Shown here: positions 1 to 44,776 of the stretch, one piece after another
Numbering within the stretch: position 1 is the stretch's first letter
Layout of the letters: every line of letters begins with the position of its first letter
Virus record (IMG/VR): IMGVR_UViG_3300044833_000094
Location: 1-44,776 of that record
Direction: 5' to 3' (one strand)
Length of the DNA stretch: 44,776 bases
DNA from: a virus
Position numbers and translations under genes: made by a program
The notes under the pieces: model-generated
Database searches by the model: none
Told to the model about the DNA's origin: nothing
Seen by the model: the letters and a program-made list of their open reading frames with translations, nothing else

Positions 1-78
1 GTCCCAGGCAGCGTCCCAGGCAGCGTCCCAGGCAGCGTCCCTGGCAGCGTCCCTGGCAGCGTCCCTGGCAGCGTCCCA
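1..78. repeat. 12-bp tandem repeat, left-end portion
   Basis: Six full copies of GTCCC(A/T)GGCAGC plus a half copy. Copies 1-3 carry A (Trp codon TGG on the minus strand) and copies 4-6 carry T (Arg codon AGG). No other base varies. Bases 1-34 are identical to the last 34 bases of the window. Confidence 0.97.
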
Positions 79-432
79 TTCACTAGCGCTCATGGAGTCG
101 AGGCGATGCCAAAATGCGAGGATCAGCGGGGCATGGTCGCCCAGTATCTTTTCCGGGTTGGTCAGCACGACGCTCGGTGCACCGTCTGCCTTGTCGTTCA
201 CGTTGCGTAGCAGCACCGCATGCGCACGGCTGATGCCCAACAGCTTCGCCGTCTCCGCATCGGCCTTGAACTGCTCCATGCTCCGCAGTTCATCGTCTGA
301 GATTCCCGCGCAGTGCAGTACGTCGCCTTGCGCACAATAGCAGCCGTCATCGTCGATCAGGTTGCCCTTGAAAAGTGGGCGCTCTGCACTGCCCCACCGC
401 TCTACCATCCGCTCTATCGTTACTTCGCTCAT
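1..432 (-). CDS. Tetrapeptide-repeat (AWDA/ARDA) protein, N-terminal part
   Basis: This ORF starts with ATG at 432 (MSEVTIERMVERW) and runs off the window start in frame. The first ~118 residues are a normal-looking domain with a Cys-rich patch (DDGCYCAQGDVLHC) and a segment LLGISRAHAVLLR. Then the 12-bp repeat begins and encodes Ala-Arg-Asp-Ala and Ala-Trp-Asp-Ala units. The frame continues exactly into the minus-strand ORF at the other end of the window (44503-44776), so the two pieces are one gene. A good ribosome site (AGAGGAGAG) precedes the ATG. Function is unknown; the repeat would form an Ala-rich helix with alternating Trp/Arg and Asp. Truncated only by the contig break. Confidence 0.8.
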   Translation of the reverse strand, partial: MSEVTIERMVERWGSAERPLFKGNLIDDDGCYCAQGDVLHCAGISDDELRSMEQFKADAETAKLLGISRAHAVLLRNVNDKADGAPSVVLTNPEKILGDHAPLILAFWHRLDSMSASEWDAARDAARDAARDAAWDAAWDAAWD

Positions 433-482
433 ATGCTGCTCTCCTCTTTCTCTCTGACCCCAAAAACCGAGATAGCTAGCCG

Positions 483-758
483 CTAAACCTCTACCAGTTC
501 GCCGTCCTCGTCATCGTCCCAATCAACCGAACTGGTGCCTATGCCCCACGGAGTCCTTGACACGTGCATCACCAGCTTGCCGTCACCATCGAACGTAGAC
601 TGGCAATGCTTCGACGGGTCGCGCTGGTATGTGCCATCGTTCCACTGGCGGCAGGCTTCAGCGTGAGCGGCTAGTTCCTGCGGCGTGCAGCACTCTGGGT
701 CCGGCGTGAAATCGTTTGGGTTATCTACGCAAGGGAATCCATACACTACGTCGCTCAT
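483..758 (-). CDS. Hypothetical acidic phage protein, 91 aa
   Basis: MSDVVYGFPCVDNP... is a 91-residue protein ending in a very acidic tail (WDDDEDGELVEV). It has a CC pair and two further Cys (C10, C23, C24, C36, C52), so metal binding is possible but no family is recognised. GGAGAG lies upstream of the ATG, and the start overlaps the stop of the HNH gene (755) by 4 nt, which implies translational coupling in the leftward early operon. Confidence 0.65.
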   Translation of the reverse strand: MSDVVYGFPCVDNPNDFTPDPECCTPQELAAHAEACRQWNDGTYQRDPSKHCQSTFDGDGKLVMHVSRTPWGIGTSSVDWDDDEDGELVEV

Positions 759-1051
759 TGCTGCGTCTCTCCGTTTCTGACCAACTCCGGCTTAGGCGGA
801 ACTACTTTTGGGTTGTGCTCAAGGATGCGGTGGCAGTACTTGTGCTTGATTCGGACGTTATCCAAGCGATCACCCCACATTCGCTTACCTCTAACGTGCG
901 CGAGGTCCCATGTATCCTCGCCACAGGGCAGAAAGCAGTGTTGGCATATTCCTCCATCACGTTGGAACGCGGCCTCCCGCAATTCGGACATATCTTTGCC
1001 ACGCAACCTCCCCCTTCTGGGCTTGGATCTCCGGGACCGGATGTAAGTCAT
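755..1051 (-). CDS. HNH endonuclease-domain protein
   Basis: 98 residues with a basic N-terminus (RSRRSKPRRGRLRG) and an HNH core. The core shows FQRDGGICQHC (CxxC zinc knuckle), DLAHVRGKRMWGD (first His), DNVRIKHKYCHRILEHN (Asn, then Cys/His). Spacing fits small phage HNH nucleases. It sits in the early/replication block, not beside the terminase, so it is less likely to be the packaging-associated HNH. The ATG overlaps the upstream DUF1064 stop as ATGA. A later start (MSELREAAFQRDGG) is possible. Likely a DNA nicking or cleaving enzyme; substrate unknown. Confidence 0.75.
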   Translation of the reverse strand: MTYIRSRRSKPRRGRLRGKDMSELREAAFQRDGGICQHCFLPCGEDTWDLAHVRGKRMWGDRLDNVRIKHKYCHRILEHNPKVVPPKPELVRNGETQQ

Positions 1052-1353
1052 GCCTCAGTAATCCGTATCTTGTGGACCAACAGCATGAGCTTCTTCTTGA
1101 TTTTGTAGACCTCGGTGCGGAACCCCTTTACGTCCATCACGATCAGCTTGCCGTCCTCGTAGTAGGTAAAGTCTGCGATATAGCTGCACGACTTCTCGCC
1201 TACCTGCTTCGGAATAAGTTCAAACTTGACCTGCTCCTTTAACTCCTGAATGTGGCCCGCACTGGCGAGCACTCGCAGGTCTGAAGCCATCTGCGCTTCC
1301 CTTTTGGAGTCGTAGCCGTTGACCTTGTGGACCCGCCTGTAGTCCACCCTCAT
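1048..1353 (-). CDS. DUF1064-family putative nuclease
   Basis: 101 residues matching the DUF1064 pattern: SKREAQMASDLRVLASAGHI, then KEQVKFELIPKQ, YIADFTYYEDGKLIVMDVKG and YKIKKKLMLLVHKI. The ADFxY...VMDVKG segment looks like a restriction-endonuclease-fold core (D...D-x-K). Members are small phage proteins thought to act as endonucleases, possibly in recombination or junction processing. The start overlaps the upstream stop by ATGA and the end overlaps the HNH start by ATGA, so the three genes form a tightly coupled cassette. Confidence 0.8.
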   Translation of the reverse strand: MRVDYRRVHKVNGYDSKREAQMASDLRVLASAGHIQELKEQVKFELIPKQVGEKSCSYIADFTYYEDGKLIVMDVKGFRTEVYKIKKKLMLLVHKIRITEA

Positions 1354-1769
1354 GCCGCCCTCTTCTTCCGGATCGCTAGATTCATCAGCGCTTTCACCTT
1401 CTCTCGGCTCTCCACCGGCTCTGGCTTATTTCGTGGACCCTCTCTCCTCGTCCTCGGACCGCGCTTGCGAGATATGCTTAGCCTCACCGCCTCCATCACG
1501 GAGTCATGTGGGCTGCCGTCCTTCAGCCTTTGCCGCATCTGGCCGTCTCGGTCCATGAACTCAATCCACTGCGAAAAGGTGTGCCTTTTTCCGTCCCAGT
1601 CAAGCGACCTATTCCAGCACACCTTGCCATCTGTTCCCGACGTAGCTAACTCCTGCTCAGTCGCAACGACAGACACCCTGGTACTGGTGCTTATCTCGAT
1701 GGCATAGCGCATCAGCGACGCCGTTCCTGGGTGTGGGTGGTAGATCGCTACCGTCTTCCGGGGCCTCAT
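1350..1769 (-). CDS. Hypothetical basic phage protein, 139 aa
   Basis: MRPRKTVAIYHPHP... has a central WDGKRHTFSQWIEFMDRDGQM segment and a strongly basic C-terminal third (SRKRGPRTRREGPRNKPEPV ... RKKRAA). This suggests nucleic-acid binding, but no family is recognised. The ATG at 1769 overlaps the stop of the 53-aa membrane protein as ATGA, which fixes the start. It lies in the replication-proximal early operon. Confidence 0.6.
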   Translation of the reverse strand: MRPRKTVAIYHPHPGTASLMRYAIEISTSTRVSVVATEQELATSGTDGKVCWNRSLDWDGKRHTFSQWIEFMDRDGQMRQRLKDGSPHDSVMEAVRLSISRKRGPRTRREGPRNKPEPVESREKVKALMNLAIRKKRAA

Positions 1770-1927
1770 CTAGCCACGATCCATCGCAGCACGTGGACGA
1801 AGCCGACCAGAGCAAAGAATGCGACTGCACCGGAAGCGGATAACAATCCAAGCGCGATTAACTTATCTGCCCTACTCATCGGCTGCCTGTCGATGGGCTC
1901 GGACGGGAACTCCGCTAACTTGCTCAT
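1766..1927 (-). CDS. Small single-pass membrane protein, 53 aa
   Basis: MSKLAEFPSEPIDRQPMSRADKLIALGLLS... is 53 residues: a polar N-terminus followed by one predicted transmembrane helix (roughly residues 23-47, ALGLLSASGAVAFFALVGFV) and a short basic end. Both ends overlap neighbours by ATGA (1927 with the upstream gene stop, 1769 with the next start), strong support that it is translated. Function unknown. Confidence 0.65.
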   Translation of the reverse strand: MSKLAEFPSEPIDRQPMSRADKLIALGLLSASGAVAFFALVGFVHVLRWIVAR

Positions 1928-2550
1928 GCGACCACCTTCCTGCTATCTGCAACCTGCTTCACCCACGCCGCATTCATCTCGGCCGTAAGTTTCTTCCTGA
2001 GCGACCTGTACTCTTCCGGCGTCATCGGGTTGCCTGCTTTGTCGCGATCCATCCTGGCCTTCGCCAACCGCTGGCCTACCTGCCAGCAGAGCGTGACCGG
2101 GATAAATCGTTCCGGGTGCTTCCACTGCTCACCGCGGTCCAGTTCCTCGAGGAAGGTGATCGTCGGATCGGGAACGTAGGCATGTGTGCCCGCTCGGTAT
2201 CTGCGCAGACACTCGCACTCCACGACTCCATCGCGTAACTGCCTCCAGCCGTAGAAGCACTCCTCGCAGCTCACAAAGCGTGCAGTGTTCTTCCTGGCAT
2301 CGCGCAGGTACTCGACCTTGGCAACGATGGTGCCCAGATCGGGGAAGGCTGGCTCGTACTGCTGCCGCGGCGCCATGCCTATCTCCCGCACCGCTTCCCC
2401 GACATGGCGCACGTCGTAGGGCATCAGCGCGCTCACGTACGCCGTCTCAGTGCCGGGTAGCATCTTGGCCTGTCTTGCCCCAGCCAATGAGGTGAGCAAC
2501 TGCTTCAGCGTCTGCCTCTGTGCCTCCTGCTTTTCCGTTCTGTCCGACAT
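1924..2550 (-). CDS. Putative replicative helicase loader (G39P/DnaC-like position)
   Basis: 208 residues. The N-terminal ~75 residues (TLKQLLTSLAGARQAKML, TAYVSALMPYDVRHVGEAVREIG, FPDLGTIVAKVEYL) resemble the helical 'loader and inhibitor of G40P' domain, in which each replication fork loader presents a small helical bundle. It is followed by a CxxC...CxC cluster (SCEECFYGW, VVECECLRRY) that could bind zinc. It lies directly downstream of the DUF1376 initiator, the usual position for a helicase loader. Its start overlaps the initiator 3' end by 104 nt, so a start closer to the internal Met at KMLPG cannot be excluded. Role is inferred from shape and context. Confidence 0.5.
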   Translation of the reverse strand: MSDRTEKQEAQRQTLKQLLTSLAGARQAKMLPGTETAYVSALMPYDVRHVGEAVREIGMAPRQQYEPAFPDLGTIVAKVEYLRDARKNTARFVSCEECFYGWRQLRDGVVECECLRRYRAGTHAYVPDPTITFLEELDRGEQWKHPERFIPVTLCWQVGQRLAKARMDRDKAGNPMTPEEYRSLRKKLTAEMNAAWVKQVADSRKVVA

Positions 2551-3355
2551 GCGCCTTCTCCTCGCGTTGCCACTCTGCTGGATCGTCGTCGTAGCGGCCC
2601 TGGTTCATCCAAGTCGCCGGGTGGGGGGTGAACTCGCCGTGCTGCCCTGCCGGCGAACGGGCATACTCTTCCACGCGGTGGTAGAGCCACACCTGCGCAT
2701 CTCGCAAAGGCATGCCTCGAGCCTTGACGTGCTGCACCGCTCGAGCAATCGCCTTCATCGCCACTCGCTTGCCGACTTTGCGGGGATACACGCGATAAAT
2801 CGCCTCGAGGGCCTTGTCGTCCCCGACAGGTCGGGGTGAGGAAGCTTTAGCTTCCGATACTTGCTTTTCTTCTGTTCCTGTATCTGTTCCTGTTCCTGTT
2901 ATTGTTTGTGTGTCGGCTGAGCGCACCGGTGACCGCTCGGTGACCGTAGGATGAGCGGTACGGTGACCGCTAGGTGACCGCGCTGGCTTCTTGTTTTCAA
3001 TGTCGGTCTGGCGTCGATTTGTATTCTTGGCAGAGGACTGGCGTGCTTCGAAGACACGTTTTGCGTCGAGCCACAACTCTAAGCAGACGGAGTTACGCCT
3101 CCGGCCCTCATCCATGATTGAAAAATGACGCAAAATGGTCTTGGCATGTTCTTGCCATATACCCCACTTAGAGAGTCCGGAGAGTATCCCTAATTCCTCT
3201 TCGTCGTTTGGTAAGGTGCAGTCGTCTGTCTGCCACTGAGCCGCTATCAAGGAGATATAGCCCATCTGCGCCGATGGGTGCATCGCCTGAACGTAGCGTG
3301 ACCCCATGAAGCGATCGATATGTAACGGCATCCACTGCTGCCATCTAGCTGCCAC
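2447..3355 (-). CDS. DUF1376-type replication initiator
   Basis: 302 residues. The N-terminus (MPLHIDRFMGSRYVQAMHPSAQMGYISLIAAQWQTDDCTLPNDEEELG) matches DUF1376, a winged-helix-like domain of phage replication proteins. A Thr/Gln-rich linker follows. The C-terminal third contains YRVYPRKVGKRVAMKAIARA, then GEFTPHPATWMNQGRYDDDP, typical of initiator C-terminal domains. It should bind the phage origin and recruit the loader and host helicase. The start is GTG with GGAG at 10 nt. It is preceded by an apparent rho-independent terminator (3387-3424), so its expression may depend on readthrough or a local promoter. Confidence 0.8.
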   Translation of the reverse strand: MAARWQQWMPLHIDRFMGSRYVQAMHPSAQMGYISLIAAQWQTDDCTLPNDEEELGILSGLSKWGIWQEHAKTILRHFSIMDEGRRRNSVCLELWLDAKRVFEARQSSAKNTNRRQTDIENKKPARSPSGHRTAHPTVTERSPVRSADTQTITGTGTDTGTEEKQVSEAKASSPRPVGDDKALEAIYRVYPRKVGKRVAMKAIARAVQHVKARGMPLRDAQVWLYHRVEEYARSPAGQHGEFTPHPATWMNQGRYDDDPAEWQREEKAHVGQNGKAGGTEADAEAVAHLIGWGKTGQDATRH

Positions 3356-3386
3356 TGCAACTCCAGGGAAAAGTAATGCAAGGGGT

Positions 3387-3424
3387 AAAAAAGCGTGGGG
3401 GCAGGGTGTGAGTCCACCCCCACG
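3387..3424 (-). terminator. Rho-independent terminator inside the early operon
   Basis: On the minus strand an 8-bp perfect GC-rich stem (CGTGGGGG / CCCCCACG, 3424-3417 with 3401-3394) closes a 15-nt loop and is followed by CTTTTTT. It sits in the 103-nt gap between the coiled-coil gene (ends 3459) and the replication initiator (starts 3355), and points leftward, with transcription. Confidence 0.75.
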
Positions 3425-3458
3425 GAAAACCCGGCAGCCTTGGATACCGGGATCTTGG

Positions 3459-3782
3459 TTAGGCCGCTGGAGCGCCTGAAGCAGCCGTTTCCGAAGCGGA
3501 CAGGGCCGACAGGGCGGTGTGCAGAGCCTGCAGCCTGGCTACTTCGGGAGTGAAGTCGGGAGCGGGGGTACCGGGAGGCACGCTCTGCAGCTTGGCGAGC
3601 ACAGCCGCGGTATCTGTCTGCAGAGTGGTAAGGTCGGTCTCGACGGTGGTGAGGGCATTATCGATATCCTGCTGGGTAGCTGCCATTTTTCGTATCTCCT
3701 CTGTGAACTCGCGTTGATTTTGTAGAACCTGTTTCAGCAGGCCCTCGATTCGGTCGAACTGCTCTTCCGAAATCCACTTCAT
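3459..3782 (-). CDS. Coiled-coil protein, 107 aa
   Basis: MKWISEEQFDRIEGLLKQVLQNQREFTEEIRK... shows heptad-like helices in residues ~5-65 (QQDIDNALTTVETDLTTLQTD, an unusual Thr/Asp-rich register), a Pro-rich hinge (PPGTPAPDF) and a short C-terminal helix. GGAAGG precedes the ATG. Last gene before the internal terminator. It may be an oligomerising accessory of the recombination proteins; no family is recognised. Confidence 0.6.
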   Translation of the reverse strand: MKWISEEQFDRIEGLLKQVLQNQREFTEEIRKMAATQQDIDNALTTVETDLTTLQTDTAAVLAKLQSVPPGTPAPDFTPEVARLQALHTALSALSASETAASGAPAA

Positions 3783-4135
3783 AGACAGTCCTTCGGAAGC
3801 ACCAGGCGAAAGGCCGATATCTCCGGCAATTGGCCCTTCTTGAGCTCTTGCCCCTTCTTCATATCGAAGGTGACCGGAGACCCGTTGTGCAGTCCGATAT
3901 GCACATGCGGTCCAGGAGCCTCAAATACCTCCATAGGAGCAACCAGCCAGTGCTCTGGAAAGCGCTGCGGCTTGACCATGCAGAATTTCAAGGACCGCAG
4001 GGCTAACTTGACGTGTCCGGGCTCGTTCTCAAATCCGCCTTCAATCCAGTCCTTGTAATCGATCACGCGGATCAGTCCACGGTCGATCATTTGCTGACGG
4101 ATTGGTGTTCGGATAATTGGGGGTTGCGTGGTCAC
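3779..4135 (-). CDS. Hypothetical phage protein, 118 aa
   Basis: MTTQPPIIRTPIRQQMIDRG... (GTG start, GGAGACGTC upstream). A compact alpha/beta-looking protein with VKLALRSLKFCMVKPQRFPEHW and GPHVHIGLHNGSPVTFDM. It lies between the PD-(D/E)XK nuclease and the coiled-coil gene, with 4-nt overlaps on both sides, so it likely belongs to the recombination cassette. No family recognised. Confidence 0.6.
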   Translation of the reverse strand: MTTQPPIIRTPIRQQMIDRGLIRVIDYKDWIEGGFENEPGHVKLALRSLKFCMVKPQRFPEHWLVAPMEVFEAPGPHVHIGLHNGSPVTFDMKKGQELKKGQLPEISAFRLVLPKDCL

Positions 4136-5220
4136 GACGTCTCCGTAATTTCAAATTCGGTACGTTGTTCAACTTCGGCGATATCGTCCATCGCCTGGTC
4201 AAGAATGGCTCTCTTCTTCGCCTTCAGCTTCGAGGCCAATGCGGACCGGCTGACATGGAGATCAGCTATCAGGTCGTCCGGCTTTCCTTCTGCGGCAGTG
4301 ACTTCCCTCCAGTTATTCAGCAGCACCAGAGCGGGGCCGAGGGGGTACTGCCTCGTTTCCTTGAGCACAAACCCACCCTTGAGCGTCTTGCCATCCTTGC
4401 CGGGTGCCTGGATATCTCCGTGCATCGCCAGTTCTTTCAGGACCAGGTCATTGGCTCTGGCAGCCTGTTTGAGGTACTGCTGCCAAGCCAGTCGCTCTGA
4501 TGGGTTCATCTCCATCGGGTTGCGGCCTTCAATCGGGCACTCCCGCATCCTGAGCAAGGGACAGTGAATGCACTGCGAACCTGGAATAGCCTGCGACTCG
4601 TAGACGTGAGGATTGTCGTGGATCTCCAACTGCCGCTTGCGCGAAGCGTCAACTAACTCCATGAGGCGAGGCATGTCCTCACGTGTATAGGCTGCTGTGC
4701 GCACGCATCCATAGCGGGTAAAGGCGAGGGTGAACTCCACCCGCTTGGCGTCGGGATAGCAGAGAAAGACCAGTACCGGGTAAAGCTTGGATTGAAACGT
4801 TGTCGCATCGATGATGCGGTGGTAGTTCTTGTAATCGATGATGCGGTAGTTGCCAGAGCCTTCATTCAGGATGACGTCCGGCGTTCCCTCTAGATCATCC
4901 CCGCCGGTGAGGTGCTTTTCAAGATCAGCGATGTGGCGGAAGTTGAGCGTGAAGTTATCGAGGAAGTGGCGGGCAATTTCCTGAGCTTCATGGCTGGCGC
5001 AAGTCATCAAATGCTCAAGGTGGATCTGATCCGTAACGTCTGACTTCTCACGCCAGTTATGGGAGGCCCAGTTGAACAGCAGCGCGTGCACTTCGTTGCC
5101 CAGCGAGGAATCTTCGTTATCCGGTGACTTGTAGTCGTAGACCTCGGAGTAGACGTAACTCGCAGGACACGCCAAGCGTTCATGCCTGGATTGGGAGAGA
5201 GGCGGGGCGGTTGAGATCAT
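4132..5220 (-). CDS. PD-(D/E)XK nuclease, Cas4/RecB-like with probable Fe-S cluster
   Basis: 362 residues with RecB-nuclease motifs in order: GNEVH (41-45, the conserved His), GTPDV (112-116, metal-binding Asp115), IIDYKN (127-132, D-x-K type) and QSKLY (143-147). Four cysteines, C18 near the N-terminus and C217/C220/C228 (CIHCPLLRMREC), match the split arrangement that ligates a 4Fe-4S cluster in Cas4 and AddB. It likely resects DNA ends to feed the adjacent ERF annealing protein, as lambda Exo does for Beta. No other CRISPR gene is present, so a phage recombination role is favoured. The start overlaps the ERF stop (ATGA). Confidence 0.8.
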   Translation of the reverse strand: MISTAPPLSQSRHERLACPASYVYSEVYDYKSPDNEDSSLGNEVHALLFNWASHNWREKSDVTDQIHLEHLMTCASHEAQEIARHFLDNFTLNFRHIADLEKHLTGGDDLEGTPDVILNEGSGNYRIIDYKNYHRIIDATTFQSKLYPVLVFLCYPDAKRVEFTLAFTRYGCVRTAAYTREDMPRLMELVDASRKRQLEIHDNPHVYESQAIPGSQCIHCPLLRMRECPIEGRNPMEMNPSERLAWQQYLKQAARANDLVLKELAMHGDIQAPGKDGKTLKGGFVLKETRQYPLGPALVLLNNWREVTAAEGKPDDLIADLHVSRSALASKLKAKKRAILDQAMDDIAEVEQRTEFEITETS

Positions 5221-6017
5221 GCCCGCCGCCCTTCATTTTTGCCGCCAGCCCATTCAATGAATACGTCGTACTGGTCGCGGGGTATCTCGAAAGCCTTCTC
5301 CACGCCGATAGACTTCAGTGCTGCATTGATCTGGTCCCACGACTTGCTATTGGCCTTGGCGATGGCTATGAAACGCTTACCCTGAGCCTCATTGATCCGT
5401 GGACCCGAAGCAGGTTTCACCGAGGGAACGTCTGTAGCTTCCTGCGCGGCCTGCTTCCTTTCGCGGCTATGAACTGCAGCCGGATGCTCAACTAGGTTTC
5501 CTTCTTCATCAAAGAGCGGAACCTCGTCGTCGTCCCCCGGCTCACGCATGGGAACGGGTGCAGGTGACGGCCGGAATGACGGCAGGGGAGCCTTGACTGC
5601 CTGCGGCCCCGCATGACCCGAGGCTACGTTGCCATCGTCATCCTCTGGTGCTATCCCAAGGATGCCGAGATAGGAATACCGGCGAGCGTAGGTGATAGCC
5701 GATCCGACTGTTTGCGCATCGAAGCGGTTCGTATTCCCTGCCGGCATCTCCAGCGAATCCTGGATCCATTCACCCGAGGAGTGCAGTAGGCGGGTCACGA
5801 CCGTAGCTGACTGCGTAGCCACACATCCTTGAGGCGTCTGGATTACCAGCAGGCCATGCTTGCGCAGCGGCTCTTCGGTGGCAGAGATGGCGGCCTGAAG
5901 GTCCGCATACTTGGACTTGAAGTGAGGGTTGGTCTTGTCCTTCAGCACGCCGGTAAATTCGGCCTGCGCTAGCAGAAGGGAAGCAGCGAGGTTCTTTATG
6001 GAATCAGAGGTTTGCAT
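5217..6017 (-). CDS. erf: ERF-family single-strand annealing protein
   Basis: 266 residues. The N-terminal ~140 show the ERF pattern: NLAASLLLAQAEFTGVLKDKTNPHFKSKYADLQ (read in parts), LRKHGLLVIQTP, VVTRLLHSSGEWIQD and TVGSAITYARRYSYLGILGI, ending in EDDDG. A disordered, acidic Pro-rich linker leads to a C-terminal helical domain. ERF proteins form rings that anneal single strands for phage recombination and circularisation. Start chosen at 6017 because GGAGG lies 6 nt upstream; an upstream extension adds only an unlikely 17 residues. Coupled to the nuclease downstream. Confidence 0.88.
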   Translation of the reverse strand: MQTSDSIKNLAASLLLAQAEFTGVLKDKTNPHFKSKYADLQAAISATEEPLRKHGLLVIQTPQGCVATQSATVVTRLLHSSGEWIQDSLEMPAGNTNRFDAQTVGSAITYARRYSYLGILGIAPEDDDGNVASGHAGPQAVKAPLPSFRPSPAPVPMREPGDDDEVPLFDEEGNLVEHPAAVHSRERKQAAQEATDVPSVKPASGPRINEAQGKRFIAIAKANSKSWDQINAALKSIGVEKAFEIPRDQYDVFIEWAGGKNEGRRA

Positions 6018-6121
6018 CAGCGGCCTCCATGATGAGCACAGAGAATGAGTAATCCAACGAAGGCACATCCAAGAAACAAGGCGGATAGCATGATCTCTGT
6101 CCAGTTCGTTCGCTCAGACAC
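6017..6121 (-). CDS. 34-aa membrane microprotein upstream of erf
   Basis: A GTG-initiated reading frame (MSERTNWTEIML...) of 34 residues with one hydrophobic helix (LSALFLGCAFVGLLILC). GGAGAG lies 10 nt upstream. The start overlaps the preceding stop by 8 nt and its own stop overlaps the erf ATG (TGATG). An internal ATG at 6091 would give 24 residues. Function unknown; coupling on both sides argues it is translated. Confidence 0.5.
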   Translation of the reverse strand: MSERTNWTEIMLSALFLGCAFVGLLILCAHHGGR

Positions 6122-6305
6122 GTGTGGCCAACTCTCCGATAGTTACCGGAAAGCGAATGACATACGCTTTGCTGGTCCAGAACGGCGTCCTGTAGCCATC
6201 CTCAAGAAACAGGACAGTGTTATGCGTCTCGTGCAGGACGTGGCCTAAGGAACTCTGGTAGTGGCCGCTGTAGAGGGCGCGGCCAAAGCCTTTGATCTGG
6301 CTCAT
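6114..6305 (-). CDS. Hypothetical small protein, 63 aa
   Basis: MSQIKGFGRALYSGHYQSSLGHVLHE... is rich in aromatic and beta-prone residues (RTPFWTSKAYVIRFPVTIGELA). The start at 6305 is chosen because ATG overlaps the preceding stop as ATGA; a longer frame would read through the upstream gene. No family recognised. Confidence 0.6.
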   Translation of the reverse strand: MSQIKGFGRALYSGHYQSSLGHVLHETHNTVLFLEDGYRTPFWTSKAYVIRFPVTIGELATRV

Positions 6306-6967
6306 GCCGCCACCGCTTTCGTTACATATGACTGCGGCCCCATCTTCGACAGGCGGCTCCAGTCCGGCGCCATCACATTCCACTTGGGAAGATCCCCGCG
6401 GGAGGCGCAGAAGGAGTTATCAAGGATCTGGCGTATGCGTCCCAACCGTACGCAGTCCTGAGTCCTGAGCGCGACTTGCCATCCGCTATGATCCTCACGC
6501 TCTGCTACACGGCGATCGGATTCCAGCGAGGCTGCCAAGCCGGCAAGCTCGATCTCCATGTAGGTGTATTCGTGCTGCGCAAGCGTGACGCCAGTCCGGA
6601 ACGTCGATCTACGCCCTTCCGCCTCTTCTTCAATCCAGTCATGGGCGGCAAGCAGCGCTGCAACCGAATCACAGTCGTCCTGGTCGTGAGCGTCGGCCAC
6701 GAGATAGAGCCGGTCGCGCAGTTCCTTGACGAGTGGAATGATCTCCGACGTCAGCGCGCCACGGAAGCGGAACTTCTGATGCTGCTGCCAGCACTTCTGA
6801 GCGCTATCGGTGCAGTAGTAGTCCCCGCAGTCCTCGCGGTAGGTGTCGGTGTCGTGCTTGTTGAGGAAGTTTTCGCAGTAGGCGCAGGAGATCGTCTCGT
6901 CTCCCGGCTCTGCGCAGAGGTTGTCTATGTCGCGGTCGGTGACACCAGCGGGTAAGTTAGCGGACAT
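6302..6967 (-). CDS. Hypothetical Cys-rich phage protein, 221 aa
   Basis: An N-terminal Cys cluster (ISCAYCENF, YREDCGDYYCTD, KCWQQH) in residues ~27-62 looks like a zinc-binding module. It is followed by a long helical region (PLVKELRDRLYLVADAHDQDD, ASLESDRRVAEREDHSGWQ). No family recognised. It overlaps the 49-aa gene upstream by 11 nt and lies early in the leftward operon, a place where phages often carry host-takeover genes. Confidence 0.6.
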   Translation of the reverse strand: MSANLPAGVTDRDIDNLCAEPGDETISCAYCENFLNKHDTDTYREDCGDYYCTDSAQKCWQQHQKFRFRGALTSEIIPLVKELRDRLYLVADAHDQDDCDSVAALLAAHDWIEEEAEGRRSTFRTGVTLAQHEYTYMEIELAGLAASLESDRRVAEREDHSGWQVALRTQDCVRLGRIRQILDNSFCASRGDLPKWNVMAPDWSRLSKMGPQSYVTKAVAA

Positions 6968-7106
6968 GGGCGGCCCCCGTGCTGAAAGCGTTCAAGGTGT
7001 AGGCGCGATCCACGGCACTCTCAAAGGTTGGGTGCAGGGTGGTTTTGTCGAGCAGGGTGTCGTAGAGGCGGGCTGGTTCGGCTTGTGCTTGATAGCGTGG
7101 GCTCAC
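6957..7106 (-). CDS. Small hypothetical protein, 49 aa
   Basis: GTG-start frame MSPRYQAQAEPARLYDTLLD... with GGAGG at 6 nt and a GTGA overlap with the stop of the preceding gene. Helical and basic, with no Cys and no membrane segment. It is the second gene of the leftward operon. No family recognised. Confidence 0.55.
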   Translation of the reverse strand: MSPRYQAQAEPARLYDTLLDKTTLHPTFESAVDRAYTLNAFSTGAAHVR

Positions 7107-7348
7107 TGGGCACCTCCAGCCACGGCAACCATCGCCAGCGCGAAGACCACGATAAAGACCAGCGTGACGGTGACAATCTCGCGTGTCGTGGGCTCGGCGA
7201 TGGGTTCAACGTGAACCACACTCTCGCGCTCCAGCATGGTCTGCAGGCTGTTGCGGAGGGATCTGTAGATGAGGGCTGAGCGTTCGCTGTAGGTAGGGTC
7301 AGCGAGGCCGCTGGCTAGTCTGTCTGCGAGCTGTTCGGAGTAAGTCAC
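7103..7348 (-). CDS. C-terminally anchored membrane protein, 81 aa; first gene of the early operon
   Basis: Polar helical N-terminus (SEQLADRLASGLADPTYSERSALIYRSLRN) followed by a C-terminal transmembrane helix (TVTLVFIVVFALAMVAVAG). The start is GTG at 7348, with an AAGGGA-type ribosome site that is buried in a predicted leader structure (7353-7395). As the first early gene with a tail-anchor topology it could be a host-membrane effector or an exclusion protein; this is inference only. Confidence 0.6.
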   Translation of the reverse strand: MTYSEQLADRLASGLADPTYSERSALIYRSLRNSLQTMLERESVVHVEPIAEPTTREIVTVTLVFIVVFALAMVAVAGGAQ

Positions 7349-7352
7349 ACAA

Positions 7353-7395
7353 CCGTCCCTTCTTCGGGGAGGGGCACCTTTCGGTGCTAGGACGG
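7353..7395 (-). promoter_or_regulatory. Structured 5' leader of the leftward early operon
   Basis: On the minus strand, CCGTCC (7395-7390) can pair with GGACGG (7358-7353). They enclose a perfect GCACC-GAAA-GGTGC hairpin (7387-7374, GNRA loop) and a second C/G-rich hairpin around 7373-7357, which partly competes with the outer stem. The likely ribosome site of the gene starting at 7348 lies in the 3' strand of the structure, so folding would hide it. By eye only. Confidence 0.45.
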
Positions 7396-7509
7396 CCGCT
7401 CAGAAAGCTTCCTCAGTTCATGACATAGGTCAGGTCTGAGAAGATCGTTCCGCAATCAGTTGCGTAGAACGAGTATCTGGCGGTCTATCGATTGTGCATT
7501 GAGGGGATC

Positions 7510-7554
7510 TGGTGCGCCCGGAGAGATTCGAACTCCCGACCTAACGCTCCGGAG
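7510..7554 (-). other. attP core: 3' half of tRNA-Arg(CCG)
   Basis: Read on the minus strand, the 45 bases give an anticodon loop CTCCGGA, stem GCGTT, variable loop, T-arm GGGAG-TTCGAAT-CTCTC, acceptor strand CGGGCGC, discriminator A and CCA. The 5' half is absent from the ~80 bases upstream, so this is not a tRNA gene. It is the part of a host gene that integration would restore. It lies 375 bp from the end of the integrase gene, the expected attP position. No gene lies between 7349 and 7770. Confidence 0.9.
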
Positions 7555-7608
7555 TGAATTGTTCAACCCGGTTCGGGATATCGCTCAAGGCTGGCTAGAC
7601 TCGCTCAA

Positions 7609-7623
7609 CGCCTGCCAAATGAA
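7609..7623 (+). repeat. Candidate integrase arm-type site, copy 1
   Basis: CGCCTGCCAAATGAA occurs here and again, exactly, at 7900-7914. Just upstream, TCGCTCAAGGCTGGC and TCGCTCAACGCCTGC form a degenerate direct repeat. Repeats on one side of an attP core next to int are typical of integrase arm-binding sites. Confidence 0.45.
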
Positions 7624-7681
7624 CATACCCTAATTCAAAGCTGATGCAAGGAAATATTCTCTGTGGAGAAAAATCAAAAGT

Positions 7682-7714
7682 AACAGCCCGCCTTATTGTG
7701 GGCGGGCCGCTGTT
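7682..7714 (-). terminator. Terminator downstream of the integrase region
   Basis: CCCGCC (7687-7692) pairs with GGCGGG (7701-7706), and AACAG (7682-7686) with CTGTT (7710-7714) outside a 3-nt bulge. On the minus strand the stem is followed by T-rich sequence (ACTTTTGATTTTTC), so it should stop leftward transcripts from int before attP. Confidence 0.7.
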
Positions 7715-7762
7715 CCTTCTCTAAACGGTGGAATCTCGGGGCACTACCCCGATCGAGCCTTG

Positions 7763-7791
7763 AGAATGACTCAGTTGTGGGGTCGTGTCAA
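7763..7791 (-). promoter_or_regulatory. Possible promoter of a short RNA facing the terminator
   Basis: On the minus strand TTGACA (7791-7786) is followed after 17 nt by CATTCT. Downstream lies a TCGGGG-TAGTG-CCCCGA hairpin (7752-7736), then the terminator at 7714-7682. Together they would give an RNA of about 75-80 nt. The -10 is weak. Confidence 0.3.
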
Positions 7792-7929
7792 CCTGGCACA
7801 AGCCCCGCAGCCAAAATGGCCGTATGTATGAGCGCCAGGCGGGAACCTTTCCAGATGTCCATAGCTCCAATTCAACACAGTGACTGCGATGTCGTGAACC
7901 GCCTGCCAAATGAAAAGACGAATTCTCAT
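7771..7929 (-). CDS. Possible small protein downstream of int, 52 aa
   Basis: MRIRLFIWQAVHDIAVTVLN... ends near a GHFGCGACARLTRPHN segment. The ATG overlaps the int stop (TGATG), which suggests coupling. It contains the second copy of the 15-bp arm-like repeat, so the open frame could be incidental. No family recognised. Confidence 0.3.
   Translation of the reverse strand: MRIRLFIWQAVHDIAVTVLNWSYGHLERFPPGAHTYGHFGCGACARLTRPHN
7900..7914 (+). repeat. Candidate integrase arm-type site, copy 2
   Basis: Exact second copy of CGCCTGCCAAATGAA (first at 7609-7623), 15 bp from the end of the integrase gene. Confidence 0.45.
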
Positions 7930-9050
7930 CATGCCATCGCCCTCCGCCGCTCATGCGTCCAATCCGGCACCGGCTGCTTCTTGATCTCCTCCATATGCCT
8001 CGCCCAGCGTCTCTGCATCTGCGCGCTGATCTGGGTATAGTGCTGCGTCATCTTGGGCGAGATATGACCGGCCTTAGCCATGATCACTGCAATGGGAACT
8101 CCAGCCTCAGCCATCCTTGTAATCGCCGTGTGCCGAGTGTCATACATTCTGAAATGCCGCAGCTCGGTGGCCTCTCTGACCTCCTGCCACAGCTTCTTGA
8201 GCCCCTGGACAGTCATCGGCCGTCTCAAGTCGGGGACGTGGCCTCTGATGAAGGGAAAGAGGAAGTGCTGCGGATCATGAGCACCCATACCTCTCGCCCT
8301 ATCCAAAAGCTGCTGCATGGCCCACAGACAATCGGCACTCTCGAGCGGGACCGCACGATGACGGTAGCGGTTCTTGGACCCGGACCACGGGATGTTGACG
8401 GTCTGGTGGTGCAGGTTGATGTCCCCTAGCCGTAACGACCGCATCTCGTTCGTGCTCATCGTCGTATCGAAGGCGATGAGGGAATAGCAGTAGGCGACAT
8501 GCCAGCGGGTCTGCCTGCGGGCGGTATCGATCCAGAGCTGCTGCTCCTCTGGAGACAACGCCCGGGGGATTTCCAGCTCCTGCTCCAGCAGTTCTTCGTA
8601 ATTCTCTTCCAGCTCAGCGGTCCAGGCTTCGGCCCGGCGCATGATGGCTCGGAGCATGCACACTTCCTGATTCACATGCTGGGCTTTGGTCGGGCAGGGT
8701 CCGGGCGCTTCGTGAGGACGCCGTGAGCGGATGAAGGGCGGAGCTCCGGTAACCCGGGCCTGCTGGTATTGACGGATGTGGCCGAGGTGGATCTTCTCCA
8801 GCGGAAGATTGCCAAAGAACAGGCCAAGCGATCGAGCATAGTTGCGGTAGTTCTTTTCTGTGTTGCGTTCGATGTAGCGACCGCCTTGCATCGTACGCAT
8901 GTTTAGATACGCCGTCGCAGCGGCAGGAAAGAGCATTGTTGAGGAGATTGGACAGAGATACACGTTTCTGGCCCCTTGACACGCTGGACAATCGATATGC
9001 CCAATGGTGTGTGGAATTGCTGCGCCAACGTTACCCCCGCTCACGTTCAT
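7929..9050 (-). CDS. int: Tyrosine recombinase integrase
   Basis: 373 residues from the ATG at 9050, chosen because AAGGAAAGAAAGG precedes it; a frame from a TTG at 9116 is unlikely. The N-terminus has a Cys pair (CPAC, 21-24), then a SAM-like core-binding domain (~45-140: RNTEKNYRNYARSLGLFFG). The catalytic domain shows R204 (NEMRSLRLGD), YDTRHT with R306, H329 (KAGHIS) and nucleophile Y338 (MTQHYTQ). The usual first His of HxxR is Tyr, a common variant. It integrates the phage at a tRNA-Arg gene using the attP core at 7510-7554. No excisionase is recognised. Confidence 0.93.
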   Translation of the reverse strand: MNVSGGNVGAAIPHTIGHIDCPACQGARNVYLCPISSTMLFPAAATAYLNMRTMQGGRYIERNTEKNYRNYARSLGLFFGNLPLEKIHLGHIRQYQQARVTGAPPFIRSRRPHEAPGPCPTKAQHVNQEVCMLRAIMRRAEAWTAELEENYEELLEQELEIPRALSPEEQQLWIDTARRQTRWHVAYCYSLIAFDTTMSTNEMRSLRLGDINLHHQTVNIPWSGSKNRYRHRAVPLESADCLWAMQQLLDRARGMGAHDPQHFLFPFIRGHVPDLRRPMTVQGLKKLWQEVREATELRHFRMYDTRHTAITRMAEAGVPIAVIMAKAGHISPKMTQHYTQISAQMQRRWARHMEEIKKQPVPDWTHERRRAMA

Positions 9051-9074
9051 CTGGTTACCTTTCTTTCCTTCCGG

Positions 9075-9116
9075 TTGTGCAAATTTTGTGTGAATTGTTG
9101 CCTGCTGTATGCACAA
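9075..9116. promoter_or_regulatory. Inverted repeat upstream of the first ribbon-helix-helix gene
   Basis: TTGTGCA (9075-9081) and TGCACAA (9110-9116) are inverted copies 35 bp apart, in the divergent region between int and the gene at 9153. Possible operator half-sites for divergent control. Confidence 0.35.
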
Positions 9117-9152
9117 GATGCGTACAGAGAATCACTTACGCTTTCGGGAACC

Positions 9153-9293
9153 ATGAAAAAAATCAAAGCGATACGCCTGAGCCCGGCGCAGGAAAAGCTA
9201 CTGGCCAAGCTGTCCAAGAAACTGGGCGTTGACACGACCAATGTCATCCGCATCGCCATTCACCGCCTGGCTGAAGCGGAAGGGATACAATGA
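9153..9293 (+). CDS. Ribbon-helix-helix regulator, 46 aa
   Basis: MKKIKAIRLSPAQEKLLAKLSKKLGVDTTNVIRIAIHRLAE... (in parts) has the Arc/CopG shape. A short basic beta-strand (KKIKAIRLS) is followed by two helices with the turn GVDTTNVIRIAI. Such proteins dimerise and insert the strand in the DNA major groove. First rightward gene after int, so it is a candidate switch repressor or excision control protein. Paralogous in fold to the gene at 9370. Confidence 0.75.
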   Translation: MKKIKAIRLSPAQEKLLAKLSKKLGVDTTNVIRIAIHRLAEAEGIQ

Positions 9294-9306
9294 CCGTAAC
9301 GGGAAC

Positions 9307-9327
9307 TGTACATGAGTTTCATGTACA
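9307..9327. promoter_or_regulatory. Perfect palindromic operator
   Basis: TGTACATGA-GTT-TCATGTACA: 9-bp arms with a 3-bp centre. It lies between the two ribbon-helix-helix genes. It is followed by promoter-like TTGACA (9340-9345) and TAGAAT (9358-9363), in spacing that is not optimal for a single sigma-70 pair, and then the ATG at 9370. A likely autoregulatory site. Confidence 0.65.
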
Positions 9328-9369
9328 ACTCCAGTTAAATTGACATGATTTTGGGGGTAGAATCAATTC

Positions 9370-9552
9370 ATGGCAGAGAGACGTAGAGAAGGCCGGGTCC
9401 GCAAGAACATCGAACTCCCCACCAGTCATGCTGATCTGTTGAAGCAGCTGGCGAAGAAACACGGGCTCACTGAGGCGGCAGCGGTCTGCGTGGCGATTAC
9501 GCAGTGGGCAGATCGGGAAGGCATCACGGCGCCGAGCGAGAAAAGCTCCTAG
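9370..9552 (+). CDS. Second ribbon-helix-helix regulator, 60 aa
   Basis: MAERRREGRVRKNIELPTSH... : basic N-terminus, beta-strand (RKNIELPTS), helix (HADLLKQLAKKH), turn GLTEAAAV and helix VCVAITQWAD. Shape and length fit Arc/CopG proteins. It is placed just behind the palindrome at 9307-9327 and so probably binds it. With the preceding gene it occupies the spot where phages carry repressor/Cro pairs. Confidence 0.7.
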   Translation: MAERRREGRVRKNIELPTSHADLLKQLAKKHGLTEAAAVCVAITQWADREGITAPSEKSS

Positions 9553-9686
9553 TTTTCTGTTGCTATCTTCGGGTTTATCAGGTATTTATCGTTCAGTTCC
9601 CCGCCCTATCCCTGTTCTGAGATAGCCTTCGGAGCCCGCGGCCTCCCAAACAGCCGCTCTTGCCGCCGACCTCTTAGGTTTGCGCG

Positions 9687-10043
9687 GTGAGCGGCATCGA
9701 GGGCCGACATTCCTCCGACCTCCCAGTTATGCCAAAAGACCTTCCTGTCTATAAAGACCCCCGCGTCATCAATCTGAGCCGTGGCTTTCGCCTGAGATTC
9801 AATCAGGCTCGCAAAGCTGTCGAAAATTGCGCCTGTGCGTGGGTTGAGGTCGGCGTATCTGTCCGCGATCTGACGCTTGCAGAATCAATTTCGGCCCGTG
9901 TACAGCAGGCAAAAGACAGAGAGCCGCTGCCATATTCGGAAGTCCATGGGCTGAGATTCGATCCCCCTGCCGGAACGGCCGGCGCCGAATGGCAGAGTCG
10001 GCTGCTTGCATACGAGGCCAGCCTGTTTGTTGAAGCGCGATGA
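9687..10043 (+). CDS. Hypothetical phage protein, 118 aa
   Basis: The frame opens with GTG at 9687 (AGG upstream); an internal ATG at 9729 (MPKDLPVYKDPRVINLSRGF) is an alternative start. Mostly helical, with RLRFNQARKAVENCACAWVEVG and a conserved-looking C-terminal EWQSRLLAYEASLF. No family recognised. Its end overlaps the next start (ATGA), so it begins the lysis and membrane cluster. Confidence 0.55.
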   Translation: MSGIEGRHSSDLPVMPKDLPVYKDPRVINLSRGFRLRFNQARKAVENCACAWVEVGVSVRDLTLAESISARVQQAKDREPLPYSEVHGLRFDPPAGTAGAEWQSRLLAYEASLFVEAR

Positions 10044-10489
10044 CGCCGCGCCCCTCTCCTACCCTCGAGCAGGTCATGGAGTTGATCCGCGAAGGTCAGG
10101 AAGCGGCCAAGCAGCGCTGGGATGATCTCAAGGCAGACTTTGACGCAAAGCATGCCGAAAACCGGGAGCGTCGTCATGCGCTCGGAAACAAGATCGACGC
10201 CACGGATGGCAAAGTTCATCTTTTGGACGGCCGCATTAACGCTTTGGAACAGAAGCTTTTCACCGTCGTTGGGGACAATTCGGGGGATTCGGGCTTGCTC
10301 CACAAGATTGATAAGAAAGTGGACGCCCTTCAAGAGGAAATCGCCTCGATTAAGAGCACGGTTCAGGACACACCAAAAATCAACCGCTGGATTTATGGGG
10401 CGATGGGAGTTGTGGCCCTGCTCATGTTGGCTGTGCCGACCATGCTCTTCATCATCTGGGAATTCCTCAAGTTCGCCGCGAAGCATTGA
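10040..10489 (+). CDS. Coiled-coil protein with C-terminal membrane anchor, 149 aa
   Basis: A long amphipathic helix/coiled coil (residues ~8-110: KQRWDDLKADFDAKHAENRE, KIDKKVDALQEEIASIK) is followed by one transmembrane helix (GAMGVVALLMLAVPTMLFII). It lies immediately before the endolysin and resembles spanin-, holin- or antiholin-like accessory proteins in layout. A lysis role is inferred from context. Confidence 0.6.
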   Translation: MTPRPSPTLEQVMELIREGQEAAKQRWDDLKADFDAKHAENRERRHALGNKIDATDGKVHLLDGRINALEQKLFTVVGDNSGDSGLLHKIDKKVDALQEEIASIKSTVQDTPKINRWIYGAMGVVALLMLAVPTMLFIIWEFLKFAAKH

Positions 10490-10491
10490 CT

Positions 10492-10965
10492 ATGGCTACC
10501 CAAGCGCAACTGGAACAACTCAAAGCCTTTGCGGATGCAGCCAGAGTAGCCAAGCACATCTTTCCCGAGATGGCGGCATGTGAGGCAGTGATTGAAACCG
10601 GCTGGGGAACAAGCACGCTGTACCTGCGCTATCGGAACATCTTTGGTCAGAAGCAATCGCATTCTCCGATCTTTACCAGCGTGCGGATGCCGACTACCGA
10701 ATATGAGAACGGAAAGCCGCGTGGAATGAGGGCAGACTTCGTGGTTTTCCCGACTGCGATGGAAGCATTTGAAGCGCGCATGGCTCTGTTGACGCGGCTG
10801 GCGACGAATTATCCCAACTACAACTCGGCCCTGCATGCGGCCGATCCCGAGGAATTCGTGACCATGGTCAGTAGGTCGTGGTCGACGGATCCTGACAGGG
10901 CAAAGAACTGCATTGCGATATACCGGGCCCATCACGACACTCTTTTCACTCTGGAGACGGCATGA
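10492..10965 (+). CDS. Glucosaminidase-type endolysin
   Basis: 157 residues. AACEAVIETGWGTSTLYLRY contains the FlgJ/LytG-like E-T/S-G-W-G-x-S signature with probable catalytic E35. RNIFGQK (48-54) matches the conserved N-[LI]-F-G-[IQ]-K motif. A VFPTAMEAFEA segment and a C-terminal Ser/Trp (SRSWSTDP) complete the fold. It would cleave peptidoglycan glycan strands at lysis. There is no signal peptide, so it depends on the holin. Start at ATG 10492, not the TTG two codons upstream. Confidence 0.82.
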   Translation: MATQAQLEQLKAFADAARVAKHIFPEMAACEAVIETGWGTSTLYLRYRNIFGQKQSHSPIFTSVRMPTTEYENGKPRGMRADFVVFPTAMEAFEARMALLTRLATNYPNYNSALHAADPEEFVTMVSRSWSTDPDRAKNCIAIYRAHHDTLFTLETA

Positions 10966-11453
10966 GCGTACTTGACGCGATCGTGGGTGTGGCCGGCAGT
11001 GCATCTCCCTTGGGTGCTGTGTCGACCCTGCTGGATAAAGCGCTGAGCTTCATTCCCAACCCGCAGGACAAGCTGGCACTGCAAGCGCATGCGTTGGATG
11101 TGCAGTTGGATCTGCAGAAGGCGGAACTAGCAGCCGAGGCGCAGGAGATTGAGAGTAACAAGGAAGCGCAATCGGATCATTACCTTGGCATGGTACGCGG
11201 GGCATTCTGTTGGATGGTGGTTGCGCTGATGTCGTGGAATTACGGCCTGGTGTTCCTGTTCAACTGGGCATTCAAGGCCAGCATCGAGCATGTCGACATT
11301 CCCTTCTCCGTGCTCGGGATGTTCTCGACCATCATGCTTGGGTTTATCGGTGTGCCGGCAGGGATTGAAGCGGTGAAGCAGATTCTTGCGATGCCTGGTG
11401 TCTCGAGTATCAAGCTTCCTGGAATCTCAGCAACGAATAACGGTGGGCAATGA
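10962..11453 (+). CDS. Holin, 3TM superfamily type
   Basis: 163 residues matching the 'holin of 3TMs' (gene-transfer-release) layout. A soluble N-terminus (LDKALSFIPNPQDKLALQAH) and an Ala/Glu helix lead to hydrophobic segments (GAFCWMVVALMSWNYGLVFLF and SVLGMFSTIMLGFIGVPAGI). ATGA overlap with the endolysin supports a lysis cassette. It should form the inner-membrane lesion that releases the endolysin. Confidence 0.78.
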   Translation: MSVLDAIVGVAGSASPLGAVSTLLDKALSFIPNPQDKLALQAHALDVQLDLQKAELAAEAQEIESNKEAQSDHYLGMVRGAFCWMVVALMSWNYGLVFLFNWAFKASIEHVDIPFSVLGMFSTIMLGFIGVPAGIEAVKQILAMPGVSSIKLPGISATNNGGQ

Positions 11454-11665
11454 ACACGGTCACCTCCATCACGCCGGACCTGCGCAATGGTGTGCGGGTG
11501 ACGCTGATGTTTTGCGAGGTATGCGGTGGAGTGCAGACATACAACGACTCGCCGAAGCGCAAGTTCCCGGACACGGGGCACTGGACCTCCTGCCGGCCGT
11601 GTGGAGAGTGGCGCTACTTCTTTCGCATCTGCCGTGGGCGTGTCGTGAACAAGAGGACGCCATGA
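11450..11665 (+). CDS. Zinc-ribbon microprotein, 71 aa
   Basis: Two CxxC knuckles (FCEVCGGV and SCRPCGEW) separated by ~25 residues, plus an extra Cys (RICRGR): a classic rubredoxin/zinc-ribbon spacing. ATGA overlaps on both sides. Function unknown. Confidence 0.65.
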   Translation: MNTVTSITPDLRNGVRVTLMFCEVCGGVQTYNDSPKRKFPDTGHWTSCRPCGEWRYFFRICRGRVVNKRTP

Positions 11666-11787
11666 ACTGTTCTCCATACGAAGCGCTGACAGGCTGGAAT
11701 CTGCTGGTCGTCATCTGCATGTGCTCTCTGCCGTTCATCATTGGGCTGGGGCCGATTATCTGGCTGATTGGAAATAGGGGCCGGTGA
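11662..11787 (+). CDS. 41-aa membrane protein
   Basis: MNCSPYEALTGWNLLVVICM... : a short polar head and one or two hydrophobic stretches (LLVVICMCSLPFIIGLGPII), ending in a basic tail (GNRGR). Coupled to its neighbours by ATGA/TGATG overlaps inside the lysis and membrane cluster. It may be a second holin or antiholin. Confidence 0.55.
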   Translation: MNCSPYEALTGWNLLVVICMCSLPFIIGLGPIIWLIGNRGR

Positions 11788-12011
11788 TGAGCTTATTTGC
11801 CGGGATTGATCGCTGGGACCTGATTGTGATGTTTGCGCTGTTCGGCGTCATGTTCGCCTTCGAGATGCTTGGCGTCTTCTCTCCACACCTGGTCACGATT
11901 ACGCAGATCATCAAGGCATTCATCCCGATGCCGGTGCGCTGGATGGTCTATGCGTGGCTGGGCTGGCACTTTATTGCCTCGGACTTAGTACGGCAACTCA
12001 CACCGAAATAG
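11787..12011 (+). CDS. Membrane protein, 74 aa
   Basis: MSLFAGIDRWDLIVMFALFGVM... with a first transmembrane helix (LIVMFALFGVMFAFEMLGVF), a short loop and a second amphipathic helix (RWMVYAWLGWHFIA). AGGGG precedes the ATG; a GTG one codon earlier is possible. Two-TM topology fits a small holin-like protein. No family recognised. Confidence 0.58.
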   Translation: MSLFAGIDRWDLIVMFALFGVMFAFEMLGVFSPHLVTITQIIKAFIPMPVRWMVYAWLGWHFIASDLVRQLTPK

Positions 12012-12021
12012 GAGATTCCCG

Positions 12022-12813
12022 ATGGGCAATGTTATGACCTGGACCGATGGCACGCAGTATTCGCTGACGGTCGTACCGCCTACTCCGCCTCCTGTTGTGC
12101 CGCCCCCGCCTGTTGTGCCGCCGGTGCCTCCAGTCGTCCCACCGGCTACAAATGAGCCGGTAATTCCTGCGACTGCGACCACGATTGACCTGCTTCCTGC
12201 AGTGACGCCGTGGAAGATGAATCACGATGCCGGTACACCTGGTGACAGCGTTGGCACCACGGTTTACCCGTTCGCGGCGCCCGATGGCTCTGTGGTCCGC
12301 CAGTTCAAGATGACGCTCACGGGCAAGGGTGGAGAGATTTACCACGTTCACGTGTTGGACGATGCGACGGCATTCAGCAACTTCTGCTTTGAAAAGGTCG
12401 AGGCAGCGGGAGACTGGTCGGGTGTTGGCCAAGCAGAAACAGACCTCGAAAAGACGCTGGGTGATGGCAGCGTTGAAGATATGGCGATGCAGCAATCGAT
12501 CAACGGTGGCGAAGAGATCACCATCAACGGCCACTGGACCCCGACTGGCATTGCAATCGACCCGTCACAGCGCGCGGCCAATGTGCTGCATACGACACGC
12601 AATTACGTCACGCTGAACGCGGACAAGACGATCACCTATCATGGCGTCTTCTTCGATGGGACTTACTACCCCATTGAGAAGTCTGCGACCGATCAGCAAT
12701 CGAAGCCGTGGGCAAAGAACATCCTCAACATGCAGCTTCAGTACGACGGCAAGAACAGCGCCGCTACCGATGTTGAGGTATGGATGCATGTGCTTCGGGT
12801 GCACGCATGGTAG
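12022..12813 (+). CDS. Proline-rich linker protein with beta-rich domain, 263 aa
   Basis: A 15-residue head is followed by a poly-Pro/Val linker (PPTPPPVVPPPPVVPPVPP) at ~19-46. Then comes a ~210-residue beta-rich domain (FKMTLTGKGGEIYHVHVLDD, VTLNADKTITYHGVFFDGTYY). Linker plus globular domain suggests a virion-surface or cell-exported protein. It lies after the membrane cluster and before the terminase genes. No family recognised. Confidence 0.6.
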   Translation: MGNVMTWTDGTQYSLTVVPPTPPPVVPPPPVVPPVPPVVPPATNEPVIPATATTIDLLPAVTPWKMNHDAGTPGDSVGTTVYPFAAPDGSVVRQFKMTLTGKGGEIYHVHVLDDATAFSNFCFEKVEAAGDWSGVGQAETDLEKTLGDGSVEDMAMQQSINGGEEITINGHWTPTGIAIDPSQRAANVLHTTRNYVTLNADKTITYHGVFFDGTYYPIEKSATDQQSKPWAKNILNMQLQYDGKNSAATDVEVWMHVLRVHAW

Positions 12814-13073
12814 GGATACTGCTGCTCGCTGCGTCTCTGGCAAAGCCAACGGTTGAGAAGTCCACCGCGGCGCCGCAGAAGGTGAAGGTCCATTTCTTCC
12901 ATGGGACCATCACAGACATTGCGCTGAACCCGCAGCACATCGACATCTACGGCTGGTGCGACCCGGACTACACCTACAACGTGCCGACTGAAGCTAAGCC
13001 TGATCTGGACATCAAATACCGGGGCTGCACGATGCATTACGTGATCCTCGATCAGGATGGGGACGAGCAGTGA
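12807..13073 (+). CDS. Small possibly exported protein, 88 aa
   Basis: ATG at 12807 overlaps the stop of the preceding gene. The N-terminus MVGILLLAASLAKPTVEK could be a short signal or anchor segment, though it lacks an obvious basic n-region. The rest is beta-rich with two Cys (GWCDPDYTYN, RGCTMHY). A further upstream frame (12780) is less likely. Probably partner of the preceding protein. Confidence 0.5.
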   Translation: MVGILLLAASLAKPTVEKSTAAPQKVKVHFFHGTITDIALNPQHIDIYGWCDPDYTYNVPTEAKPDLDIKYRGCTMHYVILDQDGDEQ

Positions 13074-13330
13074 ATCTCAGGCCAGCCATTGCAGCGCTGC
13101 GAAGGTCTAAGCCAGCCGCATGAGCCATCTACCTGTAAGTGAACAAGCGGTAAGTTGCGTGTCAAGACAATTCGCAGGCTACCTATCCAAATGAACCAAC
13201 GGCTTACGGCAATACCCGAAGAAAACCGCAAGAAAACCGGCAATCCCGTGCTACATAAGAAAGCACTCCTACCGATTGGGTGCAGCGAAGCGAAGCCCAA
13301 GCTTTCAGCCTGACCGAACAACACAAGCCC
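13074..13330 (+). other. Intergenic region with possible micro-ORFs
   Basis: 257 bases without a convincing gene. Two tiny frames, 13120-13194 (24 codons) and 13191-13313 (40 codons, MNQRLTAIPEENRKK...), overlap by ATGA but have no good ribosome sites. It lies just upstream of the small terminase, where a packaging (pac/cos) site could be; no signature can be named by eye. Confidence 0.3.
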
Positions 13331-13801
13331 ATGACACATGCAAACGTTGGACTGAATGTGGGACGCAAAAGAGATCAGGCCAAAGAAGCTGAACGCCATC
13401 AACAGGTTGCAGACGCCTTGAAAAAAGGGCGCTCAATCAGTGAGGCAATGCAAGAGGGCGGATACAGCAAAGCAAGAGCTTCAAGAGGCGCACAAGCGAT
13501 CCCAAAAGCCGTCATAAATCAGCTTGCGAGCGGCGCGGAACGCTTCAGAAGCATAGGAAGACAGTTCAAGCCCGAAGACAGAGCCGATATCGTTCGAGGC
13601 TTACTCGTTGAGAATGTTGTACTTGGCAAGGATAGAGCCTGCAAATCGGCTGAATTGCTGGGTAAAGACACCGCAGTGGGCATCTTCAAGTCTGACTCGA
13701 CTGCGATCGCGGTCCAGATCAACGTTCCGGCCGGCCTGGAAGGGCTGTTCGGTGAGCTGCCGAAGCCCGCAGAAGTAGACCTATTGCCGATGATAGAGTA
13801 G
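13331..13801 (+). CDS. Putative terminase small subunit
   Basis: 156 residues from ATG 13331. A helix-turn-helix-like region (QQVADALKKGRSISEAMQ, GYSKARASRGAQAIPKAV) precedes a helical oligomerisation zone (ADIVRGLLVENVVLGKDRAC) and a short C-terminal tail with AVQINVPAGL, resembling the tail that contacts TerL. Position two kilobases before terL fits. It would recognise the phage packaging site. Assigned by shape and context. Confidence 0.6.
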   Translation: MTHANVGLNVGRKRDQAKEAERHQQVADALKKGRSISEAMQEGGYSKARASRGAQAIPKAVINQLASGAERFRSIGRQFKPEDRADIVRGLLVENVVLGKDRACKSAELLGKDTAVGIFKSDSTAIAVQINVPAGLEGLFGELPKPAEVDLLPMIE

Positions 13802-13808
13802 GTCTACT
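13774..13808 (+). promoter_or_regulatory. 10-bp inverted repeat across a stop codon
   Basis: AGTAGACCTA (13774-13783) and TAGGTCTACT (13799-13808) are perfect inverted copies around the last codons and stop of the small terminase gene. No T-run follows, so it is not a typical terminator. It could be an RNA 3' stem, a processing site or a protein-binding site. The ~265 bases from 13809 to 14075 hold no convincing gene. Confidence 0.45.
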
Positions 13809-14054
13809 CATGCTAAGTCGTTGATTCTGCGTGAATGAGTATCATCAAGTTGGCGATATAGTCACTCTTTCGCCTGCATTGCCGAGCCAAGGGCATCCGC
13901 CACGCTGACCTGTTCACTCTGCTCTACTGCGATGGCGGCTCGCCTGGCCTTCTTGTCTCGCGGGGCGGAGACGAAACGATGGTGGGAGTCCCATAGAGGG
14001 GTATGGGTCGAGTCACCCCTGCCGGGGGTGGGTACAGGAGCCTGACCCTGAGTG

Positions 14055-14065
14055 AAATTTTATGA
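14055..14065 (+). promoter_or_regulatory. AAATTTTATGA box, copy 1 (copy 2 at 14307-14317)
   Basis: This 11-mer ends exactly 11 nt before the GTG at 14076. An identical copy at 14307-14317 ends exactly 11 nt before the ATG at 14328. It is AT-rich in a GC-rich genome. The fixed spacing supports both starts and hints at a shared initiation element. Confidence 0.4.
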
Positions 14066-14075
14066 GGTTTGAAAA

Positions 14076-14297
14076 GTGACTTCGGACAAACCAGAGACGC
14101 CGACTGATTTGTTGATTCGGATGATGGAGGGTTTGGACGACGTGGAGCATGTGGTTGTGCTGTGTCGCCGGAAGGATGGCGGGATTCGATATAGCTCGAC
14201 ATATGCGGGGATGGCGGAGACGCTGGGTTGGACGAACTTCTGCCGGATGGCGATGGAGCACGACGTGTATCAGGCTTGGCTAAAGGATGATGACTAG
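14076..14297 (+). CDS. Hypothetical phage protein, 73 aa
   Basis: GTG start with GAGG upstream. The sequence has LLIRMMEGLDDVEHVVVLCRRKDGGIRY (read in parts) then YAGMAETLGWTNFCRM, a compact alpha/beta pattern. Acidic C-terminal end (LKDDD). Common type of small packaging-region phage gene; no family recognised. Confidence 0.6.
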   Translation: MTSDKPETPTDLLIRMMEGLDDVEHVVVLCRRKDGGIRYSSTYAGMAETLGWTNFCRMAMEHDVYQAWLKDDD

Positions 14298-14327
14298 CCC
14301 GCTCCAAAATTTTATGAACTGTAGGGA

Positions 14328-15143
14328 ATGGGAGGCGGCTATGTCGGTTGTCTGCTCATGACTGAACGACCGATATTGCATTTGCCGCTGGATAAGGATG
14401 GCTTCTTTGCTGTGCCGCTGGGTTCATTGACGGCGGAGCAGGAAGTGCAGTTTGAGGTGGTGCGGAAGTCTGCGGTGGCGTTTGCGGATTACGCTGATTC
14501 TACCTGCGGTAATCCGGCGACGGTGGATCCTGGTGCGGGGTACTTATGTGGCGGCCGTGGTGCGGGACAGCCGAAGTCATCGCCTTGCAACAAATTTGTG
14601 GTGTTGGGTGCGGAGTGTTTGATTCGCAAGACGAAGGTGATTGCGAAGCCTCATCTCTCTAGTTGCGGGAAGTGGGATCGGAAGCGGGCGGGGGATGTTG
14701 AGGAAGAGCGCTGTCCGCAGGGTAGGTATGACGATGCGACGATCCGCTTTGGGGTGACAAGCAATCCGCTGGGGTGGAGTTGCCGGAGATGTGAGTACGG
14801 CGAGCAGAAGATGCGGGTGCCGGACTCGATTGGTCGGGACCAGTGGTGCAAGTGGCATGGGATGCCGATTGAGCAGGATGCGTGCTGTGCGGACAACACT
14901 GAAGACAAAGATGGCGAGAAGCCGGTTTCGGGAGGAGCGGTGATGGCACAGAGTCCATTGGGCAGAGCTCGTGGATCGGCGAGTGCTCCGTTGCGTGGTG
15001 GGGTTCCGGGGACGGTGAGTCCTTCTGGAGTGGCGCAGCAGCAATTGAGTGTGGCGACGCAGCAGCAGGCGGCTACGCGGAAGAAGAAGGCATTGCAGCA
15101 GACCTTGGCGAAGGGTCCATCGCCGAATGGAACGGGGTGGTGA
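14328..15143 (+). CDS. Cys-rich phage protein with disordered tail, 271 aa
   Basis: A helical head (LTAEQEVQFEVVRKSAVAFADYAD) is followed by about ten Cys between residues ~60 and 190 (GYLCGGRG, SPCNKFVV, SSCGKWD, SCRRCEYGEQ, DQWCKWHG, DACCADN), suggesting metal or Fe-S binding. The C-terminal ~80 residues are Gln/Ser/Pro-rich and probably disordered. An internal ATG (MTERPILHLP, 14358) is an alternative start. Located among head genes; function unknown. Confidence 0.6.
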   Translation: MGGGYVGCLLMTERPILHLPLDKDGFFAVPLGSLTAEQEVQFEVVRKSAVAFADYADSTCGNPATVDPGAGYLCGGRGAGQPKSSPCNKFVVLGAECLIRKTKVIAKPHLSSCGKWDRKRAGDVEEERCPQGRYDDATIRFGVTSNPLGWSCRRCEYGEQKMRVPDSIGRDQWCKWHGMPIEQDACCADNTEDKDGEKPVSGGAVMAQSPLGRARGSASAPLRGGVPGTVSPSGVAQQQLSVATQQQAATRKKKALQQTLAKGPSPNGTGW

Positions 15144-15452
15144 ATGGCTGACAAGATCGATTTTCGGGTGCTGAACTTTACGGGGACAGGACCGGGGGCT
15201 GGTGGCGCTACGCTGCTGGCGGCTGTGGCTGGTCGTGCGTACAAGGTATGGAAGGTAGTTTCGGCGGTGGGCGGGGCGGTGATTGGGAACCTGCAGACGG
15301 CTCCGACGGTGTCGTTTGTGGTTGCGGCTGGAGTGATGCCATATGACGGGGCGCCGTACTTTGTGGGGCAGACCGGTGTTGGTCTGTTCTGGGTGGACAC
15401 GGCGGTGGCGGAGAATCTGACCGTGTATTACACGCAAGAGGGTGGCGTGTAG
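15144..15452 (+). CDS. Small beta-rich structural protein, 102 aa
   Basis: MADKIDFRVLNFTGTGPGAG... The pattern GATLLAAVAGRAYKVWKVV, NLQTAPTVSFVVAAGVMP and AENLTVYYTQE is all beta, with Gly/Ala turns. The adjacent gene (15452) has the same architecture, so the two look like a tandem duplication. Similar small proteins in phage head clusters decorate capsids or form head fibres; inference. Confidence 0.6.
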   Translation: MADKIDFRVLNFTGTGPGAGGATLLAAVAGRAYKVWKVVSAVGGAVIGNLQTAPTVSFVVAAGVMPYDGAPYFVGQTGVGLFWVDTAVAENLTVYYTQEGGV

Positions 15453-15787
15453 TGGCAGAGCTCAATTTTGTTCAGAACTGCCGGCAGGCTCCGGTGAACA
15501 TCTCGGCGGCCGGTGACAACCTGGTGCTGTCGAATGCTCAGGGGCCGCTGACGATCTATGGGCTAACGATCGTGGCTGGCGGGGCAGTTAACCTCATTCT
15601 GAAGAATGGGACGGCAACGGCGATGACGGGGCCGATGCCGTTGGTGACGGATGGGTCGATCGACTTCATTCCTACATTTGAGCGGTACACGGTGGGTTCG
15701 GGGACCGGAACGGCGGGCGGCTTTTACATCAACCTTAGTGCTGCGGTGCAGGTGTCGGGGACCGTTTACTACAAGTTGGGGAAATGA
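15452..15787 (+). CDS. Small beta-rich structural protein, paralogue-like, 111 aa
   Basis: MAELNFVQNCRQAPVNISAA... with GPLTIYGLTIVAGGAVNLIL, MTGPMPLVTDGSIDF and a closing AAVQVSGTVYYKLGK. The 'VAGGAVNLILKNG...LSAAVQVSGTVYY' pattern is typical of small phage virion proteins. Starts 1 nt before the preceding stop ends. Probably a decoration or head-fibre protein. Confidence 0.6.
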   Translation: MAELNFVQNCRQAPVNISAAGDNLVLSNAQGPLTIYGLTIVAGGAVNLILKNGTATAMTGPMPLVTDGSIDFIPTFERYTVGSGTGTAGGFYINLSAAVQVSGTVYYKLGK

Positions 15788-15788
15788 C

Positions 15789-15953
15789 GTGCCGTACAAC
15801 CCTGATATTCCCAAGAAGTCGGAACCATCTATTCAGAGCCAATGCTGTAAGGCTTTAGTCGTTTACCTAGATCCCGTCTCTGATCCCATGGCTAATCCTA
15901 ATTATGTGTGTAAGCGATGCCTGCAGGAATGCGAGACGGAGCGGCGCGCATAG
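15789..15953 (+). CDS. Zinc-finger-like microprotein, 54 aa
   Basis: GTG start with GGGGAAA upstream: MPYNPDIPKKSEPSIQSQCC... The four Cys lie as CC and CKRC plus a final EC (QSQCCKA, VCKRCLQEC), a small treble-clef or zinc-knuckle arrangement. It ends 3 nt before terL. Function unknown. Confidence 0.55.
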   Translation: MPYNPDIPKKSEPSIQSQCCKALVVYLDPVSDPMANPNYVCKRCLQECETERRA

Positions 15954-15956
15954 CAG

Positions 15957-17702
15957 ATGGCCTTCCAAAAGTCTGCGGCCTCGCAGATGGGGTTGTCGGC
16001 GGAGCAAATACCGGCGTTTCTGGCAGGATGGAAGAAGGGCCGACAGCTAGCGCGGACCGATCTGCTGTACCTGTGCAACACGGTGCTGGGGCACAAAGAC
16101 GTCTCGCAGCGGGTGCATGGCCCAATTCTGGATGCGCTGCAGAAGTTCCCCGGCTGGGATGAGCCACATGAGACAAAGCATGACCTTAATGCCGCGTTTG
16201 GGCTGCGGAAGCTGCTTGGCCACGCGACGGTATCACTCTGGGGTCTAAAGGGGCTCCGCAAGAAGCTCTACCTCTATCCCCGCGGTCACTTGAAGACAAC
16301 GGTGATCACGGAAGCTCATACGATCCAGTGGCTGCTGAACTACCCAGACATCCGCATTCTCATATCTTCCGGCATTGAGGAGCAGGCGAAGAGCTTCCTG
16401 AGTGCGATCAAAGGGCATTTCGTCAAGAATGAGCGGCTGCGGTTCCTGTTCCCCGAGTGGTGCCCACCGGAAGGTAAAGTTGATACCTTTGGAAACTCGG
16501 AGCAGTTCACGCTTCCCTGCCGGCAATTGATGCGCAAAGAGCCTAGTTGCCGCATCGCGACGGTGGGAAAGGTGCTCTCAGGCGGCCACTACGACGTCAT
16601 CAAAAACGATGACTTGGTGGACAAAGAGAACTGCAGGACTCCGGGGCAGATTGAAGATGTGAAGTATCACTTCGGCATGATGACGCCGCTGCTCGAGACG
16701 AATGAGGGAGAGATACCTCATGGATGGGTGGATGTAGCAGGCACAAGATACGACTACTCCGATTTGTACGGTTCCATCATCGCGACTGAGGCAAAGCGCA
16801 AAGAGCAGGGCATGCAGCCCGAGTACGAGATCATCGAGCGCTCCGCGGCGCCGAACTGGCCGGATCCGAAGGGCCCGTTTCTGTGGCCGGAGCGGATGGG
16901 CTATCAGGCGCTCAAAGATATCGAGATGTCAGAAAATGCGGGGCCATCTGTACTCTTCCCGCAATACCTGATGAAGCCGATCGTCGTCGGAGAGGGTCTG
17001 ATCACGGATGAAGGGCAAATCAAGTGGGTACCGCGGCGCATCATCAGTGAGCTCCAACCAAGGTATAGCTTATGTGCCGCTCTGGACCTCGCCGGAATGG
17101 ATACTGGGGCACTCGGGCTGGATAACGATTACTCGGCCCTGGCCGTTGGTGGGTTTCACGCCGATGGTCGGCTGGACATTATCGATCTATGGCACGGGCG
17201 GGTCGACGTCTTCACCGTTATTGAATGGATTTTTCAAGTTTTCGACCGATATCCCCGACTGACCAAGCTCAAGATGGAGAAGGAAGCGCATGCAAGAACG
17301 CTTCTTCCCTTCCTGATGCGCGAACAGAGCCGTAGGAACAAGTGGCTGCCCATCGTTGCCGAGTCGAGAGACAACCAGCAGTCGAAAAAGCAGAAGATTC
17401 GGGGCCTGCAGCCGTGGTTTGCGAACTCTGGGATACGGTTTGCGGAAGATTTAGGTTCAAAGTCACATATTTTGGCGGAAATCAAGGGATTTCCAAAGTA
17501 CAAGCACGATGACATTCTCGATTGCTGCGTGGACATCATGTTGGAGCGCGATGGAGCTGTTTCGGACGTGATGGGACGCAATTTTGGCGAGGATGACGAT
17601 ATGGCGCCGCGGCGAGACTACAAAAAGTTGATGGCTGATGCGGCTTTTGGGCCGCGTGGCATGGATGAGACGGCAACAGTGAATCTACTGACAGGGATGT
17701 GA
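15957..17702 (+). CDS. terL: Terminase large subunit
   Basis: 581 residues. ATPase domain: Walker A YPRGHLKTT (107-115) and Walker B DVIKNDDLVD (213-222) with the coupling region after it. Nuclease domain: first acidic residue in ALDLAG (D377), then KMEKEAH (~E441) and KHDDILDCCVD (D518/D519/D522), an RNase H-like set. It pumps and cuts concatemeric DNA into proheads through the portal. Full length for the family. It begins directly after the zinc microprotein and ends overlapping the next gene. Confidence 0.92.
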   Translation: MAFQKSAASQMGLSAEQIPAFLAGWKKGRQLARTDLLYLCNTVLGHKDVSQRVHGPILDALQKFPGWDEPHETKHDLNAAFGLRKLLGHATVSLWGLKGLRKKLYLYPRGHLKTTVITEAHTIQWLLNYPDIRILISSGIEEQAKSFLSAIKGHFVKNERLRFLFPEWCPPEGKVDTFGNSEQFTLPCRQLMRKEPSCRIATVGKVLSGGHYDVIKNDDLVDKENCRTPGQIEDVKYHFGMMTPLLETNEGEIPHGWVDVAGTRYDYSDLYGSIIATEAKRKEQGMQPEYEIIERSAAPNWPDPKGPFLWPERMGYQALKDIEMSENAGPSVLFPQYLMKPIVVGEGLITDEGQIKWVPRRIISELQPRYSLCAALDLAGMDTGALGLDNDYSALAVGGFHADGRLDIIDLWHGRVDVFTVIEWIFQVFDRYPRLTKLKMEKEAHARTLLPFLMREQSRRNKWLPIVAESRDNQQSKKQKIRGLQPWFANSGIRFAEDLGSKSHILAEIKGFPKYKHDDILDCCVDIMLERDGAVSDVMGRNFGEDDDMAPRRDYKKLMADAAFGPRGMDETATVNLLTGM

Positions 17703-17917
17703 TGGAACACTGCAAAGATTGCAAGCACTGGTCGCGTTTCGTCGAGGAGAAATCATTTGGCAGGTGCGAACTCGTGAACATCTATGAGCACCTGTCCAGC
17801 GTTGATGATGACGAGATGGCAGCGGTCAAGCTGATTGGAGAGGCCTTCATTGGAGACTCATTTTGGACCAGACCAGAATTCGGATGCGTGCGCTTTGAGG
17901 CCAAAGTAGATGGCTGA
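17702..17917 (+). CDS. Zinc-binding microprotein, 71 aa
   Basis: MEHCKDCKHWSRFVEEKSFGRCELVN... shows CxxC, then GRC, and a final FGCVRFE. The pattern 'CxxCxHW...GxC...TRPEFGCV' is seen in small phage and bacterial proteins that coordinate one zinc. The ATG overlaps the terL stop (TGATG); a GTG one codon upstream is possible. Placed between terL and portal. Confidence 0.62.
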   Translation: MEHCKDCKHWSRFVEEKSFGRCELVNIYEHLSSVDDDEMAAVKLIGEAFIGDSFWTRPEFGCVRFEAKVDG

Positions 17918-20021
17918 GATGACCGCGAACGTCGGCAACGGAAGAGTCGAACTGGTCGACGGGTCCAAGCCCCAGCCGAACTCTCCGCAGGCACCGACGT
18001 GGTCCAACGCAATTCTCCCAACCGGAGGAGTGTGGACCGATGATCAGGCGCTGAGCATCGTTCTGCGCGACTTCAGCAATGCGGACAGCTTCCGGCTGCA
18101 GAATCACGACTGGCGCTGGCGCAATGCGGACCAGACGTATCTGGCGTTCACCCAGACGAAATACTGGGAAGGCACGCAGATCCCCAGGGCGAGTCTTCAG
18201 GTCCATCTGGCGCTACAGCAGATTGAATCGCTGCTGCCGCAGGTCATCTCGGCCATATTCCAGGGCGAACTCGACCTTGAGTGCCTGCCATCGCGGCCGG
18301 GGACCACGATCGAGCAGGCGCTGATGTTCAAGCAGCTCATCCAGTATCAGTTGAAGAACCTTGATGGCTCAGTCAACAAGTTCAACAGCCTCAGAAGCAT
18401 ATTCCAGCAGGTATATAAGTCGACCCTGATCTATGGCAACGGGGTTGCGGAGTTTGGCTGGGAAGAGGCTCTGATCAAGACGCAGCTCTGGATGCGTAAG
18501 CAGGGCCCTGAGATGGCGGACTCGAACGTATTGGGCATGAAGGCAAGAGTCCCAACCGGCCGCATGATCGATTTCCTCGAGCAGCAGGAGGTACCCCGCA
18601 GGATTTCGCAGCCGGTGCTCCGGTTCATCGATCTGCGCGACTTCTACATCGATCCCAACTGCTCGAGCCCGAACCCGCAGGATGCGCAATTCACTGTCAA
18701 GCGCCGACTGGTGAGTGTTGGAGACATGCAGAAGTTGCGCGGGATGCAGGGGATGAAGATTCCCGACGATGCGGAGTTGATGCAGTTGGCGAACTCCAAC
18801 TTCTACTCCATGGGGGACATGACCAAGCAGACCACGGAGTCCTACCGTGGCGGCAATTGGGTACCGACGCAGGACCAGTCAGTGGATCCGCAGAATGCCC
18901 GGATGGAGCTGCTCTGCTACACAACGCCGAGCCGGGCAGTATGGGTGATCAGCCGGAAAAAGGCGATCTATAACACCTCGAACGAGTACAACGTCCACCC
19001 TTACCTGAGCGCGTGCTATGCCGACGTCCCGGGCCGGTTCTATGGGCAGGGCATCTGCGACATCCTCGACAGCAACCAGGCCGCCGCGATCGCGATCCTG
19101 AATGCTCGTATCGACGAATTGAACCTGATCCTCCATGCGCCGATCGTCAAGAAGCGTGGCATGGTGTTCGGTCGTGGGCAGTTGCGGATGCGTCCGGGCG
19201 CCGTATGGGATGCGGACAAGCCACTCGAGGACGTGACCCGCCTGCAGATGGGCAACGTCACGCAGCAGGCGTTCATTGAACTGGACCAACTCGACCAGCG
19301 CAGCCAGAAAGATACCGGCGTCACCGACCTTGCCTCACTGGGCACTCCGACATCAGGCGGGAACAGCGCAAACCGCACAGCAACGGGAATCAACACGCAG
19401 ACCGCGGCGACGTCGACCCGGGTTCACTACCAGGTCACGCTGACCGAAGACGGGTTCTTTCAGCCGCTGCTGCAGATCATGGCCGGGCTGAATAAGAAGT
19501 TCATCGACCCGCAGGTGCTTATCTCCATTGTCGGCCCGGCTGGACAGGAGTTGCAGTTCGACCCGATCAACATCCTGAATGCGGATGTGGATTGGAACCT
19601 CAACGCCGGGAGCCGAATGAAGGCGCGCGCAGGGCTGCAGAATGGCGGCATGATGGTTCTCTCGCAGTACATCATGAACCCGCAGTTGACCCAGCAGATG
19701 GCCGAGCAGCAGATGACGGTTCCGGATGTGAAGAGCCTGACGCAGTTGTTCTGCGACACCTATAACGTGCCCTTTACCGCTTTGTTCCGTCCCATGACCC
19801 CACAGGAGCAGCAGGCGATGCAGCAGCGGGCGCAGATGCCGATGCAGGAGAAGCTTGCGGTGCAAGGCCAGAGACTGCAGGCACAGCAGGGCATGCACAG
19901 CGAGAGTAACGAGACGAAGCTGATCGCTGCCCTGGTGAAGCTGATCGAGGATCCCGAAATCAAGCAACTGCTGGGAATCAAGATGCACGATCCTTTGGGG
20001 CTGCTGAGTGCCGGCGCTTAA
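17910..20021 (+). CDS. Portal protein (podovirus type)
   Basis: 703 residues. The fold cues are the N-terminal YWEGTQIPRASLQVHLALQQIE segment, the central GRFYGQGICDILDSNQAAAIAILNARIDELN crown/stem helices (in parts), and a long Gln/Met-rich C-terminal helix (TPQEQQAMQQRAQMPMQEKL) like the barrel of P22-type portals. Size (~80 kDa) fits portals of short-tailed phages. It forms the dodecameric DNA channel and docks TerL. The 3' end overlaps the zincin gene by 14 nt. Confidence 0.88.
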   Translation: MAEMTANVGNGRVELVDGSKPQPNSPQAPTWSNAILPTGGVWTDDQALSIVLRDFSNADSFRLQNHDWRWRNADQTYLAFTQTKYWEGTQIPRASLQVHLALQQIESLLPQVISAIFQGELDLECLPSRPGTTIEQALMFKQLIQYQLKNLDGSVNKFNSLRSIFQQVYKSTLIYGNGVAEFGWEEALIKTQLWMRKQGPEMADSNVLGMKARVPTGRMIDFLEQQEVPRRISQPVLRFIDLRDFYIDPNCSSPNPQDAQFTVKRRLVSVGDMQKLRGMQGMKIPDDAELMQLANSNFYSMGDMTKQTTESYRGGNWVPTQDQSVDPQNARMELLCYTTPSRAVWVISRKKAIYNTSNEYNVHPYLSACYADVPGRFYGQGICDILDSNQAAAIAILNARIDELNLILHAPIVKKRGMVFGRGQLRMRPGAVWDADKPLEDVTRLQMGNVTQQAFIELDQLDQRSQKDTGVTDLASLGTPTSGGNSANRTATGINTQTAATSTRVHYQVTLTEDGFFQPLLQIMAGLNKKFIDPQVLISIVGPAGQELQFDPINILNADVDWNLNAGSRMKARAGLQNGGMMVLSQYIMNPQLTQQMAEQQMTVPDVKSLTQLFCDTYNVPFTALFRPMTPQEQQAMQQRAQMPMQEKLAVQGQRLQAQQGMHSESNETKLIAALVKLIEDPEIKQLLGIKMHDPLGLLSAGA

Positions 20022-20745
20022 GGACCTGATCGCTACACTGCAGGCGAAGTATCCAGAGTATGCCGCGGCGGACCCGATCGACCTGGCGACTAAGCTGATG
20101 GACAAGTTCCCGCATTACCAAAAGCAGGTACCGGCAGCGGAGTTGAAGCAGTTTCAGGATGAGCCGGAGATGTTCCGCGGGCAGTTGCCTAAGGTCACGA
20201 TGCAGCAACAGGCACCAAAGAGCTTCAACGGGACGCAGGCAGTAGCTGCAGTGGACCCGGCCAATCCGTCGACCATCAACGTCTATCGGCCGGACCTGTT
20301 GACGCCGTATGTGCAGCATCATGAACTGACGCACAGCTACCAGCTATCACGTGACCCAAGTGTGCAGTTCAACCAAGAACAGGCCGGGCATGGCACCTAT
20401 GGCCATCTTGGGGTGAACGATATGCAGCAGATGCAGCAGCAGGGTAAGACGGCACAGCACCTCACGATGGAGCAGCAGGCGAACCTGATGGCCGACTGGC
20501 AGGACAATAACGAGAAGATCGCCAAGGGAGGCATGACGCAACAGCAGGCGGCCGATGCTTATGCCTTCAACCAGGCTGCGCATCCATTTATCTCGCAGAT
20601 GGCGCAATGGCCGAAACAGGGAGAAGCGAACGCGCCGATCGATACCTCGGTAGCAGCACCGGGATTGCCGTCTCCGCAGACTCCAGGGCTGGGCATGGTG
20701 GCGGCTGATCCTCTCTATGGTCAGCAGGCGAGCAGGATTCAATGA
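20008..20745 (+). CDS. HExxH (zincin-motif) protein between portal and scaffold, 245 aa
   Basis: GTG start within the portal 3' end. The N-terminal ~50 residues are helical (LIATLQAKYPEYA). YVQHHELTHSYQ carries HELTH (105-109), the HExxH zinc-binding/catalytic motif, and TMEQQANLMADW (~153-164) is a downstream Glu-containing motif like the third ligand region of several zincins. The C-terminus is Gln/Pro-rich. Candidate roles: prohead maturation protease or virion-borne peptidase. No portal/scaffold neighbour with this motif is familiar to me in P22-type phages. Confidence 0.6.
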   Translation: MPALKDLIATLQAKYPEYAAADPIDLATKLMDKFPHYQKQVPAAELKQFQDEPEMFRGQLPKVTMQQQAPKSFNGTQAVAAVDPANPSTINVYRPDLLTPYVQHHELTHSYQLSRDPSVQFNQEQAGHGTYGHLGVNDMQQMQQQGKTAQHLTMEQQANLMADWQDNNEKIAKGGMTQQQAADAYAFNQAAHPFISQMAQWPKQGEANAPIDTSVAAPGLPSPQTPGLGMVAADPLYGQQASRIQ

Positions 20746-21155
20746 TCGGCGATGTCGGTATCAGCGCAGCACAGCATGAGCAGGCTGCGACCGAGGCGAA
20801 AGAGACTCTAGCAGCGGTCAATCTGGCATCTTCCTATATCGCCTTTGAGAGAAGCGCTGCATGGAAGGACATGCAAAGCGGCCTGGATGAGCAAGTCGAA
20901 CAGGCTGAATCTTCTATTCTCGAGAGCGAACCGGGAGAGACGATCGAGATGAAGCGTGACAAGTTCGTCCGCTTTCAGGAGTGGAAGAAGATCCGCGTTT
21001 TTCTCGAACATCGCGTGACAGAGATGAGCAGCAACTACAGGAACTACGCAGAGGAGATGACCAAACATGGCAACGACCATGCCCAATCCGGCAGACCAGA
21101 CACCGCAGGACCCACAGCAGGCACCACCACCCAGTTCAGCCCCACCGCCGGCTGA
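20742..21155 (+). CDS. Helical head-assembly accessory, 137 aa
   Basis: MIGDVGISAAQHEQAATEAK... is helical throughout: Glu/Gln-rich, with DEQVEQAESSILESEPGETI and FQEWKKIRVFLEHRVTEM. The 3' 89 nt overlap the next gene in another frame. Its position before the scaffold suggests a head-assembly role. No family recognised. Confidence 0.55.
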   Translation: MIGDVGISAAQHEQAATEAKETLAAVNLASSYIAFERSAAWKDMQSGLDEQVEQAESSILESEPGETIEMKRDKFVRFQEWKKIRVFLEHRVTEMSSNYRNYAEEMTKHGNDHAQSGRPDTAGPTAGTTTQFSPTAG

Positions 21156-21816
21156 ACCACCAGCGCTCTTTGAGCGGAGAGATGCCGGCGAAGGCAAGAT
21201 CGAAGTCCGGCTGAATACCGGAGAAGTGTTTCTCGGCACTCCCGACGAGCTGGTCGAAAAGCTGGCACACTCGTCTGCGCAGACGCATGTGTACGGCAAG
21301 CGGCTCAAGTCTGAACTGGACCAGGCACGGCAGCCTCCACCTACTCAGCAGCAGCCCGCACCCCCGCAGGTTGATCCGGCAGAGCAGATGATCGCCGATA
21401 TCACTGCGCGGAACATGGGCTTTGATAACGCTGCGCAGATGAAGCAGGCGTACACCCAGATGCACATGAGCCAGCAGGATATCCAGGGGCGCATCGTGGC
21501 CAATCAGTTCATGGCCGAGAATCCCGACTTCGCGCCCTCCGAGCACAACAGCCGCGTCCTGACGGAAATCCTTCAGCAGCAGGGCATCTCGGAGACTCCA
21601 CAGACGCTAGCCATGGCTCATCACTACCTCAAGAGCACCGGAGCCTATGAGCAGGTCAGCGTGCCACCTCGCGGCCAACAGTGGAACCGTCCGCAACCTC
21701 CGCCGAGCATTCCTAGTGGACAGTCACCGCAAGGATCCTCTGGACCTTCGGAAGAGGATCTGTGGAAGATGCCAATTACCGATCTTGCGGCGTTGGCACA
21801 GAAAAGAACATTTTGA
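21067..21816 (+). CDS. Scaffold-like protein, 249 aa
   Basis: A disordered Pro/Gln-rich start (PQDPQQAPPPSSAPPPAEPP), then KIEVRLNTGEVFLGTPDELV, a mostly helical middle and a Pro/Gly-rich tail ending in a short helical EEDLWKMPITDLAALAQKR. A short C-terminal helix that docks coat protein is typical of scaffolds. Immediately precedes the major capsid gene. A tape-measure role is unlikely in a short-tailed phage. Confidence 0.6.
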   Translation: MATTMPNPADQTPQDPQQAPPPSSAPPPAEPPALFERRDAGEGKIEVRLNTGEVFLGTPDELVEKLAHSSAQTHVYGKRLKSELDQARQPPPTQQQPAPPQVDPAEQMIADITARNMGFDNAAQMKQAYTQMHMSQQDIQGRIVANQFMAENPDFAPSEHNSRVLTEILQQQGISETPQTLAMAHHYLKSTGAYEQVSVPPRGQQWNRPQPPPSIPSGQSPQGSSGPSEEDLWKMPITDLAALAQKRTF

Positions 21817-21818
21817 TG

Positions 21819-21847
21819 TTGACTTAGCAATATCAATATGGTTGTAT
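21819..21847 (+). promoter_or_regulatory. Candidate capsid promoter
   Basis: TTGACT, 17-nt AT-rich spacer, TTGTAT. The stretch is notably AT-rich for this genome and begins a 193-bp non-coding gap upstream of the major capsid gene. Confidence 0.35.
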
Positions 21848-21900
21848 CGCACTAGCGACCCATGCATATGCGGCTCTCAAGGCCAAACGTGCATGACACC

Positions 21901-22012
21901 TTCAGCCTCAAGCTGAATGTGTCTCGGGTGGTCACATTGGGTGTCCCTCGATTGACCGAGAAGCGATAGCAGCACCGTCACTTTTTGGAAATCGACTGGA
22001 GAGACACCCATG
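21901..22012 (+). promoter_or_regulatory. Structured leader of the capsid gene
   Basis: TTCAGC-CTCAA-GCTGAA (21901-21917) is a perfect hairpin. TGGGTGTCCCTC (21938-21949) is complementary at 11 of 12 positions to GAGAGACACCCA (21999-22010), which contains the ribosome site GGAGAG and the A of the start codon. Pairing would block initiation. Confidence 0.45.
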
Positions 22013-22975
22013 GGTTACGCCCCGCCGGGGAGTACTACACAGACTCCCTCACTACAGCATCAGGCAACGGTCTATTACGACCGAACCGCCCTTACGCAGC
22101 TCATGGCGAAGTTCTATTTCGCGCAGTGCTGCAATGACCGTCCCATGCCCCTCAACTCGGGCAAAACGATTCAGTTCTACCGTATCGGCCTGCCTAGCTT
22201 CAACACGGCACCCGCTGCGGAAGGATTCATTCCGTCACCGGTACCGGAAGCCTCGACCACGATTCGCGCCACCGTCGAAGAGTATGGCGACTTCATGTCG
22301 ACTTCTACACTGCTCAAGGAGACGGACATCTCCGATGTGCAGACGCGCATGGTGGAAGAGCTTAGCTATCGCGGTGCGGGTTCGGTCGACACCATCATCC
22401 GGCAGGAGATCGACAGCAACACGTCAGCTCTCTTCCCGACCGCCGGCAACAACATCAGCGCAATCGACTTCCGGGCACAGAATGCACGGCTCCGCGGCAT
22501 AAACGCGCGGCCGTTCCCGGATGGCTACCTGCGTGGAGTGATTCACCCGTTCATCACCTACGACCTGACCGTGGACAACACGGCCGGCGGCTTCATCGAC
22601 TTGATGAAGTACACGCAGGGTCCGGCGGTGCTGAAGGGCGAAGTGATGAATGGCGAAGTCGGCATGGTCGGCGGCGTCCGCCTCATGGAGTCCACCAACG
22701 TATCGGTCACCGGCACGGCACCATCCCAGCTCTACAACACCTACATCTTCGCGAATGAAGCGGTAGGGATTGTGGATCTGGCCGGCAAGGGACCGAGTCG
22801 GATTACCGATCCGAGCAATGAGCGCTTCCGGGTCAACATCGTTCCCGGCGGCCCTGGCGGATGGGATCCGACTGGAACCATCGGTGGCTTCGTGAGTTAC
22901 CGCTACGTCTTCGCAGCCAAGACACTCGACTCCAACCGTATCCGCATCATTCAAGCGGACGCCTCGCTGGTCTAA
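22010..22975 (+). CDS. Major capsid protein (N4-gp56-like)
   Basis: 321 residues. Features are TQLMAKFYFAQCCNDRPMPL, the GKTIQFYRIGLPSF strand, YGDFMSTSTLLKETD, GYLRGVIHPFITYDL and a late GGFVSYRYVFAAKTLD. These match the N4-gp56/P22 coat-type HK97-fold family. It builds the icosahedral shell on the scaffold. Strong GGAGAG site, likely an own promoter and a structured leader, as expected for the most abundant virion protein. Confidence 0.82.
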   Translation: MGYAPPGSTTQTPSLQHQATVYYDRTALTQLMAKFYFAQCCNDRPMPLNSGKTIQFYRIGLPSFNTAPAAEGFIPSPVPEASTTIRATVEEYGDFMSTSTLLKETDISDVQTRMVEELSYRGAGSVDTIIRQEIDSNTSALFPTAGNNISAIDFRAQNARLRGINARPFPDGYLRGVIHPFITYDLTVDNTAGGFIDLMKYTQGPAVLKGEVMNGEVGMVGGVRLMESTNVSVTGTAPSQLYNTYIFANEAVGIVDLAGKGPSRITDPSNERFRVNIVPGGPGGWDPTGTIGGFVSYRYVFAAKTLDSNRIRIIQADASLV

Positions 22976-22990
22976 GGAAAGGAGCAGACT

Positions 22991-23575
22991 ATGCCGAACG
23001 TGAATCACATCTACGGCTCGAAGCTGGCCGCTCCTCTGGCCAACCCGACTGCCGCATCCGTCTTCCTCACGCAGGACTCAGTGACTGCGAATGCGCAGGC
23101 TTCGAGTGTTCCGCTCAAGGCTTCGGTGGTCTATCTTCCCGAAACGGAAGTGGACAACTTCAACGTGGGCACGAACACCAAATGGCCTCTCCAGGCACAG
23201 CAGTGGAGCTTGCGGCTTGCCGGTAGGGTCTCTGCTGGCACCTCCGGAACCTTCGGGATCGCGGTGCAGATTGGTAGCTCCACGACCACGGGAAACAACA
23301 CCACTCTATTCACGGCAACTGCGCAGACTTACAACCTGCTCGGAGACTACATCGTGGACATGACTCTGGTGTATGACCCGACGTCCAAGCTCCTGAGCGG
23401 TTCCGCATCGAGCTCTGGTGGCAGCACGAACACGCTCCAGTCTCTGACGGCTCTGACTGCACAGACGGTAGATTTGAGCCTCGGCAAGCAGCCTTTGTGC
23501 GCAACCGGTATCTTCGGAACCTCAAATGCCAGCAACGTGGCATTTTTGGATGAGTTCGCGCTGGGGGTTCTGTAA
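22991..23575 (+). CDS. Capsid-associated beta-sandwich protein, 194 aa
   Basis: A short N-terminal arm (MPNVNHIYGSKLAAPLANP) is followed by a lectin-like beta sandwich: WPLQAQQWSLRLAGRVSAGT, GTFGIAVQIGSSTTTGNNTT, LLGDYIVDMTLVYDPTSKLL. AAGGAG ribosome site upstream. Its place directly after the coat gene suggests a decoration or stabilising protein. Confidence 0.6.
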   Translation: MPNVNHIYGSKLAAPLANPTAASVFLTQDSVTANAQASSVPLKASVVYLPETEVDNFNVGTNTKWPLQAQQWSLRLAGRVSAGTSGTFGIAVQIGSSTTTGNNTTLFTATAQTYNLLGDYIVDMTLVYDPTSKLLSGSASSSGGSTNTLQSLTALTAQTVDLSLGKQPLCATGIFGTSNASNVAFLDEFALGVL

Positions 23576-24028
23576 ATGCCAGCCTCCCTGACCGGACCTC
23601 GCATCCTCAATCCGCTGTCGGCTACCGCAGCGACAACCGCAACCCTGACCGGCAACTCTTTCCAGTTGCAGGTTGCGGATGCATACAACTTCATCCTCGA
23701 CGTGGGCGCTGCTACGGGCACCACGCCGACGCTGGATGTGGCATTTCAGCACTCCCCCAACAACGGCGTGACCTGGTACACCTTCGCGAAGTTTGCTCAG
23801 GTCACCGCCGCTGGTCAGCGCTCCCTGGTGTTCACTCCGCAGGTATCCGTCAATCAGGCGGCATCCGAAGGAGCGATCATCACCACGGGCGCCGCGGTGG
23901 CACTGAATGCTCCGGTGGTCTACAGCAACGTTCGCATCCTAGCGACAGTCGGGGGAACCACTCCTTCTTTCGCCACCATCAATGTCTGGATCGTCTGCCA
24001 GGCGACGGCGGGCTCGTACCTGTCGTAG
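23576..24028 (+). CDS. Second capsid-associated beta protein, 150 aa
   Basis: MPASLTGPRILNPLSATAAT... is all beta (VADAYNFILDVGAATGTTPT, TPTLDVAFQHSPNNGVTWYT) and ends in a strand-rich IRI-like region. Starts immediately after the preceding stop and is followed by a terminator. Likely a decoration or head-fibre protein made in large amounts with the coat protein. Confidence 0.6.
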   Translation: MPASLTGPRILNPLSATAATTATLTGNSFQLQVADAYNFILDVGAATGTTPTLDVAFQHSPNNGVTWYTFAKFAQVTAAGQRSLVFTPQVSVNQAASEGAIITTGAAVALNAPVVYSNVRILATVGGTTPSFATINVWIVCQATAGSYLS

Positions 24029-24048
24029 TTCTCTCTGCTGTCTATCTT

Positions 24049-24081
24049 GCGGAGGCCGTTTATCGGTCTCCGCTTTTCTTT
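24049..24081 (+). terminator. Rho-independent terminator after the head genes
   Basis: GCGGAG-GCCGTTTATCGGT-CTCCGC with an inner CCG/CGG pairing, followed by TTTTCTTT. It lies between the last capsid-associated gene and the gene at 24091 and should limit high-level head transcription. Confidence 0.8.
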
Positions 24082-24090
24082 GGAGGATCC

Positions 24091-24360
24091 ATGCCGTTTG
24101 ACTTTGAGCACGACAACGTCTGTCCGAATAGAGAGGCGAAGGAGAGCGCTTTCCGCGAGGAACAGAGGCGTGCGGAGATCGCGGAGAAGTCCTTCGTTGA
24201 AGCCATCTCTCCGGTGTCTTGCGCTCATTGCGGACAGTCAAGCATGCGCTTCTTCGAAAATGCCCATGTGGACGATCCCTGCCTCATCGTCCGGTGGCGT
24301 TGCTTGGAATGCGGTCTCCAGCTTAGCGAACTAGATCCGAGGGTCACATGCTCGGCCTAG
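24091..24360 (+). CDS. Zinc-ribbon protein, 89 aa
   Basis: Helical charged N-terminus (REAKESAFREEQRRAEIAE) followed by a zinc ribbon with SCAHCGQS and RCLECGLQL knuckles. TTTGGAGG ribosome site. Overlaps the next gene by 13 nt. Function unknown; one of several small zinc proteins among the structural genes. Confidence 0.65.
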   Translation: MPFDFEHDNVCPNREAKESAFREEQRRAEIAEKSFVEAISPVSCAHCGQSSMRFFENAHVDDPCLIVRWRCLECGLQLSELDPRVTCSA

Positions 24361-24911
24361 ACGAAGAGAAACAGAAGCAGCACGCCGCGGAAGATAAGCA
24401 GGAAGCCCAGCAGGAGCGGCAGCAGGCCATTTCTGCCGAGGTGACCGAGAAGCGCGAGCATGCCATTGCTGCGGATGGTGACCGTCCGACCACAGAGATG
24501 CAGGCGCAGATGGGCCGGATGATGCGCGGTGAGGATGTCCGGGCGAAGTTACGCAAGCTAAATAGTAATTTCCATTTCGAGGTGTCCAAGGCAGAGCCAT
24601 CGCGGACAGGGATCTATCTCCGCTATGGCGTTTCGAACATGGACACACCTTCGCACAAGGGTCTGCGTTTCCTGATGGGGATGGAACGGGAGATATGCCC
24701 CGAGTTCAGCGTGCGCTTCACCAAGGAAGAGAAGTACTGGGATGAGCACAAAGAATGTGAAGCAACGCGATCGGTATTCGCAGGAGAGATGCGCGGCTGG
24801 AGAACGGTTTTGGCGAGGCTGATTCAGCAGGGGCATGTGGGCTATGCCGAGGCGATCAAAGAGTTTGGCGATTCCAGCAGGTCAAAGAACTGGCACACCT
24901 TGATTCATTAA
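24348..24911 (+). CDS. Hypothetical helical protein, 187 aa
   Basis: The N-terminal ~60 residues are a charged, Gln/Glu-rich helix (EEKQKQHAAEDKQEAQQERQ). A compact C-terminal domain (KGLRFLMGMEREICPEFSVR, GEMRGWRTVLARLIQQ) follows. Possibly a head-tail or minor virion protein by position. No family recognised. Confidence 0.55.
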   Translation: MLGLDEEKQKQHAAEDKQEAQQERQQAISAEVTEKREHAIAADGDRPTTEMQAQMGRMMRGEDVRAKLRKLNSNFHFEVSKAEPSRTGIYLRYGVSNMDTPSHKGLRFLMGMEREICPEFSVRFTKEEKYWDEHKECEATRSVFAGEMRGWRTVLARLIQQGHVGYAEAIKEFGDSSRSKNWHTLIH

Positions 24912-24920
24912 GGAGAGCAG

Positions 24921-25439
24921 ATGAGCGAAGAGATGGAAGTTCCAGAGACACCGAAGCGCAAGGGCGGCCGGCCGCGTGGTCCAGCGAAGAAAGCTGAGCC
25001 ATCGGGCATGACGCCGGAGCAGGTCACCGCGATGATGACCACGCTGGTTACGGAGATGAAGAAGCCCTCCGAACTCGAGCAGAAGAAGCTCGAGGACGAG
25101 CAGAGACGCCGGGTGGTCTCCGCCAAAGCGAGAGCGGAAGAGTCCCGCCGGACTGCGGAAGAGAAGCGCCAGCAGATCGCAGCGTGCAAGCATCAGCGTC
25201 CGGATGAACGTCACACCTTCGTCGGCCAGGTCTGCTCGGATGGATTCATTCGTGGGACATGCGTTCGCTGTCCTTACGAGTTTGGGCCGATTAAGGCGAC
25301 GGAGGAGCAGACGAAGAGCGGGGTGAACCTGAATCTTCTGCCCGACCTGACCGCGGCGAAGCTGGATGCATGGACCAGCGCGACGATGATCAAGCATCCC
25401 GAAGCGACCCACTCCCAGCCTTCCTGGAAGATCGCCTAA
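24921..25439 (+). CDS. Protein with AT-hook-like basic head and Cys knuckles, 172 aa
   Basis: The N-terminus RKGGRPRGPAKKAEP resembles an AT-hook (GRPRGP). A long charged helix (ELEQKKLEDEQRRRVVSAKA) precedes a Cys cluster (VCSDGFIRGTCVRCPYEF). It could bind DNA or a nucleic-acid-containing assembly intermediate. AGGAGAG ribosome site. No family recognised. Confidence 0.55.
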   Translation: MSEEMEVPETPKRKGGRPRGPAKKAEPSGMTPEQVTAMMTTLVTEMKKPSELEQKKLEDEQRRRVVSAKARAEESRRTAEEKRQQIAACKHQRPDERHTFVGQVCSDGFIRGTCVRCPYEFGPIKATEEQTKSGVNLNLLPDLTAAKLDAWTSATMIKHPEATHSQPSWKIA

Positions 25440-26204
25440 ATGTCCGGCCTAGGGTCGCAGGCGTCCACCTTTACCTGGTCGCGCATATTCGAGATGGCGC
25501 GCGTGACGGGAGATAAGCGCGGGCAGTTCGGTAACGCGGACGTGGATATCGTCCAGATGATCTCCACGGCGATGTACCGCTTCTTCCCGTGGAGGTTCAC
25601 CCTGGTCAATACACCGGTGACCACGCCTGCGACTATCCCGATGGTCGATGGGGTACAGGACTATGCGGCGCCTACCGATCTATATCGGCTGACCCGTGGA
25701 GCGGTATGGCAGACCGACATCACGCCGAATCAGAACATTGACTATGACGTAGTGAAGACACAGACGGTAAGCCTGAATCCGAGGAGCTACAGCAATATCC
25801 AGTCCATCTCGTATGAACCGGACCTGAAGATGATCCGGCTCGAGTCTGCTATTTCGGCTCCGGCTCCATCGATATTCGAAATGAGATTGCAGTATCAACC
25901 GTTTCTTGACCCGGTGCTGAGCCTGGATCAGGTGCCGTGGTTCCCTGATGAGTATGTGCAGGTGGCTCATGACGGGATTCTCTACAAGCTCTGGGGTCTG
26001 GATGAAGATCCGCGAGCCGGAACGGTCTCTTACTCGACGGATGGGCTGATGTCCTACAGCGGGCAGCTCGCCGTGTTTATGGGCGGGATGAAGGCTATGG
26101 CGATGGATGAGGATGCGGGAGCGATCGACACCATGTTTCCTGCGGACCCGATTGGCATTTGGAATACAAATCAGGGATACAGCTATGTCTGGGGTGCCTT
26201 TTGA
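25440..26204 (+). CDS. Head-tail connector / tail tubular A-like protein, 254 aa
   Basis: Residues ~10-90 (IVQMISTAMYRFFPWRFTLV, GVQDYAAPTDLYRLTRG) and ~150-200 (PDEYVQVAHDGILYKLWGLD) follow the layout of gp4/tail-tubular-A-type adaptors of short-tailed phages. Those proteins sit under the portal. Position between head and tail genes agrees. The stop overlaps the start of the tail-fibre gene. Confidence 0.62.
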   Translation: MSGLGSQASTFTWSRIFEMARVTGDKRGQFGNADVDIVQMISTAMYRFFPWRFTLVNTPVTTPATIPMVDGVQDYAAPTDLYRLTRGAVWQTDITPNQNIDYDVVKTQTVSLNPRSYSNIQSISYEPDLKMIRLESAISAPAPSIFEMRLQYQPFLDPVLSLDQVPWFPDEYVQVAHDGILYKLWGLDEDPRAGTVSYSTDGLMSYSGQLAVFMGGMKAMAMDEDAGAIDTMFPADPIGIWNTNQGYSYVWGAF

Positions 26205-27364
26205 GGCATTGGCTGCTGGGCTGTCTCTTGGCGTGCTCTGCTGCTGGCTACGCGCAAAATTCTACCGTTACCGTAAACCTAAAGCAGCTCGGTGGCGGCG
26301 CGTCCCAACCTACCGGGGCGAGCGTGCGGGTGGATCTGCAGAACTGCGGAAGCCCAAGAGTCCCTGGCACTGGGAACATTGGTGAGAAGTCACGGACCTT
26401 CTTCCCGACCACTGGCGGAGTGGTTACGGTCACGCTCTATAGCAACTCGATTCTCGATTGCGGCCAGGGCGTTTTAATCAACCCGCTGAGCTTCTACACC
26501 TTCAACCTGGTATCTAACGGCCAGGTGACCTCCCTCGGAAGCTACAAGGTGCCCTCGGGATCATCGACGCTGGACACGCTGACACCGATCAACTCAGTAC
26601 CGATCGTCAACACTCCTACCGGGGATAGCACGTATCTGCGACTGGATCTGGGCAACTGGGGCAACCTGGTGCAGCCGGTTCCGTCCTTGAGTTCAACGGG
26701 GAGAATCAACAGCAATACTGGCTATCAGTTGAACAGTGCAGCGCCGAATAATCACGTCCTCTGCGGCAACGGCACCAACTATGTGGACGCAACAACCTGC
26801 GGCGTCAATACTGGGGTGACGAGCTTCAACACGCGGACCGGGGGAGTGACGCTGACCAGTGGAGACGTCACCACGGCTCTCGGATTCACACCGCCTTCGA
26901 TAACAGGTACGGGCGCCACCGGAACGTGGAATATCAGCATCACTGGCAATGCCGCTACAGCAACTACGGCAACGACAGCCACGGCTCTCGCAGGAACTCC
27001 GACGCAATGCTCTTCCGGCTACGCCACGGGTATAGCAGCGAATGGCAATGCCAACTGCGCGGGATCATCCTCAATCATTGAGAGCTTCAATGTGGCTGGC
27101 TGCTCTGCCCCCGCTAGTACAGACAGTCAGTGCAATGGAACTATCACGCTCGCGACCGCGATGCCGGATACAAATTACACGCCCACGCTGACGGTCAATG
27201 CGACAGGCTTCCTTCCCGTTGGAGGTGGTGGGCCTGGACCGTACTTATCTATTCAGGTGGCTGGTGCTTTAACCACGACCACGATTCCCTACAACATATC
27301 GTGCACTTTCGGGTGCGGTATCAGCACCGCGGCGACTATCTATGTGCTTGCGAAGCACAACTGA
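26201..27364 (+). CDS. Tail-fibre-like protein with predicted signal peptide
   Basis: Start taken as TTG 26201, overlapping the previous stop (TTGA); a TTG at 26159 only adds residues upstream. The N-terminus RHWLLGCLLACSAAGYAQ|NST has the basic n-region, hydrophobic core and A-x-A-like end of a Sec signal. The mature part has tail-fibre hallmarks: GVTSFNTRTGGVTLTSGDVT, ALGFTPPSI and a WNISITGNAATATTATTAT repeat. Several Cys (NCG, DCG, TQC, NCA, GCS) could form disulfides after export. A fibre with a cleavable-looking leader is unexpected. Confidence 0.68.
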   Translation: MRHWLLGCLLACSAAGYAQNSTVTVNLKQLGGGASQPTGASVRVDLQNCGSPRVPGTGNIGEKSRTFFPTTGGVVTVTLYSNSILDCGQGVLINPLSFYTFNLVSNGQVTSLGSYKVPSGSSTLDTLTPINSVPIVNTPTGDSTYLRLDLGNWGNLVQPVPSLSSTGRINSNTGYQLNSAAPNNHVLCGNGTNYVDATTCGVNTGVTSFNTRTGGVTLTSGDVTTALGFTPPSITGTGATGTWNISITGNAATATTATTATALAGTPTQCSSGYATGIAANGNANCAGSSSIIESFNVAGCSAPASTDSQCNGTITLATAMPDTNYTPTLTVNATGFLPVGGGGPGPYLSIQVAGALTTTTIPYNISCTFGCGISTAATIYVLAKHN

Positions 27365-27372
27365 GGAGCCTT

Positions 27373-27531
27373 ATGCCGATCGTTGACATGCTTTACCTTC
27401 GCTGTGGCCACCACAGGGACGTGCACGAGAAAGATTCGGATAAGTTGATCAAGTGCCCCGACGACCGATACAGGGGTGGAATCCTGAAGAAGTGCGACGA
27501 CTGCGCAGGTAACACTGAGGAATCCCGATAG
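27373..27531 (+). CDS. Cys/His microprotein, 52 aa
   Basis: MPIVDMLYLRCGHHRDVHEK... with CGHH, KCPD and CDDC: four Cys and several His in 45 residues, consistent with one zinc site. TGAGGAG upstream. Ends directly before the tail gene at 27532. Function unknown. Confidence 0.58.
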   Translation: MPIVDMLYLRCGHHRDVHEKDSDKLIKCPDDRYRGGILKKCDDCAGNTEESR

Positions 27532-29835
27532 ATGGGCACACGCCAACTGCAGTACTCGGGCATCGATCGACCGATCCTTCCGTACAAGTCGTATACCTCG
27601 GTGATCGATACCTCTGCCCACTTTGTGCCGGGAAGTCAGAATGCTCTGATCCTGTCCGATGGAATGCTCAGAAAGCGCCCGGGATTCAACTTCCGCCTTC
27701 TCCGCAGTGCGGTATCCAATGGGACGATCAAGCGGATTAAGACGTGGGAGAGGTGGGATGGAACCTTCTTCCTCATCCAGTCGACGACAGACGGTACTAA
27801 CAGCTACGTCTTCAAAACAAAATGGGGCACGGATCTTGATCCCGTCCTGATCCATACCAGCGCAGGCAATCCGCAGCCATTCGACTTCGTTGTCAGCCGC
27901 AACCTGCTCTTCTTCGGTAACGGCGTGGAGATGTTGAAGTATGACGGAACCACGGTCACCAAATGGGGGACTAACCCTCCAGCGTCGGCGCCCACGTTGG
28001 CCTTCACCGGTGCCACCGGAGCTACCGCGTTTTCCACGCTCGGGGCAGTCGTCGCCAGCATCATTGTTACGAATGCCGGATCCGGCTATGTCTCTGCCCC
28101 TACCGTTACGCTCACTGGGGGCGGCGGCTCTGGCGCTACAGCGAGTGCTAGCCTATCTGGCTCATCGATCACGATCACGCTGACGGCTCCGGGATCAGGA
28201 TATGTCTCTCCTCCGACCGTTGTGATTGGAGCTCCTCCTGTAGGCGGAACACAGGCCGCAGCTACAGCAACGCTCGCACCTTCCGGTGTCGCTACCGTGA
28301 CCGTCACGAACGGCGGGTCCGGCTACAACCCGGCCAGCCCTCCGCTGATTACCTTCTCCGGCGGTGGCGGGGCAGGAGCTTCAGCAACGGCTGTCGTCTC
28401 AGGTACGGCAGTGACCAGCATCACCATCACCAGCCCTGGCACTGGATATACTTCGGCGCCAACGGTGCAGATCAATGGCGGAGGTATCTCGGCCTTCACC
28501 GGGTATTTCTATGGATATACCTACGTGACGCAGTATGGGCATGAGTCGAACATGAGTCCGCTCAGCCTGTCATCGGGGATCTTCACCGGGCAAATCGTAA
28601 CCACAAGCTATGTGGCTTCGACTGACGCGCAGGTGAATGGGATCAACATTTACCGCACAACGGATGGAGGAAGTCAGGCGCCAGACGTGATGCAACTGGT
28701 AAATGCTTCGCCTCTGGCGAATACCAGCGGGACGTACAGCGATGACATCGCAGACATCAATCTGCAATTGCAGGTTGGGCCGGCACTGCTGAGAAACAGC
28801 CCGCCGACTCCCTGTATGGGATTCGTCTTCTGGAACAACCGCATCTGGGGCTTTGCTGGTGGAACAACATACTTCTCTGGTGCGGAAGAGATTGCCAACG
28901 GGGTAGCGGAAGAGGCTTGGCCGGCAGGACAGGATGGAAACTTCGACCAATGGCCCGAGCGGGTAATGGGATTAGGAGAGACGCCCAATCAACTCGGCAT
29001 CGGACTTACCTCGCAGTTCTGGCAGAAGACCGGAGACACGCTCGATACCTTTCGCACCGGACTCCTATTGAAGCAGCGCGGCGTGCGGGGCATCACGGCA
29101 ATCCAGTCGATTGGCAGCGACGTGGTATGGCAGGATCGATCGCGCCAACTGTGGACGGGAAGCGGCGGGGAAATCGGCATCCCCATTCGCCCTGACCTGG
29201 CAACGGTCGATCCAACGCAGTCGTATGTCGGGATGCATGTGCAGGACAGCTTCAACTGGATTTATTGCTTCGACCCTGCAAATACAAAACTCTATCTATT
29301 CGACCTGGATATGGATGTGTGGAACGTCCCCTGGACTGTCCAGAATGCATGCTGCATCGCTTCCGGAGAGCTTACTCCTGGAGTGGTCCAGCTCTTCATG
29401 GGCTTCACTGATGGGTTTATCTGTGCCATGAATGCCGATGCTCCCGGGTATCTGGACGATAACCAGCAGTACTCGGAGCAGTTGGTCACCAACCTAACCT
29501 CCTGTTCGACCGGTGCGGATGCGACCAACCGCAACCGGCAGGAAGTGGGAACGCCCAAGCAGACAGAGTTCGAGACGGGCCCGAGGCTGCTGGATTCCAT
29601 CTCTCTGCTGATCGATGAAGATCCGACCTACGTCAACGCCAACTGGAGAGATCAGCTTGCCGGATCGACAGACCCTTCCTATCAGGTTCCTGGAACGGCT
29701 CTGGTGAAGAAGGTTTATCGAGCGACGCGCGATATGCAATCTGCCAACCGGGCGGCGATGAAGTTTGGATTCAATGCAAGCCAGACACCGTGGACAGTGT
29801 TTTCCATGGCTCTGGCTTGGCAGGTGGACATATGA
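27532..29835 (+). CDS. Tail hub/stabiliser (P22 gp10-like) with inserted GSGY repeats
   Basis: 767 residues. The framework (FVPGSQNALILSDGMLRKRP, FFLIQSTTDGTNSY, WNNRIWGFAGGTTYFSGAEE, LTSQFWQKTGDTLDTFRTGL, a C-terminal RAAMKFGFNASQTPW) resembles the beta-propeller-like hub proteins of short-tailed phages. Residues ~173-320 interrupt it with four copies of a ~40-residue Gly/Thr/Ala beta repeat marked by G(S/T)GY (183, 221, 262, 303) and (S)xPTV. A following FnIII-like part contains YGYTYVTQYGHESNMSP. The insertion is probably a surface domain. Confidence 0.7.
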   Translation: MGTRQLQYSGIDRPILPYKSYTSVIDTSAHFVPGSQNALILSDGMLRKRPGFNFRLLRSAVSNGTIKRIKTWERWDGTFFLIQSTTDGTNSYVFKTKWGTDLDPVLIHTSAGNPQPFDFVVSRNLLFFGNGVEMLKYDGTTVTKWGTNPPASAPTLAFTGATGATAFSTLGAVVASIIVTNAGSGYVSAPTVTLTGGGGSGATASASLSGSSITITLTAPGSGYVSPPTVVIGAPPVGGTQAAATATLAPSGVATVTVTNGGSGYNPASPPLITFSGGGGAGASATAVVSGTAVTSITITSPGTGYTSAPTVQINGGGISAFTGYFYGYTYVTQYGHESNMSPLSLSSGIFTGQIVTTSYVASTDAQVNGINIYRTTDGGSQAPDVMQLVNASPLANTSGTYSDDIADINLQLQVGPALLRNSPPTPCMGFVFWNNRIWGFAGGTTYFSGAEEIANGVAEEAWPAGQDGNFDQWPERVMGLGETPNQLGIGLTSQFWQKTGDTLDTFRTGLLLKQRGVRGITAIQSIGSDVVWQDRSRQLWTGSGGEIGIPIRPDLATVDPTQSYVGMHVQDSFNWIYCFDPANTKLYLFDLDMDVWNVPWTVQNACCIASGELTPGVVQLFMGFTDGFICAMNADAPGYLDDNQQYSEQLVTNLTSCSTGADATNRNRQEVGTPKQTEFETGPRLLDSISLLIDEDPTYVNANWRDQLAGSTDPSYQVPGTALVKKVYRATRDMQSANRAAMKFGFNASQTPWTVFSMALAWQVDI

Positions 29836-30476
29836 ACCTGAGCGCGTGGGCAGTAAGCAACAGCGACGTGACGAGCAGACTACGCAGGCTTGAGGGGTCG
29901 TATCCGAAGCAAAAGAGCGCCACGCCGGTATTTTCCAAGTCGAAGTTCGTGCTTCCCTCGAGTACGGCCGTGACCCCTACCGGGCAGATCAATCCTCTCT
30001 CTGCAGTTCAGGCGAAAGGCAATCTGTCTCCCTTCGTGCTCTCTGGATCGTTGGGCTTTATCGCCTCTTCGACCAGCATCACGGTGTTCTGGGATGGGAC
30101 CAACTCGAGTGTGCCGATTGTCGTCAAGCGGGCGGATAAGACGAGTTTCACAGTGCCCAAGGGTGCACAGACGATCGGAAATTTACAACCGGGGACGCAG
30201 TACCTCTTCTCCGTCTACTGGAACGTGAACAACACCAGCGGCCTGAGCTTCGGCCCTGGGGATGTTGGAAGTCCTCGCATTGCGGTCAGTCCAGGGGCTT
30301 CGCAGGCGACGACCAATGCTGCGTTGCAGGCGCAGCAGACCTACAACGCAGAGCCTATCTATGCGGGATTGGTGGCGTTCAGCACCACTGCATCGGGTCA
30401 GTCGTCCGGAGCAGGAAAGACACCATCCGGCATTCCATTCTCGCCGGTTCGGGTGCGGGGGTTCAACGCGCAATGA
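29832..30476 (+). CDS. Putative minor tail/virion protein, 214 aa
   Basis: ATG overlaps the previous stop (ATGA). An N-terminal helical part (DVTSRLRRLEGSYPKQK) leads to an FnIII-like beta domain (SSTSITVFWDGTNSSVPIVV, NLQPGTQYLFSVYWNVNNTS) and a Gln/Ala-rich tail. Likely an accessory of the tail hub. No family recognised. Confidence 0.58.
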   Translation: MNLSAWAVSNSDVTSRLRRLEGSYPKQKSATPVFSKSKFVLPSSTAVTPTGQINPLSAVQAKGNLSPFVLSGSLGFIASSTSITVFWDGTNSSVPIVVKRADKTSFTVPKGAQTIGNLQPGTQYLFSVYWNVNNTSGLSFGPGDVGSPRIAVSPGASQATTNAALQAQQTYNAEPIYAGLVAFSTTASGQSSGAGKTPSGIPFSPVRVRGFNAQ

Positions 30477-30898
30477 GACGCCGCTGCTCCATCCGCAAGA
30501 TCAAACCCAACCTGAGTGAGCCGCAGCTTTTCCTGGAATGGATTGCGGCGAATCGGGAGAAGAACGACCTGGACGAAGCGATGCTGTCCTATCCGTCTAC
30601 TGAAGTGCTGGTGGCTGATGGGAAGGACGGCCGCTATCCCCACGTCATGATGCCGGTGCATCCGGTGTTCGTGATGGACTCACTCGCTCCCAATCCAGCA
30701 GCAACTGCGGGGCAGATTGCACTCGCTCTGCGAAAGATGACGGACATTGTGGAGTGGGAGAGCCGAAAGCTTGGCTATGGAGAGATTTGGTTTGTCGCTT
30801 CGGAGCCATCGATCGCCAGGTTTGCCGAGGAGCAGGACAGCTTCGTAGAAGTGAAATCGCGAGTCTTCAAGATGAAAATTGATGAGGGGGTGATCTAG
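30473..30898 (+). CDS. GNAT-fold-like protein in the tail operon, 141 aa
   Basis: PQLFLEWIAANREKND and ALRKMTDIVEWESRKLGYGE, followed by IWFVASEPSIARFAEEQDSF and VFKMKI, give the order of strands and helices of an acyl-CoA N-acyltransferase, though a clear acetyl-CoA loop is not seen. It may acetylate or only use the fold structurally. ATGA overlap with the preceding gene. Confidence 0.45.
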   Translation: MRRRCSIRKIKPNLSEPQLFLEWIAANREKNDLDEAMLSYPSTEVLVADGKDGRYPHVMMPVHPVFVMDSLAPNPAATAGQIALALRKMTDIVEWESRKLGYGEIWFVASEPSIARFAEEQDSFVEVKSRVFKMKIDEGVI

Positions 30899-31650
30899 TG
30901 GGCGGTCCGGGTGCAGGAACAGCAAAGAATCAACTCAACTCGCAGAATGATCTGCAGAATCAGGCGTTCACTTCCCAGATGGGCACGCTGAATGACCTCA
31001 AGGGCCATCTATCTGGATATCTCTCCGGCAATCAGGGATTCACGCCACAACAGATGGCGACGATGAACAGCCAGGCGATCAATCAGAACGCGCAGAAGTA
31101 CAACCAGGCTGGTACTTCAGTGCGAAATGCTCTGAACGCCCGCGGGATCAACGGCAGCCAGACGCCGGGCGGTGGAGCGACGGCAGGAACTTTGGCTGGG
31201 CTCTACGGTGCCAAGGCCTCGGACCTGTCGAACTCGCTGAACACGGTCCAACTGCAAAACTCGCAGCAGGCACTGAACAATCAGTTCAATGCGTCTTCTA
31301 TCCTGTCGGGCAATGCTCAGACCTTGGGTGGGAGTGTCGGGACATTCGGGCAGGGCGCCAACAACGCGCTGAGCCAGTATGTGCAGGCGTCCAACAACGG
31401 GTTCATGGGTAACTTCTCTCGCGGACTTGGAATGGGCCTCGGCGGCGCAGCGGGTGCGGGCCTTACCGGAGGACTGGGATCTGCGCTGAGCGGGCTGAGT
31501 GGCGCGATGGGTGGCGTCGGCTCCTTTGCTTCGCTGAATGGAAATGGCGCAGCCAGTATGCTCCCCGGCTCCTTCTCTGGCGGAGCCCCATCCTTCAGTG
31601 GCATCAACGCCCCGGGCATGAGTGCCGGCGGCGGAAGCATGGGATGGTGA
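30898..31650 (+). CDS. Internal virion/ejection protein, Gly/Asn/Gln-rich, 250 aa
   Basis: GTG start in the preceding stop. The N-terminal half is a low-complexity Gln/Asn-rich helix (NQLNSQNDLQNQAFTSQMGT). The C-terminal half is Gly/Ala/Ser-rich with hydrophobic glycine-zipper-like runs (GLGMGLGGAAGAGLTGGLGS), as in membrane-active ejection proteins of P22/T7-type phages. Likely travels in the capsid and enters the host with DNA. Confidence 0.62.
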   Translation: MGGPGAGTAKNQLNSQNDLQNQAFTSQMGTLNDLKGHLSGYLSGNQGFTPQQMATMNSQAINQNAQKYNQAGTSVRNALNARGINGSQTPGGGATAGTLAGLYGAKASDLSNSLNTVQLQNSQQALNNQFNASSILSGNAQTLGGSVGTFGQGANNALSQYVQASNNGFMGNFSRGLGMGLGGAAGAGLTGGLGSALSGLSGAMGGVGSFASLNGNGAASMLPGSFSGGAPSFSGINAPGMSAGGGSMGW

Positions 31651-31651
31651 T

Positions 31652-32980
31652 ATGGCGACTCCGAACGTAGGCCCTCCGCAGACCGATCCGTCACAAGTCA
31701 GCCAGATCCAGCAGCATCTGCAGCAGATCGCGCAGACTCCTCCGCAACCGGTGCCGCAGGCGGGACCGGATCAGGGCAGCCCTGTTCGCCGATTCCTGAC
31801 TAACTTCTTTTATGGAGCAGGCCAGGGCTTATTGCAGCATGTCGGCCTTCCGACCGATTATGACAAGCAGCAGAATGTCATCGCGCAGAACCAACGGCAG
31901 CAGCAAATCTCGCAGTCTGCGGCAGAGACCTCCAGCCTCATCGGCTTGCACCAGCAGCAGCTTGCGAACGAGAAGCAGTCTTACGCTCAGAACCAGTATG
32001 AGAACGAGCAGCTACCTATCCCGGGCGAGGTAGCCGAGCACTTCCCCGGGCAGACGACAGCGCGGCGCAAAGACATCAACACGATGCTGCAGGTTGGGTC
32101 GGCGCTGAATCAGAAGCAGCCGATTGACCTTGATGACAATATTGCCGACATCATGAGGCTGCCGCGGGGCACGCAGGTAGATCCCCGCTTGGTCAAGACG
32201 CTGACGACCGCTGCAGGGATGAGCCCCAGTGCATGGCAGATCAAGGATGCGAACGGCTATCAGCAGCAGGAGAACAAGATCACGGGTGAAGTCCGCCCCG
32301 TTCTGGATAAGAATGGCCAGCCGATGCGTTCGAATAACATGCTGACTCCGTGGGTACGCGCGAAGGCAAATGCTGCGAACACGCCGTTTCCGGGAATGGA
32401 CGCTGCGGGTAATCCGACGACCATTTCGAATGCGCAGGCGCTTGCTACCGGTGCCCCGAAGATGCCGGAAGGCCAGACGATGACGCTCCAAGGTGATCGG
32501 ATCGGAGCCCAGACGTATCTGTCCGCCAATAAGAACGTCGAAGATAATCTGGCGGTTCTTCGCGATCCGACGCAGCACGCCATCATTGCCAGAACGATGG
32601 ATGCGATGGAGAAGGAACCCGGTGCTGCCGGCCAGTTGATCAACTCTGCCTTGCAGTCCGGACTTTCCCCAGAAGGCGCTAAGTTGATCGGCGGCCTCAA
32701 GCAGATGAACGAATTTGGCTCGTCCTTCAAGAAGTACACCGGCAACGGCGGGGCCGCCACAGACGCGCTCCGGGCAACGATTCACGGAAACCAGCCTAAC
32801 GCAGCGAATAGCGAGGCGGTAAACCGTCAACTCCTGCAACAGGATCGTGCGCTGGCAGGCCAGGTTCAGCAGATGCTCAGTCGGCCTGGTGCCTATGCGC
32901 CGCCTGCACGGAATGCTGCTCCTCCGGCTCCAAGCCAGTCAGGCAGTGACCCATTCGCGCAGTTCAAGAGGAATCGATGA
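31652..32980 (+). CDS. Internal virion/ejection protein, 442 aa
   Basis: Start at 31652 (the frame could open at 31622 but would overlap the stop). Pro/Gln-rich beginning, a Gln-rich coiled-coil stretch (QQQISQSAAETSSLIGLHQQ) and long helical parts (NVEDNLAVLRDPTQHAIIAR). This composition and the place between two similar genes match podovirus ejection proteins that form a trans-envelope conduit. Function inferred. Confidence 0.6.
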   Translation: MATPNVGPPQTDPSQVSQIQQHLQQIAQTPPQPVPQAGPDQGSPVRRFLTNFFYGAGQGLLQHVGLPTDYDKQQNVIAQNQRQQQISQSAAETSSLIGLHQQQLANEKQSYAQNQYENEQLPIPGEVAEHFPGQTTARRKDINTMLQVGSALNQKQPIDLDDNIADIMRLPRGTQVDPRLVKTLTTAAGMSPSAWQIKDANGYQQQENKITGEVRPVLDKNGQPMRSNNMLTPWVRAKANAANTPFPGMDAAGNPTTISNAQALATGAPKMPEGQTMTLQGDRIGAQTYLSANKNVEDNLAVLRDPTQHAIIARTMDAMEKEPGAAGQLINSALQSGLSPEGAKLIGGLKQMNEFGSSFKKYTGNGGAATDALRATIHGNQPNAANSEAVNRQLLQQDRALAGQVQQMLSRPGAYAPPARNAAPPAPSQSGSDPFAQFKRNR

Positions 32981-34518
32981 GCACGCCGGCAACAATCCCG
33001 ATGATCAACGGCACCGGGGAAGCATATGACATTCCCATGGAGAACATGCCCGACGCGCTAAAGTCCGGCCTGCAGCTCGCTGTGGACATGAAGCATGCCG
33101 GGACGGGTGAGCGATACACGATTCCCAACGGAAGGTATAAAGAGGCGCTGGCCAGCGGCATGGTACCGGATCATGCGCCGAGCGGCCCTCCGGTACCAGA
33201 GGGCATGCAGCAGACGCCGAGCGCCGCGTCTCGCTTCCTCTATGCGGCCGGAGCTAACCTACCATCGCCGAGTGGCCTGCTGGACATGATGCGCAATATG
33301 TCCTATGGCAACCCCACGGGCTTAGGCAAGAGCGGCGGCGTGGTCCAAGGGTTCGCCAACGATGCTGCGACACATCCGGCAGTTCAGCTTGCCACCTCTC
33401 CACATCTCGCGGCTGATGCGGGTAGTCAAGTGGCGGGGCTAGGCGGCTTCAACACCCACTCGATCGCGTCCGACTACCGAAACAGTGATTACGCTGGGAT
33501 GGCTGGCGATGTGCTCAGCCCTGCAGCTCAATTGCTCGCCTCGATGAAGCTAGGTGCGCGCGGAGAGCAAGGTGCCACGCCTGCGGGGGATGCGCTGCGC
33601 AGCACCGGCGAAAACATGATGAACAAATTCGTCCTGAAGGCAAAGGCCAAGAACCTTCAGTTCGGCGCAAACCCTGCTGAGGGGGTGTTGGAGAATACTT
33701 CGGGGATGGCCTTCACTAAACAGGGACTGGCCGACAAGATCGATGATGCACTCTACAACCAAGTCGGCCCGCAAATCGGTGATGCCTACAAGAGCGCCGA
33801 TGCGCGCGGCGAGACGATCTCCCCAGATGAACTGCGCAATGGGACTGCCCACGTGTTCGAGGGAGCGAAGAAAGCAGCCTCCGCGCTTGGTGGGAGCGAT
33901 GATCTCGTCAACCAGGTCAATAGTCAGCAGCAGAGATTGATGGACCTCGCCACCCAGGGACATCTGACGCCCTCCCAGCTATGGGAGCAGAAGATGATGC
34001 TCGATAAGAACACGAACTGGCGCAACCCTTCGGATGCCAACATCAACGAAGTGAAGCAGCTCCTGTCATCTTCGCTGGGGGACATTCTGGACAAGAAGGC
34101 GCCGGAAGTCATAGAGCCGAACCGCAGCTACCAGAACCTGAAGCAGGCGAGCAAACTTCAGAATGCCAACGCAGAGAAAAGCCCATCGATCTTCGGGACT
34201 CTGGTAAAAGCGGCTAGTAGCGCGGAGTTGAGACATTTGCTTGCAGGAGATGGCGCTGCGGCTACGCTGGTTGGGGCAACGGCCATTCCTCTTGCCACAT
34301 CCACGCCATTCTTAAGCGGCGCGTCCTCTGCGCTCTACCATTCCGGGGCGTTGGCGGACCGAGCGCTGCCAGCGGCGTACGGAGCGGCCATACGCAATGC
34401 TCTGACCAATGCACCAAATAAGGGTGCCGCCGAAAACAGCCAGAAAGAACAGGATGGTAGTCAAGGTGTGCGCTCCGTGCTGAGTAGAATGCTACCCCTT
34501 AGCGCCACTGGACGGTAG
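32977..34518 (+). CDS. Internal virion/ejection protein, 513 aa
   Basis: ATGA overlap with the previous gene. An N-terminal short beta domain (GEAYDIPMENMPDALKSGLQ) is followed by long helices (KAASALGGSDDLVNQVNSQQ, QRLMDLATQGHLTPSQLWEQ) and a hydrophobic C-terminal part (GDGAAATLVGATAIPLATST). Largest of the three-gene ejection set. No single family recognised. Confidence 0.6.
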   Translation: MSTPATIPMINGTGEAYDIPMENMPDALKSGLQLAVDMKHAGTGERYTIPNGRYKEALASGMVPDHAPSGPPVPEGMQQTPSAASRFLYAAGANLPSPSGLLDMMRNMSYGNPTGLGKSGGVVQGFANDAATHPAVQLATSPHLAADAGSQVAGLGGFNTHSIASDYRNSDYAGMAGDVLSPAAQLLASMKLGARGEQGATPAGDALRSTGENMMNKFVLKAKAKNLQFGANPAEGVLENTSGMAFTKQGLADKIDDALYNQVGPQIGDAYKSADARGETISPDELRNGTAHVFEGAKKAASALGGSDDLVNQVNSQQQRLMDLATQGHLTPSQLWEQKMMLDKNTNWRNPSDANINEVKQLLSSSLGDILDKKAPEVIEPNRSYQNLKQASKLQNANAEKSPSIFGTLVKAASSAELRHLLAGDGAAATLVGATAIPLATSTPFLSGASSALYHSGALADRALPAAYGAAIRNALTNAPNKGAAENSQKEQDGSQGVRSVLSRMLPLSATGR

Positions 34519-34530
34519 ATTACCTAAGTT

Positions 34531-34899
34531 CTATCTCCAACTGTCTATATCGGCGAGGACCGATCTGGCGCACTGGTCCACTACGTTTACGCCGCACACT
34601 TTGATGTGGTGGAGTATGTAATCGCTCGATGCGCTTCCAGCCACTATGCTCAGCGCGGAATGCTGCTGACCATATCTCTCAGCGCCGTCATCATCAGGAT
34701 CTATCGAAATCACGGTGACCCAAAGATTTCCCCTATCCGCTTGCCTGTACCTCGGGCTGGTCGCTAGGGCATCTCGAAATGCAGCTCCGAATAGCGAGCC
34801 TACCGTGTCTTGACATTGGCAGGTGAACCTTATCGGTCGGCGCACATTCTGCCCATATGCCGCGAGCGACAGCAGTAGCAGAACGGAAACGAATCTCAT
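34531..34899 (-). CDS. Solitary leftward 'moron': secreted protein, 122 aa
   Basis: Start at 34899: MRFVSVLLLLSLAAYGQ|N, a clear Sec signal peptide with Arg, a hydrophobic core and A-x-G end. The mature ~105 residues contain four Cys (TCQCQDT, VCGVNVVDQC), so two disulfides are likely, and a compact alpha/beta pattern (LWVTVISIDPDDDG, ALSIVAGSASSDYILHH). It is the only minus-strand gene inside the rightward late block. Such morons are often expressed from the prophage and change the host surface or block superinfection. That role is inference. Confidence 0.62.
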   Translation of the reverse strand: MRFVSVLLLLSLAAYGQNVRRPIRFTCQCQDTVGSLFGAAFRDALATSPRYRQADRGNLWVTVISIDPDDDGAERYGQQHSALSIVAGSASSDYILHHIKVCGVNVVDQCARSVLADIDSWR

Positions 34900-34988
34900 T
34901 TCATCACTGTGACGCACCGCCAGTCTTAAGCTGAATCCCCCAAAGCGGGGAGTGATGCACCCATTTCACGTACTTACCCGGAGAGACA

Positions 34989-37900
34989 ATGAAGATTCTG
35001 CTGGCTGGCCTATTGGCTGGCCTTTTTACGTTGGGCGCACAAGGCCAGATCAATCAGCCGGGCGGTGGTGGCAGCGTCAACAACGGAGGAAACGGCAACG
35101 GGAATGTATCGATCACTCCAGACCAGTTTGCCGTGGGCAGGAATGACGGCACGGTCGTCGGTCTTGCCGACATGGGCGTGTCGTGCTCAGGCTCTCCGCA
35201 AGTCTGTACCGTCGCGTGGCAGGAAGATCCCAGCCGCGGCTTCTTCGACCCACGCCGTCCGCGGACAGAGAAGATCGACGGCAATAACACGGTCGTCACT
35301 CTGGCCAGCAATTCCCCGCTGGCTTTGCAGCAGACCATGAATGACGCGAGCTGCTGGGCACAGAATCACCATCAGGAGTCCACGACCTTTATCCCGCCGG
35401 GCCAATGGCACACGGGATCTGCGAATCAACTGACGCTGACGGTGGGGCCGGGCGTGCACGTGCTCGGCGTCCCGGGGGGCACCGCAGGGCTCGGCGGCGG
35501 CCTTGGATCCTCTTCTCCGGTCGGCGGAACTACCTTTGTCGGAACGTATAACAACGTCTATATCTTTCAGGCGATCTCCCCTTATACTTCGGCCTGCTCT
35601 GACGGAACGACCGTCACCGACACGATGGATGGCGGCGATATCGAGAACATCCAGGCATACGGCTGCGGACAGGGTGGGTGCTCGAATGCTCCCGGCGATT
35701 CACACAGCTACGTCAATGCTGGACCGCAGCAGGGCGGCATCCTGGTTGCCCTAGGCCATGCCACAGGAAAGAATCTGCGCGCAGCGTACACCGGAAGCAT
35801 CGGCGTCAATGCAAGCGGGCAGGACTCTGAATTCTGGGATCTGCACTCTTATAGCGGGCTGATGTGGTACCGCACGGACCGCGGCCAACTGTCGATCCCT
35901 GCCCCGACAACGCCCTCCGTCTCCCCATCCACGACAGGTGGAACTCTGGCGGCCGGGACCTACTTCTATAAGGTAACGGCGCGGACAGATGTGGCAGGGC
36001 TGACGGGCGAGACGACTGCAGCACCCGAGGTGAGTGCGACCACGACTGGCACGACGAGCAGCGTTGGGCTCAGTTGGCCAGCAGTAACGGGAGCAAGCGG
36101 ATACCGAGTCTACCGGGGAACCTCAGCGGGCGCCGAGACCGGGTATCTCGTGACCGCGACCAACAGCCTGACCGACACCGGGGCTTCTCTCACAACGGCC
36201 ACGGTGCCGACTACCAACACCTCGGGGACCTACTTCCCCAGCACGGACGGGCTCCACGGCGGAGTGGAGTGGAACACCGCGGACGGACGGTATCACAATA
36301 CGGAAACCTATGGCAGCTTCATCGTGCCGGGAAGCCAAGGAACCGGGGCTAGCGAACTGGGCCACGTGTGCGGCGTGGTGATGGGCGGCGGCACCAACAC
36401 CGCGGATAATGTGTTCGAGCAGATCGACGAGATGGGCATCTGCCATCCCACCGAATCAGGGAACGCGCGCATCTCGCACTTTCGCGCTGAAGGTAATGCG
36501 CTCCACAGCTTCTTGAATAGCGATGGAGCCCTGCTTGCCGATCAGGGCGTGATCTCTCAGGGCTGCACCAACCAGGCGTCTGTCACCGCGAATGGATTTT
36601 GTGATGACCTGGTCGACAATTCAGCGGGCGGCGGCCAGTACTCCAACATCAACATCTATGACAACCCCACCCTTGGAACGAGCTTTCGAACCGGGTTCAT
36701 GACACCGACCGGGGCAGGAGTACGTTGTTCCAACGTGAACGTCTGCGATGGAACTGGTTTTGACCGCACCGCCGCGGGCGCCGGGACAGATGAGATTGGC
36801 AGAAATTCTTGGGTAACCGATCAATGGAAGGCGATTCTATCCGCAGATGCAGATAGATCGCCGTTTGAGGTGCTGGGCACAGTAGTGAGCGGTACCAGCC
36901 CGAACATCGCTGGTAACAATTATTTCTATTTCACCAATGGCTCACCGACGTCAATCTCAGGAGTGACCAATCCGATCGTCGGTCAGCCTATCCATGTCTC
37001 GCTCGACCACAACACCACGCTGGTCAGCATGGCGAACGGCGGGGCGTGGGAAACCTGCAACGGGCAGAACATTGTCGGACCGGCAGGCGTGCTGACATTT
37101 TATGTGATGGATTACGGCATCCACCATCGCCTAAAGGAGCAGTGCGATCCGCTGCCGGCAAGCCTGGTCACGAACGCGGCGGATAAGTCCAGCACCAGCA
37201 CGCAGGCGTTCGCCGGCCCGATCAGTGCGCCACAGTTCGGAAGTGTCTTCTATGCGGATGGCTTTCCGGCATCCTGCACCGTAGGCGGGACGGGCTACAC
37301 GACCCAGTACGACTGCGCGCTGCAAACTGCCTTCGCCTCAGCAGTCGCCAACAATTCTCTCGCGACGCTATATCTAGGAAACCACGGCTATGCGACCAAT
37401 GTCCCGCTTGTCTGCACCAACATCCACCAGTGTGTTTCGATCATCGGGCCTGGTATGGGATTCGGCCAGCAAGCGAATGACATGACATCGATCACCGCCC
37501 TTACTGCGATGGGCGTGATGATCTCCGTTCCAGCAGCGGCCTCGGGTCAGCTAGGGAACTGGACCCTCAGAGGGTTCACGTTAGACGGGAACAACCTTGC
37601 GCAAGCAGGCATCGAAGCGAACGCAGTGAAGGTAAGCAGAATAGAGCACATCGGCCTGAAGAACTTCACCAGCACGGATCACTGGATACAGGTAGGCGTG
37701 CCGACTTGCTCTGTCAATTGTAACTTTCAAATGAGCGTGAACGATGTATTCCTGATTGGCGCGGGATCAGCCCCGGCTAACTGGGGGACTGCCACAGCGG
37801 TCATAACGGGCGGAGTGCCGGTTGTCACCCTCGTTACAGGCGGCTCCTATGTTTACGCCAACCCCGCAGTCTACTTAAATGGCAACGGAGCAGGAACCAA

Positions 37901-39032
37901 ATTTCCCTGCACCACGATGGGCACAATTACCCCGATCGCTTCGGGTACCGGACCCTTTACGCTGACCGGCTTTACTGTCGCGGGGTTCGCGGGTTGCTCC
38001 GGTACGGTTTATGTCGTCATCCCCGATCTAGCTCCGGCGGCCTACGGGTTCGCCAGCGGGACGACCGATTCAGAGTTTGAGCGCGTTGTCGTGCAGGGAG
38101 TAGGGCGAACGGCGGCCATCAACGCCGGAACTGCTAACTCGGCGAAGTGGGATGCGCCCCACTACTACTCGGGCCAACCCATCGGAATCCTCGATTCCGG
38201 CAAGGATTCGTTCTACGACATCAACATGGATTCGGGCGGCGGGTATGGGTTCGACTGCGAAGGCACGTGTCGGGTATTCGGCGCGAAAAGCTTCTGGAAC
38301 GCTAGCTACGGCGGCGCTGAGGACTTCTATGTCAGCCCGTCCGCGAATCTCACAGTCATGGGACACTCTTGCGCTAATGCACAGAGCGCTGGCGGGTATT
38401 CGCAGTTTGTGAACGTCAGCGGGCCGATGTCGGTTCGTAACTCGGCTAACTTCTTCTTCAACCTGGGAACGTTCGGGGCGTACGACTGCGACGGTTCTGG
38501 GCACTCTGATTATTCGATCCCCACCGGCATCTATCCTCAGTCAATCAACACGACGGCGAACGGGGTCAATCAGCTCGGCAACGGAACAGCATCCGATAGT
38601 CTCTGGCAATATGCGACCCGCGTCTTCACAGGCTGGCGCAACGTGGACTCCAACCTGCTCTTGCAGACCAACAATTCTGGCGGCGTCGGGTTCTACGCTA
38701 GCAACACGCTTGGGTCTGGGCTGTTCGCAGGATTCGCACCCACGAGCCATCTCTCCTATCAGGCTATTGGGACCGCCATCGCATCCGCAACCACGATTGC
38801 ACCAACAGGCTCCGGCATCTTCCACGTAACCGGCACTACGCCGATTGTTACGATCACGCCGCCATTCGGCTGCACGACGACGGGATTCGGCTGCACCGTC
38901 ACGCTGATCCCTGATGGGCTGTGGACTACGACCAACGCGGGCAACATTGCCATTGCTACAACGGCTGTGGTGAGTAAGCAGTTGGTTATGACCTACGACC
39001 CCGCAGCAGTCAAGTGGTACCCGAGCTACTAA
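34989..39032 (+). CDS. Tailspike (beta-helix) with predicted signal peptide, 1347 aa
   Basis: MKILLAGLLAGLFTLGAQG|Q is a textbook Sec signal followed by a Gly/Asn-rich linker. Residues ~50-300 look like the first beta-helix (TVVTLASNSPLALQQTMNDA, then TFIPPGQWHTGSANQLTLTV). An FnIII domain lies at ~305-416 (GTYFYKVTARTDVAGLTGET, VSLSWPAV-like GLSWPAVTGASGYRVYRG). A second long beta-helix (~430-1250) and a short C-terminal domain follow. Many Cys are present. It probably binds and degrades host surface polysaccharide. GGAGAG ribosome site at 34980-34985. Confidence 0.78.
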   Translation: MKILLAGLLAGLFTLGAQGQINQPGGGGSVNNGGNGNGNVSITPDQFAVGRNDGTVVGLADMGVSCSGSPQVCTVAWQEDPSRGFFDPRRPRTEKIDGNNTVVTLASNSPLALQQTMNDASCWAQNHHQESTTFIPPGQWHTGSANQLTLTVGPGVHVLGVPGGTAGLGGGLGSSSPVGGTTFVGTYNNVYIFQAISPYTSACSDGTTVTDTMDGGDIENIQAYGCGQGGCSNAPGDSHSYVNAGPQQGGILVALGHATGKNLRAAYTGSIGVNASGQDSEFWDLHSYSGLMWYRTDRGQLSIPAPTTPSVSPSTTGGTLAAGTYFYKVTARTDVAGLTGETTAAPEVSATTTGTTSSVGLSWPAVTGASGYRVYRGTSAGAETGYLVTATNSLTDTGASLTTATVPTTNTSGTYFPSTDGLHGGVEWNTADGRYHNTETYGSFIVPGSQGTGASELGHVCGVVMGGGTNTADNVFEQIDEMGICHPTESGNARISHFRAEGNALHSFLNSDGALLADQGVISQGCTNQASVTANGFCDDLVDNSAGGGQYSNINIYDNPTLGTSFRTGFMTPTGAGVRCSNVNVCDGTGFDRTAAGAGTDEIGRNSWVTDQWKAILSADADRSPFEVLGTVVSGTSPNIAGNNYFYFTNGSPTSISGVTNPIVGQPIHVSLDHNTTLVSMANGGAWETCNGQNIVGPAGVLTFYVMDYGIHHRLKEQCDPLPASLVTNAADKSSTSTQAFAGPISAPQFGSVFYADGFPASCTVGGTGYTTQYDCALQTAFASAVANNSLATLYLGNHGYATNVPLVCTNIHQCVSIIGPGMGFGQQANDMTSITALTAMGVMISVPAAASGQLGNWTLRGFTLDGNNLAQAGIEANAVKVSRIEHIGLKNFTSTDHWIQVGVPTCSVNCNFQMSVNDVFLIGAGSAPANWGTATAVITGGVPVVTLVTGGSYVYANPAVYLNGNGAGTKFPCTTMGTITPIASGTGPFTLTGFTVAGFAGCSGTVYVVIPDLAPAAYGFASGTTDSEFERVVVQGVGRTAAINAGTANSAKWDAPHYYSGQPIGILDSGKDSFYDINMDSGGGYGFDCEGTCRVFGAKSFWNASYGGAEDFYVSPSANLTVMGHSCANAQSAGGYSQFVNVSGPMSVRNSANFFFNLGTFGAYDCDGSGHSDYSIPTGIYPQSINTTANGVNQLGNGTASDSLWQYATRVFTGWRNVDSNLLLQTNNSGGVGFYASNTLGSGLFAGFAPTSHLSYQAIGTAIASATTIAPTGSGIFHVTGTTPIVTITPPFGCTTTGFGCTVTLIPDGLWTTTNAGNIAIATTAVVSKQLVMTYDPAAVKWYPSY

Positions 39033-39148
39033 CCGCTTGACACCCAAAGGATAAGGACTATCCCGCACCGACACGTTTTGCACTCCCGGCACCCCAAACA
39101 GACGTAGCAGACTGAGGCGGAGTCGTGGCCCCAAATGCAATCAGGCAT
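39029..39148 (-). CDS. Possible Cys-rich microprotein, 39 aa
   Basis: MPDCIWGHDSASVCYVCLGC... continues with REC and KTCRC, giving seven Cys and one His in about 30 residues, followed by a hydrophobic end (GIVLILWVSSG). The ATG overlaps the stop of the preceding small gene by 8 nt. It ends 4 nt inside the tailspike stop region (convergent). No clear ribosome site, so uncertain. Confidence 0.4.
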   Translation of the reverse strand: MPDCIWGHDSASVCYVCLGCRECKTCRCGIVLILWVSSG

Positions 39149-39311
39149 GCTCAGGTTTAGGCTCCCAGCTCTCGCGTTCCATAGGCCTATGACCGGTCGC
39201 TGGGCTGTCCAAGCAGTCATAACGTGTGAATGCCCCGCTTAGGTCGAACCACCTTCCGGCCCCATCCTGCTCGATCCGACCCCAGCAATGTCTGCACTTT
39301 TGCTCTCGCAT
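39141..39311 (-). CDS. Small Cys/His protein, 56 aa
   Basis: MREQKCRHCWGRIEQDGAGR... has a CxxC knuckle, then W-F-D-LSG and YDCLDSPATGHRP, a common layout of phage zinc-binding microproteins (CxxC...C...H). AAGGAG lies just upstream of two adjacent ATGs; the second is chosen. Too short to be obvious from length alone. Confidence 0.6.
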   Translation of the reverse strand: MREQKCRHCWGRIEQDGAGRWFDLSGAFTRYDCLDSPATGHRPMERESWEPKPEHA

Positions 39312-39341
39312 CATCTCTCCTTGTCGTGGCCCCAGGGACAG

Positions 39342-39551
39342 TCAGGAAGCACGCGGTGGGTCTGGTATGGGCATCCAGTGGGTGATAGCCAGGTGACCGT
39401 AATTGTTATCGCTCCCTCCGTTCTCCCACCACTCTCCATCGTGCCAATCCGCACAGCATGAATGCGGACCATCTCCCTCGTTGAAGAACGCTATGATGTA
39501 CTCGCCGTCCTTCTCCGGTTCTATTTCTTGAATATTCAGCCATTCGCTCAT
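39342..39551 (-). CDS. DUF551 protein, 69 aa
   Basis: MSEWLNIQEIEPEKDGEYII... then ADWHDGEWWENGGSDN and ITHWMPIPDPP fit DUF551 (W-x-x-I, conserved G-x-W and THWMPLPxPP end). Small phage proteins of this family have no assigned function. GGAGAG upstream of 39551. The longer open frame to 39674 reads through an unlikely region. Confidence 0.8.
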   Translation of the reverse strand: MSEWLNIQEIEPEKDGEYIIAFFNEGDGPHSCCADWHDGEWWENGGSDNNYGHLAITHWMPIPDPPRAS

Positions 39552-39607
39552 TTCGTCTCTCCTGAAGGGTACGCAACACGGACACAATGATTGTGTATTC
39601 CTATCAC
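39548..39607 (-). CDS. 19-codon micro-ORF
   Basis: GTG start with strong GGAGGAG site 5 nt upstream: MIGIHNHCVRVAYPSGETK. The GTG overlaps the preceding stop (GTGA) and the TGA overlaps the DUF551 ATG (ATGA). It may be a real peptide or a coupling device that delivers ribosomes to DUF551. Confidence 0.4.
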   Translation of the reverse strand: MIGIHNHCVRVAYPSGETK

Positions 39608-39738
39608 TGGGTCTCCTCCTGTGCTGGCCCGGACGGATTCTTCCGCTCGTAGTCTCGTCCGCCATAAAACCCAACTAATACCCCAATGACGTACATAGCC
39701 AGTGGCCCGAACGCTTCAAGGAATTGAAATTTGCTCAT
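39604..39738 (-). CDS. 44-aa membrane protein
   Basis: MSKFQFLEAFGPLAMYVIGV... : one transmembrane helix (AFGPLAMYVIGVLVGFYGG) and a charged tail (DYERKNPSGPAQEETQ). The C-terminal QEETQ is encoded by the ribosome site of the next frame. Early leftward block. Function unknown. Confidence 0.6.
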   Translation of the reverse strand: MSKFQFLEAFGPLAMYVIGVLVGFYGGRDYERKNPSGPAQEETQ

Positions 39739-39739
39739 G

Positions 39740-40093
39740 CTACTGCCCCTCCTCTGGGCCCTGAGACGGACGGGACAGCGCGCGTAGATTAGCCTTCATA
39801 TCGTCCAAGGCTTCGTTGTAGCCAGTAATGAAGGCGTCGTCTCCGCTGTCGCCCAGCCGCTCATTGATGCACATATCTATAGCGACATTCTTTGCCTGTT
39901 CCCATCCCCGTGTCTCGGCGTCACGGAGAGCGCGCTCGGCCACCCCGACTCGTTCGATGAGTCCGATATACCAGTCCGTCGAGATGTACACCACCTGTTC
40001 ACCGCTCCTGAGCTGGCGGCCTAATCGCTCAAACTGTGGCTGCAGGTCCTCTGGTATGTCTACGCCCTGAGAGCCGCTAACTGGCTGTGTCAT
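39740..40093 (-). CDS. Hypothetical helical phage protein, 117 aa
   Basis: MTQPVSGSQGVDIPEDLQPQ... Helical with DAETRGWEQAKNVAIDMCIN and FITGYNEALDDMKANLRALS, a type of helical early phage protein. Overlaps the preceding gene by 17 nt. No family recognised. Confidence 0.6.
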   Translation of the reverse strand: MTQPVSGSQGVDIPEDLQPQFERLGRQLRSGEQVVYISTDWYIGLIERVGVAERALRDAETRGWEQAKNVAIDMCINERLGDSGDDAFITGYNEALDDMKANLRALSRPSQGPEEGQ

Positions 40094-40301
40094 GGGTGGC
40101 CTCCGGGGTGCGCACGGGACTATTACTGTTCTGGTAGACCTCTCTAATCGCCGCCATCGCCCTGTCGTGTGCTACGTGGGCCATGCTTGACGACTTGAAG
40201 ATGTTCCCCGTCTGCACAACGTCTTTAGTGTCGCCATCATATTCGCGGACAAGGACTACTACCTCGTAAAGCTTGCGTCGCAACTGTATCTGTTCATCCA
40301 T
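40077..40301 (-). CDS. Hypothetical phage protein, 74 aa
   Basis: MDEQIQLRRKLYEVVVLVRE... The start at 40301 overlaps the preceding stop (8 nt) and GGGGAGG lies upstream. A beta-prone head (YEVVVLVREYDGDTKDVVQT) is followed by a helix (AHVAHDRAMAAIREVYQNS). No family recognised. Confidence 0.58.
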   Translation of the reverse strand: MDEQIQLRRKLYEVVVLVREYDGDTKDVVQTGNIFKSSSMAHVAHDRAMAAIREVYQNSNSPVRTPEATHDTAS

Positions 40302-40893
40302 TCTGTGCGTCCTCCCCATTCTGTGCTGGCCGGGATACGGACAACTCCCGAACGATCCACTCTCCACACTTATTTCTCCATTTGCCGCATAGGTTAGCCA
40401 TCAGGCCTCGCAGTTCCCCCGCAACGTAGCTAACCTCGTCGTCGGCCACCCGCAGCGCTCCCTCTAGCTCGGCTACACGCGCCTCCGCTGCCAGCAAATC
40501 GAGTGCGAGACAATGAGCGGCTGCCTCTGCTAGTTCAAGCGGCTCCATAGAGGCCGGGATTGCCAGCATCGCACTGATAACGCGCTCGGCTGCCTCCTGT
40601 TCCCGCTCTGGCGGTGCTGGTGTGGTAGAGGCCGGGACATGGGGCAGCGGCGTGAGTTGATTGCTGCGCTCTGGACACGGGGAGTCGTCTGCTACGCCTT
40701 CGCAATGGACGCATTTCGGTGTGGTAGAGGCCGGAGCAGGCGCGGGGTCGAAGTAAGCGCAGGGGCAGAATATTGCATTCACGTCGTCCCACTTGTAGCA
40801 GGGGCCGCCTTCTCCACGGCGCGAACTCCCCTTATTCGTGTGCCGGTACTTCTCGTGTCCGCAATGCACGCACGTCTCTGTCTGCTCAGCCAT
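40294..40893 (-). CDS. Zinc-ribbon plus coiled-coil protein, 199 aa
   Basis: MAEQTETCVHCGHEKYRHTN... : two Cys clusters (CVHCGHEKYRH, then PCYKWDDVNAIFCPCAYF) and a further KCVHCEGV, giving two probable zinc sites. A helical C-terminal region (AAEARVAELEGALRVADDEV) may form a coiled coil. Start at 40893 is chosen over a TTG-like extension. No family recognised. Confidence 0.6.
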   Translation of the reverse strand: MAEQTETCVHCGHEKYRHTNKGSSRRGEGGPCYKWDDVNAIFCPCAYFDPAPAPASTTPKCVHCEGVADDSPCPERSNQLTPLPHVPASTTPAPPEREQEAAERVISAMLAIPASMEPLELAEAAAHCLALDLLAAEARVAELEGALRVADDEVSYVAGELRGLMANLCGKWRNKCGEWIVRELSVSRPAQNGEDAQNG

Positions 40894-40897
40894 GACG

Positions 40898-41113
40898 CTA
40901 TCCCTTCCTGAATATTCTGCGTGCAATATCGAGGTCGTATTGGTCCACGTGGGCGCGCTTCAAATCTGCGAGGGTGTAGCCGCCTTCTTGGAATACCATC
41001 TTCGCCAGTCCCGTCTCCCGCCAGCCCTTCTCTAAGATGGATACAGCGCAGGCGAAGCCTTGAATAAACGCCTCATCCTCTGTCGTCAGCTTCTTGCGTG
41101 TCCGCTCAGCCAT
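40898..41113 (-). CDS. Hypothetical helical protein, 71 aa
   Basis: MAERTRKKLTTEDEAFIQGF... with helices FIQGFACAVSILEKGWRETG and TLADLKRAHVDQYDLDIARR. GAGGAGACACGC ribosome box; the ATG overlaps the upstream stop. No family recognised. Confidence 0.6.
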   Translation of the reverse strand: MAERTRKKLTTEDEAFIQGFACAVSILEKGWRETGLAKMVFQEGGYTLADLKRAHVDQYDLDIARRIFRKG

Positions 41114-41315
41114 TGCGTGTCTCCTCGGGTGGATATATCAGGCCGAGCGGGTGGCATGGTACGTCGAACTTGACGCCATCGAACCTCACGTGGACGTAGT
41201 GGTCATAGCTGCGCTTTCCGACGACGACACCGCTCTTCTTTCCGTCTTCCGTAGTCACGCGCATACCTACTTCTGGATTAACGCCATAAGCCTGCTTCAC
41301 ATATTCATATGCCAT
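41106..41315 (-). CDS. Small beta-barrel-like protein, 69 aa
   Basis: MAYEYVKQAYGVNPEVGMRV... has a repeated strand pattern (GMRVTTEDGKKSGVVVGKRS, YVHVRFDGVKFDVPCHPLGL) typical of small SH3-like domains. The ribosome/start box is identical over 18 bp to that of the gene at 41113. No family recognised. Confidence 0.6.
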   Translation of the reverse strand: MAYEYVKQAYGVNPEVGMRVTTEDGKKSGVVVGKRSYDHYVHVRFDGVKFDVPCHPLGLIYPPEETRNG

Positions 41316-42099
41316 TGCGTGTCTCCTCCCCTGTGGATGCAGCGCTGATTTCCTGCTCGGCCAGCACGCAGAAGAATGAGCACGAGAAGCTGGGCTCTGC
41401 GGTCATATCACCTCGTCCAGGCGGCAATTCTCTGAGCGACATGCGCTCCTCCTTTCGATCGCCACTTCTGAAGCGTAGGAAATTAGCGCCGGGACCGATG
41501 CTTTCCTGTATCTCCATGACCGTGGCGAACCGTTCCGGGAAGTCCTCGCGAATGTTTTGCCAATACGCCTGCCCGCCCTTTGGACACCCGATGCAGTTGG
41601 CGTTGTCGTAGCCCAGCCGGTACATCAGCGGCAGTTCGATGCCGGCGCGTTCAATGATGGCTAGACAGTCATCCTTGCCGAGGCCGCGCTCAATGAGGGG
41701 TGCCATAAATGTTTCCTCAGGAAACCGGTCACATAGCGAATCGAAGCGATCCACCTCTTCGCGGGTAAATCCAAGCACGATTACGTCGCCGGGCTGTTTA
41801 AGCTGGCCCAGCACCTTCCTCTTTAGCTCGGCAGAGCACGGCGCGTTGCGATGGCCGACCATGAATCGCTTTCGCTTCCAAATAGCATCAGTTGAAGCAC
41901 CATACTTTTCGTCTCGCACGACAATTATCGGGTGCATAAACCACTTTTCGCAGTCGGCCAGAAACCGGCGATTATCTTCGTGCTCCTCGACGAGGAACGC
42001 ATTCGCAATCACCACATCCTCGGATGGGCATTCAGCAAGAATCAGCTTCGTTGCAACTGCCGAGGCTGCTCCGCAGGAGAATTGGCAGACCATCCTCAT
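41305..42099 (-). CDS. Phage PP-loop (PAPS-reductase-like) protein, 264 aa
   Basis: MRMVCQFSCGAASAVATKLI carries a modified PP-loop (SCGAAS at 8-13) where the usual motif is SGGxDS. Further conserved parts are RRFLADCEKWF, RNAPCSAELKRKV, LGFTREEVDRFD and YDNANCIGCPKGGQAYW with a CxxC. This is a family of phage and bacterial proteins related to phosphoadenosine phosphosulfate reductases and ATP pyrophosphatases. Chemistry unknown; DNA or tRNA modification or a sulfur function is possible. C-terminal Cys pair (CSFFC) is an extra metal or Fe-S candidate. Confidence 0.72.
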   Translation of the reverse strand: MRMVCQFSCGAASAVATKLILAECPSEDVVIANAFLVEEHEDNRRFLADCEKWFMHPIIVVRDEKYGASTDAIWKRKRFMVGHRNAPCSAELKRKVLGQLKQPGDVIVLGFTREEVDRFDSLCDRFPEETFMAPLIERGLGKDDCLAIIERAGIELPLMYRLGYDNANCIGCPKGGQAYWQNIREDFPERFATVMEIQESIGPGANFLRFRSGDRKEERMSLRELPPGRGDMTAEPSFSCSFFCVLAEQEISAASTGEETRNGI

Positions 42100-43226
42100 T
42101 GCGGCTCCCCTGTGGATGCAGGACGGGACATGGCGCGGACTGTTATCAAGCACGCACCTACCGCTGCATCCCAAGTATTTCCGACTGGCGTACCCGCCAA
42201 TAGGCTCGGTTTCGATTTATCCAGTAGATTCCCCTCCACTGCTTTCAGCACCTCGTCCAGCGTCCGCTGGCGTTCGGCTGCTAGGGCGGCCTGAGTGGGA
42301 TGGGAGAGAGCACCTAGAGCAATCTTCTGCGCTTCCTCGATTTCATCCCAGTCGCCTCCATCCAGCTTGTGCGGAATGCCGACGATCCGAGTCAGCGCAT
42401 TCTCCAGCTTCTGCGTCCGGTCTCGTTCGGCTGCTAGGGCGGCCCGCAGCTTTAGCAATTCTTCAGCCATTGGCTGCGACTCCTTGTCTCCGCACCAAAG
42501 CGTTCCCGCTGCGAGTATTTGTGCCAACCGCTCATTTGAGACCTTGGCTTGTAGGTGCTCGTGCCACCTGAACATGTGTACGCACTCTGGCCACTCATCG
42601 CAGCAGCGCGGTTCGCCTTGCGGGAGGGACGCCGAGAGCATCTCGTTTTGTAGCCCCGCCACATATTCGCGGATTTCGCCGCGAGGGTCGTCATTGGAGG
42701 CAGAGTCTACGCAGTCTAGAATCGCGCCCAGCAGATGCATGGGGTTGCTCCGTTCGGCTGCTAGGGCGGCCTCCGCGCGTCCGATGCGTTCGATGAAGGA
42801 CTTCGCGCTAAGCGAACCGATCCCTGTTGCGCCCGGAAGTAGCCGCTCGTACACATCCTTCAGGTCTGCTGGTATCGGTGGGGGCGGTATCTGGGGTGCG
42901 TCCCCCGCCCGTGACCTGTTTTCGCAATCCTTGCACTCCACATAACCCGTCTCTGGGTTGTAGAAGTGATCGGCGCACGGCTTCGCTACCTGCTCTGCTA
43001 TCTCCCGCACTCTGGCTGGCTGTGTCGCTCCCTCGGGCTCCACGGACGCAACAGGATCGCTCGTATACGCATAAGGGCAATCACCAAGCTGCCGCAGAGT
43101 CACCGTGTCATTGACGGTAATTTTCGTTGGTCCGTTGGGCGTGAAAGAGGGCTCGGGACCGTCTGCAAGCCCCTGGAATGCCTCGTCCCACTTATCGAAT
43201 ATCGCGTTTAGCTTCTCGTCTGCCAT
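42096..43226 (-). CDS. Hypothetical coiled-coil protein with ALAAER repeats, 376 aa
   Basis: Starts at MADEKLNAIFDKWDEAFQGL with GGAGGAGACGAG upstream. It has a Cys pair region (HFYNPETGYVECKDCENRSR) and a CCDEWPECVHMFRWHEHLQA module, probably zinc-binding, joined by three copies of a short helix ALAAER. Those helices are encoded by three identical 21-bp segments. It looks like a mosaic of small phage modules. Function unknown. Confidence 0.58.
   Translation of the reverse strand: MADEKLNAIFDKWDEAFQGLADGPEPSFTPNGPTKITVNDTVTLRQLGDCPYAYTSDPVASVEPEGATQPARVREIAEQVAKPCADHFYNPETGYVECKDCENRSRAGDAPQIPPPPIPADLKDVYERLLPGATGIGSLSAKSFIERIGRAEAALAAERSNPMHLLGAILDCVDSASNDDPRGEIREYVAGLQNEMLSASLPQGEPRCCDEWPECVHMFRWHEHLQAKVSNERLAQILAAGTLWCGDKESQPMAEELLKLRAALAAERDRTQKLENALTRIVGIPHKLDGGDWDEIEEAQKIALGALSHPTQAALAAERQRTLDEVLKAVEGNLLDKSKPSLLAGTPVGNTWDAAVGACLITVRAMSRPASTGEPQ
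42271..42771. repeat. Three exact 21-bp intragenic repeats
   Basis: A 21-bp unit beginning CGTTCGGCTGC and ending GGGCGGCC occurs at 42271-42291, 42424-42444 and 42751-42771, unit spacing 153 and 327 bp. All read ALAAER in the host frame on the minus strand. Exact DNA identity suggests recent duplication or gene conversion of modules. Confidence 0.85.
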
Positions 43227-43240
43227 CTCGTCTCCTCCGC

Positions 43241-43453
43241 TCAATCCCCGCGCCGATCTCTAGCCAGCGCATCGTTAAACAGCGAACCCTGCTCCACCTC
43301 AATAGGCTTTGGCTGCGTCGGGGCCGTAGGTGTCTCCATACAGGCCATGCACGGACCCCGCTTGACGCCATCTATGCGGTGCATCGTCGGCTTGCCACAT
43401 TTCGAGCACCAGACCGATGCCATGACCGTATTTCTCGTAAAATGTTCCGGCAT
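43241..43453 (-). CDS. Zinc-ribbon protein, 70 aa
   Basis: MPEHFTRNTVMASVWCSKCG... : CxxC and CMAC knuckles around TMHRIDGVKRGPC, then an acidic/Pro-rich tail. GGAGGAGACGAGA ribosome box. Function unknown; candidate host-effector or transcription accessory. Confidence 0.65.
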   Translation of the reverse strand: MPEHFTRNTVMASVWCSKCGKPTMHRIDGVKRGPCMACMETPTAPTQPKPIEVEQGSLFNDALARDRRGD

Positions 43454-43474
43454 TCTCGTCTCCTCCGCTCCTAG

Positions 43475-43915
43475 CTACACACCCACTTCGTACAGCAGCT
43501 TTCCTTGCGTTGGTGCCTTATCCACGCGCGGCCTAGATTCCCTCGACCATGAGCCGCCGCCAGCCTGCCCTACCAATCGCCAGCCCGCTGCCGTAAGACT
43601 CGTCCCCGGCTCCGAATCCAGGATGTACGTCCCCATCCGTCGATAGCCCATCGCCCGAGCTGCGCGCCACGCCGCCGCGTAGAGCATGGAGCATGCATTC
43701 TTTGTTCCATCTGTCGCCAGCCGCGTGACCTCTGCTGTGAACCCGTCATCCCTCATTCGCGAGACTGGACGGCCCACCAAAGCAACGCCTACAACCGCGT
43801 CATCTGCGGCTACAGCAACTGCGAACTTTGCGCCGGGGAGTGTGCCGTGATGACGATGCACGCGCTCTATGAACGCATTCGCTTCGTCGATATTGCACGG
43901 CACAATCTCCAGCAT
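43475..43915 (-). CDS. XF1762-like (GNAT-type) protein, 146 aa
   Basis: MLEIVPCNIDEANAFIERVH... then GTLPGAKFAVAVAADDAVVG, VALVGRPVSRMRDDGFTAEV, TRLATDGTKNACSMLYAAAW, RAARAMGYRRMGTYILDSEP and GTSLTAAGWRLVG. The order is that of the XF1762 family of small phage proteins, an N-acyltransferase-like fold. Start at 43915 has TAGGAGCGGG upstream. Probably an early host-interaction or modification protein; target unknown. Confidence 0.78.
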   Translation of the reverse strand: MLEIVPCNIDEANAFIERVHRHHGTLPGAKFAVAVAADDAVVGVALVGRPVSRMRDDGFTAEVTRLATDGTKNACSMLYAAAWRAARAMGYRRMGTYILDSEPGTSLTAAGWRLVGQAGGGSWSRESRPRVDKAPTQGKLLYEVGV

Positions 43916-43973
43916 CCCGCTCCTAGCTACCCCAAACCAACCCCGCTGGATCAATCCCAATCAATTTGGCCCT

Positions 43974-44071
43974 AGCCCCAGGTCATCTAAATGCCATACT
44001 CCCTGTTTCCTGATAGCTTCAGCCCCAGGTCATCTAAATGCCATACTCCCTGTTTCCTGATAGCTTCAGCC
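43974..44071. repeat. 47-bp tandem duplication, 2.1 copies
   Basis: The unit starts AGCCCCAGGTCATCTAAATG at 43974 and repeats exactly from 44021; four more bases (44068-44071) match a third start. It covers the last ~20 codons of the gene 43987-44445. Because 47 is not a multiple of 3, it shifts the frame. Confidence 0.95.
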
Positions 44072-44445
44072 ACGGGCTTCTGGGGCATTTGATTACGCTT
44101 CTTGCACGCCCATACAGCAGTCCCCCAGCACCGATCTTTTCGGTAATGCTCATAGATGGCGCGTATATCATCCATCTCCACCGGCTCCGCGTCGGAGCAC
44201 CCCCACGCAAATACATCGTTGCAGTTGCAGAACAGGTGCACGATGCTACGGGCCTTCTCGGGCCATTCTTTCTCCCACCACGCCGAGTTAACGAACAGGA
44301 CGCCGTGCATCAACAGATAGGCGACAGCTAGCTCGTCGTCGAATACTTCTTCAGCGGAGCGGCCATTATTCGCAGGTAGACACCAAACAATGGCCTCCGG
44401 TGCTGGAGGAATTCCAAACTTCGCTTCGTTAATATCTGTGCCCAT
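43987..44445 (-). CDS. Hypothetical phage protein, C-terminus altered by a duplication
   Basis: 152 residues from ATG 44445 (AGAGGAAGAG upstream). Features: ELAVAYLLMHGVLFVNSAWW, VHLFCNCNDVFAWGCSDAEP (Cys-rich) and a basic RYRKDRCW-like region (EHYRKDRCWGTAVWACKKRN). The end (GVWHLDDLGLKLSGNREYGI) is created by the 47-bp duplication. Without it the frame would read GVWHLDDLGLGPN and stop. Otherwise no family recognised. Confidence 0.58.
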   Translation of the reverse strand: MGTDINEAKFGIPPAPEAIVWCLPANNGRSAEEVFDDELAVAYLLMHGVLFVNSAWWEKEWPEKARSIVHLFCNCNDVFAWGCSDAEPVEMDDIRAIYEHYRKDRCWGTAVWACKKRNQMPQKPVAEAIRKQGVWHLDDLGLKLSGNREYGI

Positions 44446-44502
44446 GCTCTTCCTCTGTATTACCTTTCTGGCTGGCCCCCTCACCTATAAGGGGTACGAA
44501 AA

Positions 44503-44776
44503 CTAACCCAACTGCCGCAGCATCTCCCAGGTATCAATCCCGAAGAACTTTAGGAAGTATGGCTCGCGTCCATCGCGCTCAAGAATGGCAGCGCCCTGTA
44601 TCTCATTGCTTGCCCAGGCAGCGTCCCAGGCAGCGTCCCTGGCAGCGTCCCAGGCAGCGTCCCAGGCAGCGTCCCAGGCAGCGTCCCTGGCAGCGTCCCT
44701 GGCAGCGTCCCTGGCAGCGTCCCTGGCAGCGTCCCTGGCAGCGTCCCAGGCAGCGTCCCAGGCAGCGTCCCAGGCA
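44503..44776 (-). CDS. Tetrapeptide-repeat (AWDA/ARDA) protein, C-terminal part
   Basis: The frame enters from the window end with A-W-D-A and A-R-D-A units, in protein order W,W,W,R,R,R,R,R,W,W,W,R,W. It ends in a unique C-terminus, [20 protein letters not shown] then [17 protein letters not shown]. Joined to 1-432 across the overlap, the protein has about 17 tetrapeptides between two ordered ends. First leftward gene after 44445's block and probably a separate small transcript unit is not seen. Confidence 0.8.
44621..44776. repeat. 12-bp tandem repeat, right-end portion
   Basis: Thirteen exact-length units of GCGTCCC(A/T)GGCA; A-type units are 1, 3-5 and 11-13, T-type are 2 and 6-10. The last 34 bases equal window bases 1-34. 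Confidence 0.97.

Follow-up and report, generated by a model that had tools for sequence, protein, structure and literature searches.

Assembly of tailed phages is held to take place wholly in the cytoplasm, and we know of no two-compartment assembly route in any tailed phage. The spike of phage P22 and the fibre of phage T7 can be taken up late by finished particles, in vitro too, a late joining of the kind proposed here for other proteins, but both are leaderless and are made in the cytoplasm. In one paper, the fact that binding proteins have no signal peptide even serves as an argument that they come from phages (PMC6199706).

The window analysed here is the whole of IMG/VR virus record IMGVR_UViG_3300044833_000094 (44,776 bases), in which a terminase gene (15957) is followed by genes for an SU10-type portal, a capsid protein (22010), an SU10-type adaptor and a large tail protein (Table 1). 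By its portal and adaptor families, which it has in common with the SU10-type (Kuravirus) podoviruses, the window phage, which comes from soil, is an SU10-like podovirus; SU10 itself, unlike the window phage, is without a leader-bearing ORF of at least 300 aa. The closest match of the window portal among phage records is that of Tunturi_3 of Tunturiibacter (Acidobacteriota), with 21% identity, which makes an acidobacterial host plausible. A search of IMG/VR gave no close relatives of the window spike, nozzle or portal, and the small opposite-strand gene of Table 1 had no match among phages.

Table 1. Features of the window, with positions and the basis of each assignment.
Feature	Position	Strand	Basis or remark
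SU10-type portal	17910..20021	+	PF23899, 107 bits; indicates phage type
SU10-type adaptor (tail) gene	25440..26204	+	PF24175, 28.0 bits (cut-off 27); directly 5' of fibre gene, 4-base overlap
Predicted Sec signal peptide of fibre-like protein, MRHWLLGCLLACSAAGYA, 18 aa	26201..26254	+	Sequence and leader rule; shuffle 0.9%
Mature fibre-like protein, 369 aa, 10 Cys	26255..27364	+	
Tail-fibre shaft stretch, residues 199-272 (FNTRTGGVTL, LGFTP, GNAATAT)	26795..27016	+	Alike in leaderless fibres of other viral contigs
Cys module ATALAGTPTQCSSGYATGIAANGNANC	26966..27061	+	Common to leader-bearing fibre genes of other contigs
Large tail protein, nozzle position, 3' of fibre gene	27532..29835	+	PHROG structural matches; position
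Small opposite-strand gene with its own leader, MRFVSVLLLLSLAAYG (QN after the cut)	34531..34899	-	Sequence and leader rule
Predicted Sec signal peptide of spike-like protein, MKILLAGLLAGLFTLGA(QG), 17 or 19 aa	34989..35045	+	Sequence and leader rule; shuffle 0.12%
Mature spike-like protein, about 1330 aa, 28 Cys	35046..39032	+	

A sequence-only reading had claimed that a fibre-like (26201-27364) and a spike-like protein (34989-39032) both bear Sec-type leaders ahead of cysteine-bearing mature parts, and this is borne out. Both proteins carry a leader. The fibre-like protein begins M(TTG)RHWLLGCLLACSAAGYA and continues with QNSTV after the predicted cut; its TTG start shares bases with the TGA stop that ends the adaptor gene, and use of another TTG in the same frame, upstream at 26159, would merely lengthen the leader. 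The spike-like protein has an ATG start with a GGAGA ribosome site ahead of it, and MKILLAGLLAGLFTLGA is followed there by QG and then QINQ, so that cleavage may occur after LGA or after AQG. The sequences were scored with a home-made rule requiring a basic n-region, an uncharged core of eight residues with a mean Kyte-Doolittle value of at least 2, and small residues at -3 and -1. Both proteins pass, and when residues 2-40 were permuted as a control, 8-10% of shuffles passed at some level, while the observed score was matched in just 0.9% of shuffles for the fibre and 0.12% for the spike. Both leaders are accordingly scored as being of the Sec/signal peptidase I type. No start downstream of the hydrophobic segment has a convincing ribosome site in either gene; a dual start yielding a leaderless form was considered and rejected, there being no good internal start.

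The fibre and spike are the only two of the 12 window ORFs of at least 300 aa to pass the rule. Among nine phages of other hosts that served as controls (T7, SU10, P22, lambda, T4, crAss001, phi14:2, AD45-P1 and HTVC106P) only one of 202 such ORFs passes, a membrane-like protein of crAss001. The metagenome phage MW202554, a terminase relative of the window phage with an 846-aa leader-bearing gene beside its portal, was removed from the controls. The same scan also flagged Lom of phage lambda.

Searches of PHROG and Pfam returned no fibre family for either window protein. The 26201 product is nevertheless supported as a tail fibre by its sequence relation to known fibres, since its residues 199-272 align with leaderless viral fibres. 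Genes in IMG/VR that contain the Cys module TPTQCSxGxATGIAANGNANC nearly all have a leader where the start is present; of the Cys-module genes, L076 was missed by the rule although its leader is evident, and L072 is of uncertain start. For the 34989 product, assignment as a fibre or spike is weaker than for the window fibre, and is suggested by size, position and beta/Ig-like content; residues about 317-432 give a weak match to an Ig/fn3-like domain found in major tail proteins of Arthrobacter phages. Single-sequence AlphaFold gave no usable model either for the window fibre (mean pLDDT 32) or for the last 643 residues of the spike (mean pLDDT 30).

Large, cysteine-rich, leader-bearing genes like those of the window also occur in the tail modules of cultured phages of Acidobacteriota. 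The set comprised Tunturi_1 to Tunturi_5, five phages of which four are independent, Tunturi_2 repeating Tunturi_1 with a variant gp17 leader that is still a leader. There are two to six such genes each in Tunturi_1/2, 4 and 5 (PP887698, PP885685, PP885687, PP885688), namely gp12, gp13, gp14, gp16 and gp17 in the podovirus Tunturi_1, gp113 and gp114 in the siphovirus Tunturi_4, and gp337-gp342 in the jumbo myovirus Tunturi_5. In Tunturi_1, 4 and 5 taken together, 11 of 135 ORFs of at least 300 aa pass the rule, against the one in 202 of the controls (p = 3e-4). Beyond this general character, the proteins have no sequence likeness to those of the window. The deposited records name several of them tail fibre, tail spike, tail or virion structural protein, and the order of genes is comparable with that of adaptor and fibre in the window: Tunturi_1 gp12 comes directly after the 'tail protein' gp11, and Tunturi_5 gp337 after the 'tail protein' gp336. 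The sequence-only reading was correct in taking the leaders as genuine and surprising, but its view took in no more than two genes, when three morphotypes of Tunturiibacter phage have them. Viral contigs in IMG/VR likewise contain adjacent leader-bearing genes, in a run of four (G001) and a run of seven (G002), as well as single leader-bearing genes whose products reach 3397 aa; G001 gives matches to terminase and connector, and the other contigs are called phage on the IMG/VR basis. The tail genes of Tunturi_3 include no leader-bearing gene, and since its host strain is that of Tunturi_1, the idea that the host forces export was rejected.

The mature parts of these proteins are distinctive. 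Among leader-bearing proteins from the window, Tunturi_1 and Tunturi_4, cysteine makes up 2.16% of the mature residues, against 0.46% in the remaining structural proteins, taken from the window and Tunturi_1, 3 and 4 (p = 2e-35). From a set of 46 leader-bearing proteins, 43 have at least two cysteines, and the number is even in 36 of these (29 of 35 without homologous copies), compared with 202 of 332 leaderless ORFs. It was considered whether this richness merely mirrors the secretome of the host, and the suggestion was rejected, because leader-bearing proteins in 400 kb of Tunturiibacter X5P2 contain 0.58% cysteine. A signal peptidase I site is present in almost all genes of the positional runs, often at an Ala-Gln junction, as in the host secretome; glutamine is the commonest residue at +1 both in phage leaders (24 of 46) and in host leaders found with the same rule (17 of 53), the score of which slightly favours Gln at this position. 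The mature parts, being cysteine-rich with an even count, appear suited to an oxidising compartment. Export of the leader-bearing proteins is thus well supported by sequence, and leaders, Ala-Gln sites, cysteine content and parity together argue strongly that they would be both exported and cleaved.

A link between leaders and fibres comes from Tunturi_5. Its gp337 and gp341, which share 61% identity across their first 103 mature residues, have right behind the leader the sequence PNLxLxxPxxxExxWGPLxxxDLxxLD, which corresponds to the extreme N-terminus of leaderless tail fibres. The match starts at residue 7 of the fibre of Klebsiella phage Salado, residue 4 of gp69 of Pelagibacter phage HTVC027P and residue 2 of Tunturi_4 gp112; the Salado and HTVC027P fibres have the N-terminal pattern PNLGL..P..GE..WG...N.N...LD, and ordinary fibres of this type, unlike gp337 and gp341, are leaderless and have few cysteines. 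Comparison of profiles aligned residues 4-38 with residues 4-38 at 97% probability, a value that is partly the product of selection, as the set had been chosen by weak BLAST matches (E 0.8-3). A weaker version of the same N-terminus is present in Tunturi_1 gp13. There are 52 IMG/VR loci related to the N-terminal region of gp337, of which 50 have a readable start; none of the 50 passes the leader rule, and they contain little cysteine. A search with the profile of the gp337/gp341 N-terminus itself gave no further relatives. From these leaderless, low-cysteine relatives it appears that an ordinary type of fibre has acquired a leader and cysteines.

The best explanation of these findings, to which we would assign a probability of roughly 0.52, is that the leader-bearing proteins are genuine fibres and spikes, which leave the cytoplasm through Sec, become oxidised outside it and attach to particles at lysis. 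The fibre and spike, as receptor-binding tail parts, would be synthesised with a cleavable Sec signal peptide, exported through Sec and trimmed by signal peptidase I, and would then fold in the periplasm or outside with the help of stabilising disulfides. Attachment to the tails of particles built in the cytoplasm would come at lysis, as the inner membrane gives way, or shortly afterwards. The same device would serve several unrelated Tunturiibacter phages, frequently for all the fibre genes of a run. Export with joining outside the cell or at lysis was one of the four options put forward by the sequence-only reading, and it is the best supported of them, by the fibre N-termini behind the Tunturi_5 leaders, the disulfide-like character of the mature parts and the position in tail modules. 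The window fibre gene sits within the tail operon, and if the leader-bearing genes are set aside, no large receptor-binding protein is evident in the window or in Tunturi_1. Identity as a tail fibre has support in several members and in the window fibre, and less in the window spike. That the proteins attach to virions beyond the cytoplasm is an inference, and the late uptake of the P22 spike and T7 fibre makes a late joining feasible.

The main rival, which we consider unlikely while giving it real weight, and which takes up the surface-factor option of the sequence-only reading, is that these are secreted, non-virion proteins built from fibre-like modules, such as depolymerases, lectins or receptor-blockers, which would loosen host polysaccharide, aid the spread of progeny or block re-adsorption. 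It draws its strength from a cysteine-rich spike module common to Tunturi_1 gp17, Tunturi_4 gp114 and several contigs, which was not seen in the window. The module is also found, at up to 61% identity, in chromosomal, multi-copy genes for secreted proteins or lipoproteins of Acidobacteriaceae, including X5P2, where the He_PIG/beta-helix proteins concerned have long stalks of Ig repeats or lipoprotein leaders; in the one host locus examined, a glycosyltransferase and a sugar epimerase are among the neighbours. A tree of the module (28 rows) requires that it passed between phages and hosts, in one direction or the other, three times or more. In Tunturi_4 and in two contig loci (L033 and L034) the leader is directly ahead of the module, and in Tunturi_1 it is ahead of an added beta-helix domain, so the leader would have been kept or regained each time. 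The hosts, moreover, produce extracellular polysaccharide (PMC11924767). The GDSL esterase and LamG domains of Tunturi_5 gp342 and the beta-helix of gp17 fit secreted enzymes as well as fibres. What tells against free secretion is the presence of true tail-fibre N-termini behind the Tunturi_5 leaders and of shaft motifs in the window fibre, together with the tail-operon position and the lack of another candidate for receptor binding. Some leader-bearing members do look like secreted proteins of the host and could function detached from virions.

It is improbable that the leader stays uncleaved and acts as a hydrophobic plug or anchor, either keeping the fibre in place in the virion or helping it into the host membrane. 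Being short, the hydrophobic segments could find room inside a tail, but the signal peptidase I sites of nearly all members of the positional runs, with their host-like preference for Gln at +1, disfavour this option of the sequence-only reading, as does a cysteine pattern expected of exported proteins in an oxidising place; also, the fibre N-terminus starts after the predicted cut. Still more doubtful is the view that these are captured host surface genes, acting as prophage factors for lysogenic conversion or superinfection exclusion. Lambda Lom, a small outer-membrane protein, offers a precedent in having a leader and in being encoded near tail genes, like the window proteins, and it was caught by the leader scan, but it is no fibre. 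The exchange of one module between phage and host also speaks for capture, which can be upheld for that spike module in Tunturi_1, Tunturi_4 and the contigs but not for the window's own proteins, whose likeness to host proteins is limited to an Ig-like domain; the position of the genes in tail operons, overlapping their neighbours, fits late expression instead. Finally, that the N-termini are hydrophobic by chance or the start codons wrongly called, for which the home-made predictor, the share of shuffles that pass at some level and the TTG start of the window fibre might be adduced, is scarcely credible, given the rarity of the observed scores among shuffles and the recurrence of leaders in three other cultured lineages as against the controls.

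It is possible, at somewhat under even odds, that the tailed phages of Terriglobia more generally, whether podo-, sipho- or myoviruses, mature their receptor-binding proteins outside the cytoplasm, as Sec-exported, disulfide-bonded proteins added only at lysis. If so, the rule of cytoplasm-only assembly would be broken by several cultured phages with arrays of Sec-exported fibres, and this would explain how true receptor-binding proteins of phages come to be mis-sorted as surface proteins of the host. The question of how the virion meets its parts across a membrane would be a testable one, with phages and hosts in culture. As far as we could find, leader-bearing tail fibres are undescribed in the literature covered, outside which lay bioRxiv and most subscription papers; the main text of the paper on the Tunturi phages (PMC11924767) mentions neither signal peptides nor mass spectrometry. 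The trait does not appear to be phylum-wide, for six loci with an SU10-type portal in 297 Acidobacteriota genomes, prophages of more distant members of the phylum, had no cysteine-rich leader-bearing fibres in the stretches read. Locus L188 has two leader-bearing genes of low cysteine content near a probable capsid gene.

The leader-bearing genes listed in the table occur in the window itself, in other phages and contigs, and in a prophage of an Acidobacteriota genome (G029), the last of which has an SU10-type portal. The best match of the window terminase is the terminase of the groundwater phage MW202554. In contig G003 the fibre-like gene carries repeated GNAATAT motifs.

Acidobacteriaceae chromosomes encode large He_PIG/beta-helix proteins, secreted or lipoprotein and present in tandem copies (loci L056-L066), which are relatives of the phage spikes; their genes are candidates for both source and target of exchange between phage and host.

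Within the window, the small leader-bearing gene lies on the strand opposite to the spike gene, with the internal virion genes on one side of it and the spike on the other, and a search of the phage collection found no relative. The adjoining nuclease and ERF genes are a phage recombination pair. In the nozzle-position tail protein, glycine-rich stretches (GSGYVSAPTVTLTGGGGSGATA) recur at residues ~150-320, and these match many structural PHROGs that are unrelated.

Coordinates of the genes discussed, with leader denoting a Sec/SPase-I-type signal peptide
Feature	Location	Strand
PD-(D/E)XK nuclease and ERF annealing protein, adjoining	window 4132-6068	minus
Nozzle-position tail protein	window 27532-29835	
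Small leader-bearing gene, 122 aa, predicted cleavage between MRFVSVLLLLSLAAYG and QN	window 34531-34899	minus
Lectin-like gene, evident leader missed by our home-made leader rule	MW202554 25674-26465 (L156)	
'Glycoprotein repeat' gene with leader, adjoining portal	MW202554 27039-29579	
gp342 of cultured jumbo myovirus Tunturi_5, 'tail fibre' with leader, LamG and GDSL lipase/esterase domains	L055 24889-28449	
Single leader-bearing fibre-like gene, 3397 aa, 48 Cys	G003 39507-49700, around L077	
Two leader-bearing, low-Cys genes adjoining probable capsid gene	L188 14402-16491 (prophage, G029)
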